Shown here: piece after piece, positions 1-64,000 of the stretch
How the letters are laid out: the number at the start of each line of letters is the position of its first letter
Position numbering within the stretch: position 1 is the first letter of the stretch
Source: Arcobacter nitrofigilis DSM 7299
GTDB taxonomy: Bacteria > Campylobacterota > Campylobacteria > Campylobacterales > Arcobacteraceae
DNA length: 64,000 bases
Assembly (NCBI RefSeq): GCF_000092245.1
Contig: NC_014166.1
Location: forward strand, 2,542,001 to 2,606,000
Direction of reading: 5' to 3'
The notes under the pieces: generated by a model
Told to the model about the DNA's origin: nothing
Seen by the model: only the letters and a program-made list of their open reading frames with translations
Database searches by the model: none
Program-made: the position numbers and the translations under genes

Positions 1-252
1 ATTTGATAAATTCTTCCAATCTTTTCCTAATGCGATTTGAGACATAACATTATAATCAAAAAGAGAATCCATAATAAAAAAAATCTTATCAGTTCTCTCT
101 TTTAGTGTTTTATCTTTTTGTTGTAAAATTGATATAACATTATCAATCTTTTCTTGCATCACATCTTTTATTTTAGACTCTTCAATTGCAAATAAACTCT
201 TTGAAAGAATCAATAACGAGAAGATTAAAACTAAAAACTTATTACCTATCAT
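1..252 (-). CDS. mlaC: MlaC/Ttg2D-like phospholipid-binding protein, 3' part missing
   Basis: The first 84 codons of a minus-strand gene that runs off the left edge. It starts at an ATG at 252, four bases after the mlaA stop, so the two are probably co-translated. The product opens with a signal peptide (hydrophobic core about residues 5-20, ending near LFA), as expected for a periplasmic protein. The later segment with F-D-Y-N-V-M followed by L-G-K-D-W resembles the conserved N-terminal region of MlaC/Ttg2D, the carrier that shuttles phospholipids between the outer-membrane MlaA complex and the inner-membrane MlaFEDB transporter. The assignment rests on this short match and on the neighbouring mlaA; the C-terminal lipid-binding region is outside the window. 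Confidence 0.8.
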   Translation of the reverse strand, partial: MIGNKFLVLIFSLLILSKSLFAIEESKIKDVMQEKIDNVISILQQKDKTLKERTDKIFFIMDSLFDYNVMSQIALGKDWKNLSN

Positions 253-256
253 TTAA

Positions 257-994
257 CTATTCCTTAATCTCTTTTTCTCTTCTTTGTTCATAAATATCCC
301 TTAAAAATGGATATAAATCGATTGCATCTTTTTTAAGATCTTGATATCTTCCAATATTAAAAGAATTATCATTTAGATATCGAGCTGTTGCCCAATAAAT
401 AGTCTCTTCATCATTATTTGGAATTTTATATTTTAAATCACTATCTCCAAAACTATTTAAAGGAGAAACATATCCATCAGCAACCAATCCAAAAGTATCT
501 CTTAAGTTTGAAGGCCCTAAAAAAGGTAAAACAAGTGGAAATCCAGAACCAACTCCATAAAAACCTAAAGTTTGTCCAAAGTCCTCTTTATGTGCTTGCC
601 AATGTAATTCAGTAGTCGCAGGATCCATAAAACCTAAAAGTCCAAAAGTACTGTTTATTAAAAATCTACCTAACTCTTCTGCACTATTTGAAAATTTGAA
701 TTGTAATAAATTATTTACAAATCTAACAGGAAATAAAAGATTATCAAAAAAATTTGAAACTCCAGTTCTAGCTACTTCTGGTACCACTTTTACATAGCCT
801 CTTGTAACTGGATCAAATACATAAATATATACTTTATCATTGAATGATGTCATAACTCTATTATATCCACTAAGAGGATCAAATACTTCTGCTTTTGGTT
901 CACTAAATTCATTAGAAAAATCAACTGCTTTCGTATCATCAGATGCTAATGCAATATTTAATAATAAAATTAAACTGAAAATAATCTTTTTCAA
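257..994 (-). CDS. mlaA: MlaA (VacJ) outer-membrane lipid-asymmetry protein
   Basis: A 245-residue MlaA/VacJ family protein. The family sits in the outer membrane and removes phospholipids from the outer leaflet, passing them to MlaC. Visible family features are the N-terminal signal sequence ending near residue 17, the D-P-L-x-x-Y-N-R motif at about 39-46, the R-F-L-I-N-S-T-F-G-L-L-G segment at about 110-121, and the D-F-G-Q-T-L-G-x-Y-G-V stretch. The start is a TTG at 992-994, preceded by AGGA at a normal spacing; no better ATG exists upstream. The signal peptide lacks an obvious lipobox, as in other Campylobacterota MlaA proteins. The gene is followed four bases later by mlaC. Confidence 0.93.
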   Translation of the reverse strand: MKKIIFSLILLLNIALASDDTKAVDFSNEFSEPKAEVFDPLSGYNRVMTSFNDKVYIYVFDPVTRGYVKVVPEVARTGVSNFFDNLLFPVRFVNNLLQFKFSNSAEELGRFLINSTFGLLGFMDPATTELHWQAHKEDFGQTLGFYGVGSGFPLVLPFLGPSNLRDTFGLVADGYVSPLNSFGDSDLKYKIPNNDEETIYWATARYLNDNSFNIGRYQDLKKDAIDLYPFLRDIYEQRREKEIKE

Positions 995-1026
995 ATACTT
1001 ATCCTATTGTTTTATATTATTCCGGG

Positions 1027-1032
1027 ATTATA
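1027..1032 (-). promoter_or_regulatory. Candidate -10 box for mlaA-mlaC
   Basis: A TATAAT hexamer on the minus strand about 33 bases before the mlaA TTG start. Campylobacterota sigma-70 promoters often have a good -10 and only a T-rich, poorly conserved -35, which fits here. It is judged by eye only. Confidence 0.45.
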
Positions 1033-1102
1033 TTATAAATTTCATAATTACTTCATAAAGTGACATGTATAATAATTATTTTTAATAATTTAAATTGAAA
1101 AC

Positions 1103-2833
1103 TTAATTTAATTTGTGATTAAATTCAGGAACTATCTCTTTTAATACTTTTATTTTATCTTCACTTATCAGAAGTTCATCAATCTTCTTATTTAATAAAT
1201 CTATATCAAACAGCGTAGAACTTGCAACTGTGATTGACTCATAATCTGTATTCTTATCACTATCATTGATAAGTAATTCTTCGTATAACTTCTCACCAGG
1301 TCTTAACCCACAAAATTCTATTTGTACATTTTCTCTACCACTTAGCTCTATCATTTTTTTAGCCAAATCAACTATTTTTATAGGTTCTCCCATATCAAGA
1401 ATAAATATCTCTCCACCTTTTCCTATACTTGCAGCTTGTAATACAAGTTCACAGGCCTCAGGTATGAGCATAAAATATCTAGTAATATCAGGGTGAGTCA
1501 CAGTAATAGGACCACCTGATTCAATTTGTGATTTAAACTTAGGAATAACACTTCCACTACTTCCTAAAACATTCCCAAATCGTACAGCTACAATTTCTGT
1601 AGAATCTGACTTAACATTTTGTGCATAAAGTTCACAAATACGTTTTGTGGTCCCCATAACATTTGTAGGACGTACTGCTTTATCAGTAGAAATTAGTACA
1701 AATTTCTCAACCTCATATTTTATAGATAAATCTATGCAATTTTTGGTCCCTATTATGTTATTTGATATTCCTTCTAAAATATTATCTTCAACCAATGGCA
1801 CATGTTTATAAGCTGCTGCATGAATCACTATTTGAGGTTTATATTTTTTAAAAGTATTTTCTATAAATCCAAAATTTCTAACCGTTTGCATAACAGGAAT
1901 AACAATATCTGAATTTAACTCTTCAGTTATTTGGTAAAGATTAAATTCACTATGATCTAATAAGATTAGTTGTTTTGCACCAAACTTTTTACACTGCCTA
2001 GATATTTCACTACCTATACTTCCACCAGCACCTGTGATTAGTACTACTTTATCTTTTATGAAGTTTTCAATTTTTTCTTTATCTAAATCTTTTGGATGAC
2101 GTGCAAGTAAATCCTCTACAGAAATATCTTTTAACTGTGTAGAGTAATCTTTTTCTTGTAGTATTTCACTCAGAGATGGAAGTATTTTAATTGTTTTAAA
2201 ATATGGACTTAATTCATCGTAAATAAATTTTATTCTACTTTTACTTGCACTTGGCATTGCTATTACTAAAAGTTCATATTTTTGCTTTTGAATTATATTT
2301 TTTAACTTTGATTTAGAAAGTATTTGTATCCCATCAATACTTCTTTTCTGGAGCTTTTTAGAATCATCAACAAAATATTTTATCAAATATTGACTATTTC
2401 TGTACTCTTCACTTAATTTTGTTCCAGCTTTTCCAGCACCATAAATAACAACTCTTTTATCTTTTATTACTCTACATTTATTTATAAAATAGTTATAAGA
2501 ATACATTAAAAAGTTTATAGAAAAAAGATATAAAAAAAGTTCACTAGCAAGAAGTGCAAATCTTACAGTACCATAATATATTGGTAAGTAAATAACAAAT
2601 GCTGCAAGATAAACAATACTTTTAATTAAGAATGTTCGTGTAGTAGATTTACTCCAAGATAGGGAATAATCTTTATAAATTAAGAATGAAACAATAATTC
2701 TTATACATATAACACCTAAGATAATATTTACTTGTGCCTTTTGATGAAATATAAAAAAAGTCCAATAAAATGTAATAAAACTTAAAAAGATAATCACTAA
2801 AATATTTAAAACTCTTTTATCCAAAGTAAACAT
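1103..2833 (-). CDS. wbpM: WbpM/PglF-type UDP-GlcNAc 4,6-dehydratase, membrane-anchored
   Basis: A 576-residue membrane-anchored nucleotide-sugar 4,6-dehydratase. The N-terminal 120 residues contain four hydrophobic segments, then a first nucleotide-binding fold (GAGKAG near 132), and a catalytic SDR domain with GAGGSIG at about 268-274. The active-site segment has S-T-D-K at 382-385 and Met393-x3-Lys397 in place of the usual Tyr-x3-Lys, the arrangement known from the large membrane dehydratases PglF and WbpM. These convert UDP-GlcNAc to UDP-2-acetamido-2,6-dideoxy-4-keto-hexose. It is the last gene of the glycan run, directly after the WbpL-like transferase and a WbpK/V-like reductase, the same set that in Pseudomonas makes UDP-D-FucNAc or UDP-D-QuiNAc as the first sugar. 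Family assignment is firm; the exact product is inferred. Confidence 0.9.
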   Translation of the reverse strand: MFTLDKRVLNILVIIFLSFITFYWTFFIFHQKAQVNIILGVICIRIIVSFLIYKDYSLSWSKSTTRTFLIKSIVYLAAFVIYLPIYYGTVRFALLASELFLYLFSINFLMYSYNYFINKCRVIKDKRVVIYGAGKAGTKLSEEYRNSQYLIKYFVDDSKKLQKRSIDGIQILSKSKLKNIIQKQKYELLVIAMPSASKSRIKFIYDELSPYFKTIKILPSLSEILQEKDYSTQLKDISVEDLLARHPKDLDKEKIENFIKDKVVLITGAGGSIGSEISRQCKKFGAKQLILLDHSEFNLYQITEELNSDIVIPVMQTVRNFGFIENTFKKYKPQIVIHAAAYKHVPLVEDNILEGISNNIIGTKNCIDLSIKYEVEKFVLISTDKAVRPTNVMGTTKRICELYAQNVKSDSTEIVAVRFGNVLGSSGSVIPKFKSQIESGGPITVTHPDITRYFMLIPEACELVLQAASIGKGGEIFILDMGEPIKIVDLAKKMIELSGRENVQIEFCGLRPGEKLYEELLINDSDKNTDYESITVASSTLFDIDLLNKKIDELLISEDKIKVLKEIVPEFNHKLN

Positions 2834-3795
2834 TATTCAAAAGCCTTTTTTTTATCTACAAAATATATACTAGCATACAAAAGAGTAAGAGATATGATAA
2901 ATGCTATAAAAATATTTGAAACATAGTATACAATAACAAATAATAAAATATTGATAAAAATAGATGCTATTACTACTTTACTATGACTCCAACCACTTTG
3001 AGTAAGTCTTTGATAAGCATGTTTTTTATGCGCTTGACTAAGCTTTTCACCATTTTTCTTTCTTCTATAAAGTGTCAAAGTAGCATCAAACCAAAAAACT
3101 CCAAATAAAATAATCCAAATCCAAAAATTTGTACTCTCTTCATTTGCATAATATATAGTAAATATTGCAATATTATAACCTAAAAGAGTACTTCCCACAT
3201 CACCCATAAATATCTTAGCCTTATGCCAGTTCCAAATTAAAAAACCAAGCACAGCAACAGCTAAAATTAAAAAGTGATTCCCACCAAACAAAGCAAATCC
3301 AGCAAGAGATAAAAACAGAGCTTCACTTCCAGCATAGCCATCAATACCATCTAAAAAATTATAAAGATTTATAAACCAAATAATCATAAAAAAAGCAAAA
3401 ATATTAGTAAAAATATGATTTTCTATTGAAAATAAACCCAAATTTATACTATCAAGACCACCTAAAGCATATAGCCCAAGTAAAGAGACAAGAGATTGAA
3501 CCATAAGCCTTAATTTTGCACTTAATTCAAATAAATCATCAAAAAAACTAACAACAGAAATAATAACTCCAACTAAAAGTGCATAAAAAAGTGTTTGATC
3601 AATCTGTTTTGTAAAATATAAATAAATCAAACCAATAAACCAAGTAATTGCAATAGCAATACCTCCACCATGAGGGGTAGGAGTAGTATGAGAACTTCTA
3701 TCATTTACATGAGCAACAAGAGACTTTTTGATAGCATAGTTCTTTATCAAATATGTTAAAAAAAGAGAGACTACTACTAAAACTAAATAAATCAA
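2833..3795 (-). CDS. wbpL: WbpL/WecA-like undecaprenyl-phosphate sugar-1-P transferase
   Basis: A 320-residue polytopic membrane protein of the MraY/WecA family, which transfers a HexNAc-1-phosphate from a UDP-sugar to undecaprenyl phosphate and so starts glycan assembly on the cytoplasmic face. Family marks are N-D-R-S-S-H near 31-36 followed by P-H-G-G-G, the Asp86-Asp87 pair, N-F-L-D-G-I-D-G at 146-153, I-F-M-G-D-V-G-S at 195-202 and H-K-K-H-A-Y-Q-R at 256-263. About ten hydrophobic segments are visible. It overlaps the reductase gene upstream by four bases and touches the WbpM-like gene downstream. The trio suggests that the first sugar is D-FucNAc or D-QuiNAc rather than GlcNAc; this is inference from gene order. 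Confidence 0.9.
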   Translation of the reverse strand: MIYLVLVVVSLFLTYLIKNYAIKKSLVAHVNDRSSHTTPTPHGGGIAIAITWFIGLIYLYFTKQIDQTLFYALLVGVIISVVSFFDDLFELSAKLRLMVQSLVSLLGLYALGGLDSINLGLFSIENHIFTNIFAFFMIIWFINLYNFLDGIDGYAGSEALFLSLAGFALFGGNHFLILAVAVLGFLIWNWHKAKIFMGDVGSTLLGYNIAIFTIYYANEESTNFWIWIILFGVFWFDATLTLYRRKKNGEKLSQAHKKHAYQRLTQSGWSHSKVVIASIFINILLFVIVYYVSNIFIAFIISLTLLYASIYFVDKKKAFE

Positions 3796-4652
3796 ATATT
3801 CTCTCCTTTAATCATATACTTTATTCCCTCTTCCACACTATATGGATTTTTAAGATTTAGCTTTTCTTTTGTTATTGTATTATCAATTTCTAAACTTCCA
3901 TAAAGTCTTTTGTAAAATGATGGTTTTAATAATTTTAATAAACTTTCAAAAAATGGTATTTTTATTAGGCAAATTTTTTTATCTAAATTTTTAGCGATAA
4001 GTTCAATAAGCCTGGTAGTACTTAAAGGTTCATCATCACTAGCTAAAAATATTCCACTTTTTTGTTGTTTTATTACCTCATCTACTAAATGACAAAGATT
4101 TCCTATATAAACCATACTTCGTTTATTTTCTATTTTTCCAAAAGGTAATACTGGCACTTTATTTGTTAGATTTACAAGTGATTTAATATTTGCTTTTACC
4201 CCATATCCATATACTATGGGAGTTCGTATAATACTTACTTTAAAGTTTTCATCTTCTAACTTTCTAAGCTCAAGTTCTGCTGTAAATTTACTTTTACCAT
4301 ATTCGTCTTCTGGACTACAAATACTATTCTCAGTATATTTGCAAGTAGTTTCTTCTCCATAAACTTTCACTGTACTCATAAATACAAACTGTTTTATACC
4401 CGATTCTTTTGCTTTTTGTGCAATATTCAAAGTCTGAGTTACATTTACTCTTTTGTACTCACTAGCACTTGCACCACCCATTTGATGCACTAATGCAGAT
4501 AAATGAAAAACTATATCTATTCCATTACAATCTAAACTATTTATATCATCTTTTAAAAAGCTAAAAGTTTTTATATTGTATTTATTTTTATATTTGTTTA
4601 TAAAATAGTTTCCTATGAAACCTGAAGAACCTGTGATTAATAGTTCTTTCAT
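3792..4652 (-). CDS. SDR reductase/epimerase, WbpK/WbpV-like
   Basis: A 286-residue extended SDR with the nucleotide-binding motif GSSGFIG at 8-14, catalytic Ser93/Thr94 and Tyr118-x3-Lys122. Length and context fit the 4-keto reductases WbpK/WbpV, which reduce the 4-keto product of the WbpM dehydratase to UDP-D-FucNAc or UDP-D-QuiNAc. The gene lies directly before the WbpL-like transferase and overlaps its neighbours by four bases on both sides. A UDP-HexNAc 4-epimerase role cannot be excluded from sequence alone, because the same fold and motifs are shared. Confidence 0.75.
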   Translation of the reverse strand: MKELLITGSSGFIGNYFINKYKNKYNIKTFSFLKDDINSLDCNGIDIVFHLSALVHQMGGASASEYKRVNVTQTLNIAQKAKESGIKQFVFMSTVKVYGEETTCKYTENSICSPEDEYGKSKFTAELELRKLEDENFKVSIIRTPIVYGYGVKANIKSLVNLTNKVPVLPFGKIENKRSMVYIGNLCHLVDEVIKQQKSGIFLASDDEPLSTTRLIELIAKNLDKKICLIKIPFFESLLKLLKPSFYKRLYGSLEIDNTITKEKLNLKNPYSVEEGIKYMIKGENI

Positions 4653-5761
4653 ATTTTACCTTCATATATTTCAAAATGTTTTTCCACTACTTTTTTAATA
4701 TCAAACTCTTTTCCTGCTAATTTTCTTCCTGCTTTTCCCATACTATTTCTTAAGTTTTCATCTATTATCAGTTTTTCAATCATTTGAGCCAGTGATTCAG
4801 AATTTTTTACTTTACATAAAAGTCCTGTAATATCAGGTACAATAGCATCACTACAACCAGGTACATCTGTAGTGACTACTGCTCTACCACAAGCAGCTGC
4901 TTCTATAAGAACTTTTGGTAATCCTTCTCTATAAGAAGGAAGAACTACAATATTTGAATCTGAAAATGCACTTGCAATATTACTACTAAATCCATATACA
5001 TTTACAAATCCACTTTTTTTTATCATTTTGATATCTTCATTAGTTAAACTTGCTGGATTATCAATATCTACATCTCCATATAATTCAAACTCTACATTTG
5101 GTAATTTTTGTTTTACAATTTCTGCAGCTTCTATATATTCAAATACACCCTTATCTTTTAAAAGCCTACATGCCATTGATACTTTTATATTTTCATTGTT
5201 TTCTTCAATATAGCTATATTGAGATAGATCAACTCCAGAACCTCTTATCAAAGTAGTTTTTACATTACTTATAGATTTTACTAAAGCATTATCATCTGGA
5301 TTTTGTACTATTACATGTGAATTTTTTCCACCAAGAGCAAAACTATACATAGTTTTAATTATATATCTCACAACAGAAGCTTCAAATCCTTGTTTAATAA
5401 AAATAAATCCAAGTCCAGATATAGAAAATACTTTTTTGTTAATACTTAAAAATCTTGAAACTATTCCACCATAAAGTATAGGTTTAATAGTTACAAAATG
5501 AGCGACATTAGGACTTATTTCTTTTAATACTTTATATATTTCAAGAAAAGCCTTTATCTCTCCTGTTATTCCTATACCACTTCGTGAGATCTCGAGAGGA
5601 TGTACTTTTAAACCCAAACTTTCTAAATATTTTTTTTTGTCAGTTATAGCACAAGAGATATGCACTTCATAACCTTTTTTAAGTGCCTCCAAAGCTAAAG
5701 GTAATCTATGTGATATAAAAAACCAATCTACATTTACTACAAATAATATTTTTTTAATCAA
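4649..5761 (-). CDS. GT4 family glycosyltransferase (PglA/WbpU-like)
   Basis: A 370-residue cytoplasmic GT-B enzyme of family GT4. The C-terminal donor-binding half shows the usual basic pair (Arg199, Lys202) and the E-x7-E element Glu279/Glu287 in the segment E-G-L-P-K-V-L-I-E. The N-terminal acceptor domain opens with a short hydrophobic strand as in PglA and WbpU, which add a HexNAc to the undecaprenyl-linked first sugar. Its place next to the reductase, WbpL-like and WbpM-like genes suggests that it adds the second residue. It overlaps the preceding asnB by eight bases. Sugar donor and linkage cannot be read from the sequence. Confidence 0.85.
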   Translation of the reverse strand: MIKKILFVVNVDWFFISHRLPLALEALKKGYEVHISCAITDKKKYLESLGLKVHPLEISRSGIGITGEIKAFLEIYKVLKEISPNVAHFVTIKPILYGGIVSRFLSINKKVFSISGLGFIFIKQGFEASVVRYIIKTMYSFALGGKNSHVIVQNPDDNALVKSISNVKTTLIRGSGVDLSQYSYIEENNENIKVSMACRLLKDKGVFEYIEAAEIVKQKLPNVEFELYGDVDIDNPASLTNEDIKMIKKSGFVNVYGFSSNIASAFSDSNIVVLPSYREGLPKVLIEAAACGRAVVTTDVPGCSDAIVPDITGLLCKVKNSESLAQMIEKLIIDENLRNSMGKAGRKLAGKEFDIKKVVEKHFEIYEGKI

Positions 5762-7652
5762 GCCACTTTTCCTTCCACATCTGATACATCAAAATAAACC
5801 ATATAGTTGTACCTATTTCAGCCCCTTCAAAAAATTTATTTTTTATACTATTTATCTCATCTTTATCAAAAATATTTTGATCTAACTTTTCTTCATCTAA
5901 ATATTTTAAAACTAGAGGTTTTAATTCATCTCGTAGCCATTTATTTAGTGGTATTTGAAATCCTGATTTTGGTTTGTCTACTAATTCTTGTGGAAGATAT
6001 TTATAAAGAATTTGCCTAAGTAAATATTTACCTTGCTTATTTTTGTATTTTTGTTCAACTGGTACTCTTGCCATATACTCTATAATTCTATGATCAAGTA
6101 GAGGCTCTCTACCTTCAAGACTTACACTCATAGTAGCTCTATCAACTTTTGTAAGGACATCATCATTCATAAAAATCTTATAATCAACTGCCATCATTTG
6201 CTCTAAAAACTTTGTATTATCTACTTTATTCCACTTTATAAAAAGCTCATTATCTCTTTTTATTTTTAAGAATCTTACTATCTCATCTTTATCTACATAG
6301 CTACTTGCATTTTCAAACATCTCCTCGAGGCTATCGCTATTTATAGCTCTTTTAAATTTAATATACTTATCTTTGATATTTGTTTGTTTTAAATTCTTTG
6401 GTAATTTATCATTGACAAATTCTATTGTATCTGCACTTAAGAAATTTAATCCAATTTTTAAAACTCCTCTTTTAAAACTATTTGAAAATATATTTTGGAA
6501 TTTATTAAGAAAAAAGTATTTACTATACCCACAAAAAGTTTCATCACCTCCATCTGCACTTAGTGCAACTGTCACACTTTGTCGTGCTAACTTTGATACT
6601 ATCATAGTAGGTAGTGCTGAACTATCACCAAAAGGCTCATCATAATAAAAAGGTAAACTTTCTACCAAATCTAACATATCGCTGTTGTTCATATAATATT
6701 CAGTATGATTTGTACCTAGATATTCTGCTATCGTTTTAGCATGTTTTGCTTCATTGTACTTTTCATCATCAAAACCAATAGTAAAAGTATTTATTTTTTT
6801 ACCTTGCTTCTTAGCCAAGATTGAAGCCACAAGTGAACTGTCATATCCACCACTTAAAAAAACTCCAACAGGTACATCTGAGACCATTCTTAAATCTATT
6901 GAATCATCTAAAATATTTTCAATATTCTCTAATATTTGATTTTCACTTTTATCAAATTTTTCTTTTAAATAAAAATCATTCACATCCCAATATTTTATAA
7001 TATCAAATTTTAAAGTTTCAATATCATATTCTAAATAGTGTCCAGCTTCTAGCTTATAACAGTTTTGAAATATAGTATAAGGTGCAGAGATATAGCCAAA
7101 TTGAAAAAAATAAGGAAGTACTTCTAAGTTTTGCTCTTTTTTAAACTCTGGATGCTTGTGAAAGGATTTTATCTCAGATGAAAACATAAACTGATTTTCA
7201 CCTACATAATAAAAAAGAGGCTTTACCCCAGCTCTATCTCGCACTAAAACTAGTTTATTTTGTACTTTATCTAAAACAGAAAAAGCAAACATCCCTATAA
7301 ATTTATCAATACACTTTATACCCCATTGTTTATAACTATAAAGTATAACTTCTGTATCACTATTAGATATAAATTTATAATCTAATTTTTTAAGTTCTTC
7401 TTTTATATTTTTAAAATTATAAACTTCACCATTAAATACTATAATATACTTTCCACAATCACTTACAAAAGGTTGATGACCATGAGAACTTAAATCCTGA
7501 ATTGATAATCTATTATGTCCAAAATACACACCACTACTTTCATCAAAATAAGTTCCATTATCATCAGGACCTCGATATGATTGAATTTTCAACATATCAT
7601 TTATAATATATTCTTTTTTGCGTTTATCTATAAAGCCTGCTATTCCACACAT
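5754..7652 (-). CDS. Asparagine-synthase-type glutamine amidotransferase (paralogue 1)
   Basis: A 632-residue AsnB-type protein. The N-terminal Ntn glutaminase domain starts with Met-Cys2-Gly-Ile and has Arg48, Asn74-Gly75 and Asp99 as expected for ammonia release from glutamine. The synthetase domain has the pyrophosphate loop SGGYDS at 267-272. Inside O-antigen loci such enzymes (for example WbpS of Pseudomonas O6) amidate hexuronic acids rather than make asparagine; that role is favoured here because this is one of three paralogues in the locus and uronate-forming genes are present. Its start overlaps by 13 bases the end of a truncated polymerase gene, pointing to a deletion joint just in front of it. 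Confidence 0.9.
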   Translation of the reverse strand: MCGIAGFIDKRKKEYIINDMLKIQSYRGPDDNGTYFDESSGVYFGHNRLSIQDLSSHGHQPFVSDCGKYIIVFNGEVYNFKNIKEELKKLDYKFISNSDTEVILYSYKQWGIKCIDKFIGMFAFSVLDKVQNKLVLVRDRAGVKPLFYYVGENQFMFSSEIKSFHKHPEFKKEQNLEVLPYFFQFGYISAPYTIFQNCYKLEAGHYLEYDIETLKFDIIKYWDVNDFYLKEKFDKSENQILENIENILDDSIDLRMVSDVPVGVFLSGGYDSSLVASILAKKQGKKINTFTIGFDDEKYNEAKHAKTIAEYLGTNHTEYYMNNSDMLDLVESLPFYYDEPFGDSSALPTMIVSKLARQSVTVALSADGGDETFCGYSKYFFLNKFQNIFSNSFKRGVLKIGLNFLSADTIEFVNDKLPKNLKQTNIKDKYIKFKRAINSDSLEEMFENASSYVDKDEIVRFLKIKRDNELFIKWNKVDNTKFLEQMMAVDYKIFMNDDVLTKVDRATMSVSLEGREPLLDHRIIEYMARVPVEQKYKNKQGKYLLRQILYKYLPQELVDKPKSGFQIPLNKWLRDELKPLVLKYLDEEKLDQNIFDKDEINSIKNKFFEGAEIGTTIWFILMYQMWKEKWLD

Positions 7653-8002
7653 AGTGAACTCTTTTTAATTAGTTGTTTTTTTTGATATATAAAATAAATT
7701 GAATAAAAAGAATCAATAAAAGGAATAGGGAAGAATCCAAAAAATAAACCAGCAATATAGACTGCTCCTCCTGAACTAAAATTACTCTCATTTAAAAAAT
7801 CAAAATTTCTTATATTCTGAGCAACTGAAAGATAATGAAACTGATCAGGCATATAGGTAGTTTCAAATAAAAATCCATTAAATAAAAATATACATGATAA
7901 ATGCAACAATAAAATAAACAAGTATTTAGCAGGTATATTGTAATATCTATTAATAATTATAAATATAGTTAAAATGTATAATATATTTACTGTATCAAGC
8001 AT
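7640..8002 (-). pseudogene. Truncated Wzy-like glycan polymerase (N-terminal fragment)
   Basis: An open frame of 120 codons encoding two or three hydrophobic segments and the motif M-P-D-Q-F-H-Y-L followed by an Arg-containing helix, which resembles the first periplasmic loop of some Wzy-type O-antigen polymerases. The ATG at 8002 has GAGGA upstream and overlaps the preceding glycosyltransferase stop by eight bases; an earlier ATG at 8017 is less well placed. A polymerase would need about 350-450 residues and around ten membrane segments, yet the frame stops after a short lysine-rich tail and merges into the start of asnB. The remaining three quarters appear to be deleted. It could be translated as a short membrane peptide, but polymerase activity is unlikely. 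Confidence 0.6.
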
Positions 8003-9122
8003 CAAAAACATCCTCAAATTTCTTTATTATTTTTTTAATATCAAAATCACTAGCTCTATTCTTTGCTTTGTTTCTATATTTATTTCTCAAATCTTCATCA
8101 TTTATTATCAACTTCATAGCAGTACTTAATCTTTTAATATCATTTAATGGAGTTAAAACTCCATATTCACTAATCTCTATATCATCTTCTATTTGAAAAT
8201 GCAGATCACTATTTGGAGCGAGTATCTCTCTAGGTCCACTTTGACAGTCTGTACTTATAATTGGAAGTCCACAAGATAGAGCTTCAAGTAATACATTTGG
8301 AAGTCCTTCATATAAAGAACTAAATACAAAACAATCTGATTGTACTAAATACTTATACGGATTTGATTGTTTACCTAAAAGGATAACTTTATTTTGTAGA
8401 TTTAAACTCTCTATTTGTTTTTCAAGAGTATCTCTTAATTCTCCATCTCCTATAATATAAAGTTTTGCATCTATATCTTCCATAGACTCTATTAGTATTT
8501 TATGATTTTTTCCTCTATCTAGTCTTCCTATTGTTATAAAAGTAAATTTCTCATCTCTATAATTTACACATTCTTTAGATAATTCTTTTATAATTTTTAA
8601 ATCTATTAGATTATAAATAGTTTTTACCTCTTGAATATTAAAATTATTAACTAAATCCCTACAGTTTCCTTTAGAATTCCCAATAACAATATCTGCTTTT
8701 CGATACAGTCTTTTTATCAAAAATTTATTGATAAAACCTTGTACCCCATTTTTATGTTGTAAAGAGGGCATGGCTCTTTCACTTATAATAACCTTACTTT
8801 TAAACTCTAAAATTTTTGCTATAATATTTATATAATTTGATCTGTTCATAAAAGATACTGAGATATCACTATCATTTAGTTTCTTATATTTCCAAGCTAA
8901 AACAGGCAGTTTTAAAAGCTTTTTTATCCCACTTTCACTAGGATTTGAATTTTCAAGATAAATTATTTTTATATTTTTTGGTATATCATAAAAAATAGTA
9001 TCATTCATCAAAAAAAGTGTGATTTCATACTTTTCTTTTAATTCATCTAATAGAACAGATACAACTCGTTCTGCACCACCACTTGCTAGTGAATAAATCA
9101 GAATAGAGAGTTTTTTTTTCAT
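7995..9122 (-). CDS. GT4 family glycosyltransferase
   Basis: A 375-residue GT-B glycosyltransferase. The N-terminus carries S-G-G-A-E-R-V at about 14-20, typical of the WbnH/PglJ/PglH-like group, and the C-terminal half has G-R-L-D-R-G-K near 199-205 and the E-x7-E element Glu272/Glu280. It presumably extends the lipid-linked oligosaccharide in the cytoplasm. The start codon is joined to the stop of the ABC transporter gene. Codons 2-4 form a run of nine A residues, a possible slippage site, though such runs are common in this AT-rich DNA. Donor sugar and linkage are unknown. Confidence 0.87.
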   Translation of the reverse strand: MKKKLSILIYSLASGGAERVVSVLLDELKEKYEITLFLMNDTIFYDIPKNIKIIYLENSNPSESGIKKLLKLPVLAWKYKKLNDSDISVSFMNRSNYINIIAKILEFKSKVIISERAMPSLQHKNGVQGFINKFLIKRLYRKADIVIGNSKGNCRDLVNNFNIQEVKTIYNLIDLKIIKELSKECVNYRDEKFTFITIGRLDRGKNHKILIESMEDIDAKLYIIGDGELRDTLEKQIESLNLQNKVILLGKQSNPYKYLVQSDCFVFSSLYEGLPNVLLEALSCGLPIISTDCQSGPREILAPNSDLHFQIEDDIEISEYGVLTPLNDIKRLSTAMKLIINDEDLRNKYRNKAKNRASDFDIKKIIKKFEDVFDA

Positions 9123-10816
9123 TATTGTAAAACCAACTTTTTATTTTCTATTCTATAAACTTTTTCACATCTATCTATAGTACTCAATCTATGAGCTATA
9201 ATAATAAGTGTTTTATCCTTACTGATATTATAAATTTCATCCATTATCTCTTTTTCTATAGCTTCATCTAAAGCTGATGTTGCCTCATCTAATACTAAAA
9301 TTTCTGGTTCTTGATATAATGCACGAGCTATAGCTATACGTTGTTTTTGTCCACCGCTAAGCTTAATACCTCCTTCACCAACAAAAGTATTGATGCCATT
9401 TTGATGTTCTTCTAAGAAGTTTAGTATTTTTGATCTTTTTAATACTTCTTTAATTTTTAATTCATCATATTCCAATCCAAAAGAAATATTTTCTGCAACT
9501 GTTCCATCAAATAAATACACGCTTTGTGGAATATACCCTACTTTTTTTCGCAAACTTTTTATATTAGACTCATTAATAACTATTCCATCTATTTGTATAT
9601 CTCCACTTAAAGGTCTGAACAAGCCTATGATAATATCAACCATAGTACTTTTACCACTGCCACTTGCTCCTACAAAAGCAATTTTTTCACCTTTTTTAAT
9701 GTCTAAATTTATATTTTCAAGAACTTTTGTTTTCTCACTATAACCAAAAGTAAGATTATTTAATCTAATTATTTTTTGAAAAATTACTTTTTCATCACCT
9801 AATTTTTCACAATCATACATTAAATCATTATGTATCAAATCTAAAGATTTATGATAATAGAGAATTTGATTATAGCTACTTAAAAGTCTATTTGAAGATG
9901 GCATAAGCCTATAAAGTCCTAAAATAAACATAGAAAGTACTCCTAAACTTGAAGAAATATCACTTTCATATCTAAATACAAGATAAACTACAACTGATGC
10001 TATAATTCCAAAACCTAGAGTTTCTAAAAATACTCTAGGAAAATGAGATAGTGTTTCATTTATTATTCCACTTTTCGAGAAACCATAACTAGCATTATTG
10101 AATCTATTAAGTATTAGCTTATCATTTGACTGTAGCTTAATAATTTTAAAATTTCCAAATGTACTATTTAAAATCTCAAAAAAATTTTTTTGATACTCCT
10201 CTCTAATAGTTCCTTGATTTTTAATAATAGGTGATATTTTTTTAACTAGAAACAAAGCATTTAGAGTTAAAAATAATGTCATCACAAGTGTTATTTTCCA
10301 ATTTATATACAACATAGCACTATATATAAACATAACAACAAAAACTTCACTTATCATAAGTAATACAGCTGAAAGCATAGCGGTAAGATTCTGTGTTTCA
10401 TTGATAATCAATTTTGAAAGCTCACTGCTATTTCGAGATATAAACTGATGATAATTCATCCCTAAATAGTTTTCAAATAATCGAAAAGCCAAAAGATGTG
10501 TTCTACCTTTAGAAAATTTTGCTAAAAAATAAAAGTATAAAATATTTAATCCACCTCTAATGATATAAAAACATATCAATAAACATCCAAAAACTATTAC
10601 AAAATCAACATTACTTTTAAACTCAAAAAAGTTATAAAAAATTTTATAATAGTTATTTGATTCTATCATATTAAAATCACTTGCAACTGATATAAAAGGC
10701 ATGATAGCAGCTACTCCAATGGTTTCTATCAAAGCAATTAGTACAGAAAATATTATTAGAAATAGCAAAAACTTCCTATCTTTCTTTGTTAAAAGTGAGC
10801 TAAGTTTTTTATACAT
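9122..10816 (-). CDS. PglK/MsbA-like ABC flippase
   Basis: A 564-residue half-transporter with an N-terminal membrane domain (about six segments within residues 15-310) and a C-terminal ATPase. Walker A is GASGSGKS at 383-390, the signature LSGGQ lies at 486-490, and Walker B I-L-V-L-D-E is at 506-511. Proteins of this shape in glycan loci (PglK of Campylobacter, the Wzk type of Helicobacter) flip undecaprenyl-linked oligosaccharides to the periplasm. No MATE/PST-type Wzx flippase is seen anywhere in the locus, so this is the likely flippase. It lies between an AsnB paralogue 14 bases upstream and a glycosyltransferase that begins at its stop codon. Confidence 0.9.
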   Translation of the reverse strand: MYKKLSSLLTKKDRKFLLFLIIFSVLIALIETIGVAAIMPFISVASDFNMIESNNYYKIFYNFFEFKSNVDFVIVFGCLLICFYIIRGGLNILYFYFLAKFSKGRTHLLAFRLFENYLGMNYHQFISRNSSELSKLIINETQNLTAMLSAVLLMISEVFVVMFIYSAMLYINWKITLVMTLFLTLNALFLVKKISPIIKNQGTIREEYQKNFFEILNSTFGNFKIIKLQSNDKLILNRFNNASYGFSKSGIINETLSHFPRVFLETLGFGIIASVVVYLVFRYESDISSSLGVLSMFILGLYRLMPSSNRLLSSYNQILYYHKSLDLIHNDLMYDCEKLGDEKVIFQKIIRLNNLTFGYSEKTKVLENINLDIKKGEKIAFVGASGSGKSTMVDIIIGLFRPLSGDIQIDGIVINESNIKSLRKKVGYIPQSVYLFDGTVAENISFGLEYDELKIKEVLKRSKILNFLEEHQNGINTFVGEGGIKLSGGQKQRIAIARALYQEPEILVLDEATSALDEAIEKEIMDEIYNISKDKTLIIIAHRLSTIDRCEKVYRIENKKLVLQ

Positions 10817-10830
10817 TTTTAATTATCCCT

Positions 10831-12639
10831 CTACTTTATTCTCATAATATTCCAAAGAACATATTCGAAATTTTTTCCATTTTGATGGTCTTGAAATATT
10901 TTATTTAAATATTGTTTATTAAATCTTTCATCTAAACTTTGAATTTTGTCATAAACTATATCTTTTAACTCTTTTCTAAACCAATGTTTCAAAGGTACAG
11001 AAAATCCCCGTTTAGGCCTTTCTATGAGCTCTTTTGGAACTTCTTTGTAGAGTATCTCTTTTAAAATAGACTTTGGTCCATGTTTTAGCTTAAGCTTTAT
11101 AGGTAAGCTATAGGCAAATTCTACAATTCTATGATCAAGTAACGGTACTCTTGCTTCTAAACTATATGACATACTAGCCCTATCAACTTTTGTTAGTATA
11201 TCATCAGGCAGATATCTGTGAAAATCTAAACGGCTTAAACTATCTATTAAACTATCTCCATCTAATTCATACTCTAAAATATCCTGTAAACTTACTTCAT
11301 ATTTACCAAATGATTCTCTTGAAAATTCTTTGTCAAATAAACTATTGAGTTCCCAAGGTTTGGTAGAACTATATAAAAGTGCATACAAATTTTGTTCACT
11401 CAATTGTTTTAAAGGATAACTTATTTTCTTTAATTTATCTTGTCCTGAATATTTTCCAATAACAGATAATATAGTTCTCAAAGATTGTGGTATCTGCTTT
11501 AGTTTTTTATAGTAACTTTCAGTAGTAAAATATCTATCATATCCTAAAAACAACTCATCTCCACCATCTCCACTAAGGGCTACTGTTACATAATCTTTTG
11601 TTTTATCACTGAGCAGCAACATAGGCAAACTTGAAGCATCACCAAATGGTTCGTCATAAAATTTATCAAAATCTTCTAAAAGTTTAAAAACATCTTGAAT
11701 ACCAAATTTATATTCATAGTGTTCACTACCTATATATTTTGCTATCTCTTTTGCATAAACTGACTCATCATAAAACTTATCTTCAAATCCTATAGAAAAT
11801 GTTTTTAGCTTTTGGCTTGATTCTTGCTGCATTATACTACTAACTAAACTACTATCAATCCCTCCACTTAAAAAACTACCTACTTCTACATCAGCTAAAA
11901 GTCTATATTTTATACTACTTCTTATAAGTTGCTCGGTCTCTTTCACTGCTTCATTATAACTTATATTGATTTTTTCTTCTGGTAAATCCCAATATTTTTT
12001 TATATCTATATTAACACCATCAAATATAGCATAATGTGCTGGTGGCAGTTTATTAATACCATCATAGTAGCTATTGTCATTTGGTATATAACCAAGAGTC
12101 ATAAACTGTATCAGTGCTTTATTTGAAGTAGTTTTCTTAAGATGTTCACCAAAACCCTTCAACTCACTAGCAAAAGAAAATTCCCCCTTTTGCATGGTAT
12201 AATAAAGTGGTTTTATCCCAACCCTATCTCTTATTAAATAAAGCTTTTGAGCTATCTTATCAAATAATCCTATAGCAAACATACCAATAAATTGTTCTAT
12301 TGCTTTTTCAATACCAAATTCTGTAAAAGCCCAAAGAATTGTTTCTGTATCACTTGTAGTTCGAAATTTTGAAAATTGCAATTGTGTTCTAATCTCGAAA
12401 TGATTATAAATTTCACCATTAAAAACTATAATAAATCTTTCATTTTCCATAGGCTGATTAGCATGGTTTTCTAAGTCTTGTATTGATAATCTATTATGTC
12501 CAAAATATAAATTTTTATTTAAAAATTTATATTCTTTTACTATAGTATCATCTGGACCTCTATGTACCATAATAGAATTTTGTTTAACTACTTCACTATA
12601 AGATAAAGCCGTATTAAAATAACCTAATATGCTACACAT
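10831..12639 (-). CDS. Asparagine-synthase-type glutamine amidotransferase (paralogue 2)
   Basis: A 602-residue AsnB-type protein with the glutaminase nucleophile Cys2 (Met-Cys-Ser-Ile, slightly unlike the usual Cys-Gly-Ile), the F-N-G-E-I-Y-N segment at about 73-79, the S-D-T-E motif, and the synthetase loop SGGIDS at 258-263. It is clearly a separate subfamily member from the other two copies in length and loop sequence. It overlaps the methyltransferase upstream by eight bases. As with its paralogues, amidation of a uronic acid carboxylate during glycan building is the best guess; housekeeping asparagine synthesis is possible for one of the three. Confidence 0.9.
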   Translation of the reverse strand: MCSILGYFNTALSYSEVVKQNSIMVHRGPDDTIVKEYKFLNKNLYFGHNRLSIQDLENHANQPMENERFIIVFNGEIYNHFEIRTQLQFSKFRTTSDTETILWAFTEFGIEKAIEQFIGMFAIGLFDKIAQKLYLIRDRVGIKPLYYTMQKGEFSFASELKGFGEHLKKTTSNKALIQFMTLGYIPNDNSYYDGINKLPPAHYAIFDGVNIDIKKYWDLPEEKINISYNEAVKETEQLIRSSIKYRLLADVEVGSFLSGGIDSSLVSSIMQQESSQKLKTFSIGFEDKFYDESVYAKEIAKYIGSEHYEYKFGIQDVFKLLEDFDKFYDEPFGDASSLPMLLLSDKTKDYVTVALSGDGGDELFLGYDRYFTTESYYKKLKQIPQSLRTILSVIGKYSGQDKLKKISYPLKQLSEQNLYALLYSSTKPWELNSLFDKEFSRESFGKYEVSLQDILEYELDGDSLIDSLSRLDFHRYLPDDILTKVDRASMSYSLEARVPLLDHRIVEFAYSLPIKLKLKHGPKSILKEILYKEVPKELIERPKRGFSVPLKHWFRKELKDIVYDKIQSLDERFNKQYLNKIFQDHQNGKNFEYVLWNIMRIK

Positions 12640-13447
12640 TTTGATTAATTAAATTTTTTTTAAAAACAAATTCATTACAACCCATTTTACCACCAACTGT
12701 TACCATATTCTCTAATACAAAACCTCTATCTTTATAAAAAATAAAAATTTCTTCAGGCTTAGCTGTTTCAAATGGATATCCACCAATCCAATCCACTACA
12801 TCCGTATATAAACTCATACCTCTCAATGGATCACTATATCTTTTAAATGGGTTTTTCCCTCTCCCTATATCAAGTATACACAATCCTATTGCAAAATATA
12901 ATGTATAAATATAAGACATCAATTTTTTCACCAAAACAGGTGAAGATACATAAAAAAGTTTTATTTTTTTCCAAATAGGAGTTAACAACTGTGTATTATA
13001 TATAGCTACTACTAATATTCCATCATCTTTTACACACTTAGATGCATTATCGAGTGCTTTATACATATTACCAGTATGATGTAATACACCCCAAGAATAT
13101 ACTACATCATATTTTCCTAATTTTGTCATATATTCTTCATCCAATACATCACCTTTTTTAACAATCCAGTTTTCATCATTATTTGCAAACATTTTTTTAG
13201 TGTACTTTGTTGCTTCAACACTAAACTCATCATAATCAAATGATATAACTTTTGCGCCAAGATTATAAGCACTTAAAGAAGATAAGCCACTACCACTACC
13301 AATATCTAAAAATGTTTTGCCCTCTAAGTCATCAACCAGCATTAGCTTTTTTAATGAGATTTTTGACTTCTCAATTTTTTCTTTACTAAGACTTTCTAAA
13401 AATAATTGCCAATTTTTCCCAAAATCAAATCTTTTTTCTCTACTCAT
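12632..13447 (-). CDS. Class I SAM-dependent methyltransferase
   Basis: A 271-residue methyltransferase with SAM motif I F-L-D-I-G-S-G-S-G at about 46-54, the acidic strand end F-D-Y-D at 70-73, and the W-G-V-L-H-H-T-G segment near 122 that is typical of the Methyltransf_11/23 group. The C-terminal half includes a hydrophobic stretch around residues 170-195 and then a substrate region of unknown specificity. It lies between a GT-C-like membrane protein and an AsnB paralogue with eight-base overlaps on both sides, so it probably methylates a sugar or lipid-linked oligosaccharide of this pathway. The acceptor atom cannot be deduced. Confidence 0.8.
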   Translation of the reverse strand: MSREKRFDFGKNWQLFLESLSKEKIEKSKISLKKLMLVDDLEGKTFLDIGSGSGLSSLSAYNLGAKVISFDYDEFSVEATKYTKKMFANNDENWIVKKGDVLDEEYMTKLGKYDVVYSWGVLHHTGNMYKALDNASKCVKDDGILVVAIYNTQLLTPIWKKIKLFYVSSPVLVKKLMSYIYTLYFAIGLCILDIGRGKNPFKRYSDPLRGMSLYTDVVDWIGGYPFETAKPEEIFIFYKDRGFVLENMVTVGGKMGCNEFVFKKNLINQNV

Positions 13448-14930
13448 TCATTTCCTTATACATTTTTTTTACCCAAAATGGTTTTAAATCTTTATTTTCA
13501 AATCCTTTTACACTAAGAATAATATACTTTTCATTTTCTAACAATATATCAAAAAGTTCATTATCAACTTTATCAAAAAATTCTATCCAATACTCCTTTT
13601 GTAAAAGTATTGCACCTAAGTTCCAATTTTTAATTGTTATTTCTAGTCTTTCATTAAAAACTGGATAATATGGTTCTAAAATTTTAAAACCATATCCATG
13701 ACCACCCCAAAAAACTTTTTTACCAGTTCTGTAAACAATTTGATCAGATGGAGTTAATGGTATTGCTAAAATTCTATCAACATTTGAAGAATTTAGCATA
13801 TTTATTGCTTCTTCTAAATCCTTGTCATAAACTTGATTGATACCTTTGTAAAATTTAAATATACTTATTATTGTCAACATAAATACTAAAAAAAGCAAAA
13901 TCTTATTATCAAAACCATTTACATCAATATTAGTGTAAATCATAAAATAAGATAAAATTGTAACTAAATTATATGTATATAAATTTCCAGAACCTAAACA
14001 TAGAAAAATATCAATAAAACTTGTTAATAATACAAATAAAATCATTGCTAAAATAATTATACCAAAATAATTAAATTGAAAATTATACATTACAAAAATA
14101 GTAAATGGAAGCATCCCAATAATTAAAGAAAACTTTTTAACTATTGATTTTATTCCATTTCCATGAAGTCTATTTTTATAAGTGAAATTATCTTTACCAT
14201 ATAATTTAGATTCATAAAATTGATGTGCTCCAAGTTTATATCTATTTCTATGCCAAAATTTTACAATATCAATATGTGCTTTAAAATAATTTTTGTAATT
14301 AAAAAATAAAAAAGCAATAATATTAGCAAATAAATAACTTAACAAAGGTATAATGCTTAAATAAAAAAAAGACAAAATAACAAGTAAAAAGAAATATAGT
14401 TGATGTGACATTTTATGTGTAAATAGTAATAATGTCGTGAAGGATATAATTGGAATCAATAAATAAAATTGATGATATTCAAAATATCCCCAAAATAGTA
14501 AAATTAATATATCTAAAATAATAGCACCAAATATACGAGAATTAATTTGATTATCATAATAAACTAATATTGGTGCGCTTATATAAAAAATTATTGCAAA
14601 AAAAAGTGGAATTGAAAATTGCATATTTAAAAAATATGCAAATCCTATAATCAATGTTAATCTAAAGAACGATATTAATTGAATTAAGAAAATTGAATAT
14701 TTAAATATGTTATTTGGTAAAATAGCCAAAAAATAACCAAAAAATGGTGGATACCACTGCTTTATTTCGAGTAAATACTCTGGTAAATTTGGTGGGCAGG
14801 TCTTTTGAGCTCGGACAGCATCTCTATATTTTAACCAATACCATTGATCAACCGCTTTTGATTGAGCTTTCTTTAATAAAATAACTCTAAAAAAAAGTAT
14901 TAAAAAAATATACACTAAAAAATCAATCAT
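13440..14930 (-). CDS. Polytopic membrane protein, GT-C glycosyltransferase-like
   Basis: A 496-residue protein with about nine to eleven hydrophobic segments and a soluble C-terminal part from about residue 370. The first external loop carries an acidic residue (Asp28) and then Q-W-Y-P-P-F-F near 58-64; an early Asp plus a Y-P-P motif is characteristic of GT-C enzymes that use polyprenyl-phosphate sugars in the periplasm. The internal L-F-T-H-K-M-S-H segment also recalls that group. It might add a branch sugar after flipping or, less likely, act as a Wzy-type polymerase in place of the truncated one. It is strongly AT-rich, and no close family can be named from sequence alone. Confidence 0.55.
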   Translation of the reverse strand: MIDFLVYIFLILFFRVILLKKAQSKAVDQWYWLKYRDAVRAQKTCPPNLPEYLLEIKQWYPPFFGYFLAILPNNIFKYSIFLIQLISFFRLTLIIGFAYFLNMQFSIPLFFAIIFYISAPILVYYDNQINSRIFGAIILDILILLFWGYFEYHQFYLLIPIISFTTLLLFTHKMSHQLYFFLLVILSFFYLSIIPLLSYLFANIIAFLFFNYKNYFKAHIDIVKFWHRNRYKLGAHQFYESKLYGKDNFTYKNRLHGNGIKSIVKKFSLIIGMLPFTIFVMYNFQFNYFGIIILAMILFVLLTSFIDIFLCLGSGNLYTYNLVTILSYFMIYTNIDVNGFDNKILLFLVFMLTIISIFKFYKGINQVYDKDLEEAINMLNSSNVDRILAIPLTPSDQIVYRTGKKVFWGGHGYGFKILEPYYPVFNERLEITIKNWNLGAILLQKEYWIEFFDKVDNELFDILLENEKYIILSVKGFENKDLKPFWVKKMYKEMNE

Positions 14931-16113
14931 TCAATAACTTTATATATATATCTTTTTTTATTGATGTAGTATATAAAATATTATTTTTACTAAATGCTAA
15001 AGTTCTAGCATTTGCCCCTAATTCATTAGCAATTTTTTCATTGTCAAACAAATATAAAATTTTTTCTGCAACATTTGTAATATCATGTTCATCAATTAAG
15101 AAACCTGTTTTGCCATTTTGAACTAATTCATAGTGCCATTCAACATTATATGAAATCACAGGCCTTTTTGCGGCACAAGATTCTATTAAACTACTTCCTC
15201 CCATTAAAGCTAAGCAGACATTACTAATTTTTCTTATATTAGAAACTATCCTTTGGTCTTGAAACCCAGTAAATAATATTAGATGTTCTAAATTATATTT
15301 TTTTACTATATTTTTTATATTTTCATTTTCCAGTCCATCGCCTACTATAAGAAAAATAAAATCATCTCTATATGAAATAATTTTTATTACTTCTATCATA
15401 TCTGAGATATAATTTTCTTTTGATAACCTTCCTACAAAACTAATTATTTTTTTGTTATAAGAAATATTAAATTTTTTTCGTATATCAACAAATGCATAAT
15501 TATCAAAATCATCGAAAGAGATTCCAATTGGAAATACTTTTATTTTATTTACATCTAAATCATTATAATCATCTAAAATACATTTTTTTATGTGATCTCT
15601 AAATGGCAAAATTAAATCAGCATTTTTTAGAATAAAATGTTCCAATAACTTAGCATATTTTCTAGATCCAAATATCGTAAAAGAAAGTTTTGCTCCTCCA
15701 ATTTCAAAAGCTTTATTATAATCAGCATGAATAGAAACAACAAGAGGGAGAGTAAATACTTTTGAATATATTAGACCTATCAAACCCATAATATAAGGAT
15801 CCTGTGCTCTTATAACTTTTATATTACTCTTTCTAATTACTATAGAAAAAAATATTAATTTAAATATTATACAAAATGCACCAATTATTTTATATAATTT
15901 ATTACTCATATTAAGATTAAATATTTTCCATCCAAATTGATACAAAATATTATTTTCTGATAATTCTTTTTTTAAATTTCTTTTACCAAAGTGTAAGCTA
16001 TATACTTTACTAAAAAATCCGCCCTCATTTCTTTGCAAAATTTGGTGCGTAACATTCTTTTTCACAAGTTCATCATAATCACTAGGAACAATATTTAATA
16101 CTTCTATTTTCAA
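14923..16113 (-). CDS. GT4 family glycosyltransferase
   Basis: A 396-residue GT-B enzyme. The donor half contains F-V-G-R-L-S-K-E-N near residue 221 and a G-G-S-S-L-I-E-S-C-A-A-K-R-P-V-I segment around 301-316, in which the conserved Glu of the E-x7-E element is kept but the first Glu is replaced within L-M-G-G. The N-terminal domain contains a hydrophobic stretch near 78-95 and the R-A-Q-D-P-Y segment seen in mannosyl/rhamnosyl-type transferases. It overlaps both neighbours by a few bases. Donor sugar unknown. Confidence 0.8.
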   Translation of the reverse strand: MKIEVLNIVPSDYDELVKKNVTHQILQRNEGGFFSKVYSLHFGKRNLKKELSENNILYQFGWKIFNLNMSNKLYKIIGAFCIIFKLIFFSIVIRKSNIKVIRAQDPYIMGLIGLIYSKVFTLPLVVSIHADYNKAFEIGGAKLSFTIFGSRKYAKLLEHFILKNADLILPFRDHIKKCILDDYNDLDVNKIKVFPIGISFDDFDNYAFVDIRKKFNISYNKKIISFVGRLSKENYISDMIEVIKIISYRDDFIFLIVGDGLENENIKNIVKKYNLEHLILFTGFQDQRIVSNIRKISNVCLALMGGSSLIESCAAKRPVISYNVEWHYELVQNGKTGFLIDEHDITNVAEKILYLFDNEKIANELGANARTLAFSKNNILYTTSIKKDIYIKLLND

Positions 16114-17174
16114 TTTTTATTCTCAGAATTATTTAAAAACTTAGAAATTCTTTCTTCAAAATCTTTATTTCTCTTATCAAAAAGTGATTTCCCTAAAAAT
16201 AATTTCAAATTTTGTTTCAAATTTAATGGTAAAAATCTTTTAAATGAATTATGAAATTTATATTCATTAACTATTTGGTTCTTTAGTCTACTAGAGTAAA
16301 ATTTATTGAACAAAACTCTAAATTTATTATTATCATAATCAAATAGCTTAGATAATGATAAAGATAATTTTTCAAAGTCATTTTGCCAATCTTTTGTACA
16401 CATCAAGTGTACAGTGTCACCATACCCTTCATATTTAATGGCTGCCCCTTGTGACGTACCTTGTTGTCTAGCTAAATGTGAACTTGAGTTTAATAAATGC
16501 ATTTTTCCTAATAGGGATAAGCTAAATATCAATAAATATTCATTTGTATTAGTTATTCTATAATTATCATCTTTCAAAATATTCGTTATTAACTGCATAT
16601 CTTTTGTCTTAACTACTCCATACCAAAAAATACCTGAGTAATTTTTTATAATAATTTCTAATCTTTTTAATGCATCATTATCTTCAATTGAACTATTTTG
16701 AATATATTGACTATATTCTATTTTTCTTTTTTTATTCCAAGCCAGTTGGTCAATAGTAATATCTTGATTTTTATCTAATATTCTAAAAGACAATGTATTA
16801 TTACAACTAGCAACACTATAATTTGGATTATGCTCCATAAAACTTATTAATTCTGAAAATATTCCTATATTAAAAAAGTCATCATTGTCTCCCATAATTA
16901 CATATTTTGTTTTAACTCTCGAATGAATATCAACAAATTTTTCATAAAACAATTCAAGGTTAGTATCATATGGATATCTAATATATTCATAATTTAGATA
17001 TGGGTAGTTTTCATAATTTTTTAGATATTTTTCAACTTCTTTATCTTTTCCCCCATCAGCTATTAATATTTTATAAGGACATTTATTTTCATTCATCCAT
17101 GTCATCCAACGATAAGTAAACGGACTTCTATCTTTTAGTGTTAAAACTATAGTCAATAAATTACTATTATCCAT
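16110..17174 (-). CDS. GT2-type glycosyltransferase, TIGR00180-like
   Basis: A 354-residue GT-A glycosyltransferase. It begins with a family-2 strand (T-I-V-L-T-L-K-D-R at about 8-16), contains I-L-I-A-D-G-G, and has the metal-binding acidic cluster M-G-D-N-D-D-F at 94-100. The long C-terminal half is helical and ends in a lysine/asparagine-rich tail. Length and the early K-D-R element fit the TIGR00180 domain found in O-antigen and capsule loci. It lies between an SDR and a GT4 enzyme with overlapping reading frames, suggesting that it transfers the deoxyamino sugar made by the adjacent dTDP module; this substrate link is inference. Confidence 0.75.
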   Translation of the reverse strand: MDNSNLLTIVLTLKDRSPFTYRWMTWMNENKCPYKILIADGGKDKEVEKYLKNYENYPYLNYEYIRYPYDTNLELFYEKFVDIHSRVKTKYVIMGDNDDFFNIGIFSELISFMEHNPNYSVASCNNTLSFRILDKNQDITIDQLAWNKKRKIEYSQYIQNSSIEDNDALKRLEIIIKNYSGIFWYGVVKTKDMQLITNILKDDNYRITNTNEYLLIFSLSLLGKMHLLNSSSHLARQQGTSQGAAIKYEGYGDTVHLMCTKDWQNDFEKLSLSLSKLFDYDNNKFRVLFNKFYSSRLKNQIVNEYKFHNSFKRFLPLNLKQNLKLFLGKSLFDKRNKDFEERISKFLNNSENKN

Positions 17175-18102
17175 TATTAGAACTCTTTATAAGATCAATA
17201 GTTTCTTTTATACTTTGCTTTTCGTCACCTTTAAACTTAAATCCTAATTTTTTAAACTTTTCATTTGATACGTCATACGATAATTGATTCATTATTTTTG
17301 TTTCAACAAAATTGATATCAAGATTATCTACGTTATCCTTAATAACATCTACAATATTACTTACTGTTAAATTGTCTGTTAAGACATTATAAACTTCATT
17401 ATTAAAAATATCATTTTTGATTAAAAAAGAAATTGATCTTACTGCATCAGTTAAGTCTAAATAAGGTCTTTTTTGGTTAAATGCAGTTTTCCACACAGTC
17501 AAGGGTTGTCTCATAACTGCTTGCCAACAAAATTTATTTACTGCAGTATGGAATCTCATGCCAGAAGATACTCCAAAAATTGTTCCAAATCTCAAAATAA
17601 TATAATCCAATTTTTTTTCATATTTTTTTAATTCTTGCTCAGACTTAAATTTTGATAAGGCATAAGGACTTTGTGGTTTTAATTCTTCTTCAGTACAATT
17701 CTCATCAACTATATCATTTTGAGTACCATATACACTAGTTGTAGATAAAAATATCAATTTACAATTATTCTCAACACAAGCTTCAATAACTTTTTGTGTT
17801 CCAACATAGTTAACATTTTCAACTTCTTCTTGATTATCAAAACTACCTGCTGCATTTGTAATTGCAGCCAAATGTATTACATATGACACATCTAAAAATA
17901 CCTCTTTCAAATTCATTGAAAGGATATCATCTTCAATAAATGTATATTTATAATTTTTAGGTAAATCAAATAAAGAACAATATCTTTGACATAGCATATT
18001 ATCAATCATAATAATTTCTATATCATCTATTTCTGTAGGTAAAGTTCGAATCAACTTTGAACCAATATGCCCAAGTGCTCCAGTAATTACTATTTTTTTC
18101 AT
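17167..18102 (-). CDS. NAD(P)-dependent sugar epimerase/reductase (SDR)
   Basis: A 311-residue extended SDR with GALGHIG at 8-14, catalytic Ser120-Thr-Thr and Tyr147-x3-Lys151. It begins two bases downstream of the FdtA-like ketoisomerase stop and overlaps the next glycosyltransferase by eight bases. It may reduce or epimerise a dTDP-keto sugar or a sugar released by the upstream methyltransferases. The motifs do not separate 4-epimerase from 4-ketoreductase activity, so no product is named. Confidence 0.75.
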   Translation of the reverse strand: MKKIVITGALGHIGSKLIRTLPTEIDDIEIIMIDNMLCQRYCSLFDLPKNYKYTFIEDDILSMNLKEVFLDVSYVIHLAAITNAAGSFDNQEEVENVNYVGTQKVIEACVENNCKLIFLSTTSVYGTQNDIVDENCTEEELKPQSPYALSKFKSEQELKKYEKKLDYIILRFGTIFGVSSGMRFHTAVNKFCWQAVMRQPLTVWKTAFNQKRPYLDLTDAVRSISFLIKNDIFNNEVYNVLTDNLTVSNIVDVIKDNVDNLDINFVETKIMNQLSYDVSNEKFKKLGFKFKGDEKQSIKETIDLIKSSNNG

Positions 18103-18103
18103 T

Positions 18104-18463
18104 TTAATACCTTTCTACAATATAATCATTTTCATCATAATACTCAGAAGACAATACTAATAGCACCGTAGCATTACTAAAGTTATCCATTGTATGCCAG
18201 TCTTTTGGTTCAACAATCAAACACTTTGAGGGAGAGTCTAAAATAAAAGTTTCTTCAGAAAGACCATCATCAACAAAAATTTCACAATGACCATTTAATG
18301 CAATTAGTGCTTGTATTGTTTTGATATGACGGTGTCCTCCTCTTTTCTCAGAAACATTGTATACATAATATACTCTTTTTATTTCATATGGCAATACTTT
18401 TTCAATAACAGTAAGTGAGCCTCGAGAATCGCTAAATGTATCCAAATCAGTTATATATGCCAT
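18104..18463 (-). CDS. fdtA: FdtA/QdtA-like dTDP-4-keto-6-deoxyglucose 3,4-ketoisomerase
   Basis: A 119-residue single-domain cupin of the WxcM-like/FdtA family, close to the usual length of about 135-140 but a little short. It keeps the early D-S-R-G-S-L motif, V-Y-Y-V at 31-34 and R-G-G-H44-R-H46, whose two histidines match the catalytic pair described for FdtA. The family moves the keto group of dTDP-4-keto-6-deoxyglucose from C4 to C3, after which FdtB/QdtB aminates C3. With rfbA, rfbB and a DegT aminotransferase in the same run, a dTDP-3-amino-3,6-dideoxyhexose (Fuc3N or Qui3N type) is expected. Whether the product has gluco or galacto configuration cannot be told. Confidence 0.8.
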   Translation of the reverse strand: MAYITDLDTFSDSRGSLTVIEKVLPYEIKRVYYVYNVSEKRGGHRHIKTIQALIALNGHCEIFVDDGLSEETFILDSPSKCLIVEPKDWHTMDNFSNATVLLVLSSEYYDENDYIVERY

Positions 18464-18479
18464 TCAAATTTCCTTATTT

Positions 18480-19379
18480 TTAATTCTTTGAATAAAGAGC
18501 TTGCCAATAGTGACTAAATGGCTTTGCCCAAGATTCGGATTTAACTTCCCATTGTTCACTTGGTTTATACTCTTTTACAAAGTTTAAAGAATGTTTATTG
18601 ATATCAAGATTTGAATCAATATTTAATATTGATTTTAAGATTCCATTCTGGAGTGCTTGTTCAATAATCTTTTTTCCTTGAGTATGATTGTCAAGAGATT
18701 TATCCAGATATTTTCCAACTGGATTTTTTGTATAAAAGTATTGAACACTTTTATCAATAAGTGATAAATAATTGTATACTACAGCTTCATGCATTTCTGC
18801 AAATGAATCTATATTTATAGCTAAATCATGCACACCTATTTCATAACCATCAAGTATATCAACTGAAACGAAATTTATTTTTGCAAACTTGTCAGAAGGT
18901 AATACCTTTTTCAAATATCTTTGAGATATAGCCATTGTATCTTTTAAATCAATAATTGTGTAACTTTTAATATCAAAATTAGATAGAATGGTGTGTGCTG
19001 TCCTTCCATAGCCAGCACCTATTTCAAGTATTTTTTTATCATTTAGATTAATACTATTATCTAAAAAAGAAATTTCGTATACTGCCTGTAAATAGTCCAA
19101 ATCTATATCTTCATCGTTGTATTGAATGCAAAATGGTTGACCAAAATTTCTATTCTTGACTTTCTTGATTTTTTCTACCTCATTATCGCTTAAAGAAGAA
19201 GCCAGATTATAAAGAAGTGTTTTTAAAAACCTTACTCCATTTATTTCAGGATTAAACATAGAAATCTTATAATTCACAGAACTACTTCTGAAGTTTTCAA
19301 CTAATTCATCTAACTGTCCCTCATTAACAATATTTTTATTAATATCACTCCAAAATTCATTACTTTTAAATTTTTCCAT
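18480..19379 (-). CDS. Putative sugar O-methyltransferase (NanM/TIGR04371-like)
   Basis: A 299-residue methyltransferase with SAM motif E-I-G-A-G-Y-G-R-T at 119-127 and the following T-I-I-D-L strand. The C-terminal S-F-A-E-M-H-E segment around residue 190 and the W-x-x-x-S-E-S-W region near the end recall the putative sugar O-methyltransferase group TIGR04371. The long N-terminal helical region (1-110) is also typical. It sits between the ketoisomerase and an SDR with spacings of 16 bases and 1 base. O-methylation of a glycan sugar is the likely role. Family recognition is from memory of motifs and moderately sure. Confidence 0.65.
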   Translation of the reverse strand: MEKFKSNEFWSDINKNIVNEGQLDELVENFRSSSVNYKISMFNPEINGVRFLKTLLYNLASSLSDNEVEKIKKVKNRNFGQPFCIQYNDEDIDLDYLQAVYEISFLDNSINLNDKKILEIGAGYGRTAHTILSNFDIKSYTIIDLKDTMAISQRYLKKVLPSDKFAKINFVSVDILDGYEIGVHDLAINIDSFAEMHEAVVYNYLSLIDKSVQYFYTKNPVGKYLDKSLDNHTQGKKIIEQALQNGILKSILNIDSNLDINKHSLNFVKEYKPSEQWEVKSESWAKPFSHYWQALYSKN

Positions 19380-19380
19380 T

Positions 19381-20364
19381 TTATTCCTTAATTAACTTTT
19401 TAAAATTATTCATAGTTTTTTCAATACCAGACTCTAAATTAACTTTTGCTTTCCAATTGGTTTCACTACAGAAGCAACTACTGTCCGCAATAAAATTTCT
19501 ATATTCTATATCAGATATTTTTGTAGGCATACTAACAGATTCAATTAAAACATTATTACTTACAATTTTCTGACTTTTTTTCACTATTATGTCAAATGCA
19601 TTTTTAATACTTTTTTTAATTCCAGTCCCTAAAACGTAACATTTTCCATTAGTTTCATTATCAATATGGAAATAGGCATGTGCAAAGGCTGAAATAACAT
19701 CATCAATATATATATAATCTCTTAAGAACTCCCCACTTCCATATAGTGTCAAATTTTCTCCATTTAATGCTTTTTTAATCATCAAGTTTAAAATACCTCT
19801 ATCTGAACTACTACTATTAACTCCAGGTCCATAAACATTTGATAACCTAAGGATACATCCCTTAATAATATTTTTTTTAGCATAAAATTTTATATATTGT
19901 TCAATTGTCAATTTATGTATATCATAAATTGTTATTGGATTATCTTTAAAAGTTTCATTCACAGGAAGCTTCTCAACCAATCCACAAATAGTTACTGCAC
20001 TTGAAAATATTAGTGTTGGTTTAGTAGAAAGTTTTTCACATAATGAAAGTAACTTAACAATAGGAGAAACTGAATCTTCATAATCTTTTAAAATATCTTT
20101 TTCTGCAGTATACGTACTTGTTTGAGCAGAAAAATAAAAAATTACATTACTTCTTCGTACTGCATCAATATATTCTTTACTATTAAAGTTTAATTCTATA
20201 TCTTCAACATTTGCAATTGTTTTTCTTATGGGTGAAAAAATTTTAGGGTCTCTTCCTATACGTATAATATTACAATACTTATTTTTTAAATAATTGACAA
20301 AACTAGATCCAATATAACCTCTAGCACCTATAACCATGATAGTTTTATTTTCAAAACTTCTCAT
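19381..20364 (-). CDS. NAD-dependent epimerase/dehydratase (SDR)
   Basis: A 327-residue SDR with GARGYIG at 13-19 and Tyr147-x3-Lys151; the usual S-S-A-V-T segment precedes the Tyr. The D-Y-I-Y-I-D-D-V motif near residue 211 is typical of nucleotide-sugar epimerases. It overlaps the upstream methyltransferase by four bases. Together with the SDR at 17167-18102 it gives this module two oxidoreductases but no clear RmlD, so one of them could reduce the 4-keto sugar formed by RfbB/RfbC. Specific activity is not predictable. Confidence 0.75.
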   Translation of the reverse strand: MRSFENKTIMVIGARGYIGSSFVNYLKNKYCNIIRIGRDPKIFSPIRKTIANVEDIELNFNSKEYIDAVRRSNVIFYFSAQTSTYTAEKDILKDYEDSVSPIVKLLSLCEKLSTKPTLIFSSAVTICGLVEKLPVNETFKDNPITIYDIHKLTIEQYIKFYAKKNIIKGCILRLSNVYGPGVNSSSSDRGILNLMIKKALNGENLTLYGSGEFLRDYIYIDDVISAFAHAYFHIDNETNGKCYVLGTGIKKSIKNAFDIIVKKSQKIVSNNVLIESVSMPTKISDIEYRNFIADSSCFCSETNWKAKVNLESGIEKTMNNFKKLIKE

Positions 20365-21113
20365 TTAACTCTTTTAAAAACTAAATTTTTGCCATACTTA
20401 ATTCGAAATTCTTCTGGAAAATTATTTTGAGGATAGTGCTTATTCACTTGTAAAATATTAGCTTGAAAATTATTTTTCAATATCAATTCATATCCAAATT
20501 TTTTCAAAACAGTTAAAATATCTTCAAGTTTAAAAAAAGTATGTGCAATTTTCGATTCATAGTAATTTTGTAAACTAACATACGTATGCTTTATATTTCC
20601 AGCTGGCAAATCCGTAAAAATAAAATATTGTGCATTGTATTTGGATAATAAGGAAATTAAAGATTCCCAATCATCGATATATTGCAAAGATGAACTTATA
20701 TGAACGATATCAACATCATTTGTTTCAGGTAATGTCGTGGAAAAATTAATATGAGCATCTTTTTCAAATATTTTCTTAGCAGCACAAACATTTTCATGTC
20801 CTTCAACTACCCAAAAGTCTAAGCCTGTTGATTGAGGTAAAGTATGAACTAAAGGAACATATGTATTCCCCATACCACCACCAAAATCAAGTACTTTTAA
20901 ACTTTTCTTTTCAGAATATACAATAGATGCAATAGTATACAATGGGATATTTTCAAATACATAGTTTTCTGTTCTTTTAGCTTGTTTTAAGACATCTTTA
21001 ATCTTTAAAACACTTTTTTGCACCCAAGTTTCACTTTCAAACCCTGAACCAATAGAAGGTGCATCATCAAAATCATTATATATCCCTTCCCAAACATTAA
21101 ATTCTTGTGACAT
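20361..21113 (-). CDS. Methyltransferase-like protein, TIGR04325 type
   Basis: A 250-residue protein with a SAM-binding motif V-L-D-F-G-G-G-M-G-N at 74-83 and N-terminal W-E-G-I-Y-N-D-F at 8-15, both typical of the TIGR04325 (LIC12133-like) putative methyltransferases described from Leptospira surface-glycan loci. The sequence H-I-S-S-S-L-Q-Y-I-D-D-W in the middle is the post-II region of the same fold. It is coupled to the aminotransferase upstream (one-base gap) and the SDR downstream. Methylation of an amino sugar is plausible, but no member with a proven acceptor is known to me. Confidence 0.65.
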   Translation of the reverse strand: MSQEFNVWEGIYNDFDDAPSIGSGFESETWVQKSVLKIKDVLKQAKRTENYVFENIPLYTIASIVYSEKKSLKVLDFGGGMGNTYVPLVHTLPQSTGLDFWVVEGHENVCAAKKIFEKDAHINFSTTLPETNDVDIVHISSSLQYIDDWESLISLLSKYNAQYFIFTDLPAGNIKHTYVSLQNYYESKIAHTFFKLEDILTVLKKFGYELILKNNFQANILQVNKHYPQNNFPEEFRIKYGKNLVFKRVK

Positions 21114-21114
21114 T

Positions 21115-22203
21115 CTAAGACTCCTTAACTTCTAAACATTTAGTTGATATATATTTAATGTCTTTTTCTGAAAGTTCAGGATACATTGGTAGAGATAATA
21201 TTTCGCCAGCAATATTTTCAGTACAATTCAAATCATGATTAATTGTAAAAGCTTCCTGTAAATGAACAGGTTTTTCATAATGTATCATTGCTAATATATT
21301 TTTAGATTTTAAATACTCTTTTAATTGATTACGATTTTTTAAACGAACAACAAAAAGATGAAAAGAATGATAACAATTATCTCTAACTTTTGGTAGAATG
21401 AGAGAACTGTTTTTTAAAGCCTCATAATATAACTTTGCAATATCATTACGTTTTTTTGTATCTTGTTTTAGGTATTTTAATTTTACTCTGAGTATTGCAG
21501 CTTGTAATTCATCTAATCTTGAATTATACCCACTAAATTCACTATCACGATTTTCATCCCAACCATATTGTCTTAGTTTTAATAATTTATTATATAATTT
21601 TTCACAATTAGTTGTAATTGCTCCACCATCACCAATAGCACCCAAATTTTTCGTAGGGAAAAAACTAAAACAACCTAAAGTTCCAATACTTCCTAATTCT
21701 TTTCCTTTATAGCTTGCCCCACTTGCTTGTGCACAATCTTCAATAATATCAATATTATTTTCATTTGAGATCTTTATTAAAGCATCCATATCACAAGGTT
21801 GCCCATAAATATGAACAGCAATAATTGCTTTTGTTTTATTTGAAACTCTTTTTTTAACTTCTTCTATATCTATTGTAAAATACTCTTTTTCAATATCCAC
21901 CATGATAGGAGTTGCCCCAGTTGCCTTTATAGCAGATACTGTTGCTGTTGCAGTGTGAGAAACAGTTATAACTTCATCCCCCGTGCCAATATTTAAAGCT
22001 TTTAACGCCAAGAATAATGCATCAGTACCACTTGCGACACTTATTGTATATTTCGTTCCTACAAAATTTGAAAATTCATTTTCAAATAATTTTACTTCTT
22101 GACCTAAAATATACCAACCACTTTCTAACACTTTATTAATAGCATTTTGGATTTCAGTTTTATGTGTTAAATATTGTTCTTTAGGATTAGCACATAAAAT
22201 CAT
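21115..22203 (-). CDS. fdtB: DegT/FdtB-like dTDP-3-keto-6-deoxyhexose aminotransferase
   Basis: A 362-residue PLP aminotransferase of the DegT/DnrJ/EryC1/StrS family. Lys185 in F-F-P-T-K-N-L-G is the expected Schiff-base lysine, Asp156 in E-D-C-A-Q holds the PLP ring nitrogen, and G-T-D-A-L is at 59-63. Size and motifs agree with FdtB/QdtB, which aminate C3 of the keto sugar made by FdtA. The FdtA-like gene is four genes further along the same operon. Product: dTDP-3-amino-3,6-dideoxyhexose, probably then N-acetylated or N-methylated. Confidence 0.8.
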   Translation of the reverse strand: MILCANPKEQYLTHKTEIQNAINKVLESGWYILGQEVKLFENEFSNFVGTKYTISVASGTDALFLALKALNIGTGDEVITVSHTATATVSAIKATGATPIMVDIEKEYFTIDIEEVKKRVSNKTKAIIAVHIYGQPCDMDALIKISNENNIDIIEDCAQASGASYKGKELGSIGTLGCFSFFPTKNLGAIGDGGAITTNCEKLYNKLLKLRQYGWDENRDSEFSGYNSRLDELQAAILRVKLKYLKQDTKKRNDIAKLYYEALKNSSLILPKVRDNCYHSFHLFVVRLKNRNQLKEYLKSKNILAMIHYEKPVHLQEAFTINHDLNCTENIAGEILSLPMYPELSEKDIKYISTKCLEVKES

Positions 22204-23426
22204 TAATCTATAACCTTAACATCTGGCACATACATAATCCATTTTATGCCATTAGCTTCCATATACTCTTTTTCTTTTTCCATAATCTCTTTTGCATGAT
22301 TCCAAGCAAAGAGAAGTACATAATCAGGTTTACTATCTTTAAATTTTTCATAAGGTATTACAGGAATATGTGCTCCTGGTGAAAACTTATTATGTTTAGT
22401 AGGTGTTGTATCACAGATAAATTCTAAGTGTTCAGGTGTTATTCCAAAAAAGTTTGTCACTGTAGTACTTTTTGAAGTTGCTCCATAAGCAACGACTTTT
22501 TTATTTTTCTCTTTAAGTTCATTTAAAAGTTTCATTAAATCATCTTTTACAATATTTACTTTTCGAGTAAAATTATTATATGCTTCAATATTATCCAATC
22601 CTAACTCTTTTTCTTTTTGAATTTGATTTTGAACATTTATAGAAACTTCTTTTCTACCTTTATGTGCCAATGTATATCTCATTGAACCACCATGAGTAAC
22701 CTGAGGTTCAACATCTATTACTTCTAATCCATGTATATTCGCTAAATAACTCACTGACATCACTGAAAATAAAAACGTATGCTCATCATAAATTTGATCA
22801 AAAGATGCTTTTTGAACAATATCAGCAGCATAAGGGTCTTCAAAAGAGAAGATACCATCATCTTTTAAAAGTTTCTCAATACCTTCAAAAATTGAGTGCA
22901 TGTAAGGAATATGACACATAACATTTGCACTTAATATTGCATCTGCTTTTCCATATTTTTCAATTACATCTAAAGCCAATTTAGAATCAAAAAATTCTGA
23001 AGTAACATTTATTCCTTTACTTCTAGCAATATCTGCAACATTTTTTGATGGTTCTACACCCAAATGAGGAATGTTTTTATTTAAAAAATTCTCTATCATG
23101 ATTCCATCATTACATCCAATTTCGACAACCAATGAATCTTCTGCTAATAGTTGTTTTTCAATCACAGAATATGCAAAATTTTTGAAATGCTCTTTCATAT
23201 AGTCAGATGTTGAAGAAAAAAATGCATAATTTTCATGAAACATTTGTTCCCTATCTGGTTGTTCTAATAATTGTACCATTTTACAATTTGGACAAAAACC
23301 AACTTCCATTTTAAAAAAATACTCATTATTAAATTGACTTTCCGTCAAAAAACCATTTGCTATTGGCTGTTGACCAAAATCAATAAATTTTTCTACTTTT
23401 AAATCACATATTAAACATTGTGCCAT
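22203..23426 (-). CDS. Zn-containing sugar C-methyltransferase (TcaB9/EvaC-like)
   Basis: A 407-residue three-domain methyltransferase. An N-terminal zinc finger has Cys4, Cys7, Cys45 and Cys48; the SAM domain has E-I-G-C-N-D-G at 102-108; the C-terminal domain carries V-V-A-Y-G-A-T-S-K-S. The Y-D-E-H-T-F segment matches the Glu-His catalytic pair of dTDP-sugar C3-methyltransferases such as TcaB9 and EvaC. These add a methyl to carbon 3 of a 4-keto sugar. It follows rfbB by 65 bases and precedes the aminotransferase, suggesting a branched deoxysugar. Some family members in Gram-negative loci have unknown acceptors, so the chemistry is inferred. An AAGGAAA ribosome site precedes the ATG. Confidence 0.78.
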   Translation of the reverse strand: MAQCLICDLKVEKFIDFGQQPIANGFLTESQFNNEYFFKMEVGFCPNCKMVQLLEQPDREQMFHENYAFFSSTSDYMKEHFKNFAYSVIEKQLLAEDSLVVEIGCNDGIMIENFLNKNIPHLGVEPSKNVADIARSKGINVTSEFFDSKLALDVIEKYGKADAILSANVMCHIPYMHSIFEGIEKLLKDDGIFSFEDPYAADIVQKASFDQIYDEHTFLFSVMSVSYLANIHGLEVIDVEPQVTHGGSMRYTLAHKGRKEVSINVQNQIQKEKELGLDNIEAYNNFTRKVNIVKDDLMKLLNELKEKNKKVVAYGATSKSTTVTNFFGITPEHLEFICDTTPTKHNKFSPGAHIPVIPYEKFKDSKPDYVLLFAWNHAKEIMEKEKEYMEANGIKWIMYVPDVKVID

Positions 23427-23491
23427 CGATTAATTTTCCTTACATTTTCTTGAACATTAGAATATCAAATTTTTCATTAATAGTCATTTAA

Positions 23492-24499
23492 TTATTTATA
23501 CTTTTTTAAATACCACTCAATAGTTTTTAAGATACCATTGTCAAAACTCTCATCAACTTTCCATCCTAATTCTATTTCAAGTTTTTTTGCATCAATTGCA
23601 TATCTTCGGTCATGACCTGCTCTATCTTCTACAAAAGTAATAAGTTTTTTATAAGAGTCATTTTTAGGAACTTTAGTATCAAGAATTTCACAAATAGTAT
23701 TTACTATTTGAAAATTTGTTTTTTCATTTCCTCCACCAATATTATAGGTTTCACCTTTTTTACCAAAGTGAAATACTAAATCTATACCTTTACAATGGTC
23801 TAATACATATAACCAATCTCTAATATTCTTTCCATCACCATAAATTGGGATTGGAGTCCCTTTTAATGCATTCCTTATAATTGTTGGTATTAGTTTTTCA
23901 TCATCTTGTTTTGGTCCATAGTTATTGGAACAATTTGTTATAACAGTATTTAATCCATAAGTTTCTTTATAGCTCCTTATTATCATGTCACTTGATGCTT
24001 TTGAAGCACTGTAGGGAGAGTTTGGGGAGTATGGAGTTTCTTCAGTAAATAAACCTGTTTCATCAAGTGTTCCATAAACCTCATCTGTTGAAATATGATG
24101 GAAACGACACCCTTGATATTTTTTTTTATAAGTAAAAGGTTTATCCATCCAATAATTTTTTGCAACATCTACTAATGTAAAAGTTCCATGTACATTTGTT
24201 TGAATAAATATAGCTGGATTTTTAATTGAATTATCTACATGAGATTCAGCTGCAAAATGTATCACGCCCCGAATATCATACTCATCAAATATAAACTCAA
24301 CAAGTTCTCGATTACAAATATCCCCTTTGATAAATTTATATCTAGGATTTTCATTGCATTCATTTAAATTATTTAAATTTCCAGCATATGTAAGTAAATC
24401 TAAATTAATTAAATTATACTCCTTATATTTTTCTAAAAAATATGGGACAAAGTTACTTCCAATAAAGCCAGCTGTACCAGTTAATAATAATGTTTTCAA
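23492..24499 (-). CDS. rfbB: dTDP-glucose 4,6-dehydratase RfbB/RmlB
   Basis: A 335-residue dehydratase with GTAGFIG at 8-14, the diagnostic Thr138-Asp139-Glu140 triad in H-I-S-T-D-E, and Tyr163-x3-Lys167 in Y-S-A-S-K. It forms dTDP-4-keto-6-deoxyglucose from dTDP-glucose in the cytoplasm. rfbC lies directly upstream with a four-base overlap and rfbA before that. The product feeds the FdtA/FdtB-like pair further down and possibly RfbC. A 65-base gap follows it, the first such gap in this stretch, holding only a 15-codon open frame that may be a gene relic. Confidence 0.95.
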   Translation of the reverse strand: MKTLLLTGTAGFIGSNFVPYFLEKYKEYNLINLDLLTYAGNLNNLNECNENPRYKFIKGDICNRELVEFIFDEYDIRGVIHFAAESHVDNSIKNPAIFIQTNVHGTFTLVDVAKNYWMDKPFTYKKKYQGCRFHHISTDEVYGTLDETGLFTEETPYSPNSPYSASKASSDMIIRSYKETYGLNTVITNCSNNYGPKQDDEKLIPTIIRNALKGTPIPIYGDGKNIRDWLYVLDHCKGIDLVFHFGKKGETYNIGGGNEKTNFQIVNTICEILDTKVPKNDSYKKLITFVEDRAGHDRRYAIDAKKLEIELGWKVDESFDNGILKTIEWYLKKYK

Positions 24500-25065
24500 A
24501 TCATTTCCTCATATAAGAAGTTATTGTCAATTTGAGCAAGCATTGGAGCACTATTATCTTTATCTGCAATAATTAATTCACTTTTATCTATATTAAGTTT
24601 TATATTAATTGTACTATCCATAAAATTCAATATTCTGTCATGATTAGGAGAATATAACTCATCCATTTTATATAAAATAGTTACATTATCAGTAAGTGTC
24701 AAATAACCATGTGCAAAGCCTTTTGGTATTAGCATTTGTTTATGATTATCAGAAGATAATATTTGAGAAACATATTGTCCATAAGTTGGTGATTTTTTCC
24801 TTATGTCTATTACATAATCTATAATTTCACCAGAAACTACTCTTACTAATGTAGTTTGTGATTTTGGATTCATCTGATAATGGAAACCTCTAAACGTATG
24901 TTTGTATTTATTATATGATTGATTGTCTTGAATAAAATTATAATCTAATCCATTTTCTAAAAATTTTCTTTTAGAATAACTTTCATAAAAAAAGCCTCTT
25001 TCATCATTAAATACGTGTGGATTTAAAATAAGTACTCCATCAAGTTTTGTTGATTCAACCTTCAT
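24496..25065 (-). CDS. rfbC: dTDP-4-dehydrorhamnose 3,5-epimerase RfbC/RmlC
   Basis: A 189-residue cupin with [10 protein letters not shown] at 21-30, R-G-F-H62-Y-Q and [10 protein letters not shown], the marks of RmlC; His62 is the catalytic base position. It epimerises dTDP-4-keto-6-deoxyglucose to the L-lyxo isomer. No clear RmlD reductase gene is seen in the window, so dTDP-L-rhamnose cannot be assumed; the epimerised keto sugar may instead go to one of the SDRs or to the C-methyltransferase. It overlaps rfbA and rfbB by four bases each. Confidence 0.94.
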
Positions 25066-25943
25066 TTATTATCCTTTAATATTCTATTTAAATATTTACC
25101 GTAAGAATTTTTTTGTAATGATTTAGATAAAACTAAAAGTTTTTCTTTTGTGATATACCCCATTAAATATGATATTTCTTCAAGACAAGCCACTTTTAAA
25201 CCTTGTCTTTTTTCTATTGTTTCAATAAATTGAGAAGCTTCGAGTAAAGATTCGTGAGTACCAGTATCTAGCCAAGCAAATCCTCGTCTCATGATTTCTA
25301 CCTTTAATTTATTCTTTAATAAATATTCATTATTGACTGATGTTATTTCTAATTCACCACGTGAACTAGGTATTATGCTTTTAGCAATTTTAATTACATC
25401 ATTTGTATAAAAATATAAACCTACCACAGCAAAATTACTTTTAGGTTTTTTAGGTTTTTCTTCTATACTCAAAGCATTCCAACTTTTGTCAAATTCAACA
25501 ACACCATACCTTTCTGGATCATTTACATAGTAACCATAAACTACAGATTTGTTTTCTTTTTCTACTATTCTTATACTATTTTGTAACATAATTGTTAAGT
25601 CTTGTCCATAAAATATATTATCTCCAAGTATTAAACATACATTGTCATCTTTTATAAAATCTTCACCAATTATAAATGATTGTGCCAAGCCATCTGGAGA
25701 TTCTTGAACTTTATATTGTAAATTTATACCTAATGTACTCCCATCACCTAAAAGTTCAATAAATCTTTCGTTATCATCTGGAGTTGTTATAATCAATATA
25801 TCTTTTATACCAGCTAACATTAATACAGATAAGGGATAGTAAATCATTGGCTTATCATATACAGGTAAAAGTTGTTTACTAATAACCTTTGTAATAGGAT
25901 ATAGTCTTGTACCACGGCCTCCCGCTAGTATTATCCCTTTCAT
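25062..25943 (-). CDS. rfbA: Glucose-1-phosphate thymidylyltransferase RfbA/RmlA
   Basis: A 293-residue nucleotidyltransferase with the G-G-R-G-T-R-L-Y-P motif at about 8-16, the [11 protein letters not shown] loop, and G-D-N-I-F-Y-G near 107. It makes dTDP-glucose from glucose-1-phosphate and dTTP, the entry step of the dTDP-sugar branch. Length is normal. Its start overlaps the end of the radical SAM gene by four bases, so both are translated from one message. Confidence 0.95.
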
Positions 25944-27016
25944 TTTAATTCCGCAGTCCCATATCCACTACATAATTTACAAATATTTATATTTTTTTGA
26001 TTTGTATGTATTTTATTTCTAAAATTTTGATATTTTTTACCATTCCAAATATCTTCAAATTCTTCCTCTAATATATTTCCCATGGTTTCTTTACCACAAG
26101 CATCATGACAACAAGGAGAGATATCTCCATTTGCCATAATATTAAGAGAATAGTATATCCATGGACAGTCATTATTAGGGATAACTCTTCTCTGAAGTTT
26201 TCCCTCTTTAAATTTTTCAGGGTCATATATCCAATTATCTTTATTAGTTGGTAAATATTGAATACCTTGCTCAACTGTTCTTACACAGGGATCAATTATA
26301 TTAAAACTATCCACTCCAATTTCTTTACACCATTGTATGAACTCATCTACTTGATGTTCATTATGTTTCATCAAAATATATCCAGCTTCAAGATGCACTT
26401 TACTTTTATGCTTTTTTTTAAGCTCAATAGTCTCTACCAAATTATTTCTTATATTTTCTAAATTAGTATTAACTCTATATATTTCATGGGTTTCTTGTGT
26501 TGTTCCACCCATTTGAAAAGAGACTAAATCTATACCACTATCAATAATACCTTGAGGAATATTTTTGACATCTCCATTGGTACAAGTAGAAATGAAGCTT
26601 ATTCCTTTTTCTTTTGCATACTTAATTTGATTTACCCATTCTTTATTTAAAAAAGGTTCACCCATGAAATAGTACATCAAAGTATTTGTGTAAGGTCCTA
26701 TTTTATCTATAATAATTTTAAAATCATTAAAAGATAAAAATGCTTTTTTCCTTTCCAATATATCCGCACCAGTTTCACATACTGGACATTTTGCATTACA
26801 AACATTAGTTGGTTCAATAGTAATATGAACAGGCTTTCCTAAAATTTTACTATCTTTTTTAATTAATGAGTATGTTGACTTAATATGTTCTTTACTACCT
26901 TTTTTACCTTGAAGTAATCCACTAACACCTTTTTTTAGCCCTAATAAATTTCTAGTTAATAAATACAAATTATCATACTGCTTAATTCTATTTTTTAATT
27001 TATCTATAGTTTTCAT
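25940..27016 (-). CDS. Radical SAM/SPASM-domain protein
   Basis: A 358-residue radical SAM enzyme. The [4Fe-4S] motif Cys73-x3-Cys77-x2-Cys80 follows I-E-P-T-N-V, and the C-terminal part from about residue 285 carries several cysteines (C-P-W near 285, S-P-C-C-H-D-A-C near 300, and I-C-K-L-C near 345), as in SPASM proteins with an auxiliary cluster. Such proteins recur in O-antigen loci but without a proven reaction; candidates are sugar epimerisation, dehydration or modification of a peptide or lipid carrier. The ATG at 27014-27016 directly follows the TGA at 27017-27019 of the upstream decayed gene, so it was probably translationally coupled to that gene. No precursor peptide gene is seen nearby. 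Confidence 0.8.
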
Positions 27017-27421
27017 TCAAATCTCTTTCTTATACTTTTTATTTTTTCCTTTGGTTTACCAATAAAACCATAATATTCTACCACATTAACTTTAAGCTTT
27101 CCATTACCAGTAATTACAATAATACTACCATTATCATTTATATTTTGTCCTACTATTGTTTTGATAAATAAAGCATATATGAAGAATCCGTACCTCCACT
27201 AACACCTACAATACAATCATATTTTTTACCAATTCCTGCTTTTTTTATTTTCCTAATAATTTTTGAAAACTCTTATTCACATTTTACTGTGCCTGTGCCA
27301 TATTCATTTTTAAATTTTCAAGTTGATGACAATAATTACAAATTCCATTCTCATCAAAGCTAATAGATGCAACTCTTTCATCATAAATGCACTTTGAACA
27401 TATTTTATATTGTTGTAATAT
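27017..27421 (-). pseudogene. Decayed WbpG/PseA-type N-acetyl sugar amidotransferase
   Basis: No intact frame exists in these 400 bases, but two pieces of an amidotransferase are readable on the minus strand. From 27421 to about 27285 the translation includes I-C-S-K-C-I-Y-D-E and F-D-E-N-G-I-C-N-Y-C, the N-terminal zinc-like motif of WbpG/PseA; it then stops. In a second frame near 27190-27270 it reads Y-D-C-I-V-G-V-S-G-G-T-D-S-S, the ATP-pyrophosphatase loop, and stops again after M-L-Y. The expected start codon is ATA instead of ATG. The last stretch, 27017-27160, is open in a third frame and may be the end of this or another deleted gene. The family makes acetamidino sugars with HisH/HisF partners, which are absent here. 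Confidence 0.8.
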
Positions 27422-28076
27422 TTAACCTTTTTAAAAATTTTGCAGGATTTCCAACTACAATACTATTTTTTTCTACATCTTTTAAGACTACACTTCCCAT
27501 TCCAATTAATGCATTCTTATTTATAATTATATTTCCAATAATAGTACTTCCACTTCCTATATAACTACTTTCTTTTATAACAACCCCTCCTGATACACAC
27601 ACTCCACTGGTTATTGATACATAATCTTCAATAATATCATCATGATTTATTACACAGTTTGGTAAAATCATAACATGATTTCCTATTTTAACATTTGATG
27701 CTATTGTAGTATTTTGCAATATAACTGAGCCTTTACCAACAGTTGCTAACTTTGAAACAGATGCTGTTGGGTGAATAATAGTTTCAAACCATTCTAAAGA
27801 AATATTTAATTTATTTAAAATAACTTCTTTTTTCCAAAAATTATTTGGACTTCCAATGCCATTGACAAAATAAGTACTTTTAAACTCTTTAGCTTTATTT
27901 AGTCCACCCAAAACTTTTATACCGTAATACTCTTTTCCTAACTTACTTATATCATCATCTAGAAATCCAATTATTTTATATGTTTGTCTTATTAAATTAA
28001 TTTCATTAATAGCATCTAATATGTCTATACAATTTCCACCTGTGCCCAAAATAATTATTTTTTTTTCATTCATCAA
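27405..28076 (-). CDS. NeuD/PglD-family sugar O/N-acyltransferase
   Basis: A 223-residue protein with an N-terminal nucleotide-sugar-binding PglD_N-type fold (K-I-I-I-L-G-T-G-G-N at 5-14) and a left-handed beta-helix of hexapeptide repeats from about residue 105 to 215. The N-H-D-D-I-I-E-D segment near 148 holds the likely catalytic His, as in PglD. It uses acetyl-CoA or another acyl-CoA to acylate an amino or hydroxyl group of a sugar. It follows AsnB paralogue 3 after a 101-base gap; its own 3' end overlaps the dead amidotransferase. The amino sugar made by the nearby DegT proteins is a reasonable substrate. Confidence 0.82.
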   Translation of the reverse strand: MMNEKKIIILGTGGNCIDILDAINEINLIRQTYKIIGFLDDDISKLGKEYYGIKVLGGLNKAKEFKSTYFVNGIGSPNNFWKKEVILNKLNISLEWFETIIHPTASVSKLATVGKGSVILQNTTIASNVKIGNHVMILPNCVINHDDIIEDYVSITSGVCVSGGVVIKESSYIGSGSTIIGNIIINKNALIGMGSVVLKDVEKNSIVVGNPAKFLKRLNITTI

Positions 28077-28177
28077 TATTACATTTCTCTTATTAAATTA
28101 TTATTCATCTATTATTTAAAACACTCTTTCTCTTTTATTTATATATAAGTAACTATTCTAACATTTTTAATATTTCT

Positions 28178-30178
28178 TTATCCATATATATTATACCACT
28201 CTTCAAAATTAAGTAAACTCCAAACAAAAAGTCTTCTATTCTTTTCACCATTTAGATGTTCATATATAAGCTTTTGAGTAGCATCTTTGTCCATATATCC
28301 ATATATATTAGCATCATCTCTTAACAATTTTGATTTTACAAATTCAATACTTTCACCTTTAAACCAACTGTTATCTGGACTACTAAACCCTTGCTTTACA
28401 GCTTTATGAATATCTTCAGGAATATATTTACTCATAGCATGCCTTAGTATCACTTTACCATCATTAGTCTTTTGCATCTTACATATTTCATTTTCATCCA
28501 TTTTAATAATTTTATGTAAATCCCCTAATTTATATTTTGCAGGAATTTTTTGTGCAAAATTGACCAAATCATTATCAAGAAAGGGCACTCTTGTTTCAAG
28601 ACTATGAGCCATAGAGAGTTTATCATCTACGACAAGTAGTCCATGTAAAAATGTCTTTGCTTCAAAATAAAGGGAATGATTAATATACTCTTCTGGTGTT
28701 TGGTTTTTTATAGGTCTTTTAAATACATTTGCAAAAATATCTCTTGTCCATACATCTTTGGTATCACTTAAAATTGGAGCAAATACATTTTGTATTTCTT
28801 TATTAGGGATTAGTCTTTTCCAAAAACTATAATATTTATCTATGTAGTTGTCAAAATTATAATTGTTCACTGCTTTATAATATCTCCACGGATAGCCTGC
28901 AAAAAGCTCATCTCCCCCTGCACCACTTAGTACAACTTTTACAAACTTACTTGCAAGTTTTGCAGCATAGTAGTTAGGGTAACTTTGTCCAACTCTTGGT
29001 TCCTCAAGATGATAGGCAAAATCCTTCATACATCTTTCCATATCTCCTGACTTTAATACCATCTCATAGTGTTCTGTTTTAAACTTATATGACATATATT
29101 CAGCTTTTGCTCGCTCATCAAAGCTAAGTTCCATTCCACTTGCACTGCGCAAATCAAATCCCACTGTAAATGTTTTTAAAAAACTATTATTTTTTTGGAA
29201 GTGATTAGAAGCAATAGCTGTTATAGAACCACTATCCATACCTCCACTTAAATAACTTCCTACTTGAACATCTGCTATTAGTTGTCTTTGTACTGCTTGT
29301 GTAAAAAGTCTATCAAGTTCTTCTATATATTCTCTCTCATCTTTAATAGTCTCAGGCTCACTAAAATTAAAATCCCAATATTGAGTTTTTTCTGTCTGTT
29401 TGGTCAGTAAATCTATCTCAAAATAATGCCCAGCTTCAAGGATTTGTATATCTTTATGTAGTGTTTTATTTGTAAATATATTTTGAAATGTAAAGTATTC
29501 TAGAAGTGCCTCTTTATCTACTTCACTTTTGTAATCTTTATACTCTAAAATAGATTTTATCTCACTTGCATATATAAAAGTTTTATCTTCAGTTATATGA
29601 TAGTAAACTGGTTTTATACCATATCGATCTCTACAAAGATAAAACTTTTTTTGAAAATTATCATAAAGCGAAAATGCAAACATACCATTAAATCTTTTGA
29701 TACAATCTATTCCCCACTCTATATATGCATATATTATTACTTCTGTATCAGTATGACTTTTAAATCTATGCCCTAATTTTTCAAGTTCAATTCGTAATTC
29801 TTTAAAGTTATAAATTTCACCGTTATAAGCAATCCAAATATTTTTTGATAAATCACTCATAGGTTGATGTCCTGCATAACTCACATCAAGTATAGAAAGT
29901 CTTCTATGTCCCATATAAAGATCATAGTCATGAGAGTGTAATTCTCGCTGTGAGGAATTCGATTCTATAGTAGGAAGCATATCATCTATATTTTTAAAAT
30001 TTTCATCTGTTAAATTTTGATAAAAAGATATTTTTTTATTATGTCTTGCACCAGTATGAAAACAAAGATACCCTGCATCATCAGGACCCCTATGTGCAAT
30101 TTTATCTGCCATAGGTTTTACATAATTAACATCTATAGATATTTTGTTAAGAGATAATGCCCCTACTATTCCACACAT
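28178..30178 (-). CDS. Asparagine-synthase-type glutamine amidotransferase (paralogue 3)
   Basis: The longest of the three AsnB paralogues, 666 residues. Cys2 follows the initiator Met, N-G-E-I-Y-N lies at about 119-124, and the synthetase loop is SGGMDS at 311-316. Compared with the other two it has an insertion of about 45 residues after G-P-D-D-A-G (roughly 37-85) and another near residue 575, which mark a distinct subfamily. The aminotransferase gene ends one base before it starts. In this position it may amidate a hexuronic acid made by the wbpA/B/D/E enzymes or act with the adjacent DegT and SDR. No asparagine requirement can be inferred. Confidence 0.9.
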   Translation of the reverse strand: MCGIVGALSLNKISIDVNYVKPMADKIAHRGPDDAGYLCFHTGARHNKKISFYQNLTDENFKNIDDMLPTIESNSSQRELHSHDYDLYMGHRRLSILDVSYAGHQPMSDLSKNIWIAYNGEIYNFKELRIELEKLGHRFKSHTDTEVIIYAYIEWGIDCIKRFNGMFAFSLYDNFQKKFYLCRDRYGIKPVYYHITEDKTFIYASEIKSILEYKDYKSEVDKEALLEYFTFQNIFTNKTLHKDIQILEAGHYFEIDLLTKQTEKTQYWDFNFSEPETIKDEREYIEELDRLFTQAVQRQLIADVQVGSYLSGGMDSGSITAIASNHFQKNNSFLKTFTVGFDLRSASGMELSFDERAKAEYMSYKFKTEHYEMVLKSGDMERCMKDFAYHLEEPRVGQSYPNYYAAKLASKFVKVVLSGAGGDELFAGYPWRYYKAVNNYNFDNYIDKYYSFWKRLIPNKEIQNVFAPILSDTKDVWTRDIFANVFKRPIKNQTPEEYINHSLYFEAKTFLHGLLVVDDKLSMAHSLETRVPFLDNDLVNFAQKIPAKYKLGDLHKIIKMDENEICKMQKTNDGKVILRHAMSKYIPEDIHKAVKQGFSSPDNSWFKGESIEFVKSKLLRDDANIYGYMDKDATQKLIYEHLNGEKNRRLFVWSLLNFEEWYNIYG

Positions 30179-30179
30179 A

Positions 30180-31370
30180 TTATTTTAAAGCCTCTTTTAT
30201 ATTTGTAATCACATATTCAAACTCTTCTTTAGTCATACCTGCATATAAAGGAAGAGCAATAGAAAGTCTATCTGCGGCATAACTTATTAAAAAATCTTCA
30301 TCTTTAAAATTATTTTTATTTTTATAGTAACCTAATGTATGAACTGCATGAGTACCTTGTCTAGTTGCAATAGCCATTTCTTCAAGTTTTTCCATAAAAA
30401 TGTTTCTTTTTATATTGATTCGATCAATTTGTTCTTTAGTAAGATTTGAAATATCTTCACCATTTGTAAAAATACATACATATGACTGATACCCATGCTT
30501 ATAGTTTTCTTGAACATATGGAAGTTCAAGTTCTTTTATATCTTTTAAAGAGACATCATATTTTGCAGCTACTTCTCTTCTCCCATTCATAATATAATCT
30601 TTTTTATCCATCTGACAAACACCGAGGGCTCCCTGCATATCTGTCATACGATAATTATATCCTCTCACTGTAAAATCTGGTAATAAAGATCCACCTTTTT
30701 CTTTGTGCCTTTGAAGGTCTGATTTAGCAGCACCATGGTCTTTTAATTGTGATACTTTATTTGCAATATTCTCATCATTCGTAATTAGCATGCCACCTTC
30801 ACCAGTACAAATTGATTTTCTAGGATGAAAAGAGAAACAACCACAATCTCCAAAAGTACCAGAGTGTTTATCTCCAATCCAGCCATCAAATCCACAAGCA
30901 CTATCTTCAATAACTTTTAAATTATATTTATTAGCAAGTTTCATAATATAAGGCATATTTGCACACAAACCAAAAAGATTTACAGGCATAATAGCTTTTA
31001 TAGAGCTATCATTTTTGATAAGTTCTTCAAGTTTTGTTTCATCTATATTAAATGTTTTTAAATCAATATCACAAAAAACTACTTCTGCACCAGTATATTC
31101 AACAGCATTTGCACTTGCAACATAAGTAAAAGAAGGAACAATAACTTTATCACCTTTTGTAATATCCATAGCTTCAAGTCCTAAATGTAAAGCTGTTGTA
31201 CAATTACTTGTTGCATGAGCAAATTTACTTTTTGTAAAATCTGCGAACATTGTTTGAAATTTTGATACATTTGGTCCTTGTACAACCCAGCCTGTTTCAA
31301 GAGGTTTTACAATAGCTTCTTTTTCTTCATCACCAAAAATTGTTTTTGTAATAGGTATATTCATTTTCAT
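30180..31370 (-). CDS. DegT/DnrJ-type nucleotide-sugar aminotransferase
   Basis: A 396-residue PLP aminotransferase with Lys185 in F-H-P-R-K-S-I, Asp156 in E-D-S-A-C and S-N-C-T-T-A-L near 55-61. The F-H-P-R-K version is typical of enzymes that aminate 4-keto sugars, such as perosamine synthase and PglE relatives, unlike the F-F-P-x-K form of the other two aminotransferases in this locus. Its partners are an SDR upstream (four-base gap) and AsnB paralogue 3 downstream. The predicted product is a 4-amino sugar nucleotide; the exact sugar is unknown. Confidence 0.85.
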   Translation of the reverse strand: MKMNIPITKTIFGDEEKEAIVKPLETGWVVQGPNVSKFQTMFADFTKSKFAHATSNCTTALHLGLEAMDITKGDKVIVPSFTYVASANAVEYTGAEVVFCDIDLKTFNIDETKLEELIKNDSSIKAIMPVNLFGLCANMPYIMKLANKYNLKVIEDSACGFDGWIGDKHSGTFGDCGCFSFHPRKSICTGEGGMLITNDENIANKVSQLKDHGAAKSDLQRHKEKGGSLLPDFTVRGYNYRMTDMQGALGVCQMDKKDYIMNGRREVAAKYDVSLKDIKELELPYVQENYKHGYQSYVCIFTNGEDISNLTKEQIDRINIKRNIFMEKLEEMAIATRQGTHAVHTLGYYKNKNNFKDEDFLISYAADRLSIALPLYAGMTKEEFEYVITNIKEALK

Positions 31371-31374
31371 TTAT

Positions 31375-32358
31375 TTAACCTCTTATCCCTTTTTCTTCTC
31401 TCCAAGCAATTAACTTTTTAAGTCCATCTTCTAAAGAGTATTTGTATTTAAATCCCAATTCTTTCTCTGCTTTTTCTCTTGAACCGATTCTATTTTGAAC
31501 TAATTGTCTTGCATCATCTTCACTATATGGTACAAAATTGATTTCTAAATCAGAATTTTTAAGTTTTAACATTGTATCGCAAAGTTGTTTTATAGTTGTT
31601 TGTACTTCTGTTCCGACATTATAGTATCCAAGTTTTACATCTGATTTTGCAGCTGCTACATTACATCTTGCAATATCTTCTACATAAATAAAATCATATG
31701 CTTGAGAACCATCACCATTTACACTTGGTGCTTCATTTCTGTCTATTTTATTTAAAACTATTGGTACAACTCCACTATAAACCGCATGTTGATCTTGACC
31801 TGGGCCATAAACATTCATATACCTAAGACCTACTATTTCTAAACCATATCGGTCATTATATGCTGTACACATAGCTTCACCCGCAATTTTTGTAGCACCA
31901 TAGAAATTTTTATTGTTAAAAGGATGATCTTCTGTCATAGGAACTTGTACTGCATCACCATATACAGATGCAGAAGAGCTGTAAATAAGTTTTTTTACTT
32001 TATGTTTTACACAGGCTTCTAGTACATTAAAAGTTCCTGCAATATTTACATCAAATGCAGTTCTTGGAAAATCCTTACAATGAAGTAACCACATAGCGGC
32101 TAAATGAAAAACATAATCTACATCATCCATAGCTTTATCTAAAATATCTAATTCTCTTACATCTCCACCATAAGGGAAAATAGAACATCGTGGGTCTTTT
32201 AAACTCTCTTCAAGATTTTCCATCTTTCCCCTAGTAAAGTTATCATAAATAATCACTTCTTTTACATTTTCTTTTAGTAACTCACTTACAACAAACCCAC
32301 CAATAAATCCTGCAGCACCTATAACTAAAACTTTTGCATTATCTAATTTATTTGACAT
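31375..32358 (-). CDS. UDP-glucose 4-epimerase-like SDR
   Basis: A 327-residue extended SDR with GAAGFIG at 14-20, S-S-S-A-S-V-Y-G near 127-134 and Tyr153-x3-Lys157. The G-D-G-S-Q-A-Y-D-F-I-Y-V-E-D motif near residue 216 is typical of UDP-HexNAc epimerases and dehydratases. It is spaced 33 bases from the WbpE-like gene upstream and four bases from the aminotransferase downstream, with which it probably works. An epimerase producing the galacto isomer is the simplest reading. Confidence 0.78.
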   Translation of the reverse strand: MSNKLDNAKVLVIGAAGFIGGFVVSELLKENVKEVIIYDNFTRGKMENLEESLKDPRCSIFPYGGDVRELDILDKAMDDVDYVFHLAAMWLLHCKDFPRTAFDVNIAGTFNVLEACVKHKVKKLIYSSSASVYGDAVQVPMTEDHPFNNKNFYGATKIAGEAMCTAYNDRYGLEIVGLRYMNVYGPGQDQHAVYSGVVPIVLNKIDRNEAPSVNGDGSQAYDFIYVEDIARCNVAAAKSDVKLGYYNVGTEVQTTIKQLCDTMLKLKNSDLEINFVPYSEDDARQLVQNRIGSREKAEKELGFKYKYSLEDGLKKLIAWREEKGIRG

Positions 32359-32391
32359 AATTCTTTCCTTTTTTATATTTTTATTTTTATT

Positions 32392-33525
32392 TTATAAATT
32401 ACCAACAATAAATTCAATTTGTTCATCATTAAGATAAGAATTCATAGGTAAACTCATAATTTCTTGTGATATAATTTCTGAAATAGGCAAGTCCCCTTTT
32501 TTATATCCAAGATAAGAAAAACACTCCTGTAAGTGTAAAGGCATTGGATAATGTACTGCTGTTGGTATTCCTTTTGATTTAAGGTAATCTTGTATACTCA
32601 TTAAGTTTGCCTTTTGATTTTTATCAAAAGTTTGCCTTAATTCCTCTCTATTTTTTACTCTAATTGAATATTGTGCCCAAACTGATGTAGCTCTTTTATC
32701 TATGATTGGCAGAACTAAGTTAATTTTCGACTTTAAAACTTCTGTATATTTTCTTGCCACTTTTTGTCTTAAAGTTAAATCTTTTTCATAATATTTTAAT
32801 TTAACATTTAAAACAGCTGCTTGAAGAGTATCTAATCTTCCACCTATTCCAATATACTGATGATGATATCTTTTTGATTGTCCATGTAATCTTAATGATT
32901 TCATTTTAGTGGCAAGATTTTCATCATTTGTAAAACATGCTCCTCCATCTCCATAGCACCCTAATGGTTTTGCAGGGAAGAAAGAAGTAGTAGAAATATC
33001 TCCTAAGTTTGAATCTGTAATGCCATTAAAAGTGGAACCAAAACTTTGAGCACCATCTATAATTACTTTTAGATTATATTTATTAGCAATAGTTTGGATT
33101 TGATCCATATCTGCTGGCTGACCATAAAGAGATACTGGAATAATAGCTTTTGTTTTTGGTGTGATTTTATCTTCTATCAAAGCAGGGTTTATATTATATG
33201 TCTTTTCATCAATATCAATAAATACAGGAGTTGCACCTAAAAAAGCTATTGTTTCAGCTGTTGCTATAAAAGTAAATGGAGTAGTTATTACTTCATCTCC
33301 TGGTTTTATATCTAAAGCCATCATAGCAAGAAGTAAAGCATCTGTTCCACTTGAGCATGAAATAGCATATTTTGCTTTTGTAAAGTTTTGAAGGTTTTCT
33401 TCTAGTTCTTGAACTTCTTCACCCATTATAAAATTACAATTTCTAGCCACTTTTAATATAGCTTCTTCTATTTCATCTTTATAAAGATTATGTTGATGTT
33501 GTAAGTTTGCAAAATCTATCGTCAT
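32392..33525 (-). CDS. wbpE: UDP-2-acetamido-3-amino-glucuronate aminotransferase WbpE
   Basis: A 377-residue DegT-family aminotransferase with Lys186 in F-F-P-A-K-P-L-G-C-Y-G-D-G-G and Asp157 in I-D-G-A-Q, matching WbpE closely; its Lys is at position 185 in Pseudomonas. It aminates C3 of UDP-3-keto-GlcNAcA using glutamate, giving UDP-GlcNAc3NA. wbpD, wbpB and wbpA lie directly upstream in order with gaps of two or three bases, so the four-step pathway is complete and co-transcribed. Confidence 0.9.
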   Translation of the reverse strand: MTIDFANLQHQHNLYKDEIEEAILKVARNCNFIMGEEVQELEENLQNFTKAKYAISCSSGTDALLLAMMALDIKPGDEVITTPFTFIATAETIAFLGATPVFIDIDEKTYNINPALIEDKITPKTKAIIPVSLYGQPADMDQIQTIANKYNLKVIIDGAQSFGSTFNGITDSNLGDISTTSFFPAKPLGCYGDGGACFTNDENLATKMKSLRLHGQSKRYHHQYIGIGGRLDTLQAAVLNVKLKYYEKDLTLRQKVARKYTEVLKSKINLVLPIIDKRATSVWAQYSIRVKNREELRQTFDKNQKANLMSIQDYLKSKGIPTAVHYPMPLHLQECFSYLGYKKGDLPISEIISQEIMSLPMNSYLNDEQIEFIVGNL

Positions 33526-33527
33526 TT

Positions 33528-34106
33528 CTACTCTTCTATTAAAATTAAATTATCATTTTTAATTTGATATTTGGTATTATCAAATTTATCTACAGCTACA
33601 CTATTTTCATCAAATTTTAGTGTATTTCCTGCTTTACTTACCCATCCAATTTGATGAGCTGGAACTCCAACCATTAATGCATATGGTTTTACATCTTTAT
33701 TTACAACTGCCCCACTTCCAATTAAAGCATATTCTCCAATTGTTACACCACATATAATTGTAGCATTTGCACCTACTGAACACCCTTTTTTTAAAAGAGT
33801 TTTTTTAAACTCTTCACGTCTTATAATAAAAGCTCTTGGGTTTGTAACATTTGTAAAAACCATAGATGGTCCTAAAAATACATCATCTTCTATTTCAACA
33901 CCTTCATAAATTGAAATATTATTTTGTACTTTTACTCCATTACCTATATTAACTTTAGGTCCTACTACACAGTTTTGTCCAAAAGAACAGTTCTTTCCAA
34001 TATTTGAACCAGATAGGATATGAGAAAAATGCCATATTTTTGTATCATCACCAATACTTACATTATTATCAACATATGATGATTCATGAGCAAAGAATTT
34101 AGACAT
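33528..34106 (-). CDS. wbpD: UDP-GlcNAc3NA N-acetyltransferase WbpD
   Basis: A 192-residue left-handed beta-helix acetyltransferase, the usual size for WbpD. Hexapeptide repeats run through residues 10-145, including I-W-H-F-S-H-I near 24-30 and the N-P-R-A segment near 93. It acetylates the 3-amino group of UDP-GlcNAc3NA to give UDP-2,3-diacetamido-2,3-dideoxy-D-glucuronic acid. It sits between wbpB and wbpE with minimal spacing. A C2-epimerase of the WbpI type, which would form the manno isomer, is not found in this window. Confidence 0.9.
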
Positions 34107-34109
34107 ATA

Positions 34110-35078
34110 TTATCCTAATACTTTTTTACAGAAAGGATGATATTCACCTTCTAATCCAAGAGGGGTTAGTTTTCTTATCTCTGAAACTATATTTATAGAA
34201 TTTCTAGCTTCATCAAGTCCAAATCCTTTGCCACTTAAGATATGCTCATAAGATCTTGTATGCAAGTTTGTAAATCCTTCAGAAAATTCAAACTCTTCAC
34301 CATCAACTGTTATACTTCTAAAAGTAGTTTTTCCTGTAGCTTTTATATCTTCTGGTATATAATTATAATTTACGGACAAGAACCATCTTACATTTGCATT
34401 TTTTAGTTTCATAAATCCTGCATTTGCATCAGGATTTTTTATATGAACTATATTTTCTTCAATTGGTCCAAATATCCAAGAAAGCATATCAAAGAAGTGA
34501 ACACCAATATTTGAAGCTATTCCACCTGATTTTGATTCATCACCTTTCCAAGATACAAAGTACCATTTACCTCTACTTGTTAGGTAAGTTAAATCTATAT
34601 CATATATTTTATTTGGATTTTGTTCTAGTTCTTTTGATATCTTTTCTTTTAATGCTATTATTGACTCATGAAGTCTTAGTTGTAGTATATTATAAACTTT
34701 TTTGCCTGTTTCTTGTTCTATTAGTTTAAGTTGATCTATATTATGTGGATTTAGAACTAAAGGTTTTTCACAAATTCCATATGCACCACTTTTAAGTGCA
34801 AATCTAATATGAGAATCATGCAGATAATTTGGAGTAGTTATAGCAATATATTCTATTTTTTTATTTCCATCCCTATGCCATTTATCAACAAATCTATCAA
34901 ATCTCTCAAATTCTGTAAAAAAAGATGCATTAGGGAAATTACTATCCATAATTCCAATACCATCATATGGATCTAATGCAGCTACTAGCTCATTTCCTGT
35001 TTCTTTTATCGCTTTCATATGTCTTGGGGCTATATAGCCACTTGCTCCTATTAGGGCAAAATTTTTTTTGTTTTGCAC
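34110..35078 (-). CDS. wbpB: UDP-GlcNAcA 3-dehydrogenase WbpB
   Basis: A 322-residue Gfo/Idh/MocA oxidoreductase with the NAD-binding G-A-S-G-Y-I-A-P-R-H segment at 13-22, I-C-E-K-P-L near 113-118 and the S-G-G-I-A-S-N-I-G-V-H-F-F-D-M motif near 183-197. The A-P-R-H variant is characteristic of WbpB-type proteins. It oxidises C3 of UDP-GlcNAcA and, in the known system, recycles NADH with 2-oxoglutarate together with WbpE. It starts two bases after the wbpA stop. Confidence 0.92.
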   Translation of the reverse strand: MQNKKNFALIGASGYIAPRHMKAIKETGNELVAALDPYDGIGIMDSNFPNASFFTEFERFDRFVDKWHRDGNKKIEYIAITTPNYLHDSHIRFALKSGAYGICEKPLVLNPHNIDQLKLIEQETGKKVYNILQLRLHESIIALKEKISKELEQNPNKIYDIDLTYLTSRGKWYFVSWKGDESKSGGIASNIGVHFFDMLSWIFGPIEENIVHIKNPDANAGFMKLKNANVRWFLSVNYNYIPEDIKATGKTTFRSITVDGEEFEFSEGFTNLHTRSYEHILSGKGFGLDEARNSINIVSEIRKLTPLGLEGEYHPFCKKVLG

Positions 35079-35080
35079 TT

Positions 35081-36328
35081 TTATAGTCTCCCATCACTAT
35101 TTTTTAATATAGATTTAATATCATAAATAACTTGATTTTCATTTTTAAAAATTAAAGTTTTATATTTATCATGTGATACAGCCATTACTATTGATTCATA
35201 ATCATCAAAATTCACATCATTAATTAAGTTTAAATTATATTCATGTTTTACTTCATTATTATCAGCCCAATAATCAGATACGGACACATTACACCCAAAT
35301 TCTTTAAGCTCTTCTATTACATCTATTACTCTTGAATTTCTTATATCTGGACAATTTTCTTTAAATGTAATACCTAATACTAGTACTTTTGACCCTTCTA
35401 TCTTATGACCTTTTTTTATCATTAGTTTTATTACTTGATTTGCAACATAAATTCCCATATTATCATTTAATCTTCTTCCCGCTAGTATAATTTCTGGATT
35501 ATATCCTACTTGCTGTGCTTTATGAGTCAAATAATATGGGTCTACTCCTATACAATGTCCTCCTACTAAACCTGGTCTAAATGGTAAAAAGTTCCATTTT
35601 GTACCAGCAGCTTCTAGAACATCGTTTGTATTGATTCCTAATTTATTAAAAATAATTGCTAATTCATTTACAAATGCAATATTTATATCTCTTTGAGAGT
35701 TTTCTATTACTTTTGCTGCTTCTGCAACTTTAATAGTCGTAGCTAAATGAGTACCTGCAGTTATAATACTTGCATATAAATCATTCACTTTTTTACCAAT
35801 TTCAGGAGTACTTCCAGAAGTTACTTTAAGTATTTTAGTTACTGTATGCTCTTTATCCCCTGGATTGATTCTCTCTGGAGAATATCCACAAAAGAAATCT
35901 TCATTAAATTTCATTTTTGAAATTTTTTCAAGTACTGGTACACACTCTTCTTCTGTAGCTCCTGGATAAACTGTAGATTCATAAATAACTATATCATCTT
36001 TTTTTAATACTTTTCCTATAGTTTCACTAGCTTTTATTAGTGGAGTTAAATCAGGTCTTTTATTTTTATCTATTGGCGTAGGAACAGTAACAATATAAAT
36101 ATTACAATCTTTGATGTCATCTATATTTAAAGAAAACTTCATACCATTTTCCAAAGCTTCTTTTACTTGACTTTCAGTTAATTCTAAAGTTCTATCATAA
36201 CCAGATGATAACTCATCAATTCTCCATTGAGATATGTCAAAACCAACTACTTCATATTTTTCTGAAAAAGCATGGGCTAAAGGAAGGCCAACATACCCAA
36301 GACCTATTACGCATATTTTATCACTCAT
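35081..36328 (-). CDS. wbpA: UDP-GlcNAc 6-dehydrogenase WbpA (TviB family)
   Basis: A 415-residue nucleotide-sugar dehydrogenase with [10 protein letters not shown] at 8-17, E-S-T-V-Y-P-G near 115, and [12 protein letters not shown] around residue 255, where the Cys is the catalytic nucleophile. The H-C-I-G-V-D-P-Y form is the TviB/WbpA type that oxidises UDP-GlcNAc to UDP-GlcNAcA, and it differs from the Ugd-type gene further upstream. The gene is followed directly by wbpB, wbpD and wbpE. Its start codon is joined to the preceding epimerase stop. Confidence 0.93.
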
Positions 36329-37449
36329 TATTTATTCTCCACATTAAAAAATTCTAAATACCAATCAATAAAATTATTAATTCCTTCTTGTATTGATGTT
36401 TCAGGTTTGTAATTTAAATCTTCAACTAAATCAGTTACATCAGCATAAGTAGCAGGAACATCTCCAGCTTGGATTGGTAGCATATTTTTTTCTATTTTCT
36501 TACCTAACTTATTTTCTATAGCTTCTATAAAATCCATAAGCTTAACAGGATTATTGTTTCCAATATTATATATCTTATAAGGTGCAGATGATGTTGAAGG
36601 TTCTTTTTTATCCCAACTTTTATTTGCTTTAGCAGGATTATCAATAACTCTTATTACTCCTTCTACAATGTCATCCACATATGTAAAATCTCTTAGCATA
36701 TTTCCATTATTAAATACATCTATTGATTTTCCTTCTAAAGCAGCTTTAGTAAATAAAAAAAGTGCCATATCAGGTCTTCCCCATGGACCATACACGGTAA
36801 AAAACCTAAGTCCAGTTGTAGAAATATCAAAAAGATGAGAGTAAGTATGAGCCATAAGTTCATTTGACTTTTTACTTGCTGCATATAGAGATATTGGATG
36901 ATCTACATTATGATTAGTAGAAAAAGGCAATTCTTCATTTAGTCCATAAACAGATGAACTACTAGCATATGATAGATTTTTTACATTATTATGTCTACAA
37001 GATTCAAGAATATTCATAAATCCTATAATATTACTATCCATATATGCAGCAGGATTTGTAAGAGAGTATCTAACTCCAGCTTGAGCTGCTAGATTACAAA
37101 CTGCATCAAATTTTTCTTGCTCAAAAAGTTGCATCATTGCTTCTTTATCTTCAAGATTTAATTTTATAAATTTATAATTAGAATCAATCCTTGATATGAT
37201 AATTTTCCCATATGGAATTTTTTTACCATCTTCAAGAGAATCAATTATCCCTGTTCTTTGTAGTCTTCCATATTTTACATTTTGGTCATAGTAATCATTA
37301 ATATTATCTAATCCTACTACCTCATCACCCCGTCCTAACAGTTTTATTGCTAAATGACTACCAATAAAACCTGCTGTTCCAGTTACTAAAATCTTTTTAG
37401 ATTTTAGTAATGTTGAATTCTTAATTTTTAATTCTGAATTATTTTCCAA
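36328..37449 (-). CDS. UDP-glucuronate 4-epimerase-like SDR with an acquired N-terminus
   Basis: A 373-residue SDR of the CapI/LspL UDP-glucuronate epimerase type. The nucleotide-binding motif VTGTAGFIG comes at 22-30, late for this family, which normally begins Met-Lys-I-L-V-T-G; the first 18 residues are extra and low in complexity. The start is a TTG at 37447-37449 with AAGGAAAG six bases upstream, both lying in the DNA that follows the four-helix-bundle gene. The Y-A-A-S-K active-site segment and [12 protein letters not shown] follow, the latter diagnostic of the GlcA epimerase group. With ugd two genes upstream, UDP-GlcA to UDP-GalA is the likely reaction. Confidence 0.85.
37397..37449 (-). 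repeat. AATTC-rich flank downstream of the four-helix-bundle gene
   Basis: On the minus strand this segment reads as AATTCAGAATT, AAAAATTAAG and AATTCAACATTA elements, a pattern that commonly borders four-helix-bundle (S23-like) genes in other bacteria. It encodes the extra N-terminus of the next gene. The recognition of this as a flank type is from memory of similar sequences and has not been searched. Confidence 0.5.
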
Positions 37450-37451
37450 AT

Positions 37452-37808
37452 TTACTTTCCTTGTGAACTTTTTAAAATACTTGTTAATAATTTTACTATC
37501 TCTTCTATATCTTCTAATAAAGATTTTACATGAGTTTCATTTATATCTAAATGATCTGTTTTTAAAAGTAAATCTATCCAATATTTACTTTCTCTTGCTT
37601 CTTTACTTGCAATACACATTTTTGCAATAAAGTCTGCTTTACTTTGTCCTACTTGCGCTTCATTTATATTGGCTCCTATTGAAGTACCTGCTCTTAAAAG
37701 TTGTTTGGATAAGATATATTCTTTTTTTTCATCACATAAATACTTATAAAGTTTTACAACTCTAATAGCAAAATCAAATGATTTATCTAATATAACATTT
37801 TCTTTCAC
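37452..37808 (-). CDS. Four-helix-bundle protein (23S rRNA IVS / S23 family)
   Basis: A 118-residue helical protein with the family pattern R-V-V-K-L-Y at about 17-22, [18 protein letters not shown] at 39-56, and [13 protein letters not shown] near 89-101. The family, first seen in intervening sequences of 23S rRNA genes, forms pentameric bundles of unknown function and is often found scattered in polysaccharide loci. The start is a GTG. It has AATTC-rich repeat DNA on both sides and seems to have been inserted between ugd and the epimerase. No role in glycan synthesis is established. Confidence 0.88.
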
Positions 37809-37872
37809 ATCTTTTCCATTTAAAATTCACAATTTAACATTCAACACTATTTAATTCAAGAATCTGAATTAA
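37809..37872 (-). repeat. AATTC/TTGAAT-rich flank upstream of the four-helix-bundle gene
   Basis: On the minus strand the segment contains AATTCAGATTCTTGAATT, then GTGTTGAATGTT, AAATTGTGAATTTT and AAATGG. It includes the last codons and stop of ugd. It is similar in style to the flank on the other side of the four-helix-bundle gene, consistent with a cassette that arrived with its own borders. Confidence 0.5.
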
Positions 37873-39073
37873 ATATATCTCTTGTATAAACTTTGTCTTT
37901 TTCATCAAGTATATCTTCACTTAATCTATTTGCTACAATTACATCAGAAATATTTTTAAATTCTTCTAAACTTTTAATTACTCGTGAATTAAAAAATTCA
38001 TCTTCAGTTATAACTGGTTCATAAACAACTACTTCTATTCCTTTTGCTTTTATTCTTTTCATTATACCTTGAATAGCTGAACTTCTAAAGTTATCACTTC
38101 CTGATTTCATTACAAGTCTATATATTCCTACTATTTTTCCAGGAAGCTTTTCGCTTTGCGAAACCGCATTTGCTAGCTTTGATTTTCTTAACTTTTTAAT
38201 AATAGAATCTGCAATAAAATCTTTTCTTGTACTATTTGATTCAACAATGGCATTGATTAGATTTGAAGGAACATCAGCATAATTTGCTCTAAGTTGTTTT
38301 GTATCTTTTGGTAAACAATATCCACCATAACCAAAGCTTGGATTATTATAATGAGTTCCAATTCTAGGATCTAAGCCTACACCTTCTATTATTTGTCTAC
38401 TATCTAAATTATGAGATTGTGCATAAGAATCTAATTCATTAAAATATGCAACTCTCATTGCTAAGTATGTATTTGCAAAAAGTTTTATGGCTTCTGCTTC
38501 AGTTGAGTCTGTAAAAAGAATATCAATATTCTCTTTTATTGCACCTTGTGCTAAAAGATTTGCAAATATTGTTGCTCTTTCACTTTTCTCACCAACAATT
38601 ATTCTTGAGGGATATAAGTTATCATATAAAGCAAGTCCTTCTCTTAAAAATTCTGGTGAAAATATGATATTATCAGTTTTGAACTTTTCTCTTAGTATTT
38701 TTGTATAACCCACAGGAATAGTTGATTTTATTACCATTGTGGTATTTGGATTTATATTTAATATATCTGCAATAACATACTCAATTGATTTTGTATTAAA
38801 ATAGTTAGTTTCTGGATCATAATCTGTTGGCGTTGCAATAATTACATAATCAGCATCTTTATAGGCTTGTTCTTTATCTAAAGTAGCAGTAAAATTTAAA
38901 TCATCTCTTTTAAGATACTCTTCAATCTCTTTATCTTCTATTGGAGATATCTTTTTCTTTAACATCTCAACTTTTTTAGGAACAATATCTAAGGCAACTA
39001 TTTCATTGTGTTGTGATAATAAAATACCATTTGATAAGCCAACATATCCAGTACCTGCTATTGCTATTTTCAT
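37856..39073 (-). CDS. ugd: UDP-glucose 6-dehydrogenase Ugd
   Basis: A 405-residue UDP-glucose dehydrogenase of the short E. coli type: [11 protein letters not shown] at 4-14, S-T-I-P-V-G-Y near 117, E-F-L-R-E-G-L-A near 142, and the catalytic Cys in [12 protein letters not shown] near 250. It makes UDP-glucuronate. The usual length is about 388; the excess includes an inserted stretch of about 13 residues around 302-315 ([11 protein letters not shown]) coded by a perfect small hairpin. The C-terminal F-N-S-D-S and stop lie in the AATTC-rich flank of the next gene. It overlaps wzz by four bases. Confidence 0.93.
38149..38163. repeat. Small palindrome inside ugd
   Basis: The sequence TTTCGC, then three bases, then GCGAAA forms a perfect six-base stem with a three-base loop, inside an in-frame insertion of about 40 bases in ugd. 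It is more G+C rich than its surroundings. It resembles protein-coding palindromic elements known from other small genomes, though no second copy was found in this window. Confidence 0.5.
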
Positions 39074-39834
39074 TTAATTTTTTCCTCTTTTTTTATCCCT
39101 TTTATAAATTCTATAAAAAATATTAAAAATATTGATAAAATAAATCCTGAGACAAAAGCAGCTATTACAATTAATTTTTTCTTAGGTATTATTTGATTGG
39201 TTATATCTTTTCCTATTTGTTTAGTATCTTGAATATTATAAGATGATATACTAAACTCTAGATCTTTTATCTTTGATATTAGTTCAAACTTTAAAGCTAA
39301 ACGTCCATCAAACTTATTTTCATTTTTTTCTAATAACTCATTTTGAGATTTTAGGTTATTAATATTTCCCATTATTAAAGATTTATAATTGTTAATTAAT
39401 ACTTTATGTTCATCAATTAATTTTTTTATAATCTTATCTAAAAGATTTGTTGCATCTGTATTTGATTTTGATTGACTTGTTATTTCTATCAGGTTTGGAG
39501 TTGACTTTACTAAAATTACTGAAGATATAATTTCTTTTTGATTTTTTTCAACATTATCGATATTTATTATTTCTAGTTTTTTTATAAGACTTTTTGGATT
39601 TTCAATATAATTGTTATTGTTATTGTTATTGTTATTACTATTACTATTACTAAAACTACCAACTTCTATTACCCCTTTTACTTCATAGATTGGCGTTTTT
39701 GTATATGCATATATTACTGCTCCTATAGTAACTATTAATGTAAATATAATAATAAACTTTTTATGACTCCAAATAGTTAAAAAAAGTTCTCTTAAATCTA
39801 TTTCATCTTCTTGTAGTTGATTATTTTGTACCAA
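39070..39834 (-). CDS. wzz: Wzz-type chain-length determinant
   Basis: A 254-residue polysaccharide co-polymerase with two membrane helices (about 26-45 and 225-245) and a periplasmic coiled-coil domain between them, the Wzz/PCP-1 layout. The N-terminal [14 protein letters not shown] segment and [11 protein letters not shown] are typical. It normally sets the number of repeat units added by a Wzy polymerase. Odd feature: residues about 62-76 are a run of Ser-Asn and Asn encoded by hexanucleotide repeats, in a loop near the membrane. The start overlaps galE by 14 bases. Confidence 0.85.
39610..39651 (-). repeat. Hexanucleotide microsatellite in wzz
   Basis: On the minus strand three AGTAAT units are followed by four AACAAT units, 42 bases in all, coding for Ser-Asn and Asn repeats. 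Because each unit is six bases, gain or loss keeps the frame and changes only the length of the Asn-rich loop. Confidence 0.9.
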
Positions 39835-40840
39835 TCTCTTCTCCTAATCTATTTTCCCAATCATATGCACTTTTACATATCAAAGGCAAGTCTTCATACT
39901 TTGGTATCCAATTCATTTTTGATTTTATTTTTCTATTATCTGAAACTAAAATTGCAGGATCACCAGCTCTTCGAGAAACAATTTCAGATATAAAGTTTGT
40001 ATTTGTAACTAATTTCATAGTTTTCACAACTTCTTTAACGCTAAAACCTTTTCCGTAACCACAATTAAAAATATTACTAGAATTTTCATTAAGAAAATCT
40101 ATCGCTTTTATATGTGCATCAGCTAAGTCTAAAACATGTACATAATCTCTTAAATTTGAGCCGTCTTTTGTCGGGTAATCATCCCCATAAATCAATATTT
40201 TATCTCTTTTACCTAAAGCAGTTTTGGCAACTAAAGGAATAAGATGTGTTTCAGGTTCATGACATTCTCCAATCGTCAAATCTGCACTTGCTCCTGCCAC
40301 ATTAAAATATCTAAATATTACATATTTAAAATCACTATTGACACTTGCAGTATCTTGTAAAACTTTTTCACTCATAAGTTTACTCATACCGTATGGGTTT
40401 ATTGGATTTGTTGGATAACTTTCATCTACCCCAGTATTTGGAATATTTGTTGGCTCACCATAAACAGCTGCTGTACTTGAAAATATAAATTTACTTACAT
40501 TATTTTCAACTGCACGTTTGATTAAATTTGTAGTATTAACTGTATTGTTCATATAATATTTTAAAGGATTTTCAACTGATTCTGGTACTACTATACTTGC
40601 TGCAAAATGAATGATTGTATTTATTTTCTTTTCTTTTAATGCACTATTTACTTTATCAAATTCTTTCAAATCTAGTTCAATAAATTTAAAATCTCTTATT
40701 GTTTTTAGAGTATCAAGTGTTTTTGCACTACCGGTTGAAAGGTTGTCAAGTATAGTTATATTGTAAGTTGTAGTTTCTAATAATTGTTTTGCGACATGGC
40801 TTCCAATATATCCTGCGCCACCTGTTATTAATATATTCAA
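39821..40840 (-). CDS. galE: UDP-glucose 4-epimerase GalE
   Basis: A 339-residue epimerase with G-G-A-G-Y-I-G-S-H at 7-15, F-S-S-T-A-A-V-Y-G near 124-132 and Y-G-M-S-K near 151-155; G-E-C-H-E-P-E-T-H-L-I-P is diagnostic of GalE rather than other SDRs. It interconverts UDP-glucose and UDP-galactose (and possibly the GlcNAc pair). It is the first gene of the long glycan run, with a TATAAT box about 32 bases before its ATG. Confidence 0.94.
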   Translation of the reverse strand: MNILITGGAGYIGSHVAKQLLETTTYNITILDNLSTGSAKTLDTLKTIRDFKFIELDLKEFDKVNSALKEKKINTIIHFAASIVVPESVENPLKYYMNNTVNTTNLIKRAVENNVSKFIFSSTAAVYGEPTNIPNTGVDESYPTNPINPYGMSKLMSEKVLQDTASVNSDFKYVIFRYFNVAGASADLTIGECHEPETHLIPLVAKTALGKRDKILIYGDDYPTKDGSNLRDYVHVLDLADAHIKAIDFLNENSSNIFNCGYGKGFSVKEVVKTMKLVTNTNFISEIVSRRAGDPAILVSDNRKIKSKMNWIPKYEDLPLICKSAYDWENRLGEEIGTK

Positions 40841-40871
40841 ATTCTATCCAATACTCTTAAATTTCGATGTG

Positions 40872-40877
40872 ATTATA
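40872..40877 (-). promoter_or_regulatory. Candidate -10 box at the head of the glycan operon
   Basis: A TATAAT hexamer on the minus strand, about 32 bases before galE, preceded by T/A-rich DNA without a clear -35. It is the only good promoter candidate seen at the head of the 39.7-kb gene run. Confidence 0.5.
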
Positions 40878-40969
40878 TCAAATAGTATCTTTAATTTGTA
40901 TTTAAATAGTTAATGAAAAGTTACAAAAAATATTTAATTTTGATAATTATTATGTTTAATAAGAAAGTT

Positions 40970-41006
40970 AAGTATATTTTAAAAAATTAAATTTGCAGAT
41001 ATACTT
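40970..41006. other. Inverted repeat between tRNA-Cys and galE
   Basis: AAGTATAT at 40970-40977 and ATATACTT at 40999-41006 form an eight-base inverted repeat with a 21-base AT-rich loop. There is no following T-run, so it is not a convincing terminator for the tRNA transcript; a binding site or chance are equally possible. Confidence 0.3.
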
Positions 41007-41032
41007 TTAAGAATTTATTTTAATTAGTTAGG

Positions 41033-41108
41033 TGGAGGAGGTAGCCGGACTCGAACCGACGCATGGTGGATTTGCAATCCACGGCATTACCAACTTTGCT
41101 ATACCTCC
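41033..41108 (-). tRNA. tRNA-Cys (GCA)
   Basis: The minus strand starts GGAGGTA and ends TACCTCC-T-CCA, giving a seven-base acceptor stem, a discriminator T and an encoded CCA. The anticodon loop within GATTGCAAATC holds GCA, and the T-arm contains GGTTCGAGTCC. Length 76 bases. Confidence 0.96.
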
Positions 41109-41153
41109 AGCAGAAAATCATTTTACACATAAGAAGAAAATGATTAAGGTAAG

Positions 41154-41242
41154 TGGCAGAGAGCAAGGGATTCGAACCCTCGGAGGCGTGAACCTCGCCG
41201 GTTTTCAAAACCGGTCCATTCGACCAACTCTGGCAACTCTCT
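41154..41242 (-). tRNA. tRNA-Ser (UGA)
   Basis: The minus strand begins AGAGAGT and ends GCTCTCT-G-CCA. The anticodon stem CGGTTTTGAAAACCG holds TGA, and a long variable arm (GGCGAGGTTCACGCCTCC) follows, as in class II serine tRNAs. Encoded CCA, 89 bases. Confidence 0.96.
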
Positions 41243-41258
41243 AACATTTATATAATAG

Positions 41259-41345
41259 TGGTGCGAATGGTCGGAATCGAACCGACACTCCGAAACCGGA
41301 ATGGGATTTTAAGTCCCACGCGTCTACCTATTCCGCCACACTCGC
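41259..41345 (-). tRNA. tRNA-Leu (UAA)
   Basis: The minus strand begins GCGAGTG and ends CATTCGC-A-CCA. The anticodon arm GGGACTTAAAATCCC gives TAA, and a variable arm follows as in class II leucine tRNAs. Encoded CCA, 87 bases. It is the first of the three tRNA genes behind the promoter at 41393-41421. Confidence 0.96.
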
Positions 41346-41392
41346 ACTATTTGGTAGATTCAAAGAAGTGTTATTTCTTAAAATGGAGTGGA

Positions 41393-41421
41393 ATTATATT
41401 TAAAAAATTATTCTTTGTCAA
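41393..41421 (-). promoter_or_regulatory. Consensus sigma-70 promoter of the tRNA cluster
   Basis: On the minus strand TTGACA (41416-41421) and TATAAT (41393-41398) are separated by 17 bases, a perfect match to the consensus. It lies 48 bases before tRNA-Leu. A -35 this good is unusual for Campylobacterota and fits strong stable-RNA expression. Confidence 0.88.
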
Positions 41422-41453
41422 TAGTTTTTAATTTTATTTTCCAAATTTTTTGA

Positions 41454-41459
41454 TATAAT
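41454..41459 (+). promoter_or_regulatory. Candidate -10 box for ilvD
   Basis: TATAAT in the context TTTGATATAATC on the plus strand, 30 bases before the ilvD ATG, with T-rich DNA where a -35 would lie. It is back-to-back with the tRNA promoter. Confidence 0.65.
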
Positions 41460-41488
41460 CATTCGATATACAAATACGAAGGATTTAT

Positions 41489-43177
41489 ATGAGAAGTGAT
41501 GAAGTAAAAAAAGGTTATGACAGAGCACCTCATCGATCATTATTTAGAGCTACGGGACTAAAGGATGATGATTTTGGTAAGCCATTTATTGGAGTTGCAA
41601 ACTCTTTCATTGAAATTATTCCAGGACATTTTTTTCTAAACAAAGTTGCAGAAATAATAAAAGAAGAAATAAGAGCAAATGGTTGTGTTCCATTTGAGTT
41701 TAATACAATTGGTGTAGATGATGGTATTGCTATGGGGCACGATGGTATGTTATTTTCACTACCTTCAAGAGAATTAATAGCAAACTCTATTGAAACAGTT
41801 ATGAATGCACATAAACTTGATGCAATGATTGCAATTCCAAACTGTGATAAAATCGTGCCAGGTATGATAATGGGGGCTATTAGAGTTGATGTTCCTACTG
41901 TTTTTGTAAGTGGTGGTCCAATGGCTAAAGGTCATACAAAAGATGGTGTTCCTATTGACTTAGCAACTGCTTTTGAAGCTGTTGGTAAATTTGAAAAAGG
42001 TGATATGACAGAAGAAGAACTTACAGATATCGAATGTAATGCCTGTCCAAGTGGTGGTTCATGTTCTGGTATGTTTACAGCAAACTCTATGAATACACTT
42101 ATGGAAGCTATGGGAATCGCTCTTCCGGGTAATGGAACAATCTTAGCTTTAACTCCTGAGAGAGAAGAGCTTTACAGAAAAGCAGCAAGAAGAGTATGTG
42201 AAATTGCCAAAGATAATGAATCAAGAGAAAAGTTCAAATTATCAAATATCTTAAATGAAAATGCAGTTAGAAATGCCTTTGCTGTTGATATGGCTATGGG
42301 TGGAAGTTCAAATACTGTTTTACACATGTTAGCTATTGCAAAAGAAGCTGGTGTAAATTTTGAACTAAGTGATATTAATGCTATTTCTAAAAGAGTTTCT
42401 CATATAGCTAAAATCTCTCCATCATTATCTACTGTTCATATGGAAGATATAAACAAAGCTGGTGGAGTTAATGCTGTTATGAAAGAGATGACAAAAAGAG
42501 GTGAAGATATCTTATTGGATAACTTAACTATCTCTGGTGAAACTCTTTATGAAAAAATAGCTGATGCTTATATAAAAGATACAAATATTATCCACACTAT
42601 TGACAATCCATACTCAAATGTTGGTGGATTGGCAATTCTTTATGGTAACTTGGCAGAACAAGGTGCTGTTATAAAAACTGCTGGTATTACAGGAGCTAGA
42701 GCCTTGACTGGGAAAGCGGTTTGTTTTGATGGACAACCTGAAGCCATAGCTGGTATTTTAGGTGGAAAAGTAAAAGCTGGTGATGTTGTAGTTATCAGAT
42801 ATGAAGGTCCTAAAGGCGGTCCTGGTATGCAAGAGATGCTTGCTCCTACTTCTTTAATTATGGGAATGGGACTTGGAGATAAAGTTGCACTTATTACTGA
42901 TGGAAGATTCTCAGGAGCTACAAGAGGTGCAAGTATTGGACATGTATCACCTGAAGCTGCAGAAGGTGGAATGATTGGATTACTTAAAGATGGGGATGAA
43001 ATTCATATTGATGTTGACCAATACATTTTAGAAGTACATTTAAGTGAGGAAGAAATAGCTAAAAGAAAAGCTACGTTTACACCACTTAAAAAACCATTAA
43101 AATCAAAATGGCTAGGACAATATAGAGCCCTTGTAACAAATGCAAGTAGTGGTGCAGTTTTAAAAACTGACCTTTAA
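41489..43177 (+). CDS. ilvD: Dihydroxy-acid dehydratase IlvD
   Basis: A 562-residue dehydratase of the IlvD/Edd family. Iron-sulfur ligands are in P-N-C-D-K near residue 122 and [11 protein letters not shown] near 193-203; the [10 protein letters not shown] motif near the C-terminus is also typical. It makes the 2-keto acids for valine, isoleucine and pantothenate. The ATG has GAAGGA upstream at normal spacing. It stands alone in a divergent arrangement with the tRNA cluster and is followed by a hairpin at its stop. Confidence 0.97.
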
Positions 43178-43208
43178 TAAATCTTGGGGTAAACCCACGG
43201 TTTATTAA
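43174..43208 (+). terminator. Possible hairpin terminator after ilvD
   Basis: TTAATAAA at 43174-43181 pairs with TTTATTAA at 43201-43208, with an inner TGGG/CCCA stem. The ilvD stop lies at its base. A U-run is missing, so termination is uncertain. Confidence 0.4.
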
Positions 43209-43289
43209 CAAATATTAATCAATCTATTAATTTTTCATTTACGCAAAGCAAATAAAATTTCATTATAAATAAATTTGAAAAGGATTCAC

Positions 43290-44732
43290 ATGAAAATAAA
43301 AAATGTTTTAATTTTTAATCAAAAATTATTAATCATTTCATCCTTACTTGCTGTAAATATGTTTGCAAAGAGTATTGATTTTGATATGGCACCCAAAAAT
43401 CCACAAAGAGTAGCTCCTAGTAATATGAGTCAAATTTTATCATTTAATGATTCCATTAAAAACTCTATGCTTTCAGTGGTAAATATTTCTACAAAAACAC
43501 ATATGAGTAATCAAGATGGAAATGTTCCAATGGAAATGTTCAATGATCCTTTGTTTAGAAGGTTTTTTGGAGATCAATTTGGAAACCAATTTAAACAAAA
43601 CAAAATCCAAAGAGCCCTTGGTTCTGGTGTAATTGTTTCAAAAGATGGTTATATAATTACAAATAATCATGTAGTTGAAAATGCAGATGAAATAACAGTG
43701 ACCCTATCAGGCGATACTACAGAATATACTGCAAAAGTAATAGGTAAAGATGCAGATTCAGATTTAGCAGTTATAAAAATCAATGCTAAAAATCTAACTC
43801 CAATAAAAGTAGCTGATGCAGATGATTTAAAAGTGGGTGATGTAACTTTTGCTATTGGAAATCCATTTGGTATAGGTGAAACTGTAACACAAGGAATTAT
43901 CTCAGCACTAAATAAAAATAGAGTTGGAATAAACAGATATGAAAACTTCATTCAAACTGATGCGTCTATAAACCCAGGAAATTCTGGTGGTGCTTTAGTT
44001 GATAGTAGAGGTGCACTTATAGGAATCAATAGTGCAATTATCACAAGAAGTGGTGGAAACAATGGTATTGGTTTTGCAATTCCTATTAATATGGTAAAAG
44101 AAGTAGCTACAAAACTTGTAGAAGAAGGAAAAGTTACTCGTGGTTATTTAGGTGTTGTTATTAATGACTTAACAAAAGAGTCAGCAAAAGTCTATAATCA
44201 CAAAAGTGGAGCACTAATTTTAGAAGTTGGAAGAGATACTCCAGCAGCTAAATATGGTCTAAAAAGAGGTGATTTAATTTATGCAATCAATAATAAACCT
44301 ATCAAAGATAGAGCTGCCTTGCAAAATACTATTGCAAGTTTTAAACCAAATGCTAAAATTGTAATCCAATTAGAAAGAGATAAAAAAGATATAGTTATAG
44401 ATGCCCAATTAGGTAATAGAGATGGTTTAATTATAAGTGAATCAGTCAATGGAACTATTCTAGGTGGCTTACAGCTAAGTGATTTAGATACAAATATTAT
44501 AGACAGATTTAGACTTCCTAGAAATATAACAGGTGTTTTAGTTACAAATGTGAAACCAAAATCTGATGCTGAAAAAGTTGGTTTTCAAGCTGGTGATGTT
44601 ATTATACAAATTGAAGATATTACAATTAATAGATTTTCAGATGTACAAGAAGCATTAAGAAAATATAATAACAAATATAAAAGAGTTTATGTAAATAGAC
44701 AAGGACAAACTATTTTATTAGTTATTAAATAA
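43290..44732 (+). CDS. htrA: Periplasmic serine protease/chaperone HtrA (DegP)
   Basis: A 480-residue HtrA protease. A signal peptide covers residues 1-27; the catalytic triad is His127 (N-N-H-V-V), Asp158 (D-S-D-L-A) and Ser232 (N-P-G-N-S-G-G-A-L). Two PDZ domains follow at about 260-350 and 375-475, as in DegP, so it is a periplasmic protein-quality factor. The ATG at 43290 is chosen because AAAAGGA precedes it; an in-frame TTG at 43275 overlaps that ribosome site and is rejected. In Campylobacter the same gene is followed by cprR and cprS, as here, and is important for stress tolerance and virulence. Confidence 0.95.
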   Translation: MKIKNVLIFNQKLLIISSLLAVNMFAKSIDFDMAPKNPQRVAPSNMSQILSFNDSIKNSMLSVVNISTKTHMSNQDGNVPMEMFNDPLFRRFFGDQFGNQFKQNKIQRALGSGVIVSKDGYIITNNHVVENADEITVTLSGDTTEYTAKVIGKDADSDLAVIKINAKNLTPIKVADADDLKVGDVTFAIGNPFGIGETVTQGIISALNKNRVGINRYENFIQTDASINPGNSGGALVDSRGALIGINSAIITRSGGNNGIGFAIPINMVKEVATKLVEEGKVTRGYLGVVINDLTKESAKVYNHKSGALILEVGRDTPAAKYGLKRGDLIYAINNKPIKDRAALQNTIASFKPNAKIVIQLERDKKDIVIDAQLGNRDGLIISESVNGTILGGLQLSDLDTNIIDRFRLPRNITGVLVTNVKPKSDAEKVGFQAGDVIIQIEDITINRFSDVQEALRKYNNKYKRVYVNRQGQTILLVIK

Positions 44733-44742
44733 AGGACCTACC

Positions 44743-45417
44743 ATAATAAAAGTATTAATGATAGAAGATGATTTAGAATTAGCTGAAATCATCACAAACT
44801 ATTTAAAACCCTTTGATATAGAAGTTACAAATACAGATAGCCCATATACTGGGCTATCTATGATTAAAACTGATTCAAGTTATAAACTTCTTATATTAGA
44901 CTTGACCCTTCCAGAAATTGATGGATTAGAGCTTATTCCAAAAATTAGAACAACATCAAATATACCAATTATTATATCAAGTGCCAGAGATGATATTCTA
45001 GATAAAGTTATGGGTTTAGAAAGAGGTGCAGATGATTATTTGCCAAAGCCTTATAATCCAAGAGAATTACAAGCTAGAATAAAAGCTATTTTAAAAAGAT
45101 TAGATATAGAACCAGTAAAAAAACCTCAAAACTCTATTTTTGAACTAAACTTAGAAAATATGAAAATATTTTTCAAAGATACCCTTTTAGACCTGACCAT
45201 GGCAGAATTTGATATATTAAAACTACTTATTCAAAGAAAAGGTGGAGTAGTTGCGAGAGAAGATTTTATTTATGATAGCCTGCACATTGAAGATGATAGT
45301 AGTTTAAAAAATATTGATGTAATGATATCAAGAATTAGAAATAAAATAGCATTGATAGATAACTCAACCACTTATATAAAATCTGTAAGAGGAATAGGAT
45401 ACCAATTATCTATATGA
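44743..45417 (+). CDS. cprR: OmpR-family response regulator, CprR-like
   Basis: A two-component response regulator with a receiver domain and a winged-helix DNA-binding domain. The receiver shows E-D-D-L, the phospho-acceptor Asp in L-I-L-D-L-T-L-P, and the lysine of L-P-K-P-Y-N-P. The first ATG (44758) would remove the start of beta-strand 1 and lies 21 bases after AAAGGA. The better-spaced site is ATA at 44743-44745, six bases from AAAGGA, giving I-I-K-V-L-M-I-E-D-D, exactly where the family normally starts. The start is therefore placed at this non-ATG codon; 44758 is the conservative alternative. Position after htrA and before a kinase matches Campylobacter cprR. Confidence 0.85.
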   Translation: MIKVLMIEDDLELAEIITNYLKPFDIEVTNTDSPYTGLSMIKTDSSYKLLILDLTLPEIDGLELIPKIRTTSNIPIIISSARDDILDKVMGLERGADDYLPKPYNPRELQARIKAILKRLDIEPVKKPQNSIFELNLENMKIFFKDTLLDLTMAEFDILKLLIQRKGGVVAREDFIYDSLHIEDDSSLKNIDVMISRIRNKIALIDNSTTYIKSVRGIGYQLSI

Positions 45418-46634
45418 AAAATATATCTATAACTGCATTTATAAATACTATCTTTGTATTAGCCCTTGCTGCAATTACAACTACATTTTTATTTTTTGTA
45501 AAATTAGATAAAGAAAAATCTAACCAAGAGAGACAACAAAGATACAGTATAATTGCTAATAGTGTACTAAATAGTTTTGAACTACAACCTAAAGAAGACC
45601 AATTAAGAAAACTATATTCACAATTTGAAGTAAACCCTATAGATGATAGAATAAAAAAACTAGATATTATAAATCACGCAAAAGAACTTATGTTTCAAGA
45701 GTCTTCTATAGGAAGAGTAAGGATTTATGAGTACTACAATAAATACTATATTTATGTACAAAAGATGAGCTACAATGTCCTTCTTTTAGATTTAAAATCA
45801 AAACCCTATAATAGAAGTATTGCCTTAGTTATATATATATTTGCAGTTGCTATTTTTCTATCATTATATTTTGCTATACGAAAAAAATTCATTCCCCTAA
45901 GAACACTTGATAAGCAAATACAAAAATTCTCAAGTGGTGACAAAAATATAAAACTTGACTTTCAGAACAACGACGAAATAGGAAAAATCGCAAAAAGCTT
46001 TAATGATGCAATAAGAAATATAAATAATCTAACCGATTCAAAAAATCTTTTTATGCGAAATATGATGCATGAGCTTAAAACACCTATTACAAAAGCTATG
46101 TTCATAGTAGAATCCCTTGATGATAATAAAAACAAAGAGGTTCTAGGAAGAGCATTTGAAAGAATGAATAACATTATAAAAGAGTTAGCAACAGTTGAAA
46201 AACTCTCTTCAAATATGTCTGTTATTTATAAAGAAAATACAACATTTTTTTGTATATACAAAAAAGCTATGAATATATTACTTATTGATGCAAGTACAAT
46301 AAGTACCAAAATGAGTAATTTTGACCTAAAAGTTGATATTGCCTTGTTTTCAATTATAATAAAAAACCTAATAGACAATGCAATAAAATTTTCACCAAAT
46401 CATCATGCAACATTGATAGCCACACAAAAAAGAATAGAAGTTATCTCTAATGGTGAAAAGTTAAAATATGATTTAAATTATTATACAGAACCTTTTTCAC
46501 AAGAAGAGAAAAGAAAAGATGGTTTTGGATTAGGTTTATATATAGTGAAAACTACCATAGAACTGCATGACTTTAAGTTTAAGTATGCTTATGAAAATGG
46601 CAGAAATCACTTTATTATTGATATGAGTAAATAA
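45414..46634 (+). CDS. cprS: Sensor histidine kinase, CprS-like
   Basis: A 406-residue membrane sensor kinase. Two transmembrane helices (about 8-30 and 137-155) frame a short periplasmic sensor; a HAMP-like segment precedes the dimerisation helix with the phospho-acceptor His219 in M-M-H-E-L-K-T-P. The ATPase region has N-L-I-D-N-A-I-K-F-S and D-G-F-G-L-G-L-Y-I-V. It overlaps the regulator by four bases. Gene order htrA-regulator-kinase suggests the CprRS system, which in Campylobacter jejuni influences envelope stress, htrA expression and biofilm formation. Its 3' end is only five bases from the convergent next gene. Confidence 0.87.
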   Translation: MKNISITAFINTIFVLALAAITTTFLFFVKLDKEKSNQERQQRYSIIANSVLNSFELQPKEDQLRKLYSQFEVNPIDDRIKKLDIINHAKELMFQESSIGRVRIYEYYNKYYIYVQKMSYNVLLLDLKSKPYNRSIALVIYIFAVAIFLSLYFAIRKKFIPLRTLDKQIQKFSSGDKNIKLDFQNNDEIGKIAKSFNDAIRNINNLTDSKNLFMRNMMHELKTPITKAMFIVESLDDNKNKEVLGRAFERMNNIIKELATVEKLSSNMSVIYKENTTFFCIYKKAMNILLIDASTISTKMSNFDLKVDIALFSIIIKNLIDNAIKFSPNHHATLIATQKRIEVISNGEKLKYDLNYYTEPFSQEEKRKDGFGLGLYIVKTTIELHDFKFKYAYENGRNHFIIDMSK

Positions 46635-46639
46635 TTTAT

Positions 46640-47917
46640 TTACTCATTTATCATTTTATCTTCAACTCTAAACATTGTAAGATAAGGTAACCTTCCTGGT
46701 AACTTTATTTTGTTTGTATTTCCACTGTGTACTGAATCTAATTCTTTACCAGTTTCAGTTAATATCTTTTTAAAATTAATATAATATAAACCATCTTTAA
46801 AATATATCTTTCCAATATCATTATCAACTTCTTCAATCTTTGTATTTACTGGAACAAAAATCTCTATATCTTCATTTGGATAAGTTTTATATTTACAATA
46901 AAAATGCTCTTCATCTTCAGTTACAAGTCCACTTACTTCATAAGTACCTTTACTTAAGGCATACTCATGATTTTGAGAATCTGCTCTTTCAAATGGTCTG
47001 TGAATCAAGTAGGCATCAGTAAAGCCTCTATTTTTCGTGGTTGCTAACTCTTTTTGATATTTTTCTGCTTCAAAATTATTTGTATAAAAGTCATCTATTG
47101 CCATTCTATAAGTATAAGCTGTAACTGCCGCATAATAAGGTGACTTAGTTCTTCCTTCAATTTTTATAGAATCAACTGCTCCACTTTTTAAGATCTCATC
47201 CACATGGCTAGCTAGGTTCATATCTTTTGCATTGAAAATATAAGTTCCTACACCTGGTTCTTCTTCAAGTCTGAACATTGTCCCATGATCTTCATTTGCA
47301 GCATATAAAGTATACTCAAATCTACAATCATTAGCACAGCTTCCTCTATTAGGCACTCTTCCCATTTGAACAGCACTTACTAAACATCTTCCACTATAGG
47401 CAAAACACATAGAACCATGAACAAATATCTCTATTTCCATATCTGGTAAATGTTTTTTTATTTCAGTTACATCTTTTAGACTTATTTCCCTTGCTGCTAT
47501 TATTCTTCTTACACCCATATCATAATATACTTGGGCATCTAAATAGTTCATAACATTTGCTTGAGTTGAGAGGTGAATTGGAATATGAGGTGCAATTTCA
47601 CGACAAAGTCGCACTACTCCTGGAGCTGCTACAATAAAGGCATCAGGTTCCACTTCTGCCATTTGAACTATATGTTTTTTTAAAAGTTCAATTTGAGAGT
47701 TAAAAGGGAATCCATTGATTGTTGCGTAAACTTTTTTGCCCATTGAGTGAGCATAATCAATTCCCTCTTTAAAACTTTCAAAAGTAAATTCTTTCCCTGA
47801 TCTAATTCTTAAACTAAAGTGGCTAACCCCTCCATAAACAGCATCGGCTCCGTAAGCAAATGCTATTTTTAACTTTTCTAAATTTCCAGCGGGACTTAAT
47901 AATTCCACTTTATTCAT
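46640..47917 (-). CDS. U32 family peptidase-like tRNA-hydroxylation protein (TrhP-like)
   Basis: A 425-residue U32-family protein. The N-terminal P-A-G-N-L-E-K-L and the cysteine motif C-F-A-Y-S-G-R-C followed by R-G-S-C-A-N-D-C-R near 170-200 are typical; E-G-R-T-K-S-P-Y-Y lies near 255. Despite the peptidase name, the E. coli relative TrhP takes part in 5-hydroxyuridine formation in tRNA wobble positions. The gene has its own -10 candidate and faces cprS convergently. A YhbU/UbiU-type role in quinone synthesis is less likely given the length. Confidence 0.82.
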   Translation of the reverse strand: MNKVELLSPAGNLEKLKIAFAYGADAVYGGVSHFSLRIRSGKEFTFESFKEGIDYAHSMGKKVYATINGFPFNSQIELLKKHIVQMAEVEPDAFIVAAPGVVRLCREIAPHIPIHLSTQANVMNYLDAQVYYDMGVRRIIAAREISLKDVTEIKKHLPDMEIEIFVHGSMCFAYSGRCLVSAVQMGRVPNRGSCANDCRFEYTLYAANEDHGTMFRLEEEPGVGTYIFNAKDMNLASHVDEILKSGAVDSIKIEGRTKSPYYAAVTAYTYRMAIDDFYTNNFEAEKYQKELATTKNRGFTDAYLIHRPFERADSQNHEYALSKGTYEVSGLVTEDEEHFYCKYKTYPNEDIEIFVPVNTKIEEVDNDIGKIYFKDGLYYINFKKILTETGKELDSVHSGNTNKIKLPGRLPYLTMFRVEDKMINE

Positions 47918-47958
47918 TAATATTTCCTTGTAATAAACACTATTTTTTATATTTTGCG

Positions 47959-47964
47959 GATTAT
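47959..47964 (-). promoter_or_regulatory. Candidate -10 box for the U32 gene
   Basis: TATAAT on the minus strand in AGTTATAATCC, about 42 bases before the ATG at 47917 and preceded by a long T-run, a pattern common in Campylobacterota promoters. Confidence 0.55.
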
Positions 47965-48036
47965 AACTAAAAAAAAATATTAAAAAGATGAGAAAAAAAT
48001 ATTAAAATTTTGCCTTCAAATGGTATAATAATTTAA

Positions 48037-49572
48037 TTATTTAGAGTCAACTAAATTTTTTGCAAACTCATAAGCTTCTTTTGTAATATTTTCTCCACTT
48101 ATCATTCTAGAGATTTCTTCTATTTTGCCTTTTGCATCAAGTATTTTTACACTTGAAACACCATTTTGTTTATCTACGAAAAAGTGTTGATTGGCAGCTG
48201 CTGTTAATTGTGGTTGGTGAGATATTGCAAATATTTGATATGATTTTGACAGCTCTTTTAGAACAGTTGCAATTGCATCACTCTCTTTTCCACTTAAATT
48301 TGCATCAATCTCATCTAAAAATAAAATCCCATTATTTAAAATCTCAAATTTACTAATAGAAGTTAAAAGCGCAAGTCTTAGTCTATTGAACTCTCCTGAA
48401 CTAATTGTTTCTAAATTAACTCCATTTAAGTCTAAAGCAACTTCATCTTTTCCTGAAGCATCTATTTGTTTATCTTTTAAATATATTTTTGCATTTGAAA
48501 GATATAAATATTTTAAATAATAGTTGACTTTTTCTTCTAAAACCTTAGCACTACTATTTCTATAAACACTTAATTTAGAAGCTAATTCTTCTACTTTTGT
48601 AGTCAATACTTTTACTTTTTTTTCTAAAATTGTTTTTTCAAAAGAGATATTATCATAAGAGTCCAACTCCGCTTGTTTTTGGTCTTTATACTCAATTGCC
48701 TCTTTTATAGAGCCAAATCTTTTTTGCAAAGAAGAGAGTTTTTCAATTCTATCTAAAACAGCTTCTATGTCTAACTCTTCTAACTCTGATAAAGAATCAC
48801 TAAAGTTTTCAAATATATTTTCCAATTCATTTATAGTTTCATCAAAAAATGAACTATCTTTATCCATTGTATCTAAGGCTTTTGAAACACTAGTTCTAAA
48901 TTCAAAGATGCCTTTTGCCATCAAAATAGCTTCTTCTATTTTATCTTTTTTTGCTAATCTTTTTTTTATTTCATTAAGTTCTTCATACTCATCAACTTTT
49001 GGGTTTATTGATTCAATTTTTTCAATTTCAAATTTAGCAAACTCTTTTAACTCTTCTAGTTTTGATTCATCATCATTTATCTTTTTTAGTTGAGAAGATA
49101 TATTTGTAAGTTCTGAAAAACTCTCTTTATACTCTTTTAATACACTTTCAAAACTACTGTCATTAGAAGCGCTTAATCTATCTAAAAATCTAACTAACCT
49201 AATACTATCAAAGTCACTATTATCTTTTAAATGAAGATGTTTTACTAAATTATTTGCAAATAGTGTAAGAGCTTTTTTTGATATGCTTTGTGAATTTAAA
49301 AAATATCTAACTTTATCTTTTTTTAACTCTTTAATTATTATCTCGTCATCTTTTTCTATTCCAAACTCTTCATAAGATATTTTCGAGTCTTCGATTGTAG
49401 TTTCACTTAAATCTGCTTTTGCTTCTTTTATTCCAAATAGAGCTAAAAAAGCATCCATTAAAATCGACTTCCCAGCACCTGAAGGTCCTGTAAATACTAT
49501 CAAACCCTTTTCAAACTCCAAATCAACTTTTTGAAATGAAAGATAATTTTCTAAATAAAATCTACTAATCAT
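48037..49572 (-). CDS. recN: DNA repair ATPase RecN
   Basis: A 511-residue SMC-like ATPase. Walker A is G-P-S-G-A-G-K-S at 29-36, the signature S-S-G-E-F-N-R-L-R is near 386, and Walker B I-L-F-L-D-E-I-D-A-N-L-S-G near 413. The middle region (about 130-330) is coiled coil. It is about 40 residues shorter than E. coli RecN, normal for Campylobacterota. It acts in double-strand-break repair. It lies six bases after the NAD kinase gene. Confidence 0.92.
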   Translation of the reverse strand: MISRFYLENYLSFQKVDLEFEKGLIVFTGPSGAGKSILMDAFLALFGIKEAKADLSETTIEDSKISYEEFGIEKDDEIIIKELKKDKVRYFLNSQSISKKALTLFANNLVKHLHLKDNSDFDSIRLVRFLDRLSASNDSSFESVLKEYKESFSELTNISSQLKKINDDESKLEELKEFAKFEIEKIESINPKVDEYEELNEIKKRLAKKDKIEEAILMAKGIFEFRTSVSKALDTMDKDSSFFDETINELENIFENFSDSLSELEELDIEAVLDRIEKLSSLQKRFGSIKEAIEYKDQKQAELDSYDNISFEKTILEKKVKVLTTKVEELASKLSVYRNSSAKVLEEKVNYYLKYLYLSNAKIYLKDKQIDASGKDEVALDLNGVNLETISSGEFNRLRLALLTSISKFEILNNGILFLDEIDANLSGKESDAIATVLKELSKSYQIFAISHQPQLTAAANQHFFVDKQNGVSSVKILDAKGKIEEISRMISGENITKEAYEFAKNLVDSK

Positions 49573-49578
49573 ATTTGT

Positions 49579-50445
49579 TTAATTTCCCCATCTTAATTTT
49601 TCATTTAATACTTCAAAATAGTTTCTTTGACATCTATGAATTAGTCTTGCCTTATTAGGTGAAATCTCTATTTTTACAGTTTCATTTTCATTTATATCAT
49701 AAATATCTTGTCCATCAATTATCACCAAGGCACCTTGTTTATCAGTAATTGTAAACTCTATTTTAAAATCAGCTGGCAATACCAATGGTCTTTGAGTTAG
49801 ACTATGAGGAGCAACTGGCGTTACAATAAAGGCTTCAGTTAAAGGATAAACAATAGGTCCACCAACAGATAAATTATAAGCAGTAGAACCCGTAGGAGTA
49901 GAAATAATTACTCCATCTCCAAAATAAGAGTTAAAAGGTTTACCATCAATTTTTGCAGATAGACTTATCATCGAAGATACTGATTTTCTAGTGATTACTA
50001 TATCATTAAAAGCAACAAAACTTTGCTCATTTGCACAGCCATTTATCATCATACGATGGTCAATTCTATATTCGTGTTTAAACATCAAAGATAAAAAATT
50101 TTCAACCTCGCTAAATCTAATATCAGTCAAAAATCCCAAAGTTCCTAGATGAATTCCTAGAACTGGAATGTCAAATTTAAAACTTCTTCTAACTACAGAA
50201 ATAAGAGTTCCATCTCCACCAATTGATACCAAAAAATCACAAATTTGGCATAAATTATCAAGCTCAATACCATCTTCATTGATCATAAGTGCACTTTGTT
50301 TTTCTAATATAACTTCTATATTAGCTTTCAAAAAGTGGTTTTTAATAACCTCATAATCTTTTTTTATTTCAGGTGAATTGGGCTTTAAAATAAAGCCCGC
50401 TTTTTTGATTTGGTTTAGTTTTTCATTACTTTTAGTTATTTTCAT
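49579..50445 (-). CDS. nadK: NAD kinase
   Basis: A 288-residue NAD kinase with I-G-G-D-G-T-L at 75-81 (the catalytic Asp included), G-T-L-G-F-L-T-D near 99-106 and T-P-T-G-S-T-A-Y-N-L-S-V-G-G-P near 184. It phosphorylates NAD to NADP in the cytoplasm. It sits between hlyD-like and recN genes, 18 and 6 bases away, probably in one transcript. Confidence 0.95.
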   Translation of the reverse strand: MKITKSNEKLNQIKKAGFILKPNSPEIKKDYEVIKNHFLKANIEVILEKQSALMINEDGIELDNLCQICDFLVSIGGDGTLISVVRRSFKFDIPVLGIHLGTLGFLTDIRFSEVENFLSLMFKHEYRIDHRMMINGCANEQSFVAFNDIVITRKSVSSMISLSAKIDGKPFNSYFGDGVIISTPTGSTAYNLSVGGPIVYPLTEAFIVTPVAPHSLTQRPLVLPADFKIEFTITDKQGALVIIDGQDIYDINENETVKIEISPNKARLIHRCQRNYFEVLNEKLRWGN

Positions 50446-50463
50446 GATTGGATTATATCAAAA

Positions 50464-51804
50464 TTATCTTTCATGTAAAGCATCTTGCTTTGTTTTTAAA
50501 ATAGGTTTCAAAATAAAATCTAATATTGTTTTTTGTCCTGTAATTATATCAACACTTGCAACCATTCCAGGGATAATAGGTAGTTTTTCACCATTTCGTT
50601 CAAGATAGTTTTTATTTGTCTTTACTACTACTTTATAGTATGACTTTGGAACTTTACTCTCTTTGTCAACTATACTATCAGCAGAAATTTCTACTATTTT
50701 TCCTTCTAATGCTCCATAAATAGAAAAGTCATAAGCAGTAACTTTTACGATTGCTCTTTGTTTTGGGTTTATAAATGCTATATCTTTTGGATCAATTTTT
50801 GCTTCTACCAAAAGTATATCACTTTGGGGAACAATCTCAATTAAATCAACACCACTTCTTACAACTCCACCTATAGTATTTATATTTATTTGTTTTATGA
50901 TTCCATTTACTGGAGATTCTATAACAGTTTTATTTACTTTATCTTGTCCAGAAACTACTTTTGATTCATAAATTTTTAAATCACTATTTACTTTTTCCAA
51001 TTCTTGAAAAGCTTCACTTCTAAAACTTTTCAGTTTTTCTAATATTCTATTTTTAGATTCATCAATCGCATATTTTGCTTTTGGTATTTGTATTTTTGTA
51101 CTTTCTAATTCACTTCTTGTAGTATTTAACTCTTTTTTAACTGCAATCAAATCAATTGTAGATTTAGATCCTGCTTTTACAAATTTTTGCACAGTTTTAT
51201 ACTGTTCATTCAACAAATTCATACTGCCTTCTAAATTATCTCTTTTTGATTGTAGTTCAATTAGCTCTTGAACTTTTTGTCCAAGTTGAGTCTCTAATAT
51301 ATTTAATGCACTCTTTAATTCATCAACTTTTGTAATGAAAAATTCCCTTTGGTGTTTTACGTTTTTGGGAGATTTTTCTTCTAAGTCTTTTGGAAAAACT
51401 AATTTAATATCTTTATCTCTTATGTTTAATTTTGTTTCGGCTTCAAGTCTTACTTTTGAAGCTTCTAAACTATACATTGATTGTTGATCTTCATCTAAAG
51501 AAGCTCTAAATCTTGTAGTATCTATTTTCATTAAAGCTTGACCTTTTACTACCGTAGCTCCCTCTTTAACTAAAATTTCTGAAATAATACCACCATCTAA
51601 ACTTTGAATAGTTTGTATTTTTTCAGAAGGTATTACTTTACCTTGTCCTCTTGCTAGTTCATCAATTTTTGAAAAAGATGCCCAGATAAAAAATGCTACA
51701 AAAAAACCTACAATTAAAACAAATAGATAATCAACCTTTTTGTTTGTTTTTAAATTAGCTTGTGCATGAAGCGAATAAATAAAATCTATATCTTCTTTTG
51801 CCAT
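50464..51804 (-). CDS. HlyD-family type I secretion adaptor
   Basis: A 446-residue membrane-fusion protein. A single N-terminal transmembrane helix (about 25-43), lipoyl-like halves (G-K-V-I-P near 75 and the P-V-N-G-I-I-K segment near 298), a long coiled coil (about 140-285) and the I-V-P-Q-S-D-I-L motif fit HlyD/LapC. It bridges the ABC exporter in the inner membrane with TolC. Together with the two preceding genes it forms a full type I secretion system. No RTX-type substrate gene is in the window. Confidence 0.9.
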   Translation of the reverse strand: MAKEDIDFIYSLHAQANLKTNKKVDYLFVLIVGFFVAFFIWASFSKIDELARGQGKVIPSEKIQTIQSLDGGIISEILVKEGATVVKGQALMKIDTTRFRASLDEDQQSMYSLEASKVRLEAETKLNIRDKDIKLVFPKDLEEKSPKNVKHQREFFITKVDELKSALNILETQLGQKVQELIELQSKRDNLEGSMNLLNEQYKTVQKFVKAGSKSTIDLIAVKKELNTTRSELESTKIQIPKAKYAIDESKNRILEKLKSFRSEAFQELEKVNSDLKIYESKVVSGQDKVNKTVIESPVNGIIKQININTIGGVVRSGVDLIEIVPQSDILLVEAKIDPKDIAFINPKQRAIVKVTAYDFSIYGALEGKIVEISADSIVDKESKVPKSYYKVVVKTNKNYLERNGEKLPIIPGMVASVDIITGQKTILDFILKPILKTKQDALHER

Positions 51805-51815
51805 AAAATACCTTT

Positions 51816-53969
51816 TTATTTTGCTTTATTTGATAAAGACTTAAGAACCTCTTCTTTAGGTCCATCTGCAATAATCTTTCCATCATCCATAACAATTAAT
51901 CTATCAACCAAAGATAAAACTGATGGTCTATGCGTTACCAAAATCAATGTTTTATCTCTTACAATATCTTTTATTCTTCTTTTAAATATCTCTTCTGATT
52001 GTCCATCCATTGAGTTAGTTGGCTCATCTAGAATCATTATATTTGGGTTTGTAAGTATTGCACGAGCTAAAGTAACACTTTGTCTCTCACCTCCACTTAA
52101 ACCCTCACCTCTCTCACCTACAATCAAGTCATAACCACTTTCATGTTTTCCCAAAAAGTCATGTACTCCTGCTATTTTTGAAGCTTTTAAGATATCTTCA
52201 TCACTTGCATTTAATTCACCAATGGTAATATTATCTTTAATAGTTCCCATAAATAAAAATGGCTCTTGAGGAACACATCCAATTGATCGTCTTAAATCTA
52301 CTGGATCTATTTGTCTAATATCTGATTTATCAATGGAAATCGAACCTTTTGTAGGTTCGTATAGATTCATTATTAGTTTCCATAGAGTTGATTTTCCTGA
52401 ACCGATTTTCCCTATAATTCCTATTTTCTCACCTTTTTTAATAGTAAGATTAATATTTTTTAGGACATCAAACTGTTGACCTTTATATGAGAAAAGAACA
52501 TCTTTAAATACAATATCACCATTTAGATCTTTTCTACTTAAATATCCTCTATTGGCTTCTCTTTCCACTGGCATTTTCATAATTTCATCAATATTTTCTA
52601 AAGAAAGTAGAGTTCTATCAAGTCTTATTATCATTCCAACAAATTGTGAAACAGGAGCTATAACTCTACCATTTAACATCATAGAAGCAATAATTGCCCC
52701 CATTGTCATTTCTCCTTCACTTGCATAATAAACACCAATTACAACTATTGCTATATTTGAAAGCTGTGCCATAAAAGCTGTAAAAAAAGTAACTATTTGA
52801 GATAAATAGTGAGATTTTTTTCCATAATGGGAAGTCTTTTCAACTGAGTTTTCCCAATATGTCTTCATTCTATTTTGGGCTCGAACTGATTTTATTATCT
52901 CCAAACCAGAAACAGCTTCAGTAAGTGCTGTTTGTTTTATCTGATCCTCTTTTGCACTTTGTTGTACACTTCTTTTTATAGGTTTTTGCATATAGTATGA
53001 AAAACCAAAAGTTATAAAAACAGTAAATATAGATACATAACCAACCGGACCACCAATATAAAAAATTATGATTATAAATAATATAATAAAAGGAAGATCC
53101 ACAATACTAGCAATTGTTGCACTTGCAAAAAATTCTCTAACACTTTCAAAAGATTGTAATCTATTTACAAATTGTCCTGTTGAAGCTGGTTTTGAATCAA
53201 GTCTTATATTTAACAATTGGTCAAAAATATTTGTTGACATAATTACATCAGATTTTTTGCTTGCAATTTCTAAAAAATAAGCTCGCATTAATTTTAAAAC
53301 AAAATCAAAAACCATAACAACTAAAATTGCAATGGCCATTACCCAAAGTGTTGAGATAGCATTATTTGGTAATACTCTATCGTATACATTCATAGTAAAT
53401 AGTGGAGTTGCCATTATAAACATATTTATTAATAAAGCTGAAATAACAACTCTTTTATAAATATTTTTATTTAATCTCATAACACCCCAAAACCACTCTT
53501 TTGGTTTGTCAATTTTTACATCTTTTTTTATTCTATTATTAAAATTGTATTCAGGTTTAACCAAAAACATAAAACCAGAATATAACTCTTCAAGTTTTTC
53601 TATACTTAGTGTTGTAACGCCATCTGAAACAGCTGGTAAATGTACTTTTGCAATTTTTTTATTAAAATCAATCTCTAATAATACACAAGCTGTACTATCA
53701 TTTAGCATTAGTGTTGCAGGTAAAACTACTTCGGAAATGTCATTTATTTTTCTTTGGACTGTTTTTGTTTTTAAGCCAATTCTTTTTGCTGATTCTTCAA
53801 ACATTTTTGGTGACATAAAAGAATCATATATCGCAAGTCCAGAGATTAAAGAGTCTTTTGTTGCTTCTCTTTCATTGTATTTTGCTAAAAATAATAAGCA
53901 CTCTAACAAAGTATCAATTTTTTTATTGTTAACCATTTCATTTAGTTCATTTATTGTTTCATTGTTCAA
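51816..53969 (-). CDS. Type I secretion ABC transporter, LapB-like
   Basis: A 717-residue ABC exporter with an N-terminal C39-like domain (about 1-135), a membrane domain (about 170-450) and an ATPase. The C39-like domain has no catalytic Cys-containing motif at its start, so it probably binds rather than cuts its substrate, as in LapB and HlyB. Walker A is G-K-I-G-S-G-K-S near 520-527, LSGGE at 624-628 and Walker B I-M-I-L-D-E at 644-649. It overlaps the TolC gene by 11 bases. LapB-type exporters send out large RTX adhesins. Confidence 0.92.
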   Translation of the reverse strand: MNNETINELNEMVNNKKIDTLLECLLFLAKYNEREATKDSLISGLAIYDSFMSPKMFEESAKRIGLKTKTVQRKINDISEVVLPATLMLNDSTACVLLEIDFNKKIAKVHLPAVSDGVTTLSIEKLEELYSGFMFLVKPEYNFNNRIKKDVKIDKPKEWFWGVMRLNKNIYKRVVISALLINMFIMATPLFTMNVYDRVLPNNAISTLWVMAIAILVVMVFDFVLKLMRAYFLEIASKKSDVIMSTNIFDQLLNIRLDSKPASTGQFVNRLQSFESVREFFASATIASIVDLPFIILFIIIIFYIGGPVGYVSIFTVFITFGFSYYMQKPIKRSVQQSAKEDQIKQTALTEAVSGLEIIKSVRAQNRMKTYWENSVEKTSHYGKKSHYLSQIVTFFTAFMAQLSNIAIVVIGVYYASEGEMTMGAIIASMMLNGRVIAPVSQFVGMIIRLDRTLLSLENIDEIMKMPVEREANRGYLSRKDLNGDIVFKDVLFSYKGQQFDVLKNINLTIKKGEKIGIIGKIGSGKSTLWKLIMNLYEPTKGSISIDKSDIRQIDPVDLRRSIGCVPQEPFLFMGTIKDNITIGELNASDEDILKASKIAGVHDFLGKHESGYDLIVGERGEGLSGGERQSVTLARAILTNPNIMILDEPTNSMDGQSEEIFKRRIKDIVRDKTLILVTHRPSVLSLVDRLIVMDDGKIIADGPKEEVLKSLSNKAK

Positions 53970-56013
53970 TTTTATTTCCCCATGAAGATTTGTATTTATT
54001 ATATAAGAACTGATTTCTTTTTAGGTTATCAATATATGCATCTTTTAAATCCATTTTTTCATTTAACATATCCATTCCTAGTTCAGCTTCCTTTACACTA
54101 TTATAAAAACCATATAAAACTCTTACATAATCATTCCCATTTGTTTTAAATTTATAAATAAAAGTATTATCTTCAATTTTGTATTTATTTACAAAAAAGT
54201 TTTCATCTACTTTATTTATTATTCCAGTTAATAAAACTATTGTATAAGCTTTTTCATGATTTTTAAAAAATTCATTTTTTATGTTTAGATCACTTACTTT
54301 TATTATATTATTTGGCTTTTTATTTTCTAATTTTCCTTTAGGTTTTACTTCAGATTTTACTTCAAGTTTCTTAACATTCTTATTATCTACAGGAGTATTA
54401 TCATCTTCCATAATTAATCTATCTATTTCATTGTCAATCTTATCATCAATTTTCTTTTTTCTTATTGCTTTATCATCAACTTTTTCTTGAAAATCATTTC
54501 TTTTTACTTTATCTAAATCAACATTTTTTATTCTATCAGTATTATAAATATCATCCAACAATGAATTAAATATTTTATTTACCTTCTCTTTTTTATTTTC
54601 TTCTTTAGCTTTACTATTATCATTTACTTGTAAATTATCATTTCCTGATAATAAATCAGCCAATTCATTAGATACAGTAGCCTCTTTTTCTTTTTTAACT
54701 CTTAAATCAACCTTTATTTCACCACATACTTGATCATCAAGTAAATAAATTGTATCACTCAATTTTGATAAATCAAATAATAAAGTATAATAATTAGTAA
54801 ATCTATTATATTCTTCTTCTATCAACTCAATTTTCTTCTTGTATAATTCTTCTTCTTGATTTAAAACATCAATAAAACTTCTAGTTCCTCCATCAAATTG
54901 ATCTTCAAAGATTTTTAATATCTCTTTTAACTTATCAACATGTTTTTTGATTGTATCAATTTTATTATTTGATGAAGTATAGTTTGCGTACTCAGATTCA
55001 AGTTTTTCTTTTGAATCACTTGTTACATCATCAAGTTTTCTTTGAGATTCATCTAAAAAAAGTCTTTCTCTTTCATACACAGCCTTATCTTTCCCACCAT
55101 TAAATAAATTATACGAAAGTGTTAATCTTGCACTTTCATCATTCTTTTTTACATTATCAGAATCAATACTATCATCAATCTCTTTTAATAATCTAAATTT
55201 TAAAGTAGGCAAAAATCTAGCAGTTTCTTGTTCTACAACTGCTTTTTGTGACTTTATATTTTCTATTTCTTCAAGTACTTTGTAGTTATTTTTTATACCT
55301 TTTTCTAATAATTCATTTACATTTCTTGGAACAACTGATTTTATTAGATATGGTCTACAAGCACCTGAGGAAATCTCTTTAGGATAATATCTATTAAGAA
55401 GTGATTTTGCATTTTTAAGACTGTTTTTTAGTTCTATTAATTTCTCATTTATAGTAAATATTTTATTTTGAACTAATAATCTATCAACTTTATCACCACT
55501 CACTTCTTCTGTTTGAAATGCAGTTTCTAAATATTTATTTTGAACTTCTAAATTATTTTTTGTAAGTTTAGTTAATTCAAGATTTTTTACATAATCTAAA
55601 TATGCTAAAGTTGTATCAAGAATAACCTTTTCTGTATCCGAGATGTTTGATATAAGTTTGGCTTGATAATTGTGTTTAGCTTCTTCAAGTTTTGCACCTC
55701 TTAATCCACCGTTATAAATAGTTTGTTCTAATTTAAGTTGTTGATTTGATCCATTTTGATCACTTGTAGTTGATGATCTGTTATAAGGTGTATTTATTCT
55801 TTTTTTATCTTCAATATATGCTTCATAACTCAAGGTAGGTAAATAATCACCATATGCTTCATCAACATAAAGTTTGTTTCCTTTTGAGTTACTTTCCAAT
55901 GATTTGATTTTTGGACTATTTTGTAGTGATTCGATAACTACAGTTTTAAGAGTTTCACCATAAGAATAGCTTGAATATAATAACAAAACTAAAACTAAAT
56001 TAATTATTTTCAT
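53959..56013 (-). CDS. TolC-family outer-membrane channel with C-terminal SPOR-like extension
   Basis: A 684-residue protein, far longer than the usual TolC of about 450. Residues 1-20 are a signal peptide, about 20-440 are the outer-membrane efflux fold with paired coiled-coil repeats, about 445-595 are a charged, low-complexity linker rich in Lys, Asp and Asn, and about 600-680 look like a SPOR fold (Y-T-I-V-L-L-T-G, then F-I-Y-K-F-K and Y-V-R-V-L-Y-G-F-Y). SPOR domains bind glycan strands of peptidoglycan. It is first in the secretion operon. The SPOR call is from pattern and predicted topology, so moderate. Confidence 0.85.
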   Translation of the reverse strand: MKIINLVLVLLLYSSYSYGETLKTVVIESLQNSPKIKSLESNSKGNKLYVDEAYGDYLPTLSYEAYIEDKKRINTPYNRSSTTSDQNGSNQQLKLEQTIYNGGLRGAKLEEAKHNYQAKLISNISDTEKVILDTTLAYLDYVKNLELTKLTKNNLEVQNKYLETAFQTEEVSGDKVDRLLVQNKIFTINEKLIELKNSLKNAKSLLNRYYPKEISSGACRPYLIKSVVPRNVNELLEKGIKNNYKVLEEIENIKSQKAVVEQETARFLPTLKFRLLKEIDDSIDSDNVKKNDESARLTLSYNLFNGGKDKAVYERERLFLDESQRKLDDVTSDSKEKLESEYANYTSSNNKIDTIKKHVDKLKEILKIFEDQFDGGTRSFIDVLNQEEELYKKKIELIEEEYNRFTNYYTLLFDLSKLSDTIYLLDDQVCGEIKVDLRVKKEKEATVSNELADLLSGNDNLQVNDNSKAKEENKKEKVNKIFNSLLDDIYNTDRIKNVDLDKVKRNDFQEKVDDKAIRKKKIDDKIDNEIDRLIMEDDNTPVDNKNVKKLEVKSEVKPKGKLENKKPNNIIKVSDLNIKNEFFKNHEKAYTIVLLTGIINKVDENFFVNKYKIEDNTFIYKFKTNGNDYVRVLYGFYNSVKEAELGMDMLNEKMDLKDAYIDNLKRNQFLYNKYKSSWGNKIEQ

Positions 56014-56091
56014 ATATTCTCATATCGTAATTTTTATTCTATTTTATCCAAACATTATCAAATACTTTGTTAAAGCAAAAAAATATAAGTT

Positions 56092-56128
56092 AAAAAAAAA
56101 CCCTAGCTTAAAAAAAGCTAGGGTTTTT
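56092..56128 (-). terminator. Rho-independent terminator of fusA
   Basis: CCCTAGCTT at 56101-56109 and AAGCTAGGG at 56115-56123 form a nine-base stem with a five-base loop. On the minus strand a run of nine T follows (56092-56100), so the str operon should end here, about 30 bases after the fusA stop. Confidence 0.93.
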
Positions 56129-56152
56129 AATCTAATAAAAAGAAATGATTAA

Positions 56153-58261
56153 TTAACCATTTCTCTTTTTAATAATTTCTTCAGAAACATTTTTAGGAAC
56201 TTCTTGATATGAATCAAAAATCATAGAGTATGTTGCTCTACCTTGAGACATAGATCTTAAGTCTGTAGAGTATCCGAACATTTCAGATAATGGAATCATT
56301 GCAACAACAAGTTTTACACCAGCTCTATCATCCATAGATTGAACTTGTCCTCTTCTTTTATTACAATCCCCAATAACATCTCCCATATAATCTTCAGGAG
56401 TTTCAATTTCAACTTTCATAATTGGTTCTAAGATAATAGCTTGTGCAGCTGCAGTTCTACAACCTTGTTTGAAACCCATTGAAGCAGCTAATTTAAATGC
56501 TAATTCAGATGAATCCACATCATGGAAAGAACCATCATAAAGTGTTACTTGAATATCAACCATTGGATAACCAGCTAGGATACCACCTTGCATAGTTTCT
56601 ACACAACCTTTTTCAACAGCTGGAATATATTCTTTAGGAATAGCTCCACCTTTGATTTCATTAACGAATACAAAGTTTTCTTCTCCACCAGCTGGAAGAG
56701 GAGTAATTGTCAAGTAAACATGACCATATTGCCCTTTACCACCAGATTGTTTTGCATATTTGTATTCTGATTTAACTTCATTTTTAATAGTTTCTCTATA
56801 AGCAACTTGAGGAGCACCAACTTCAGCTTCAACTTTAAATTCTCTTTTCATTCTATCTACAAGAATTTCAAGGTGTAATTCACCCATTCCTGAAATAATA
56901 GTTTGTCCAGATTCTTCATCAGTATTTACTCTAAATGATGGATCTTCTTCAGCAAGTTTACCTAATGCGATACCCATTTTTTCTTGGTCAGCTTTAGTTT
57001 TTGGCTCAACTGCAACAGAGATAACTGGTTCTGGGAATTCCATTCTCTCAAGGATAACTGGATCTTTCTCAGATGCTAATGTATCACCTGTGATTGTTGA
57101 TTTTAGACCAACAACTGCACCGATTTCACCTGCATATAATTGAGAACATTCTTCTCTATTATTTGCATGCATTTTAAGTAATCTTCCGATTCTTTCTTTT
57201 TTCATTTTTGTAGAGTTCATTACATATGTTCCAGATTCTAAAACACCTCTATAAACTCTTGCAAATGTTAATTGTCCAACAAATGGGTCAGTCATAATTT
57301 TAAATGCTAATGCTGCAACTTCACCTTCATCAGTAGAAGGAACGATAACAGCTTCACCATCTTGAGTTTCACCGTTGATATCTGCAACTTCTGTTGGAGC
57401 TGGTAAATACATAGCAACAGCGTCAAGTAAAGTTTGAACACCTTTGTTTTTAAATGCAGTACCACAAGTCATAGGAGTAATAGTCATATTTAAACAACCA
57501 GCTTTGATACCTCTTGTAATCTCTTCTTGAGTTAACTCTTCACCTTCAAGGTATTTTTCCATTAACTCTTCGATTTGTTCAGCAGCAGCTTCAACCATTC
57601 TTTCTCTATACTCTTGTGCTTGCTCTAATAAATTAGCAGGAATTTCTTCTACATGGTAGTGAGAACCCATAGCTGCATCTTCATCCCAAACGATAGCTTT
57701 CATTTGTACTAAATCAATAATCCCTTTGAAATCTTCTTCAGCACCTATTGGTAACTGAATAGGAATCGCATTTGATTTTAGTCTTTCATTAACTTGTTTT
57801 TCAACCATAAAGAAATCAGCACCAGTTCTATCCATTTTATTAACGAATATCATTCTTGGTACTTTATATTTATTAGCTTGTCTCCAAACAGTTTCAGATT
57901 GTGGTTGTACTCCACCAACTGAACAGAATACTGCAACAGCACCATCAAGAACCCTCATAGATCTCTCAACTTCAATTGTAAAGTCAACGTGACCCGGAGT
58001 GTCAATAATGTTTATTTGTAAGTCTTCATTTGTAATTGGGTGTTTCCAGTGACAAGTTGTAGCTGCAGAAGTAATTGTAATACCTCTTTCTTGCTCTTGT
58101 TCCATCCAGTCCATTGTAGCAGCACCTTCATGTACTTCTCCAATTTTGTGCGATACACCTGTGTAAAATAAAATTCTTTCAGTAGTCGTAGTTTTCCCTG
58201 CATCAATATGAGCAGCGATACCAATATTTCTAACTCTGTTAAGTGGTGTTGTTCTAGCCAT
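56153..58261 (-). CDS. fusA: Elongation factor G
   Basis: A 702-residue EF-G with the GTPase P-loop A-H-I-D-A-G-K-T-T near 17-25, R-G-I-T-I-T-S-A, the D-T-P-G-H-V-D motif near 88, and N-K-M-D near 142. It catalyses ribosomal translocation. It starts nine bases after rpsG and is followed by a strong terminator, so no tuf gene is part of this operon, as often in Campylobacterota. Confidence 0.98.
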
Positions 58262-58270
58262 TTATAATTC

Positions 58271-58750
<480 letters not shown>

Positions 58751-58754
58751 CTAC

Positions 58755-59138
58755 TTATTTCTTAGCCGCTTTAGGCTTCTTAGTACCGTATTTAGATCTT
58801 GCAACAGTTCTGTTTGCAACACCAGCAGTATCTAAAGCACCTCTAACGATGTGATATTTAACCCCAGGTAAATCCTTAACTCTTCCCCCTCTAACTAAAA
58901 CGATAGAGTGTTCTTGTAAGTTGTGACCTTCACCACCGATATATGAAATAACTTCATATCCTGTTGTTAATCTAACTTTTGCAACTTTTCTTAAAGCCGA
59001 GTTAGGTTTCTTTGGAGTTGTAGTATATACTCTTGTACATACTCCTCTTCTTTGTGGACATTTTTCAAGTGCTGGAGATTTTGATTTTTCAACCACTCTC
59101 TTTCGCTCTTTTCTAATCAATTGATTAATAGTAGGCAT
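58755..59138 (-). CDS. rpsL: 30S ribosomal protein S12
   Basis: A 127-residue S12 with P-T-I-N-Q-L-I-R at the start, [16 protein letters not shown] near 39-54 (Lys43 equivalent present, the usual streptomycin-resistance position) and [10 protein letters not shown] near 84-93. First gene of the str operon, with TATAAT boxes upstream. Confidence 0.98.
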
Positions 59139-59276
59139 TTTTTCCCTTTGTTTAAATTGGTTTGAGTAATTATAGCATTACCCAGGCTTCTCGATTGACT
59201 TGATATATACACCTGTATAATCAAAACGATACTACCATTTTAGAGAAACTGTAGTTGTTTTCTAAAAAAGTTAGGG

Positions 59277-59282
59277 ATTATA
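59277..59282 (-). promoter_or_regulatory. Candidate -10 box of the str operon
   Basis: TATAAT on the minus strand, in AAGTATAATCC with T-rich upstream DNA, 138 bases before rpsL. A second TATAAT at 59169-59174 lies only 30 bases from the start and could be an alternative. The intervening leader holds no recognised structure. Confidence 0.5.
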
Positions 59283-59361
59283 CTTAAAATAAAATTAATT
59301 TAGGCTTAGTAAGTATATGTAGATATCTATATTGTATATTTTGAGATTTTATATTATTTGT

Positions 59362-59391
59362 AAAATAAGGCTAAAAAACTAGCCTTATTTT
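59362..59391 (-). terminator. Hairpin terminator of the chemoreceptor gene
   Basis: AAAATAAGGCTA at 59362-59373 and TAGCCTTATTTT at 59380-59391 form a 12-base stem with a six-base loop. The stem begins at the last base of the stop codon, and its 3' side ends in TTTT on the minus strand. Confidence 0.75.
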
Positions 59392-61514
59392 TAAGATTTT
59401 CTAAATTTCTTTTTATTTACATTCGCGATTATATTCTCAGCGATAGTAGAAGTATTTATAGCTATTTGATGAGCATGATTTGCAACATTTGCGTTCTCTT
59501 GAGTTCTTGAATCAAGAGATGCAACTGCACCATTGATTTGTTCTATTCCTTGTTTTTGTTCTGTTGAAGCAATTTCAACATGAGATATTAGTTGTGTGGT
59601 TTTATTTATATTTTCATTCAATTCTGCATATCCACTAATCATCTCATCTGCATTTTTTTTACCTGTATTTGCTTTTATTGTCGCATTTTCTACTAAACTT
59701 TTTATCTCTTTTGCAGCTTCTGCACTTCTTGATGCTAAGTTTCTCACTTCAGCTGCAACTACTGCAAAGCCTTTACCAGCTTCTCCCGCTGTTGCTGCTT
59801 CTACTGCTGCATTTAGTGATAAAATATTTGTTTGGAAAGCAATTTGGTCTATTACTGTAATCGCTTCTGCAATTGCGCTTGTTTGCTCATTTATCTCATT
59901 CATTGATTCAACTGTTAGTTTTGCTAAAGCTTGTCCTGAGCTGATTGATTTAAGTAAGTTATTTGAATAAACTGCCATTTGTGAAATATTTTGAGTATTT
60001 TCTACAATTGTCGAAGTTATCTCTTCAATCGAAGCAGAAGTCTCTTCTAGGGAAGCTGCTGTATCTGTTGATGATTTATTAAGCGTATTAACATTTTCTA
60101 AAAGTTGTTTTGCATTATTTTCTAAAGTTAACCCTAATTGGTAATTTTCTTGCAACATTCCATTTATAATATCACATAAGCCATTTAGACCTTTTGCCAC
60201 TTCCCCTGTAGCATTATCTATATTTTTCTCAAAATCAAGTTTTGAATAGTTTTTAAGCGCAGCTAAAATCGTATTGATATTATTATTTACATTTTTAGCA
60301 TTTGCTTTTATCATATCATTTAGAATATCTTTCAATTCATTTAATGACTCTTTTGAAGAAGTTTTTTCCACTTGAACATCTAGATTCCCATTTTTGATTT
60401 TGGTAACTACTTCTTTTACATTTTCAATCAATAGCTTATCTTTATCTATTCCCTCTTTTACAAATTCTATCTCTTCATCAATTTTTCTTGCCATATTTCC
60501 AAATTCATCATTTGTCTGAATATTTAATGGCTCTACTGTATTCTTTGTACCTTTTAAGTATTCAAAAAAATCATTTAATCCTGATTCAAGTGTATTTATT
60601 GGATTTAACAGTTTTTTTAGTAGGAAATATAAAAGTAATAAAATGATAATTAACAATCCCATATAAATAGCTATTTGTTCTAAGATATGTTTATTTATTT
60701 CTTTATATACACCCTCTTTACCTAATTCAACAACCAAATACCAAGAAGGAATAGAGACTTTACTATAAGCTACAAGTTTTTTAACTCCATTTTCTGTAGC
60801 TTCTGCAAATTTATTATCTTCATCTGATCTAATGCCTTTGAATAAAAGACTATCTTTTTTTAATAATTCTTTATTCTTATGAATTATTATTTTCCCATCA
60901 TTTGATAAAAGATATGCAAATCCATCTTCACCTAATTTTAAATTTAGTATTTCTTTTACGATTGTATCTAAAAAGATAGTTGCCCCAATAGCTCCAATAA
61001 ACTTTCCATCTTTTTTATAAGGAGAGTAAACAGTAATAATAAGCCGCTTTGTATTATTATCAACAAAGGGTTCTGTTACACCTGAAGCCTGTGTTTCCAT
61101 AGCTTTTTTATACCAAGGTCTAGTCCTTGCATCATAATTATTATCTTTAATAGTTTTTACAATACCATTAAATCTAATTAAATCACCACTATCTTCCAAT
61201 CCCAAATACATGGCTGCAAAACCACCTGCTTTGTTACCTAACATAAGCTGATTTACTAGAACTTTGTTATCTATTGTAAGATTTTGGTTTTCTATCATAT
61301 TAGCAACAGAATTTACTACAGTGATTTTTGATTGAAGATAATCATTAATAAATTTTGCAGTTTGTTTAGCTAATGCTGATTCATTTTTCTCTACTAAAGA
61401 AGCCTCAGTTTGGTATTTACCTGAGGCATCTTTATATCCAAGTATAAGAAATGAACAAGAAATACTTATAAACAATAAAACTAGAAGTTTTGATTTTATA
61501 CTAGAAAGATTCAT
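59391..61514 (-). CDS. Methyl-accepting chemotaxis protein with dCache sensor
   Basis: A 707-residue chemoreceptor. A membrane helix (about 6-24), a periplasmic double-Cache domain (about 30-275, with R-P-W-Y-K-K-A near 137 typical of ligand-binding dCache_1), a second helix (about 282-303), a HAMP-like linker and a signalling domain with [16 protein letters not shown] and [10 protein letters not shown]. The R-x-W-Y segment is shared with amino-acid-binding dCache sensors, so an amino acid or small amine is a possible ligand. The ATG at 61514 has AAAGGA in front; a longer in-frame start lacks one. Confidence 0.93.
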
Positions 61515-61545
61515 TTTTTTTCCTTTGGGAGTATTCTTTATAGTT

Positions 61546-61551
61546 ATTATA
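61546..61551 (-). promoter_or_regulatory. Candidate -10 box of the chemoreceptor gene
   Basis: TATAAT on the minus strand in ATGTATAATAAC, 32 bases before the ATG. No clear sigma-28 (flagellar) motif was recognised. Confidence 0.5.
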
Positions 61552-61660
61552 CATAAATAGTGTGTCATTAATGTGATAAATTTATATTCTTTTTATCTTT
61601 GATAAAGGACTAAGGCATAAAACACTAAAATTCCAAAAAATCAAAATAAAGTAACTTTAT

Positions 61661-62821
61661 ATGACAAAACAACTATTACCCCTAGCCTTAGGTGGTCTTG
61701 CTATTGGTACTACTGAATTTGCGATTATGGGATTATTACCTGATGTTGCAAATGACTTAAATATCAGTATTCCAGTTGCTGGACACTTAATCTCTACTTA
61801 TGCTCTAGGAGTAGTTATTGGAGCACCAATTTTAGTTGCTTTAAGTTCCAAGTTTCCTGCTAAAAATATATTAATAGCTTTTATGGTTCTATTTTCATTT
61901 TTTAACTTCTTATCTGCTATTGCACCCAATTATTCTACACTTTTGATATCGAGATTTTTTAGTGGTTTACCACATGGTGCTTTTTTTGGTGTGGGAACAG
62001 TTGTTGCGGCAAAACTTGCAAAAAAAGGTAAATCAGCACAAGCCATTGCAGTGATGTTTACAGGACTTACTATTGCAAATGTTGCTATGGTTCCTTTTAC
62101 TACATTTATAGGTCAAGCATTTAGTTGGAGATATGCTTTTGCTATAGTTTCACTAATAGGAATAATTACCGTAATATCTTTATATAAAAACCTCCCAAAA
62201 CAAAAAGAGGTAAAAAGTATTACACTAAAAGAAGAACTACAATTTTTCAAGACAATCAAAGCTTGGCACATATTAGCTATCGTGGCAACTGGATTTGGTG
62301 GGCTATTTGCGTGGATTAGTTATATTGCTCCATTATTAATAAATGTTACAAATTTTGAAGAAAGTAGTGTTTCGTATATGATGATCGTGGCCGGTCTTGG
62401 AATGTTAGTTGGAAATATAGTTGGGGGATATTTAGCAGATAAAAGAAATCCTATAAAAGTGGCAATCTTTCTTTTATCAATGATGGTTTTATGTTTAGTA
62501 TTAGTATTTTTCCTATCAGAATATAAGTTTGCAACTGTTATTCTTACATTCTTATGTGGTGCCTTTGCCATGTCAATTGGTGCACCTATTAATATCATCA
62601 TGTTAGATAGTGCAAAACACTCAGCCATGCTTGGAGCTGCATTTTTACAAGCTGCTTTTAATGTGGCTAATTCTTTAGGTGCATTTTTAGGTGGTATTCC
62701 TTTATTTTTAGGGTTAAACTATAATTATCCTGCTCTAAGTGGTGCATTTATGGCTTTACTAGGTGTTGGACTATGTTTATATTTCCTAAAAAAATATAAG
62801 ATTGAAGGAAAAGTAGAATGA
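61661..62821 (+). CDS. MFS exporter, AraJ/YdhP-like
   Basis: A 386-residue major facilitator with twelve predicted membrane helices. The N-terminal A-L-G-G-L-A-I-G-T-T-E-F segment and the loop R-F-F-S-G-L-P-H-G-A-F-F-G near 100-112 are typical of the DHA1 drug/sugar efflux group with AraJ and YdhP. It probably exports small molecules by proton antiport. The alpha/beta hydrolase gene starts within its last four bases, so the two are coupled. Substrate unknown. Confidence 0.87.
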   Translation: MTKQLLPLALGGLAIGTTEFAIMGLLPDVANDLNISIPVAGHLISTYALGVVIGAPILVALSSKFPAKNILIAFMVLFSFFNFLSAIAPNYSTLLISRFFSGLPHGAFFGVGTVVAAKLAKKGKSAQAIAVMFTGLTIANVAMVPFTTFIGQAFSWRYAFAIVSLIGIITVISLYKNLPKQKEVKSITLKEELQFFKTIKAWHILAIVATGFGGLFAWISYIAPLLINVTNFEESSVSYMMIVAGLGMLVGNIVGGYLADKRNPIKVAIFLLSMMVLCLVLVFFLSEYKFATVILTFLCGAFAMSIGAPINIIMLDSAKHSAMLGAAFLQAAFNVANSLGAFLGGIPLFLGLNYNYPALSGAFMALLGVGLCLYFLKKYKIEGKVE

Positions 62822-63588
62822 CAATACTTGGACATAATATTATAGGTAGTGGCAAAAAATATATCTTAGTCCTACATGAACTAATGGGAGACCACAGCAA
62901 TTTTGACCCAATCTTGCCATATATTGATACTACAAATTTCACATACATTTTCATAGACCATAGAGGGTATGGTTTATCAAAAGATATATTAGGAGAATAT
63001 ACTTGTGATGAAGCAGCAAATGATATAAAAAACCTCATCACAAAACTAAATCTAAAAGAAGTAAATCTTCTAGCCCACTCTATGTCTACAATGATAGCTC
63101 AAAAAGTAGCCCTAATAGATGATAGAGTAAAACAACTAATCCTAATCACTCCAATTTCAGCTGCTGGTATAAAGATGAAATCCCAAGCCCAAGCAAAACT
63201 AATAGATAGTATGAAAAAAAATGAAAACTTTATTGAATATGTAGTTGAAAGTGCAAGTAATAGATACAATCAAGCATGGAAAGATTATAGAATCAAAATG
63301 GGATATGAAGCTTCAACTTTAGAAGCTAGAACTGGTTATATGATTATGTATCTTACAACTGATTTTATAGATGAAGTGAAAGATATAAAGATACCAATAA
63401 AAATAATGGTAGGTCATCATGACTTACCTGCTTTTCATAAAAACAATGTAAAAAAACAGTTTGAAAAGTATTATAATGATTTTGAGATAATAGAGTGTAT
63501 GGAAGCAGGACACTATCCAATGATAGAGTGTCCTGTTTATTTTGCTAGCGAGATTGAAAAATTTTGTAGTAATTTATTCTTGATTTAA
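62818..63588 (+). CDS. Alpha/beta hydrolase with a variant nucleophile elbow
   Basis: A 256-residue hydrolase of the alpha/beta fold. The oxyanion region H-E-L-M-G-D-H is at 20-26, the nucleophile is likely Ser88 in A-H-S-M-S (normally G-x-S-x-G), an acid may be Asp in G-H-H-D-L near 200, and the catalytic His is in E-A-G-H-Y-P-M near 235. It overlaps the exporter gene by four bases, suggesting a joint detoxification role. Its 3' end overlaps the convergent gene by 15 bases. Esterase or peroxidase-type activity cannot be distinguished. Confidence 0.82.
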   Translation: MTILGHNIIGSGKKYILVLHELMGDHSNFDPILPYIDTTNFTYIFIDHRGYGLSKDILGEYTCDEAANDIKNLITKLNLKEVNLLAHSMSTMIAQKVALIDDRVKQLILITPISAAGIKMKSQAQAKLIDSMKKNENFIEYVVESASNRYNQAWKDYRIKMGYEASTLEARTGYMIMYLTTDFIDEVKDIKIPIKIMVGHHDLPAFHKNNVKKQFEKYYNDFEIIECMEAGHYPMIECPVYFASEIEKFCSNLFLI

Positions 63589-64000
63589 TTCATATGCATC
63601 AAGAAAGGTTAATGTTCTCTGTGCCTTTTCATTTGGAGTTTTAGTTTGAAAACGTGCCCAATAATTAGCATATATACCTAAATAAGTATCTTTATTCTTT
63701 TCAAACCATTCAGCTGCTTCAATTGGCTTAGTCGCATATAACGTTGTTCCATTGACCCATTTTTTAAAAGCAGGAATATCAGTATTATAATCAGTAGTAC
63801 CATTTGTTCTTATAGGTGTAGGTGCAAATCCACCAGTACCCCAATTAGGTCTTACAATTACATAATAAGTTTGTCCAGCTTTTACATTTGCAAGCATAAA
63901 GTCTGCAGCATAGCCCACTGCCATGTAAACTTTTTCGCCAGGGCTTGTTTTATATGCTATTTTACTACCATTTGGAAGAAAACCAATAAATGACAAATTA
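63574..64000 (-). CDS. Unknown protein, 5' part beyond the window
   Basis: The C-terminal 141 or so codons of a gene that enters from the right edge; the frame is open up to base 64000, so the true start lies outside. The product contains G-S-K-I-A-Y-K-T-S-P-G-E-K, V-Y-M-A-V-G-Y-A-A-D-F and V-K-A-G-Q-T-Y-Y-V-I-V-R, a beta-rich pattern that resembles DUF2846-like lipoproteins, followed by an acidic/aromatic tail. The resemblance is weak and no function is proposed. Confidence 0.6.
   Translation of the reverse strand, partial: NLSFIGFLPNGSKIAYKTSPGEKVYMAVGYAADFMLANVKAGQTYYVIVRPNWGTGGFAPTPIRTNGTTDYNTDIPAFKKWVNGTTLYATKPIEAAEWFEKNKDTYLGIYANYWARFQTKTPNEKAQRTLTFLDAYELNQE

Follow-up and report, generated by a model that had tools for sequence, protein, structure and literature searches.

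The locus described here raises the question of how a bacterium whose O-antigen-type gene cluster holds only the beginning of a wzy-like polymerase gene assembles its surface polysaccharide. The window (the whole 64,000-nucleotide stretch analyzed, positions 2,542,001-2,606,000 of a complete 3.19 Mb genome) carries one large surface-polysaccharide cluster on the minus strand, at bases 1103-40840 (Table 1). A sequence-only reading of this DNA had described a Wzy-like N-terminus that stops early and runs into asnB, beside an intact Wzz, and had offered three outcomes: polymerization is lost and single repeat units are transferred, the polymerase lies elsewhere, or a GT-C-like protein of the same cluster has taken over.

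Table 1. Features of the polysaccharide locus that bear on the truncated gene (positions in the window).
Feature	Position	Strand	Remarks
wzy-like remnant	7640..8002	-	120 codons from ATG 8002; Wzy-derived residues 3-104, to about 7691
Junction/leader before asnB	7653-7690	-	holds A8 tract 7676-7683
asnB-type amidotransferase	5754..7652	-	632 aa; forms 3' edge of truncation
Glycosyltransferase, GT4-type	7995..9122	-	upstream of remnant
PglK/Wzk-type ABC flippase	9122..10816	-	NF050066 715 bits; sole flippase recognized in locus
Second asnB-type amidotransferase	10831..12639	-	74% to G075
GT-C-like polytopic protein	13440..14930	-	496 aa, 8 predicted TM; candidate periplasmic transferase/polymerase
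Wzz chain-length regulator	39070..39834	-	254 aa, 2 TM
WecA/WbpL-type initiating phosphoglycosyl transferase	2833..3795	-	
NAD-dependent epimerase/reductase	3792..4652	-	
Glycosyltransferase	4649..5761	-	
WbpM/PglF-type nucleotide-sugar dehydratase	1103..2833	-	locus end

The open reading frame (ORF) at 7640-8017 spans 125 codons from a TTG. The ATG at 8002 is the likelier start because a frame beginning there overlaps the upstream glycosyltransferase gene, at its stop, by 8 nt, and at the other end the ORF runs 13 nt into asnB. Three transmembrane (TM) segments are predicted in its 120 residues. Wzy polymerases have 10-14 TM segments and large periplasmic loops. Searches of Pfam and NCBIfam models gave no match to the ORF, and searches among relatives in the genus, the family and the order returned one convincing homologue, a 366-aa protein of genome G049 (L012:5974-7074 = L003; E 1.8e-10) with about 10 predicted TM segments, encoded among glycosyltransferases, an epimerase and a WecA-type enzyme. 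This full-length homologue is known from that one fragmented, metagenome-assembled genome. ORF residues 3-104 align with its residues 10-107 at 33-35% identity, with a Smith-Waterman score of 152, whereas 500 local shuffles averaged 49 (SD 7.6, maximum 77). The two proteins have in common the stretch NxFLFxxxYMPDQFxY, which includes the conserved acidic/aromatic motif YMPDQFxY in the loop after TM2.

The label "Wzy-like" was given to the ORF on the basis of a chain of relationships and not of a library match: the ORF is homologous to the G049 protein, which in turn is related (z 6.2) to a protein of 439 aa from G002, a genome of the same genus, where its locus has a Wzx-like protein. The full-length homologue itself had no match in Pfam (including PF04932, PF14296 and PF14897) or to TIGR04370, and since even this protein escapes them, these curated Wzy models have little power here. 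Wzy polymerases are so diverse that many stay unclassified, and bacterial polysaccharide polymerases are placed in CAZy families GT122-GT135 together with unclassified clusters (PMC10920833). The match to Wzy that the sequence-only reading proposed therefore stands, by way of the intact homologue. A motif resemblance between the ORF and the G002 protein, seen in a three-way alignment, was dropped as a direct link after pairwise shuffling (z -0.7 to -0.8), and read-through profile matches that continued into asnB were set aside as artefacts of the profile. Two of the other weak genome matches were examined and are unrelated cation-efflux-like genes (L004, L005); the remainder had E values of 0.003 or more. 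A tblastn search of plasmids gave no match, and the predicted structure of the full-length homologue, made from two sequences, was too poor for a fold search (pLDDT 40).

With three TM segments against about 10 in its homologue, the ORF is a remnant and not a member of the Wzy polymerases; about 250 codons are gone, and with them most of the TM segments. The position of the loss is marked by asnB, which is 82% identical in DNA to the asnB of L035 (G102), with homology beginning at the start codon, and therefore the ~250 codons were lost at the wzy/asnB junction. In L035, asnB directly overlaps a glycosyltransferase gene of the same kind, with nothing between. The Wzy homology of the ORF stops about 38 bp upstream of asnB, and this leader contains a ribosome-binding-like stretch. 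A tblastn search of the window with two full-length relatives, each cut down to its C-terminal two thirds, gave no match, and a profile search of the genome found no second full-length wzy copy. These results bear out the earlier description of a Wzy-like N-terminus that runs into asnB: the ORF holds the first third of such a gene and is cut off there, and wzy is here most likely a relic. The A8 tract was considered as a site of phase variation, which was rejected, since asnB and not the remaining wzy follows the tract.

The frame is nevertheless open and overlaps both neighbors, so it could be translated, and one may ask if it encodes a functional small membrane protein. We regard this as highly improbable, as no short relative was found in 104 family or 299 order genomes, the sole homologue is full length, and a conserved relative complete at ~120 residues, which would have spoken against truncation, was absent from about 350 genomes.

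The surroundings of the remnant were compared with those of relatives of the upstream glycosyltransferase. The following gene could be assigned in 12 of them and is asnB (four), another glycosyltransferase (seven) or an acyltransferase (one), never wzy; the wzy piece thus sets this genome apart. Such a piece could have come in with an inserted wzy, of which it is the part left, or it could be all that survives of a wzy that has been lost elsewhere. The comparison covers one strain of the species, and the truncation may be old or recent, strain-specific or fixed. O-antigen loci often contain broken wzy genes, and in this respect the gene is an ordinary decayed remnant. The membrane proteins beside the glycosyltransferase in G046 and G049 were also considered and are acyltransferases. 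One acyltransferase gene beside a relative of the glycosyltransferase in G049 (L037:6526-7556) is split into two adjacent ORFs and is possibly another broken gene.

Together, these data show that the loss ends at the asnB start, and they make it likely that the ORF is dead, being what is left (~105 residues from the N-terminus) of a Wzy-type polymerase of ~365 residues, and that the locus exports its glycan by PglK with polymerization by this wzy lost. The sequence-only reading had seen no other clear Wzy in the window, and this was confirmed: the only polytopic proteins of the locus are the WbpM-like protein, the WecA-like starter, the PglK-type ABC exporter, the remnant and the GT-C-like protein. 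The Wzz was likewise confirmed as present (Pfam Wzz match, E 3.6e-15) and would be orphaned if no Wzy acts.

A working polymerase could instead be encoded at an unlinked site, and Wzy proteins, being so diverse, often evade detection, so that an unrecognized one may be present elsewhere in the genome. A single protein in the genome matches PF04932 (Wzy_C), at genome position 2,235,219, and it just passes the repeat-unit-polymerase model TIGR04370 (40.1 bits, cut-off 40). However, five of its 10 neighbors match the heptosyltransferase family PF01075. Based on this setting, which is where WaaL is expected, the protein is most likely the WaaL ligase, and the genome would otherwise be without a recognized ligase. 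EpsG and PF14296 are absent genome-wide. The proposal of a polymerase elsewhere is thus weakened, and we consider it quite unlikely.

With wzy truncated and no replacement recognized, polymerization may simply have been lost, so that one unit is ligated, giving semi-rough LPS. In known systems wzy mutants place one repeat unit on the core (PMC12004945). Against this, Wzz and the rest of the locus have been kept open, and the closest relative of the module, in genome G075, suggests that the Wzy-less state is a lasting design and not damage. We treat the ligation of single units as possible but doubtful.

The comparison of related loci that contain PglK is a small sample and shows association only. 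The PglK-type exporters of these relatives are 35-78% identical to that of the window, which scores below the 1000-bit cut-off of NF050066. In three loci of the family, PglK occurs together with a Wzz resembling that of the window and with a polytopic Wzy-like protein of full length: G133 (L051+L079; PglK 47%, 408 aa), G106 (L050+L083; PglK 50%, 379 aa) and G049 (L012+L078; PglK 35%, 366 aa). None of these three loci had a Wzx by similarity or a match to the GT-C-like protein, and in Wzy-type loci of this family PglK seems, as far as gene content can tell, to replace Wzx. The G049 locus is from the same family as the window and holds PglK-like and Wzz-like genes with the full-length homologue of the window's wzy; unlike the window, it has no GT-C, its polymerase is intact and its PglK is only 35% identical.

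By contrast, the closest relative of the window module is the locus of G075 (L060+L062), from another family. Here PglK is 78%, asnB 74%, GT-C 61%, the glycosyltransferase 58%, the starter 67% and WbpM 70% identical, and Wzy, Wzx and Wzz are all absent from the complete locus. It differs from the window in having no wzy remnant, no Wzz and no asnB between the glycosyltransferase and the next glycosyltransferase gene. The one Wzy_C gene of G075 is about 300 kb off, adjoining a heptosyltransferase-like gene. G102 has PglK, a distant relative of the GT-C (27%) and a Wzx/Wzy set. Judged by its genes, the window is a hybrid, in which PglK and GT-C are combined with an orphan Wzz and a broken wzy.

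The GT-C-like protein owes its label to its topology and to a D-x-W-Y motif after TM1 (D-Q-W-Y in the window), and library and PDB sequence searches lent the label no support. No Pfam or NCBIfam model matched it; in particular, there was no match to STT3 (PF02516) at E values up to 5 and no WWDYG in the sequence. PDB searches with ORF and GT-C profiles and with single GT-C sequences returned nothing usable, and the structure predicted from the single sequence was too poor for a fold search (pLDDT 46). Three homologues were found in 299 order genomes (the window, G075 and G102), each in a locus with PglK, and D-x-W-Y is invariant in them. A 668-aa protein of G102 was considered as an oligosaccharyltransferase and rejected, being an acyltransferase-SGNH protein. 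In the Campylobacter jejuni pgl N-glycosylation locus a PglK-type flippase and a polytopic GT-C-like protein also occur together, as in the window. The window differs from that locus in its WecA-type starter, with PglC not found, and in that its GT-C-like protein has no STT3/PglB Pfam match.

These observations bear on the proposal that the GT-C-like protein took over, using the flipped undecaprenyl-PP glycan as donor for a periplasmic joining of units that Wzz would perhaps still control. The support that the comparison adds to this proposal is circumstantial: G075 keeps the GT-C beside PglK and asnB while lacking any Wzy, the GT-C adjoins PglK in G102 too, the three Wzz/Wzy loci have no GT-C match, and the motif after TM1 is invariant. 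However, the protein matches no polymerase, ligase or STT3 model, its predicted fold is unusable, no Wzz stands beside the GT-C in G075, and in G102 it coexists with a Wzx/Wzy set, such that it may only add a side sugar. We therefore hold the takeover as a tentative possibility. A fuller version, that the GT-C polymerizes PglK-exported undecaprenyl-PP units in the periplasm and that the classical wzy was free to decay once this protein had arrived, with Wzz being kept, is a rather doubtful history.

It is also conceivable, as a fourth outcome beside the three of the sequence-only reading, that no polymerase is needed, with the whole chain being made in the cytoplasm and exported by a PglK/Wzk-type flippase. 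The O chains of Helicobacter pylori are made by this Wzk route, with neither Wzy nor Wzz involved, and Wzk and PglK can substitute for each other (PMC2841628). Like the H. pylori Wzk/WaaL pathway, the window and its genome provide a PglK-type flippase, a WecA-type starter and a single WaaL-like protein, with no intact Wzy recognized. The window differs from it by the Wzz, the wzy relic, which is all that is left of wzy here, and the GT-C-like protein. In addition, PglK accompanies Wzz and a full-length Wzy-like protein in three relatives and so also serves Wzy-type loci, and no processive glycosyltransferase was identified. Export of finished chains is, on this evidence, unlikely.

Returning to the reading we prefer, of a dead wzy in a PglK locus, the gene families suggest that the glycan would be built on undecaprenyl-PP by the WecA-type starter and several glycosyltransferases, flipped by the PglK-type exporter and received by the single WaaL-like ligase. 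Polymerization by this wzy would be lost. Based on the comparison, the locus would now be similar to that of G075, which has PglK and GT-C but no Wzy, and the Wzz of the window would be a leftover of the PglK/Wzz/Wzy arrangement that is intact in G049, G106 and G133. If units are joined in the periplasm at all, this would be the work of the GT-C protein; if they are not, the exported product would be single units or chains completed in the cytoplasm. In either case the related loci suggest that the bacterium can build and export its surface sugar without this wzy.

The remnant by itself is ordinary, but the surrounding locus is of use for testing assembly that relies on a PglK exporter and does not depend on Wzy. 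The window stands between two types, its PglK and Wzz relatives keeping a full-length Wzy-like protein and its PglK and GT-C relative having none. It offers a natural test of an unclassified GT-C replacing Wzy, or of PglK export without a polymerase outside Helicobacter.

Several other features of the window were observed. The polysaccharide locus contains a third asnB-type amidotransferase gene (28178-30178) in addition to the two in Table 1, and the three together suggest amidated uronic acids in the glycan. A radical SAM/SPASM protein is encoded in the sugar-biosynthesis part of the locus (25940-27016) and is 79% conserved in G075. A 23S rRNA intervening-sequence protein gene (PF05635; 37452-37808) lies within the locus, flanked by two nucleotide-sugar genes. 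Downstream of the locus, HlyD-like, C39-peptidase ABC exporter and outer-membrane efflux genes stand in a row as a type I secretion set (50464-56013).

Follow-up and report, generated by a model that had tools for sequence, protein, structure and literature searches.

Amidotransferases of the WbuX/WbpG/NASAT family act on N-acetyl sugars. PMC10607449, on the LpNASAT crystal structure, describes them by a tetracysteine motif and an SGGXDS PP-loop. Their genes occur in variable surface-polysaccharide clusters. According to PMC2147049, the O-antigen region of Arcobacter butzleri RM4018 carries two copies of wbpG, hisH and hisF, is found in one of the 12 strains compared, and is hypervariable within the species. 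A table of Aliarcobacter species shows a patchy presence of hisF2, hisH2, wbpG and wbpI (PMC9235176). Gene remnants are also known to record earlier forms of such clusters; for instance, wzy remnants in the O-antigen clusters of Salmonella groups B1 and D1 mark former types, as described in PMC3715488.

The locus discussed here belongs to a surface-sugar gene cluster of Arcobacter nitrofigilis DSM 7299 and lies in the window, that is, the whole analysed stretch of 64,000 nucleotides. The interval 27421-27016 on the minus strand, about 400 bases read in three frames, is a scar in which two truncated, unrelated sugar-modifying genes are fused. The presence of two truncated genes at one place is the reason for reading it as a fusion scar and not as a single gene decaying in place. 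In it the front quarter of wbuX (wbpG) runs into the final ~46 codons of a gene for a formyltransferase. In the preferred reading, to which we give a probability of roughly 0.88, this scar arose together with the loss of the remainder of wbuX, of hisH and hisF, and of most of the formyltransferase gene, which a single deletion, or an illegitimate join of two differing clusters, would have taken.

As in the family described in PMC10607449, the tetracysteine motif and the PP-loop are both readable in the relic, but it covers only about positions 2-80 of the 344 in TIGR03573, in two frames, with neither a start codon nor HisH/HisF. With A. butzleri RM4018 the locus shares the gene set and its setting in a surface-polysaccharide cluster; in the region described in PMC2147049 the genes are present, whereas here there are remnants of one of them. 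The Salmonella wzy case is alike in that there, too, an earlier O-antigen form lost by deletion has left a gene remnant behind. The gene described there (PMC3715488) is a polymerase, while here two sugar-modifying genes are fused in one scar. This kind of scar is already familiar from O-antigen clusters, where such losses are common; the twist is the fusion of two different modifying genes. A literature search, judged by titles and the opening lines of abstracts, found no description of this particular scar.

Table 1. Features at and around the scar, with positions counted in the window.
Feature	Position	Strand	Remarks
Radical SAM/SPASM protein, intact	25940..27016	-	358 aa; start overlaps formyltransferase stop
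Formyltransferase gene, 3' end	27016..27153	-	last ~46 of ~306 residues; by similarity to intact proteins
Join zone	27153..27178	-	readable as either gene (Y-L-x-K in both); crossover only bracketed
wbuX/wbpG relic, frame b	27156..27305	-	PP-loop SGGTDS; TIGR03573 E 1.4e-11
wbuX/wbpG relic, 5' part, frame a	27308..27421	-	tetracysteine motif CSKC...GICNYC; TIGR03573 E 6.5e-9
NeuD/PglD-type sugar acetyltransferase, intact	27405..28076	-	TIGR03570 190 bits (cut-off 160.8)
AsnB-type amidotransferase, intact	28178..30178	-	last gene of conserved cassette
Cassette: DegT aminotransferase, NAD-dependent epimerase, wbpE-, wbpD-, wbpB-, wbpA-like genes	30180..36328	-	77-95% to G005, same order

The amidotransferase relic

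The front-quarter relic of the WbuX/WbpG-type N-acetyl-sugar amidotransferase occupies 27421-27156, and its start is overlapped by the end of the acetyltransferase gene. From 27406, frame a reads K-I-C-S-K-C...G-I-C-N-Y-C-H-Q-L-E-N-L-K, which fits the family motif CXXC-Xn-[GN]XCXXC. Frame b reads E-Y-G-T-G...S-G-G-T-D-S-S-Y-M-L-Y-L-S-K-Q, with the PP-loop in the expected SGGXDS form, and the WbuX homology stops at S-K-Q. In NCBIfam, TIGR03573 was the sole match of frame a and the top match of frame b; when both frames were joined, with X at the stop, the E-value fell to 1.4e-22 over positions 2-79 of 344. The identity of the pieces is thus far beyond chance.

A whole-genome scan with TIGR03573 likewise returned the relic pieces as the best matches (E 3.3e-10 and 4.1e-9), with stops inside each. 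Four further matches (E 2.5e-4 to 0.38) look like other PP-loop enzymes. In their separate frames the pieces score 40.6 and 37.2 bits against a curated cut-off of 203.2 bits, and no full-length open frame of this genome exceeds that cut-off. The relic is therefore the remnant of a family member, not a working one.

Besides truncation, the wbuX stump is damaged by a frame change, a stop and the lack of a usual start, point decay being minor. The frame change falls in a short run of five A, and the one in-frame TAA lies in frame b at 27275-27273. Frame a opens with ATA at 27421-27419, immediately past a stop, and no ATG, GTG or TTG precedes the WbuX homology in that frame. The preliminary description of this DNA had proposed two WbpG pieces in different frames with stops, ATA in place of the expected ATG, and intact AsnB next to the relic. 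All of these are found at that place on the minus strand, and the WbpG match held in the profile search. Its view of one gene decaying in place does not stand, in that a deletion or a hybrid join appears to have removed the larger part of WbuX and the whole of HisH/HisF.

An A run is a common site of sequencing error, and an error of sequencing or assembly could mimic broken genes. This is highly improbable here, in a single-contig genome rated 99.96% complete: what is missing amounts to roughly three quarters of wbuX, the whole of hisH and hisF, and the greater part of the formyltransferase gene, and a base error cannot cause such a loss. A frame change in an A run within a surface-sugar gene also recalls phase variation, by which the gene could be restored. 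Such a reversible switch is the least credible alternative, with a run of just five A, a stop and a missing start codon in addition, and most of the gene gone.

The search for partners was extended to the whole genome. One HisF above the cut-off, one weaker HisA-like match and a single HisH were found, all far from the relic, so that the HisH/HisF partners of a TIGR03573 member are lacking, as the preliminary description had noted. That description had also listed WbpI as missing. An Epimerase_2 search of the genome gave 0 matches, and the WbpI 2-epimerase of the P. aeruginosa O5-type ManNAc3NAmA pathway is indeed absent. This absence is not evidence of loss, because the 29 kb around the intact set of a relative, G005, also contain no WbpI.

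The formyltransferase tail

The downstream part of the scar, ~27153-27016, is the end of a second gene, which the preliminary description missed: the WbpG relic that it reported is real but only part of the feature. Frame c is an open stretch of 61 codons whose terminal TGA overlaps the ATG with which the radical SAM gene starts. In an even sample of 397 genomes from the phylum, the tail matches six including its own (G411 71%, G111 68%, G284 58%, and two weak matches with E 0.002-0.003). The matches in G411, G111 and G284 are the ends of frames of 312-317 aa with Formyl_trans_N and Formyl_trans_C domains. Against residues 261-306 of the G111 formyltransferase the tail is 70% identical (E 5.9e-13), which gives it the C-terminal homology of this class (PF00551/PF02911). 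Only these query residues match here, and the Formyl_trans_N catalytic domain is absent. Moreover, the intact G111 gene directly precedes an orthologue of the radical SAM gene (80%), just as the tail does in this cluster. A point against the preferred reading is that frame c alone gives no match in NCBIfam or Pfam, the identity of the tail being drawn from its similarity to intact proteins.

The possibility that 27153-27016 is the C-terminus of WbuX was considered and rejected: intact WbuX orthologues end differently, and no blastp match fell below E 0.7. There is no other formyltransferase of the tail type in the genome; the remaining matches are 26% in a 309-aa and 26% in a 191-aa frame, which we presume to be Fmt and PurN.

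An open and well-conserved frame of 61 codons might also suggest that the remaining short frames are expressed in a new role, as a small protein or RNA. This is very unlikely: the 61-codon translation contains no methionine, the N-terminal domain of a formyltransferase is missing from the tail, and recency explains the conservation equally well.

A tail-related formyltransferase in G362 (L088 15524-16325) is split over two frames and is another possible broken copy.

Intact counterparts in related genomes

In G005, an intact WbuX-HisH-HisF set (L048 2071-4615) comes after the same cassette, with a single acyltransferase gene between them. Its WbuX, at 221.5 bits, exceeds the cut-off of 203.2; its HisF reaches 363.6 bits, against a cut-off of 310, on the model 'AglZ/HisF2 family acetamidino modification protein'. 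The comparison with relatives that the preliminary description proposed thus yields an intact set in the matching place, with no WbpI nearby. The two loci are alike in the upstream cassette and in WbuX, which is 80% identical to the relic over 83 comparable codons; they differ in that the G005 set is intact and in that the preceding hexapeptide acyltransferase there is not the NeuD/PglD-type gene found here. G111, in turn, has the cassette and, immediately ahead of the radical SAM gene, an intact formyltransferase gene.

Over the same 83 codons, substitutions between the relic and G005 fall on the three codon positions as 15, 9 and 28 (80% amino-acid identity), and those of the intact G005-G078 pair as 12, 5 and 34 (78%). 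The relic resembles intact orthologue pairs in this pattern, and the break is therefore taken as recent relative to orthologue divergence, an age estimate that draws on only 83 codons. Close WbuX-HisH-HisF sets occur in three more genomes of the family, G078, G058 and G059 (WbuX 79-88%); the cluster around them is another one, which lacks this AsnB but has a WbpI-like gene.

In the host's family, to which we take A. butzleri to belong, 26 of 104 genomes have a TIGR03573 match above the cut-off; at E up to 1e-5 the number is 36, the relic included. Of the three genomes of the genus, G002 carries a copy that is intact and more distant, and G001 lacks the gene. The AsnB of the window occurs in 14 of 397 phylum genomes (E up to 1e-200). 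Around AsnB in the 13 other genomes, the WbuX set is present in one (G005) and a formyltransferase in nine, G343 having it on a separate contig; three (G403, G199 and G183, the last two with little sequence past AsnB) have neither. An ancestor holding both the WbuX set and the formyltransferase would thus have no observed example. The two occur together in none of the 13, in a comparison where contig or locus ends limit the sequence of G199, G183 and G343, and this counts against the preferred reading.

As the preliminary description stated, wbpA/B/D/E have been kept, in the cassette at 30180..36328; the names follow that description and are presumptive, NCBIfam supporting the protein classes only. 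In a scan of named genomes, AsnB was found at six loci, one of them in Sulfurospirillum arcachonense. The radical SAM protein occurs in two of the 104 family genomes, its own and G072 (51%), and the same kind of scan gave no relative.

In G005 and G111, wbpE and the epimerase gene are separated by the gene of an L-2-hydroxyglutarate-oxidase-like FAD enzyme. It is cleanly missing here, where the 33-base gap (32359-32391) holds no trace of it; nor did the gaps of the window contain relics of other fetched genes. In G261 (L081 2982-3266), the cassette wbpE has shrunk to a frame of 95 aa, which aligns with WbpE over 67 residues, its front and end seemingly joined; a WbpI-like gene follows. This is another truncation in the cassette.

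The join and its possible history

Both genes encode Y-L-x-K at the join, and for this reason the crossover cannot be placed exactly. Near the join, a 12-base word is common to the window and the G111 formyltransferase gene, and an 11-base word to the window and the G284 gene. These lengths are reached by 18 of 67648 and 24 of 68768 position pairs, respectively, and in both cases only at the join. The same measure against G411 gives 1 base. The word is possible microhomology but no proof of it: WbuX orthologues encode Y-L-A/T-K there, and it may lie wholly on the formyltransferase side of the crossover.

The preferred reading has a version that differs from it in history only and does not need one ancestor with both genes. 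A G005-like cluster, with the cassette and the wbuX set, would have been illegitimately joined to a G111-like cluster with the formyltransferase, the radical SAM gene and downstream transferases. On the near side of the join the gene order is that of G005 (77-95%), the genes past it match G111 (radical SAM 80%), and beyond the rml block the same G111 order continues (45%, 61%, 74%, 78% and 57%). The lack of both sets together in any sampled genome and the 12-base word speak for this history as well. The flanks, however, separate the donors poorly, the cassette AsnB being equally close to G111 (89%) and G005 (90%); the shared word may be formyltransferase sequence past the crossover, and for G411 the measure is only 1 base. 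This hybrid origin is tentative and clearly less likely than not. A bolder form, in which one illegitimate join at the short shared word removed both the acetamidino set and the N-formyl step and, with the newly placed acetyltransferase, made a new antigen type at once, is rather doubtful.

Further downstream, an rml and sugar-modification block at 16110-25943 separates the radical SAM gene from a glycosyltransferase, their counterparts adjoining in G111. This block looks like an insertion or exchange.

Predicted consequences for the surface sugar

Judged by their families, HisH/HisF of the intact set in relatives would supply ammonia, and WbuX would use ATP to convert a sugar N-acetyl into an N-acetamidino group. 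The substrate is probably a diacetamido-uronic acid made by wbpA-B-E-D. The chemistry proposed for the family in PMC10607449 is the ligation of ammonia to the sugar N-acetyl with the PP-loop for ATP, and a loss of the acetamidino group is therefore expected.

Given the fusion scar, the strain would no longer amidinate, and its sugar should carry plain N-acetyl groups at that position. Loss of the acetamidino step, which the preliminary description had proposed, is well supported by gene content, with no intact copy or partners in this genome and an intact set in G005. The formyltransferase would have placed N-formyl on an amino sugar, and this step has likely been lost too. Two chemical decorations have thus probably disappeared from the coat of this bacterium. 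The preliminary description attributed a change of surface chemistry to gene decay; the change itself is retained as a prediction, its main cause being more plausibly a deletion or hybrid join, with a minor share for point decay. The NeuD/PglD-type acetyltransferase is a candidate for replacement acylation.

The scar names N-modifications that have probably been lost from a surface sugar and offers a simple glycan prediction. Additionally, it suggests the slot after the conserved AsnB cassette as an exchange site of amidino, formyl and acyl genes.

In some genomes of the family, a WbuX-type domain stands behind an N-terminal class-II glutaminase domain (GATase_6/7), as at L040 733-2580, L051 10435-12474 and L042 1477-3300. 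A literature search found no description of this fusion. HisH2/HisF2 are absent from the 4-kb loci L040-L043, and a HisH-like gene lies ~5 kb from the fusion in L051. The fusions are 608-680 aa long, with sub-threshold TIGR03573 scores of 134-144 bits in the two scanned, and may be HisH/HisF-independent amidotransferases.
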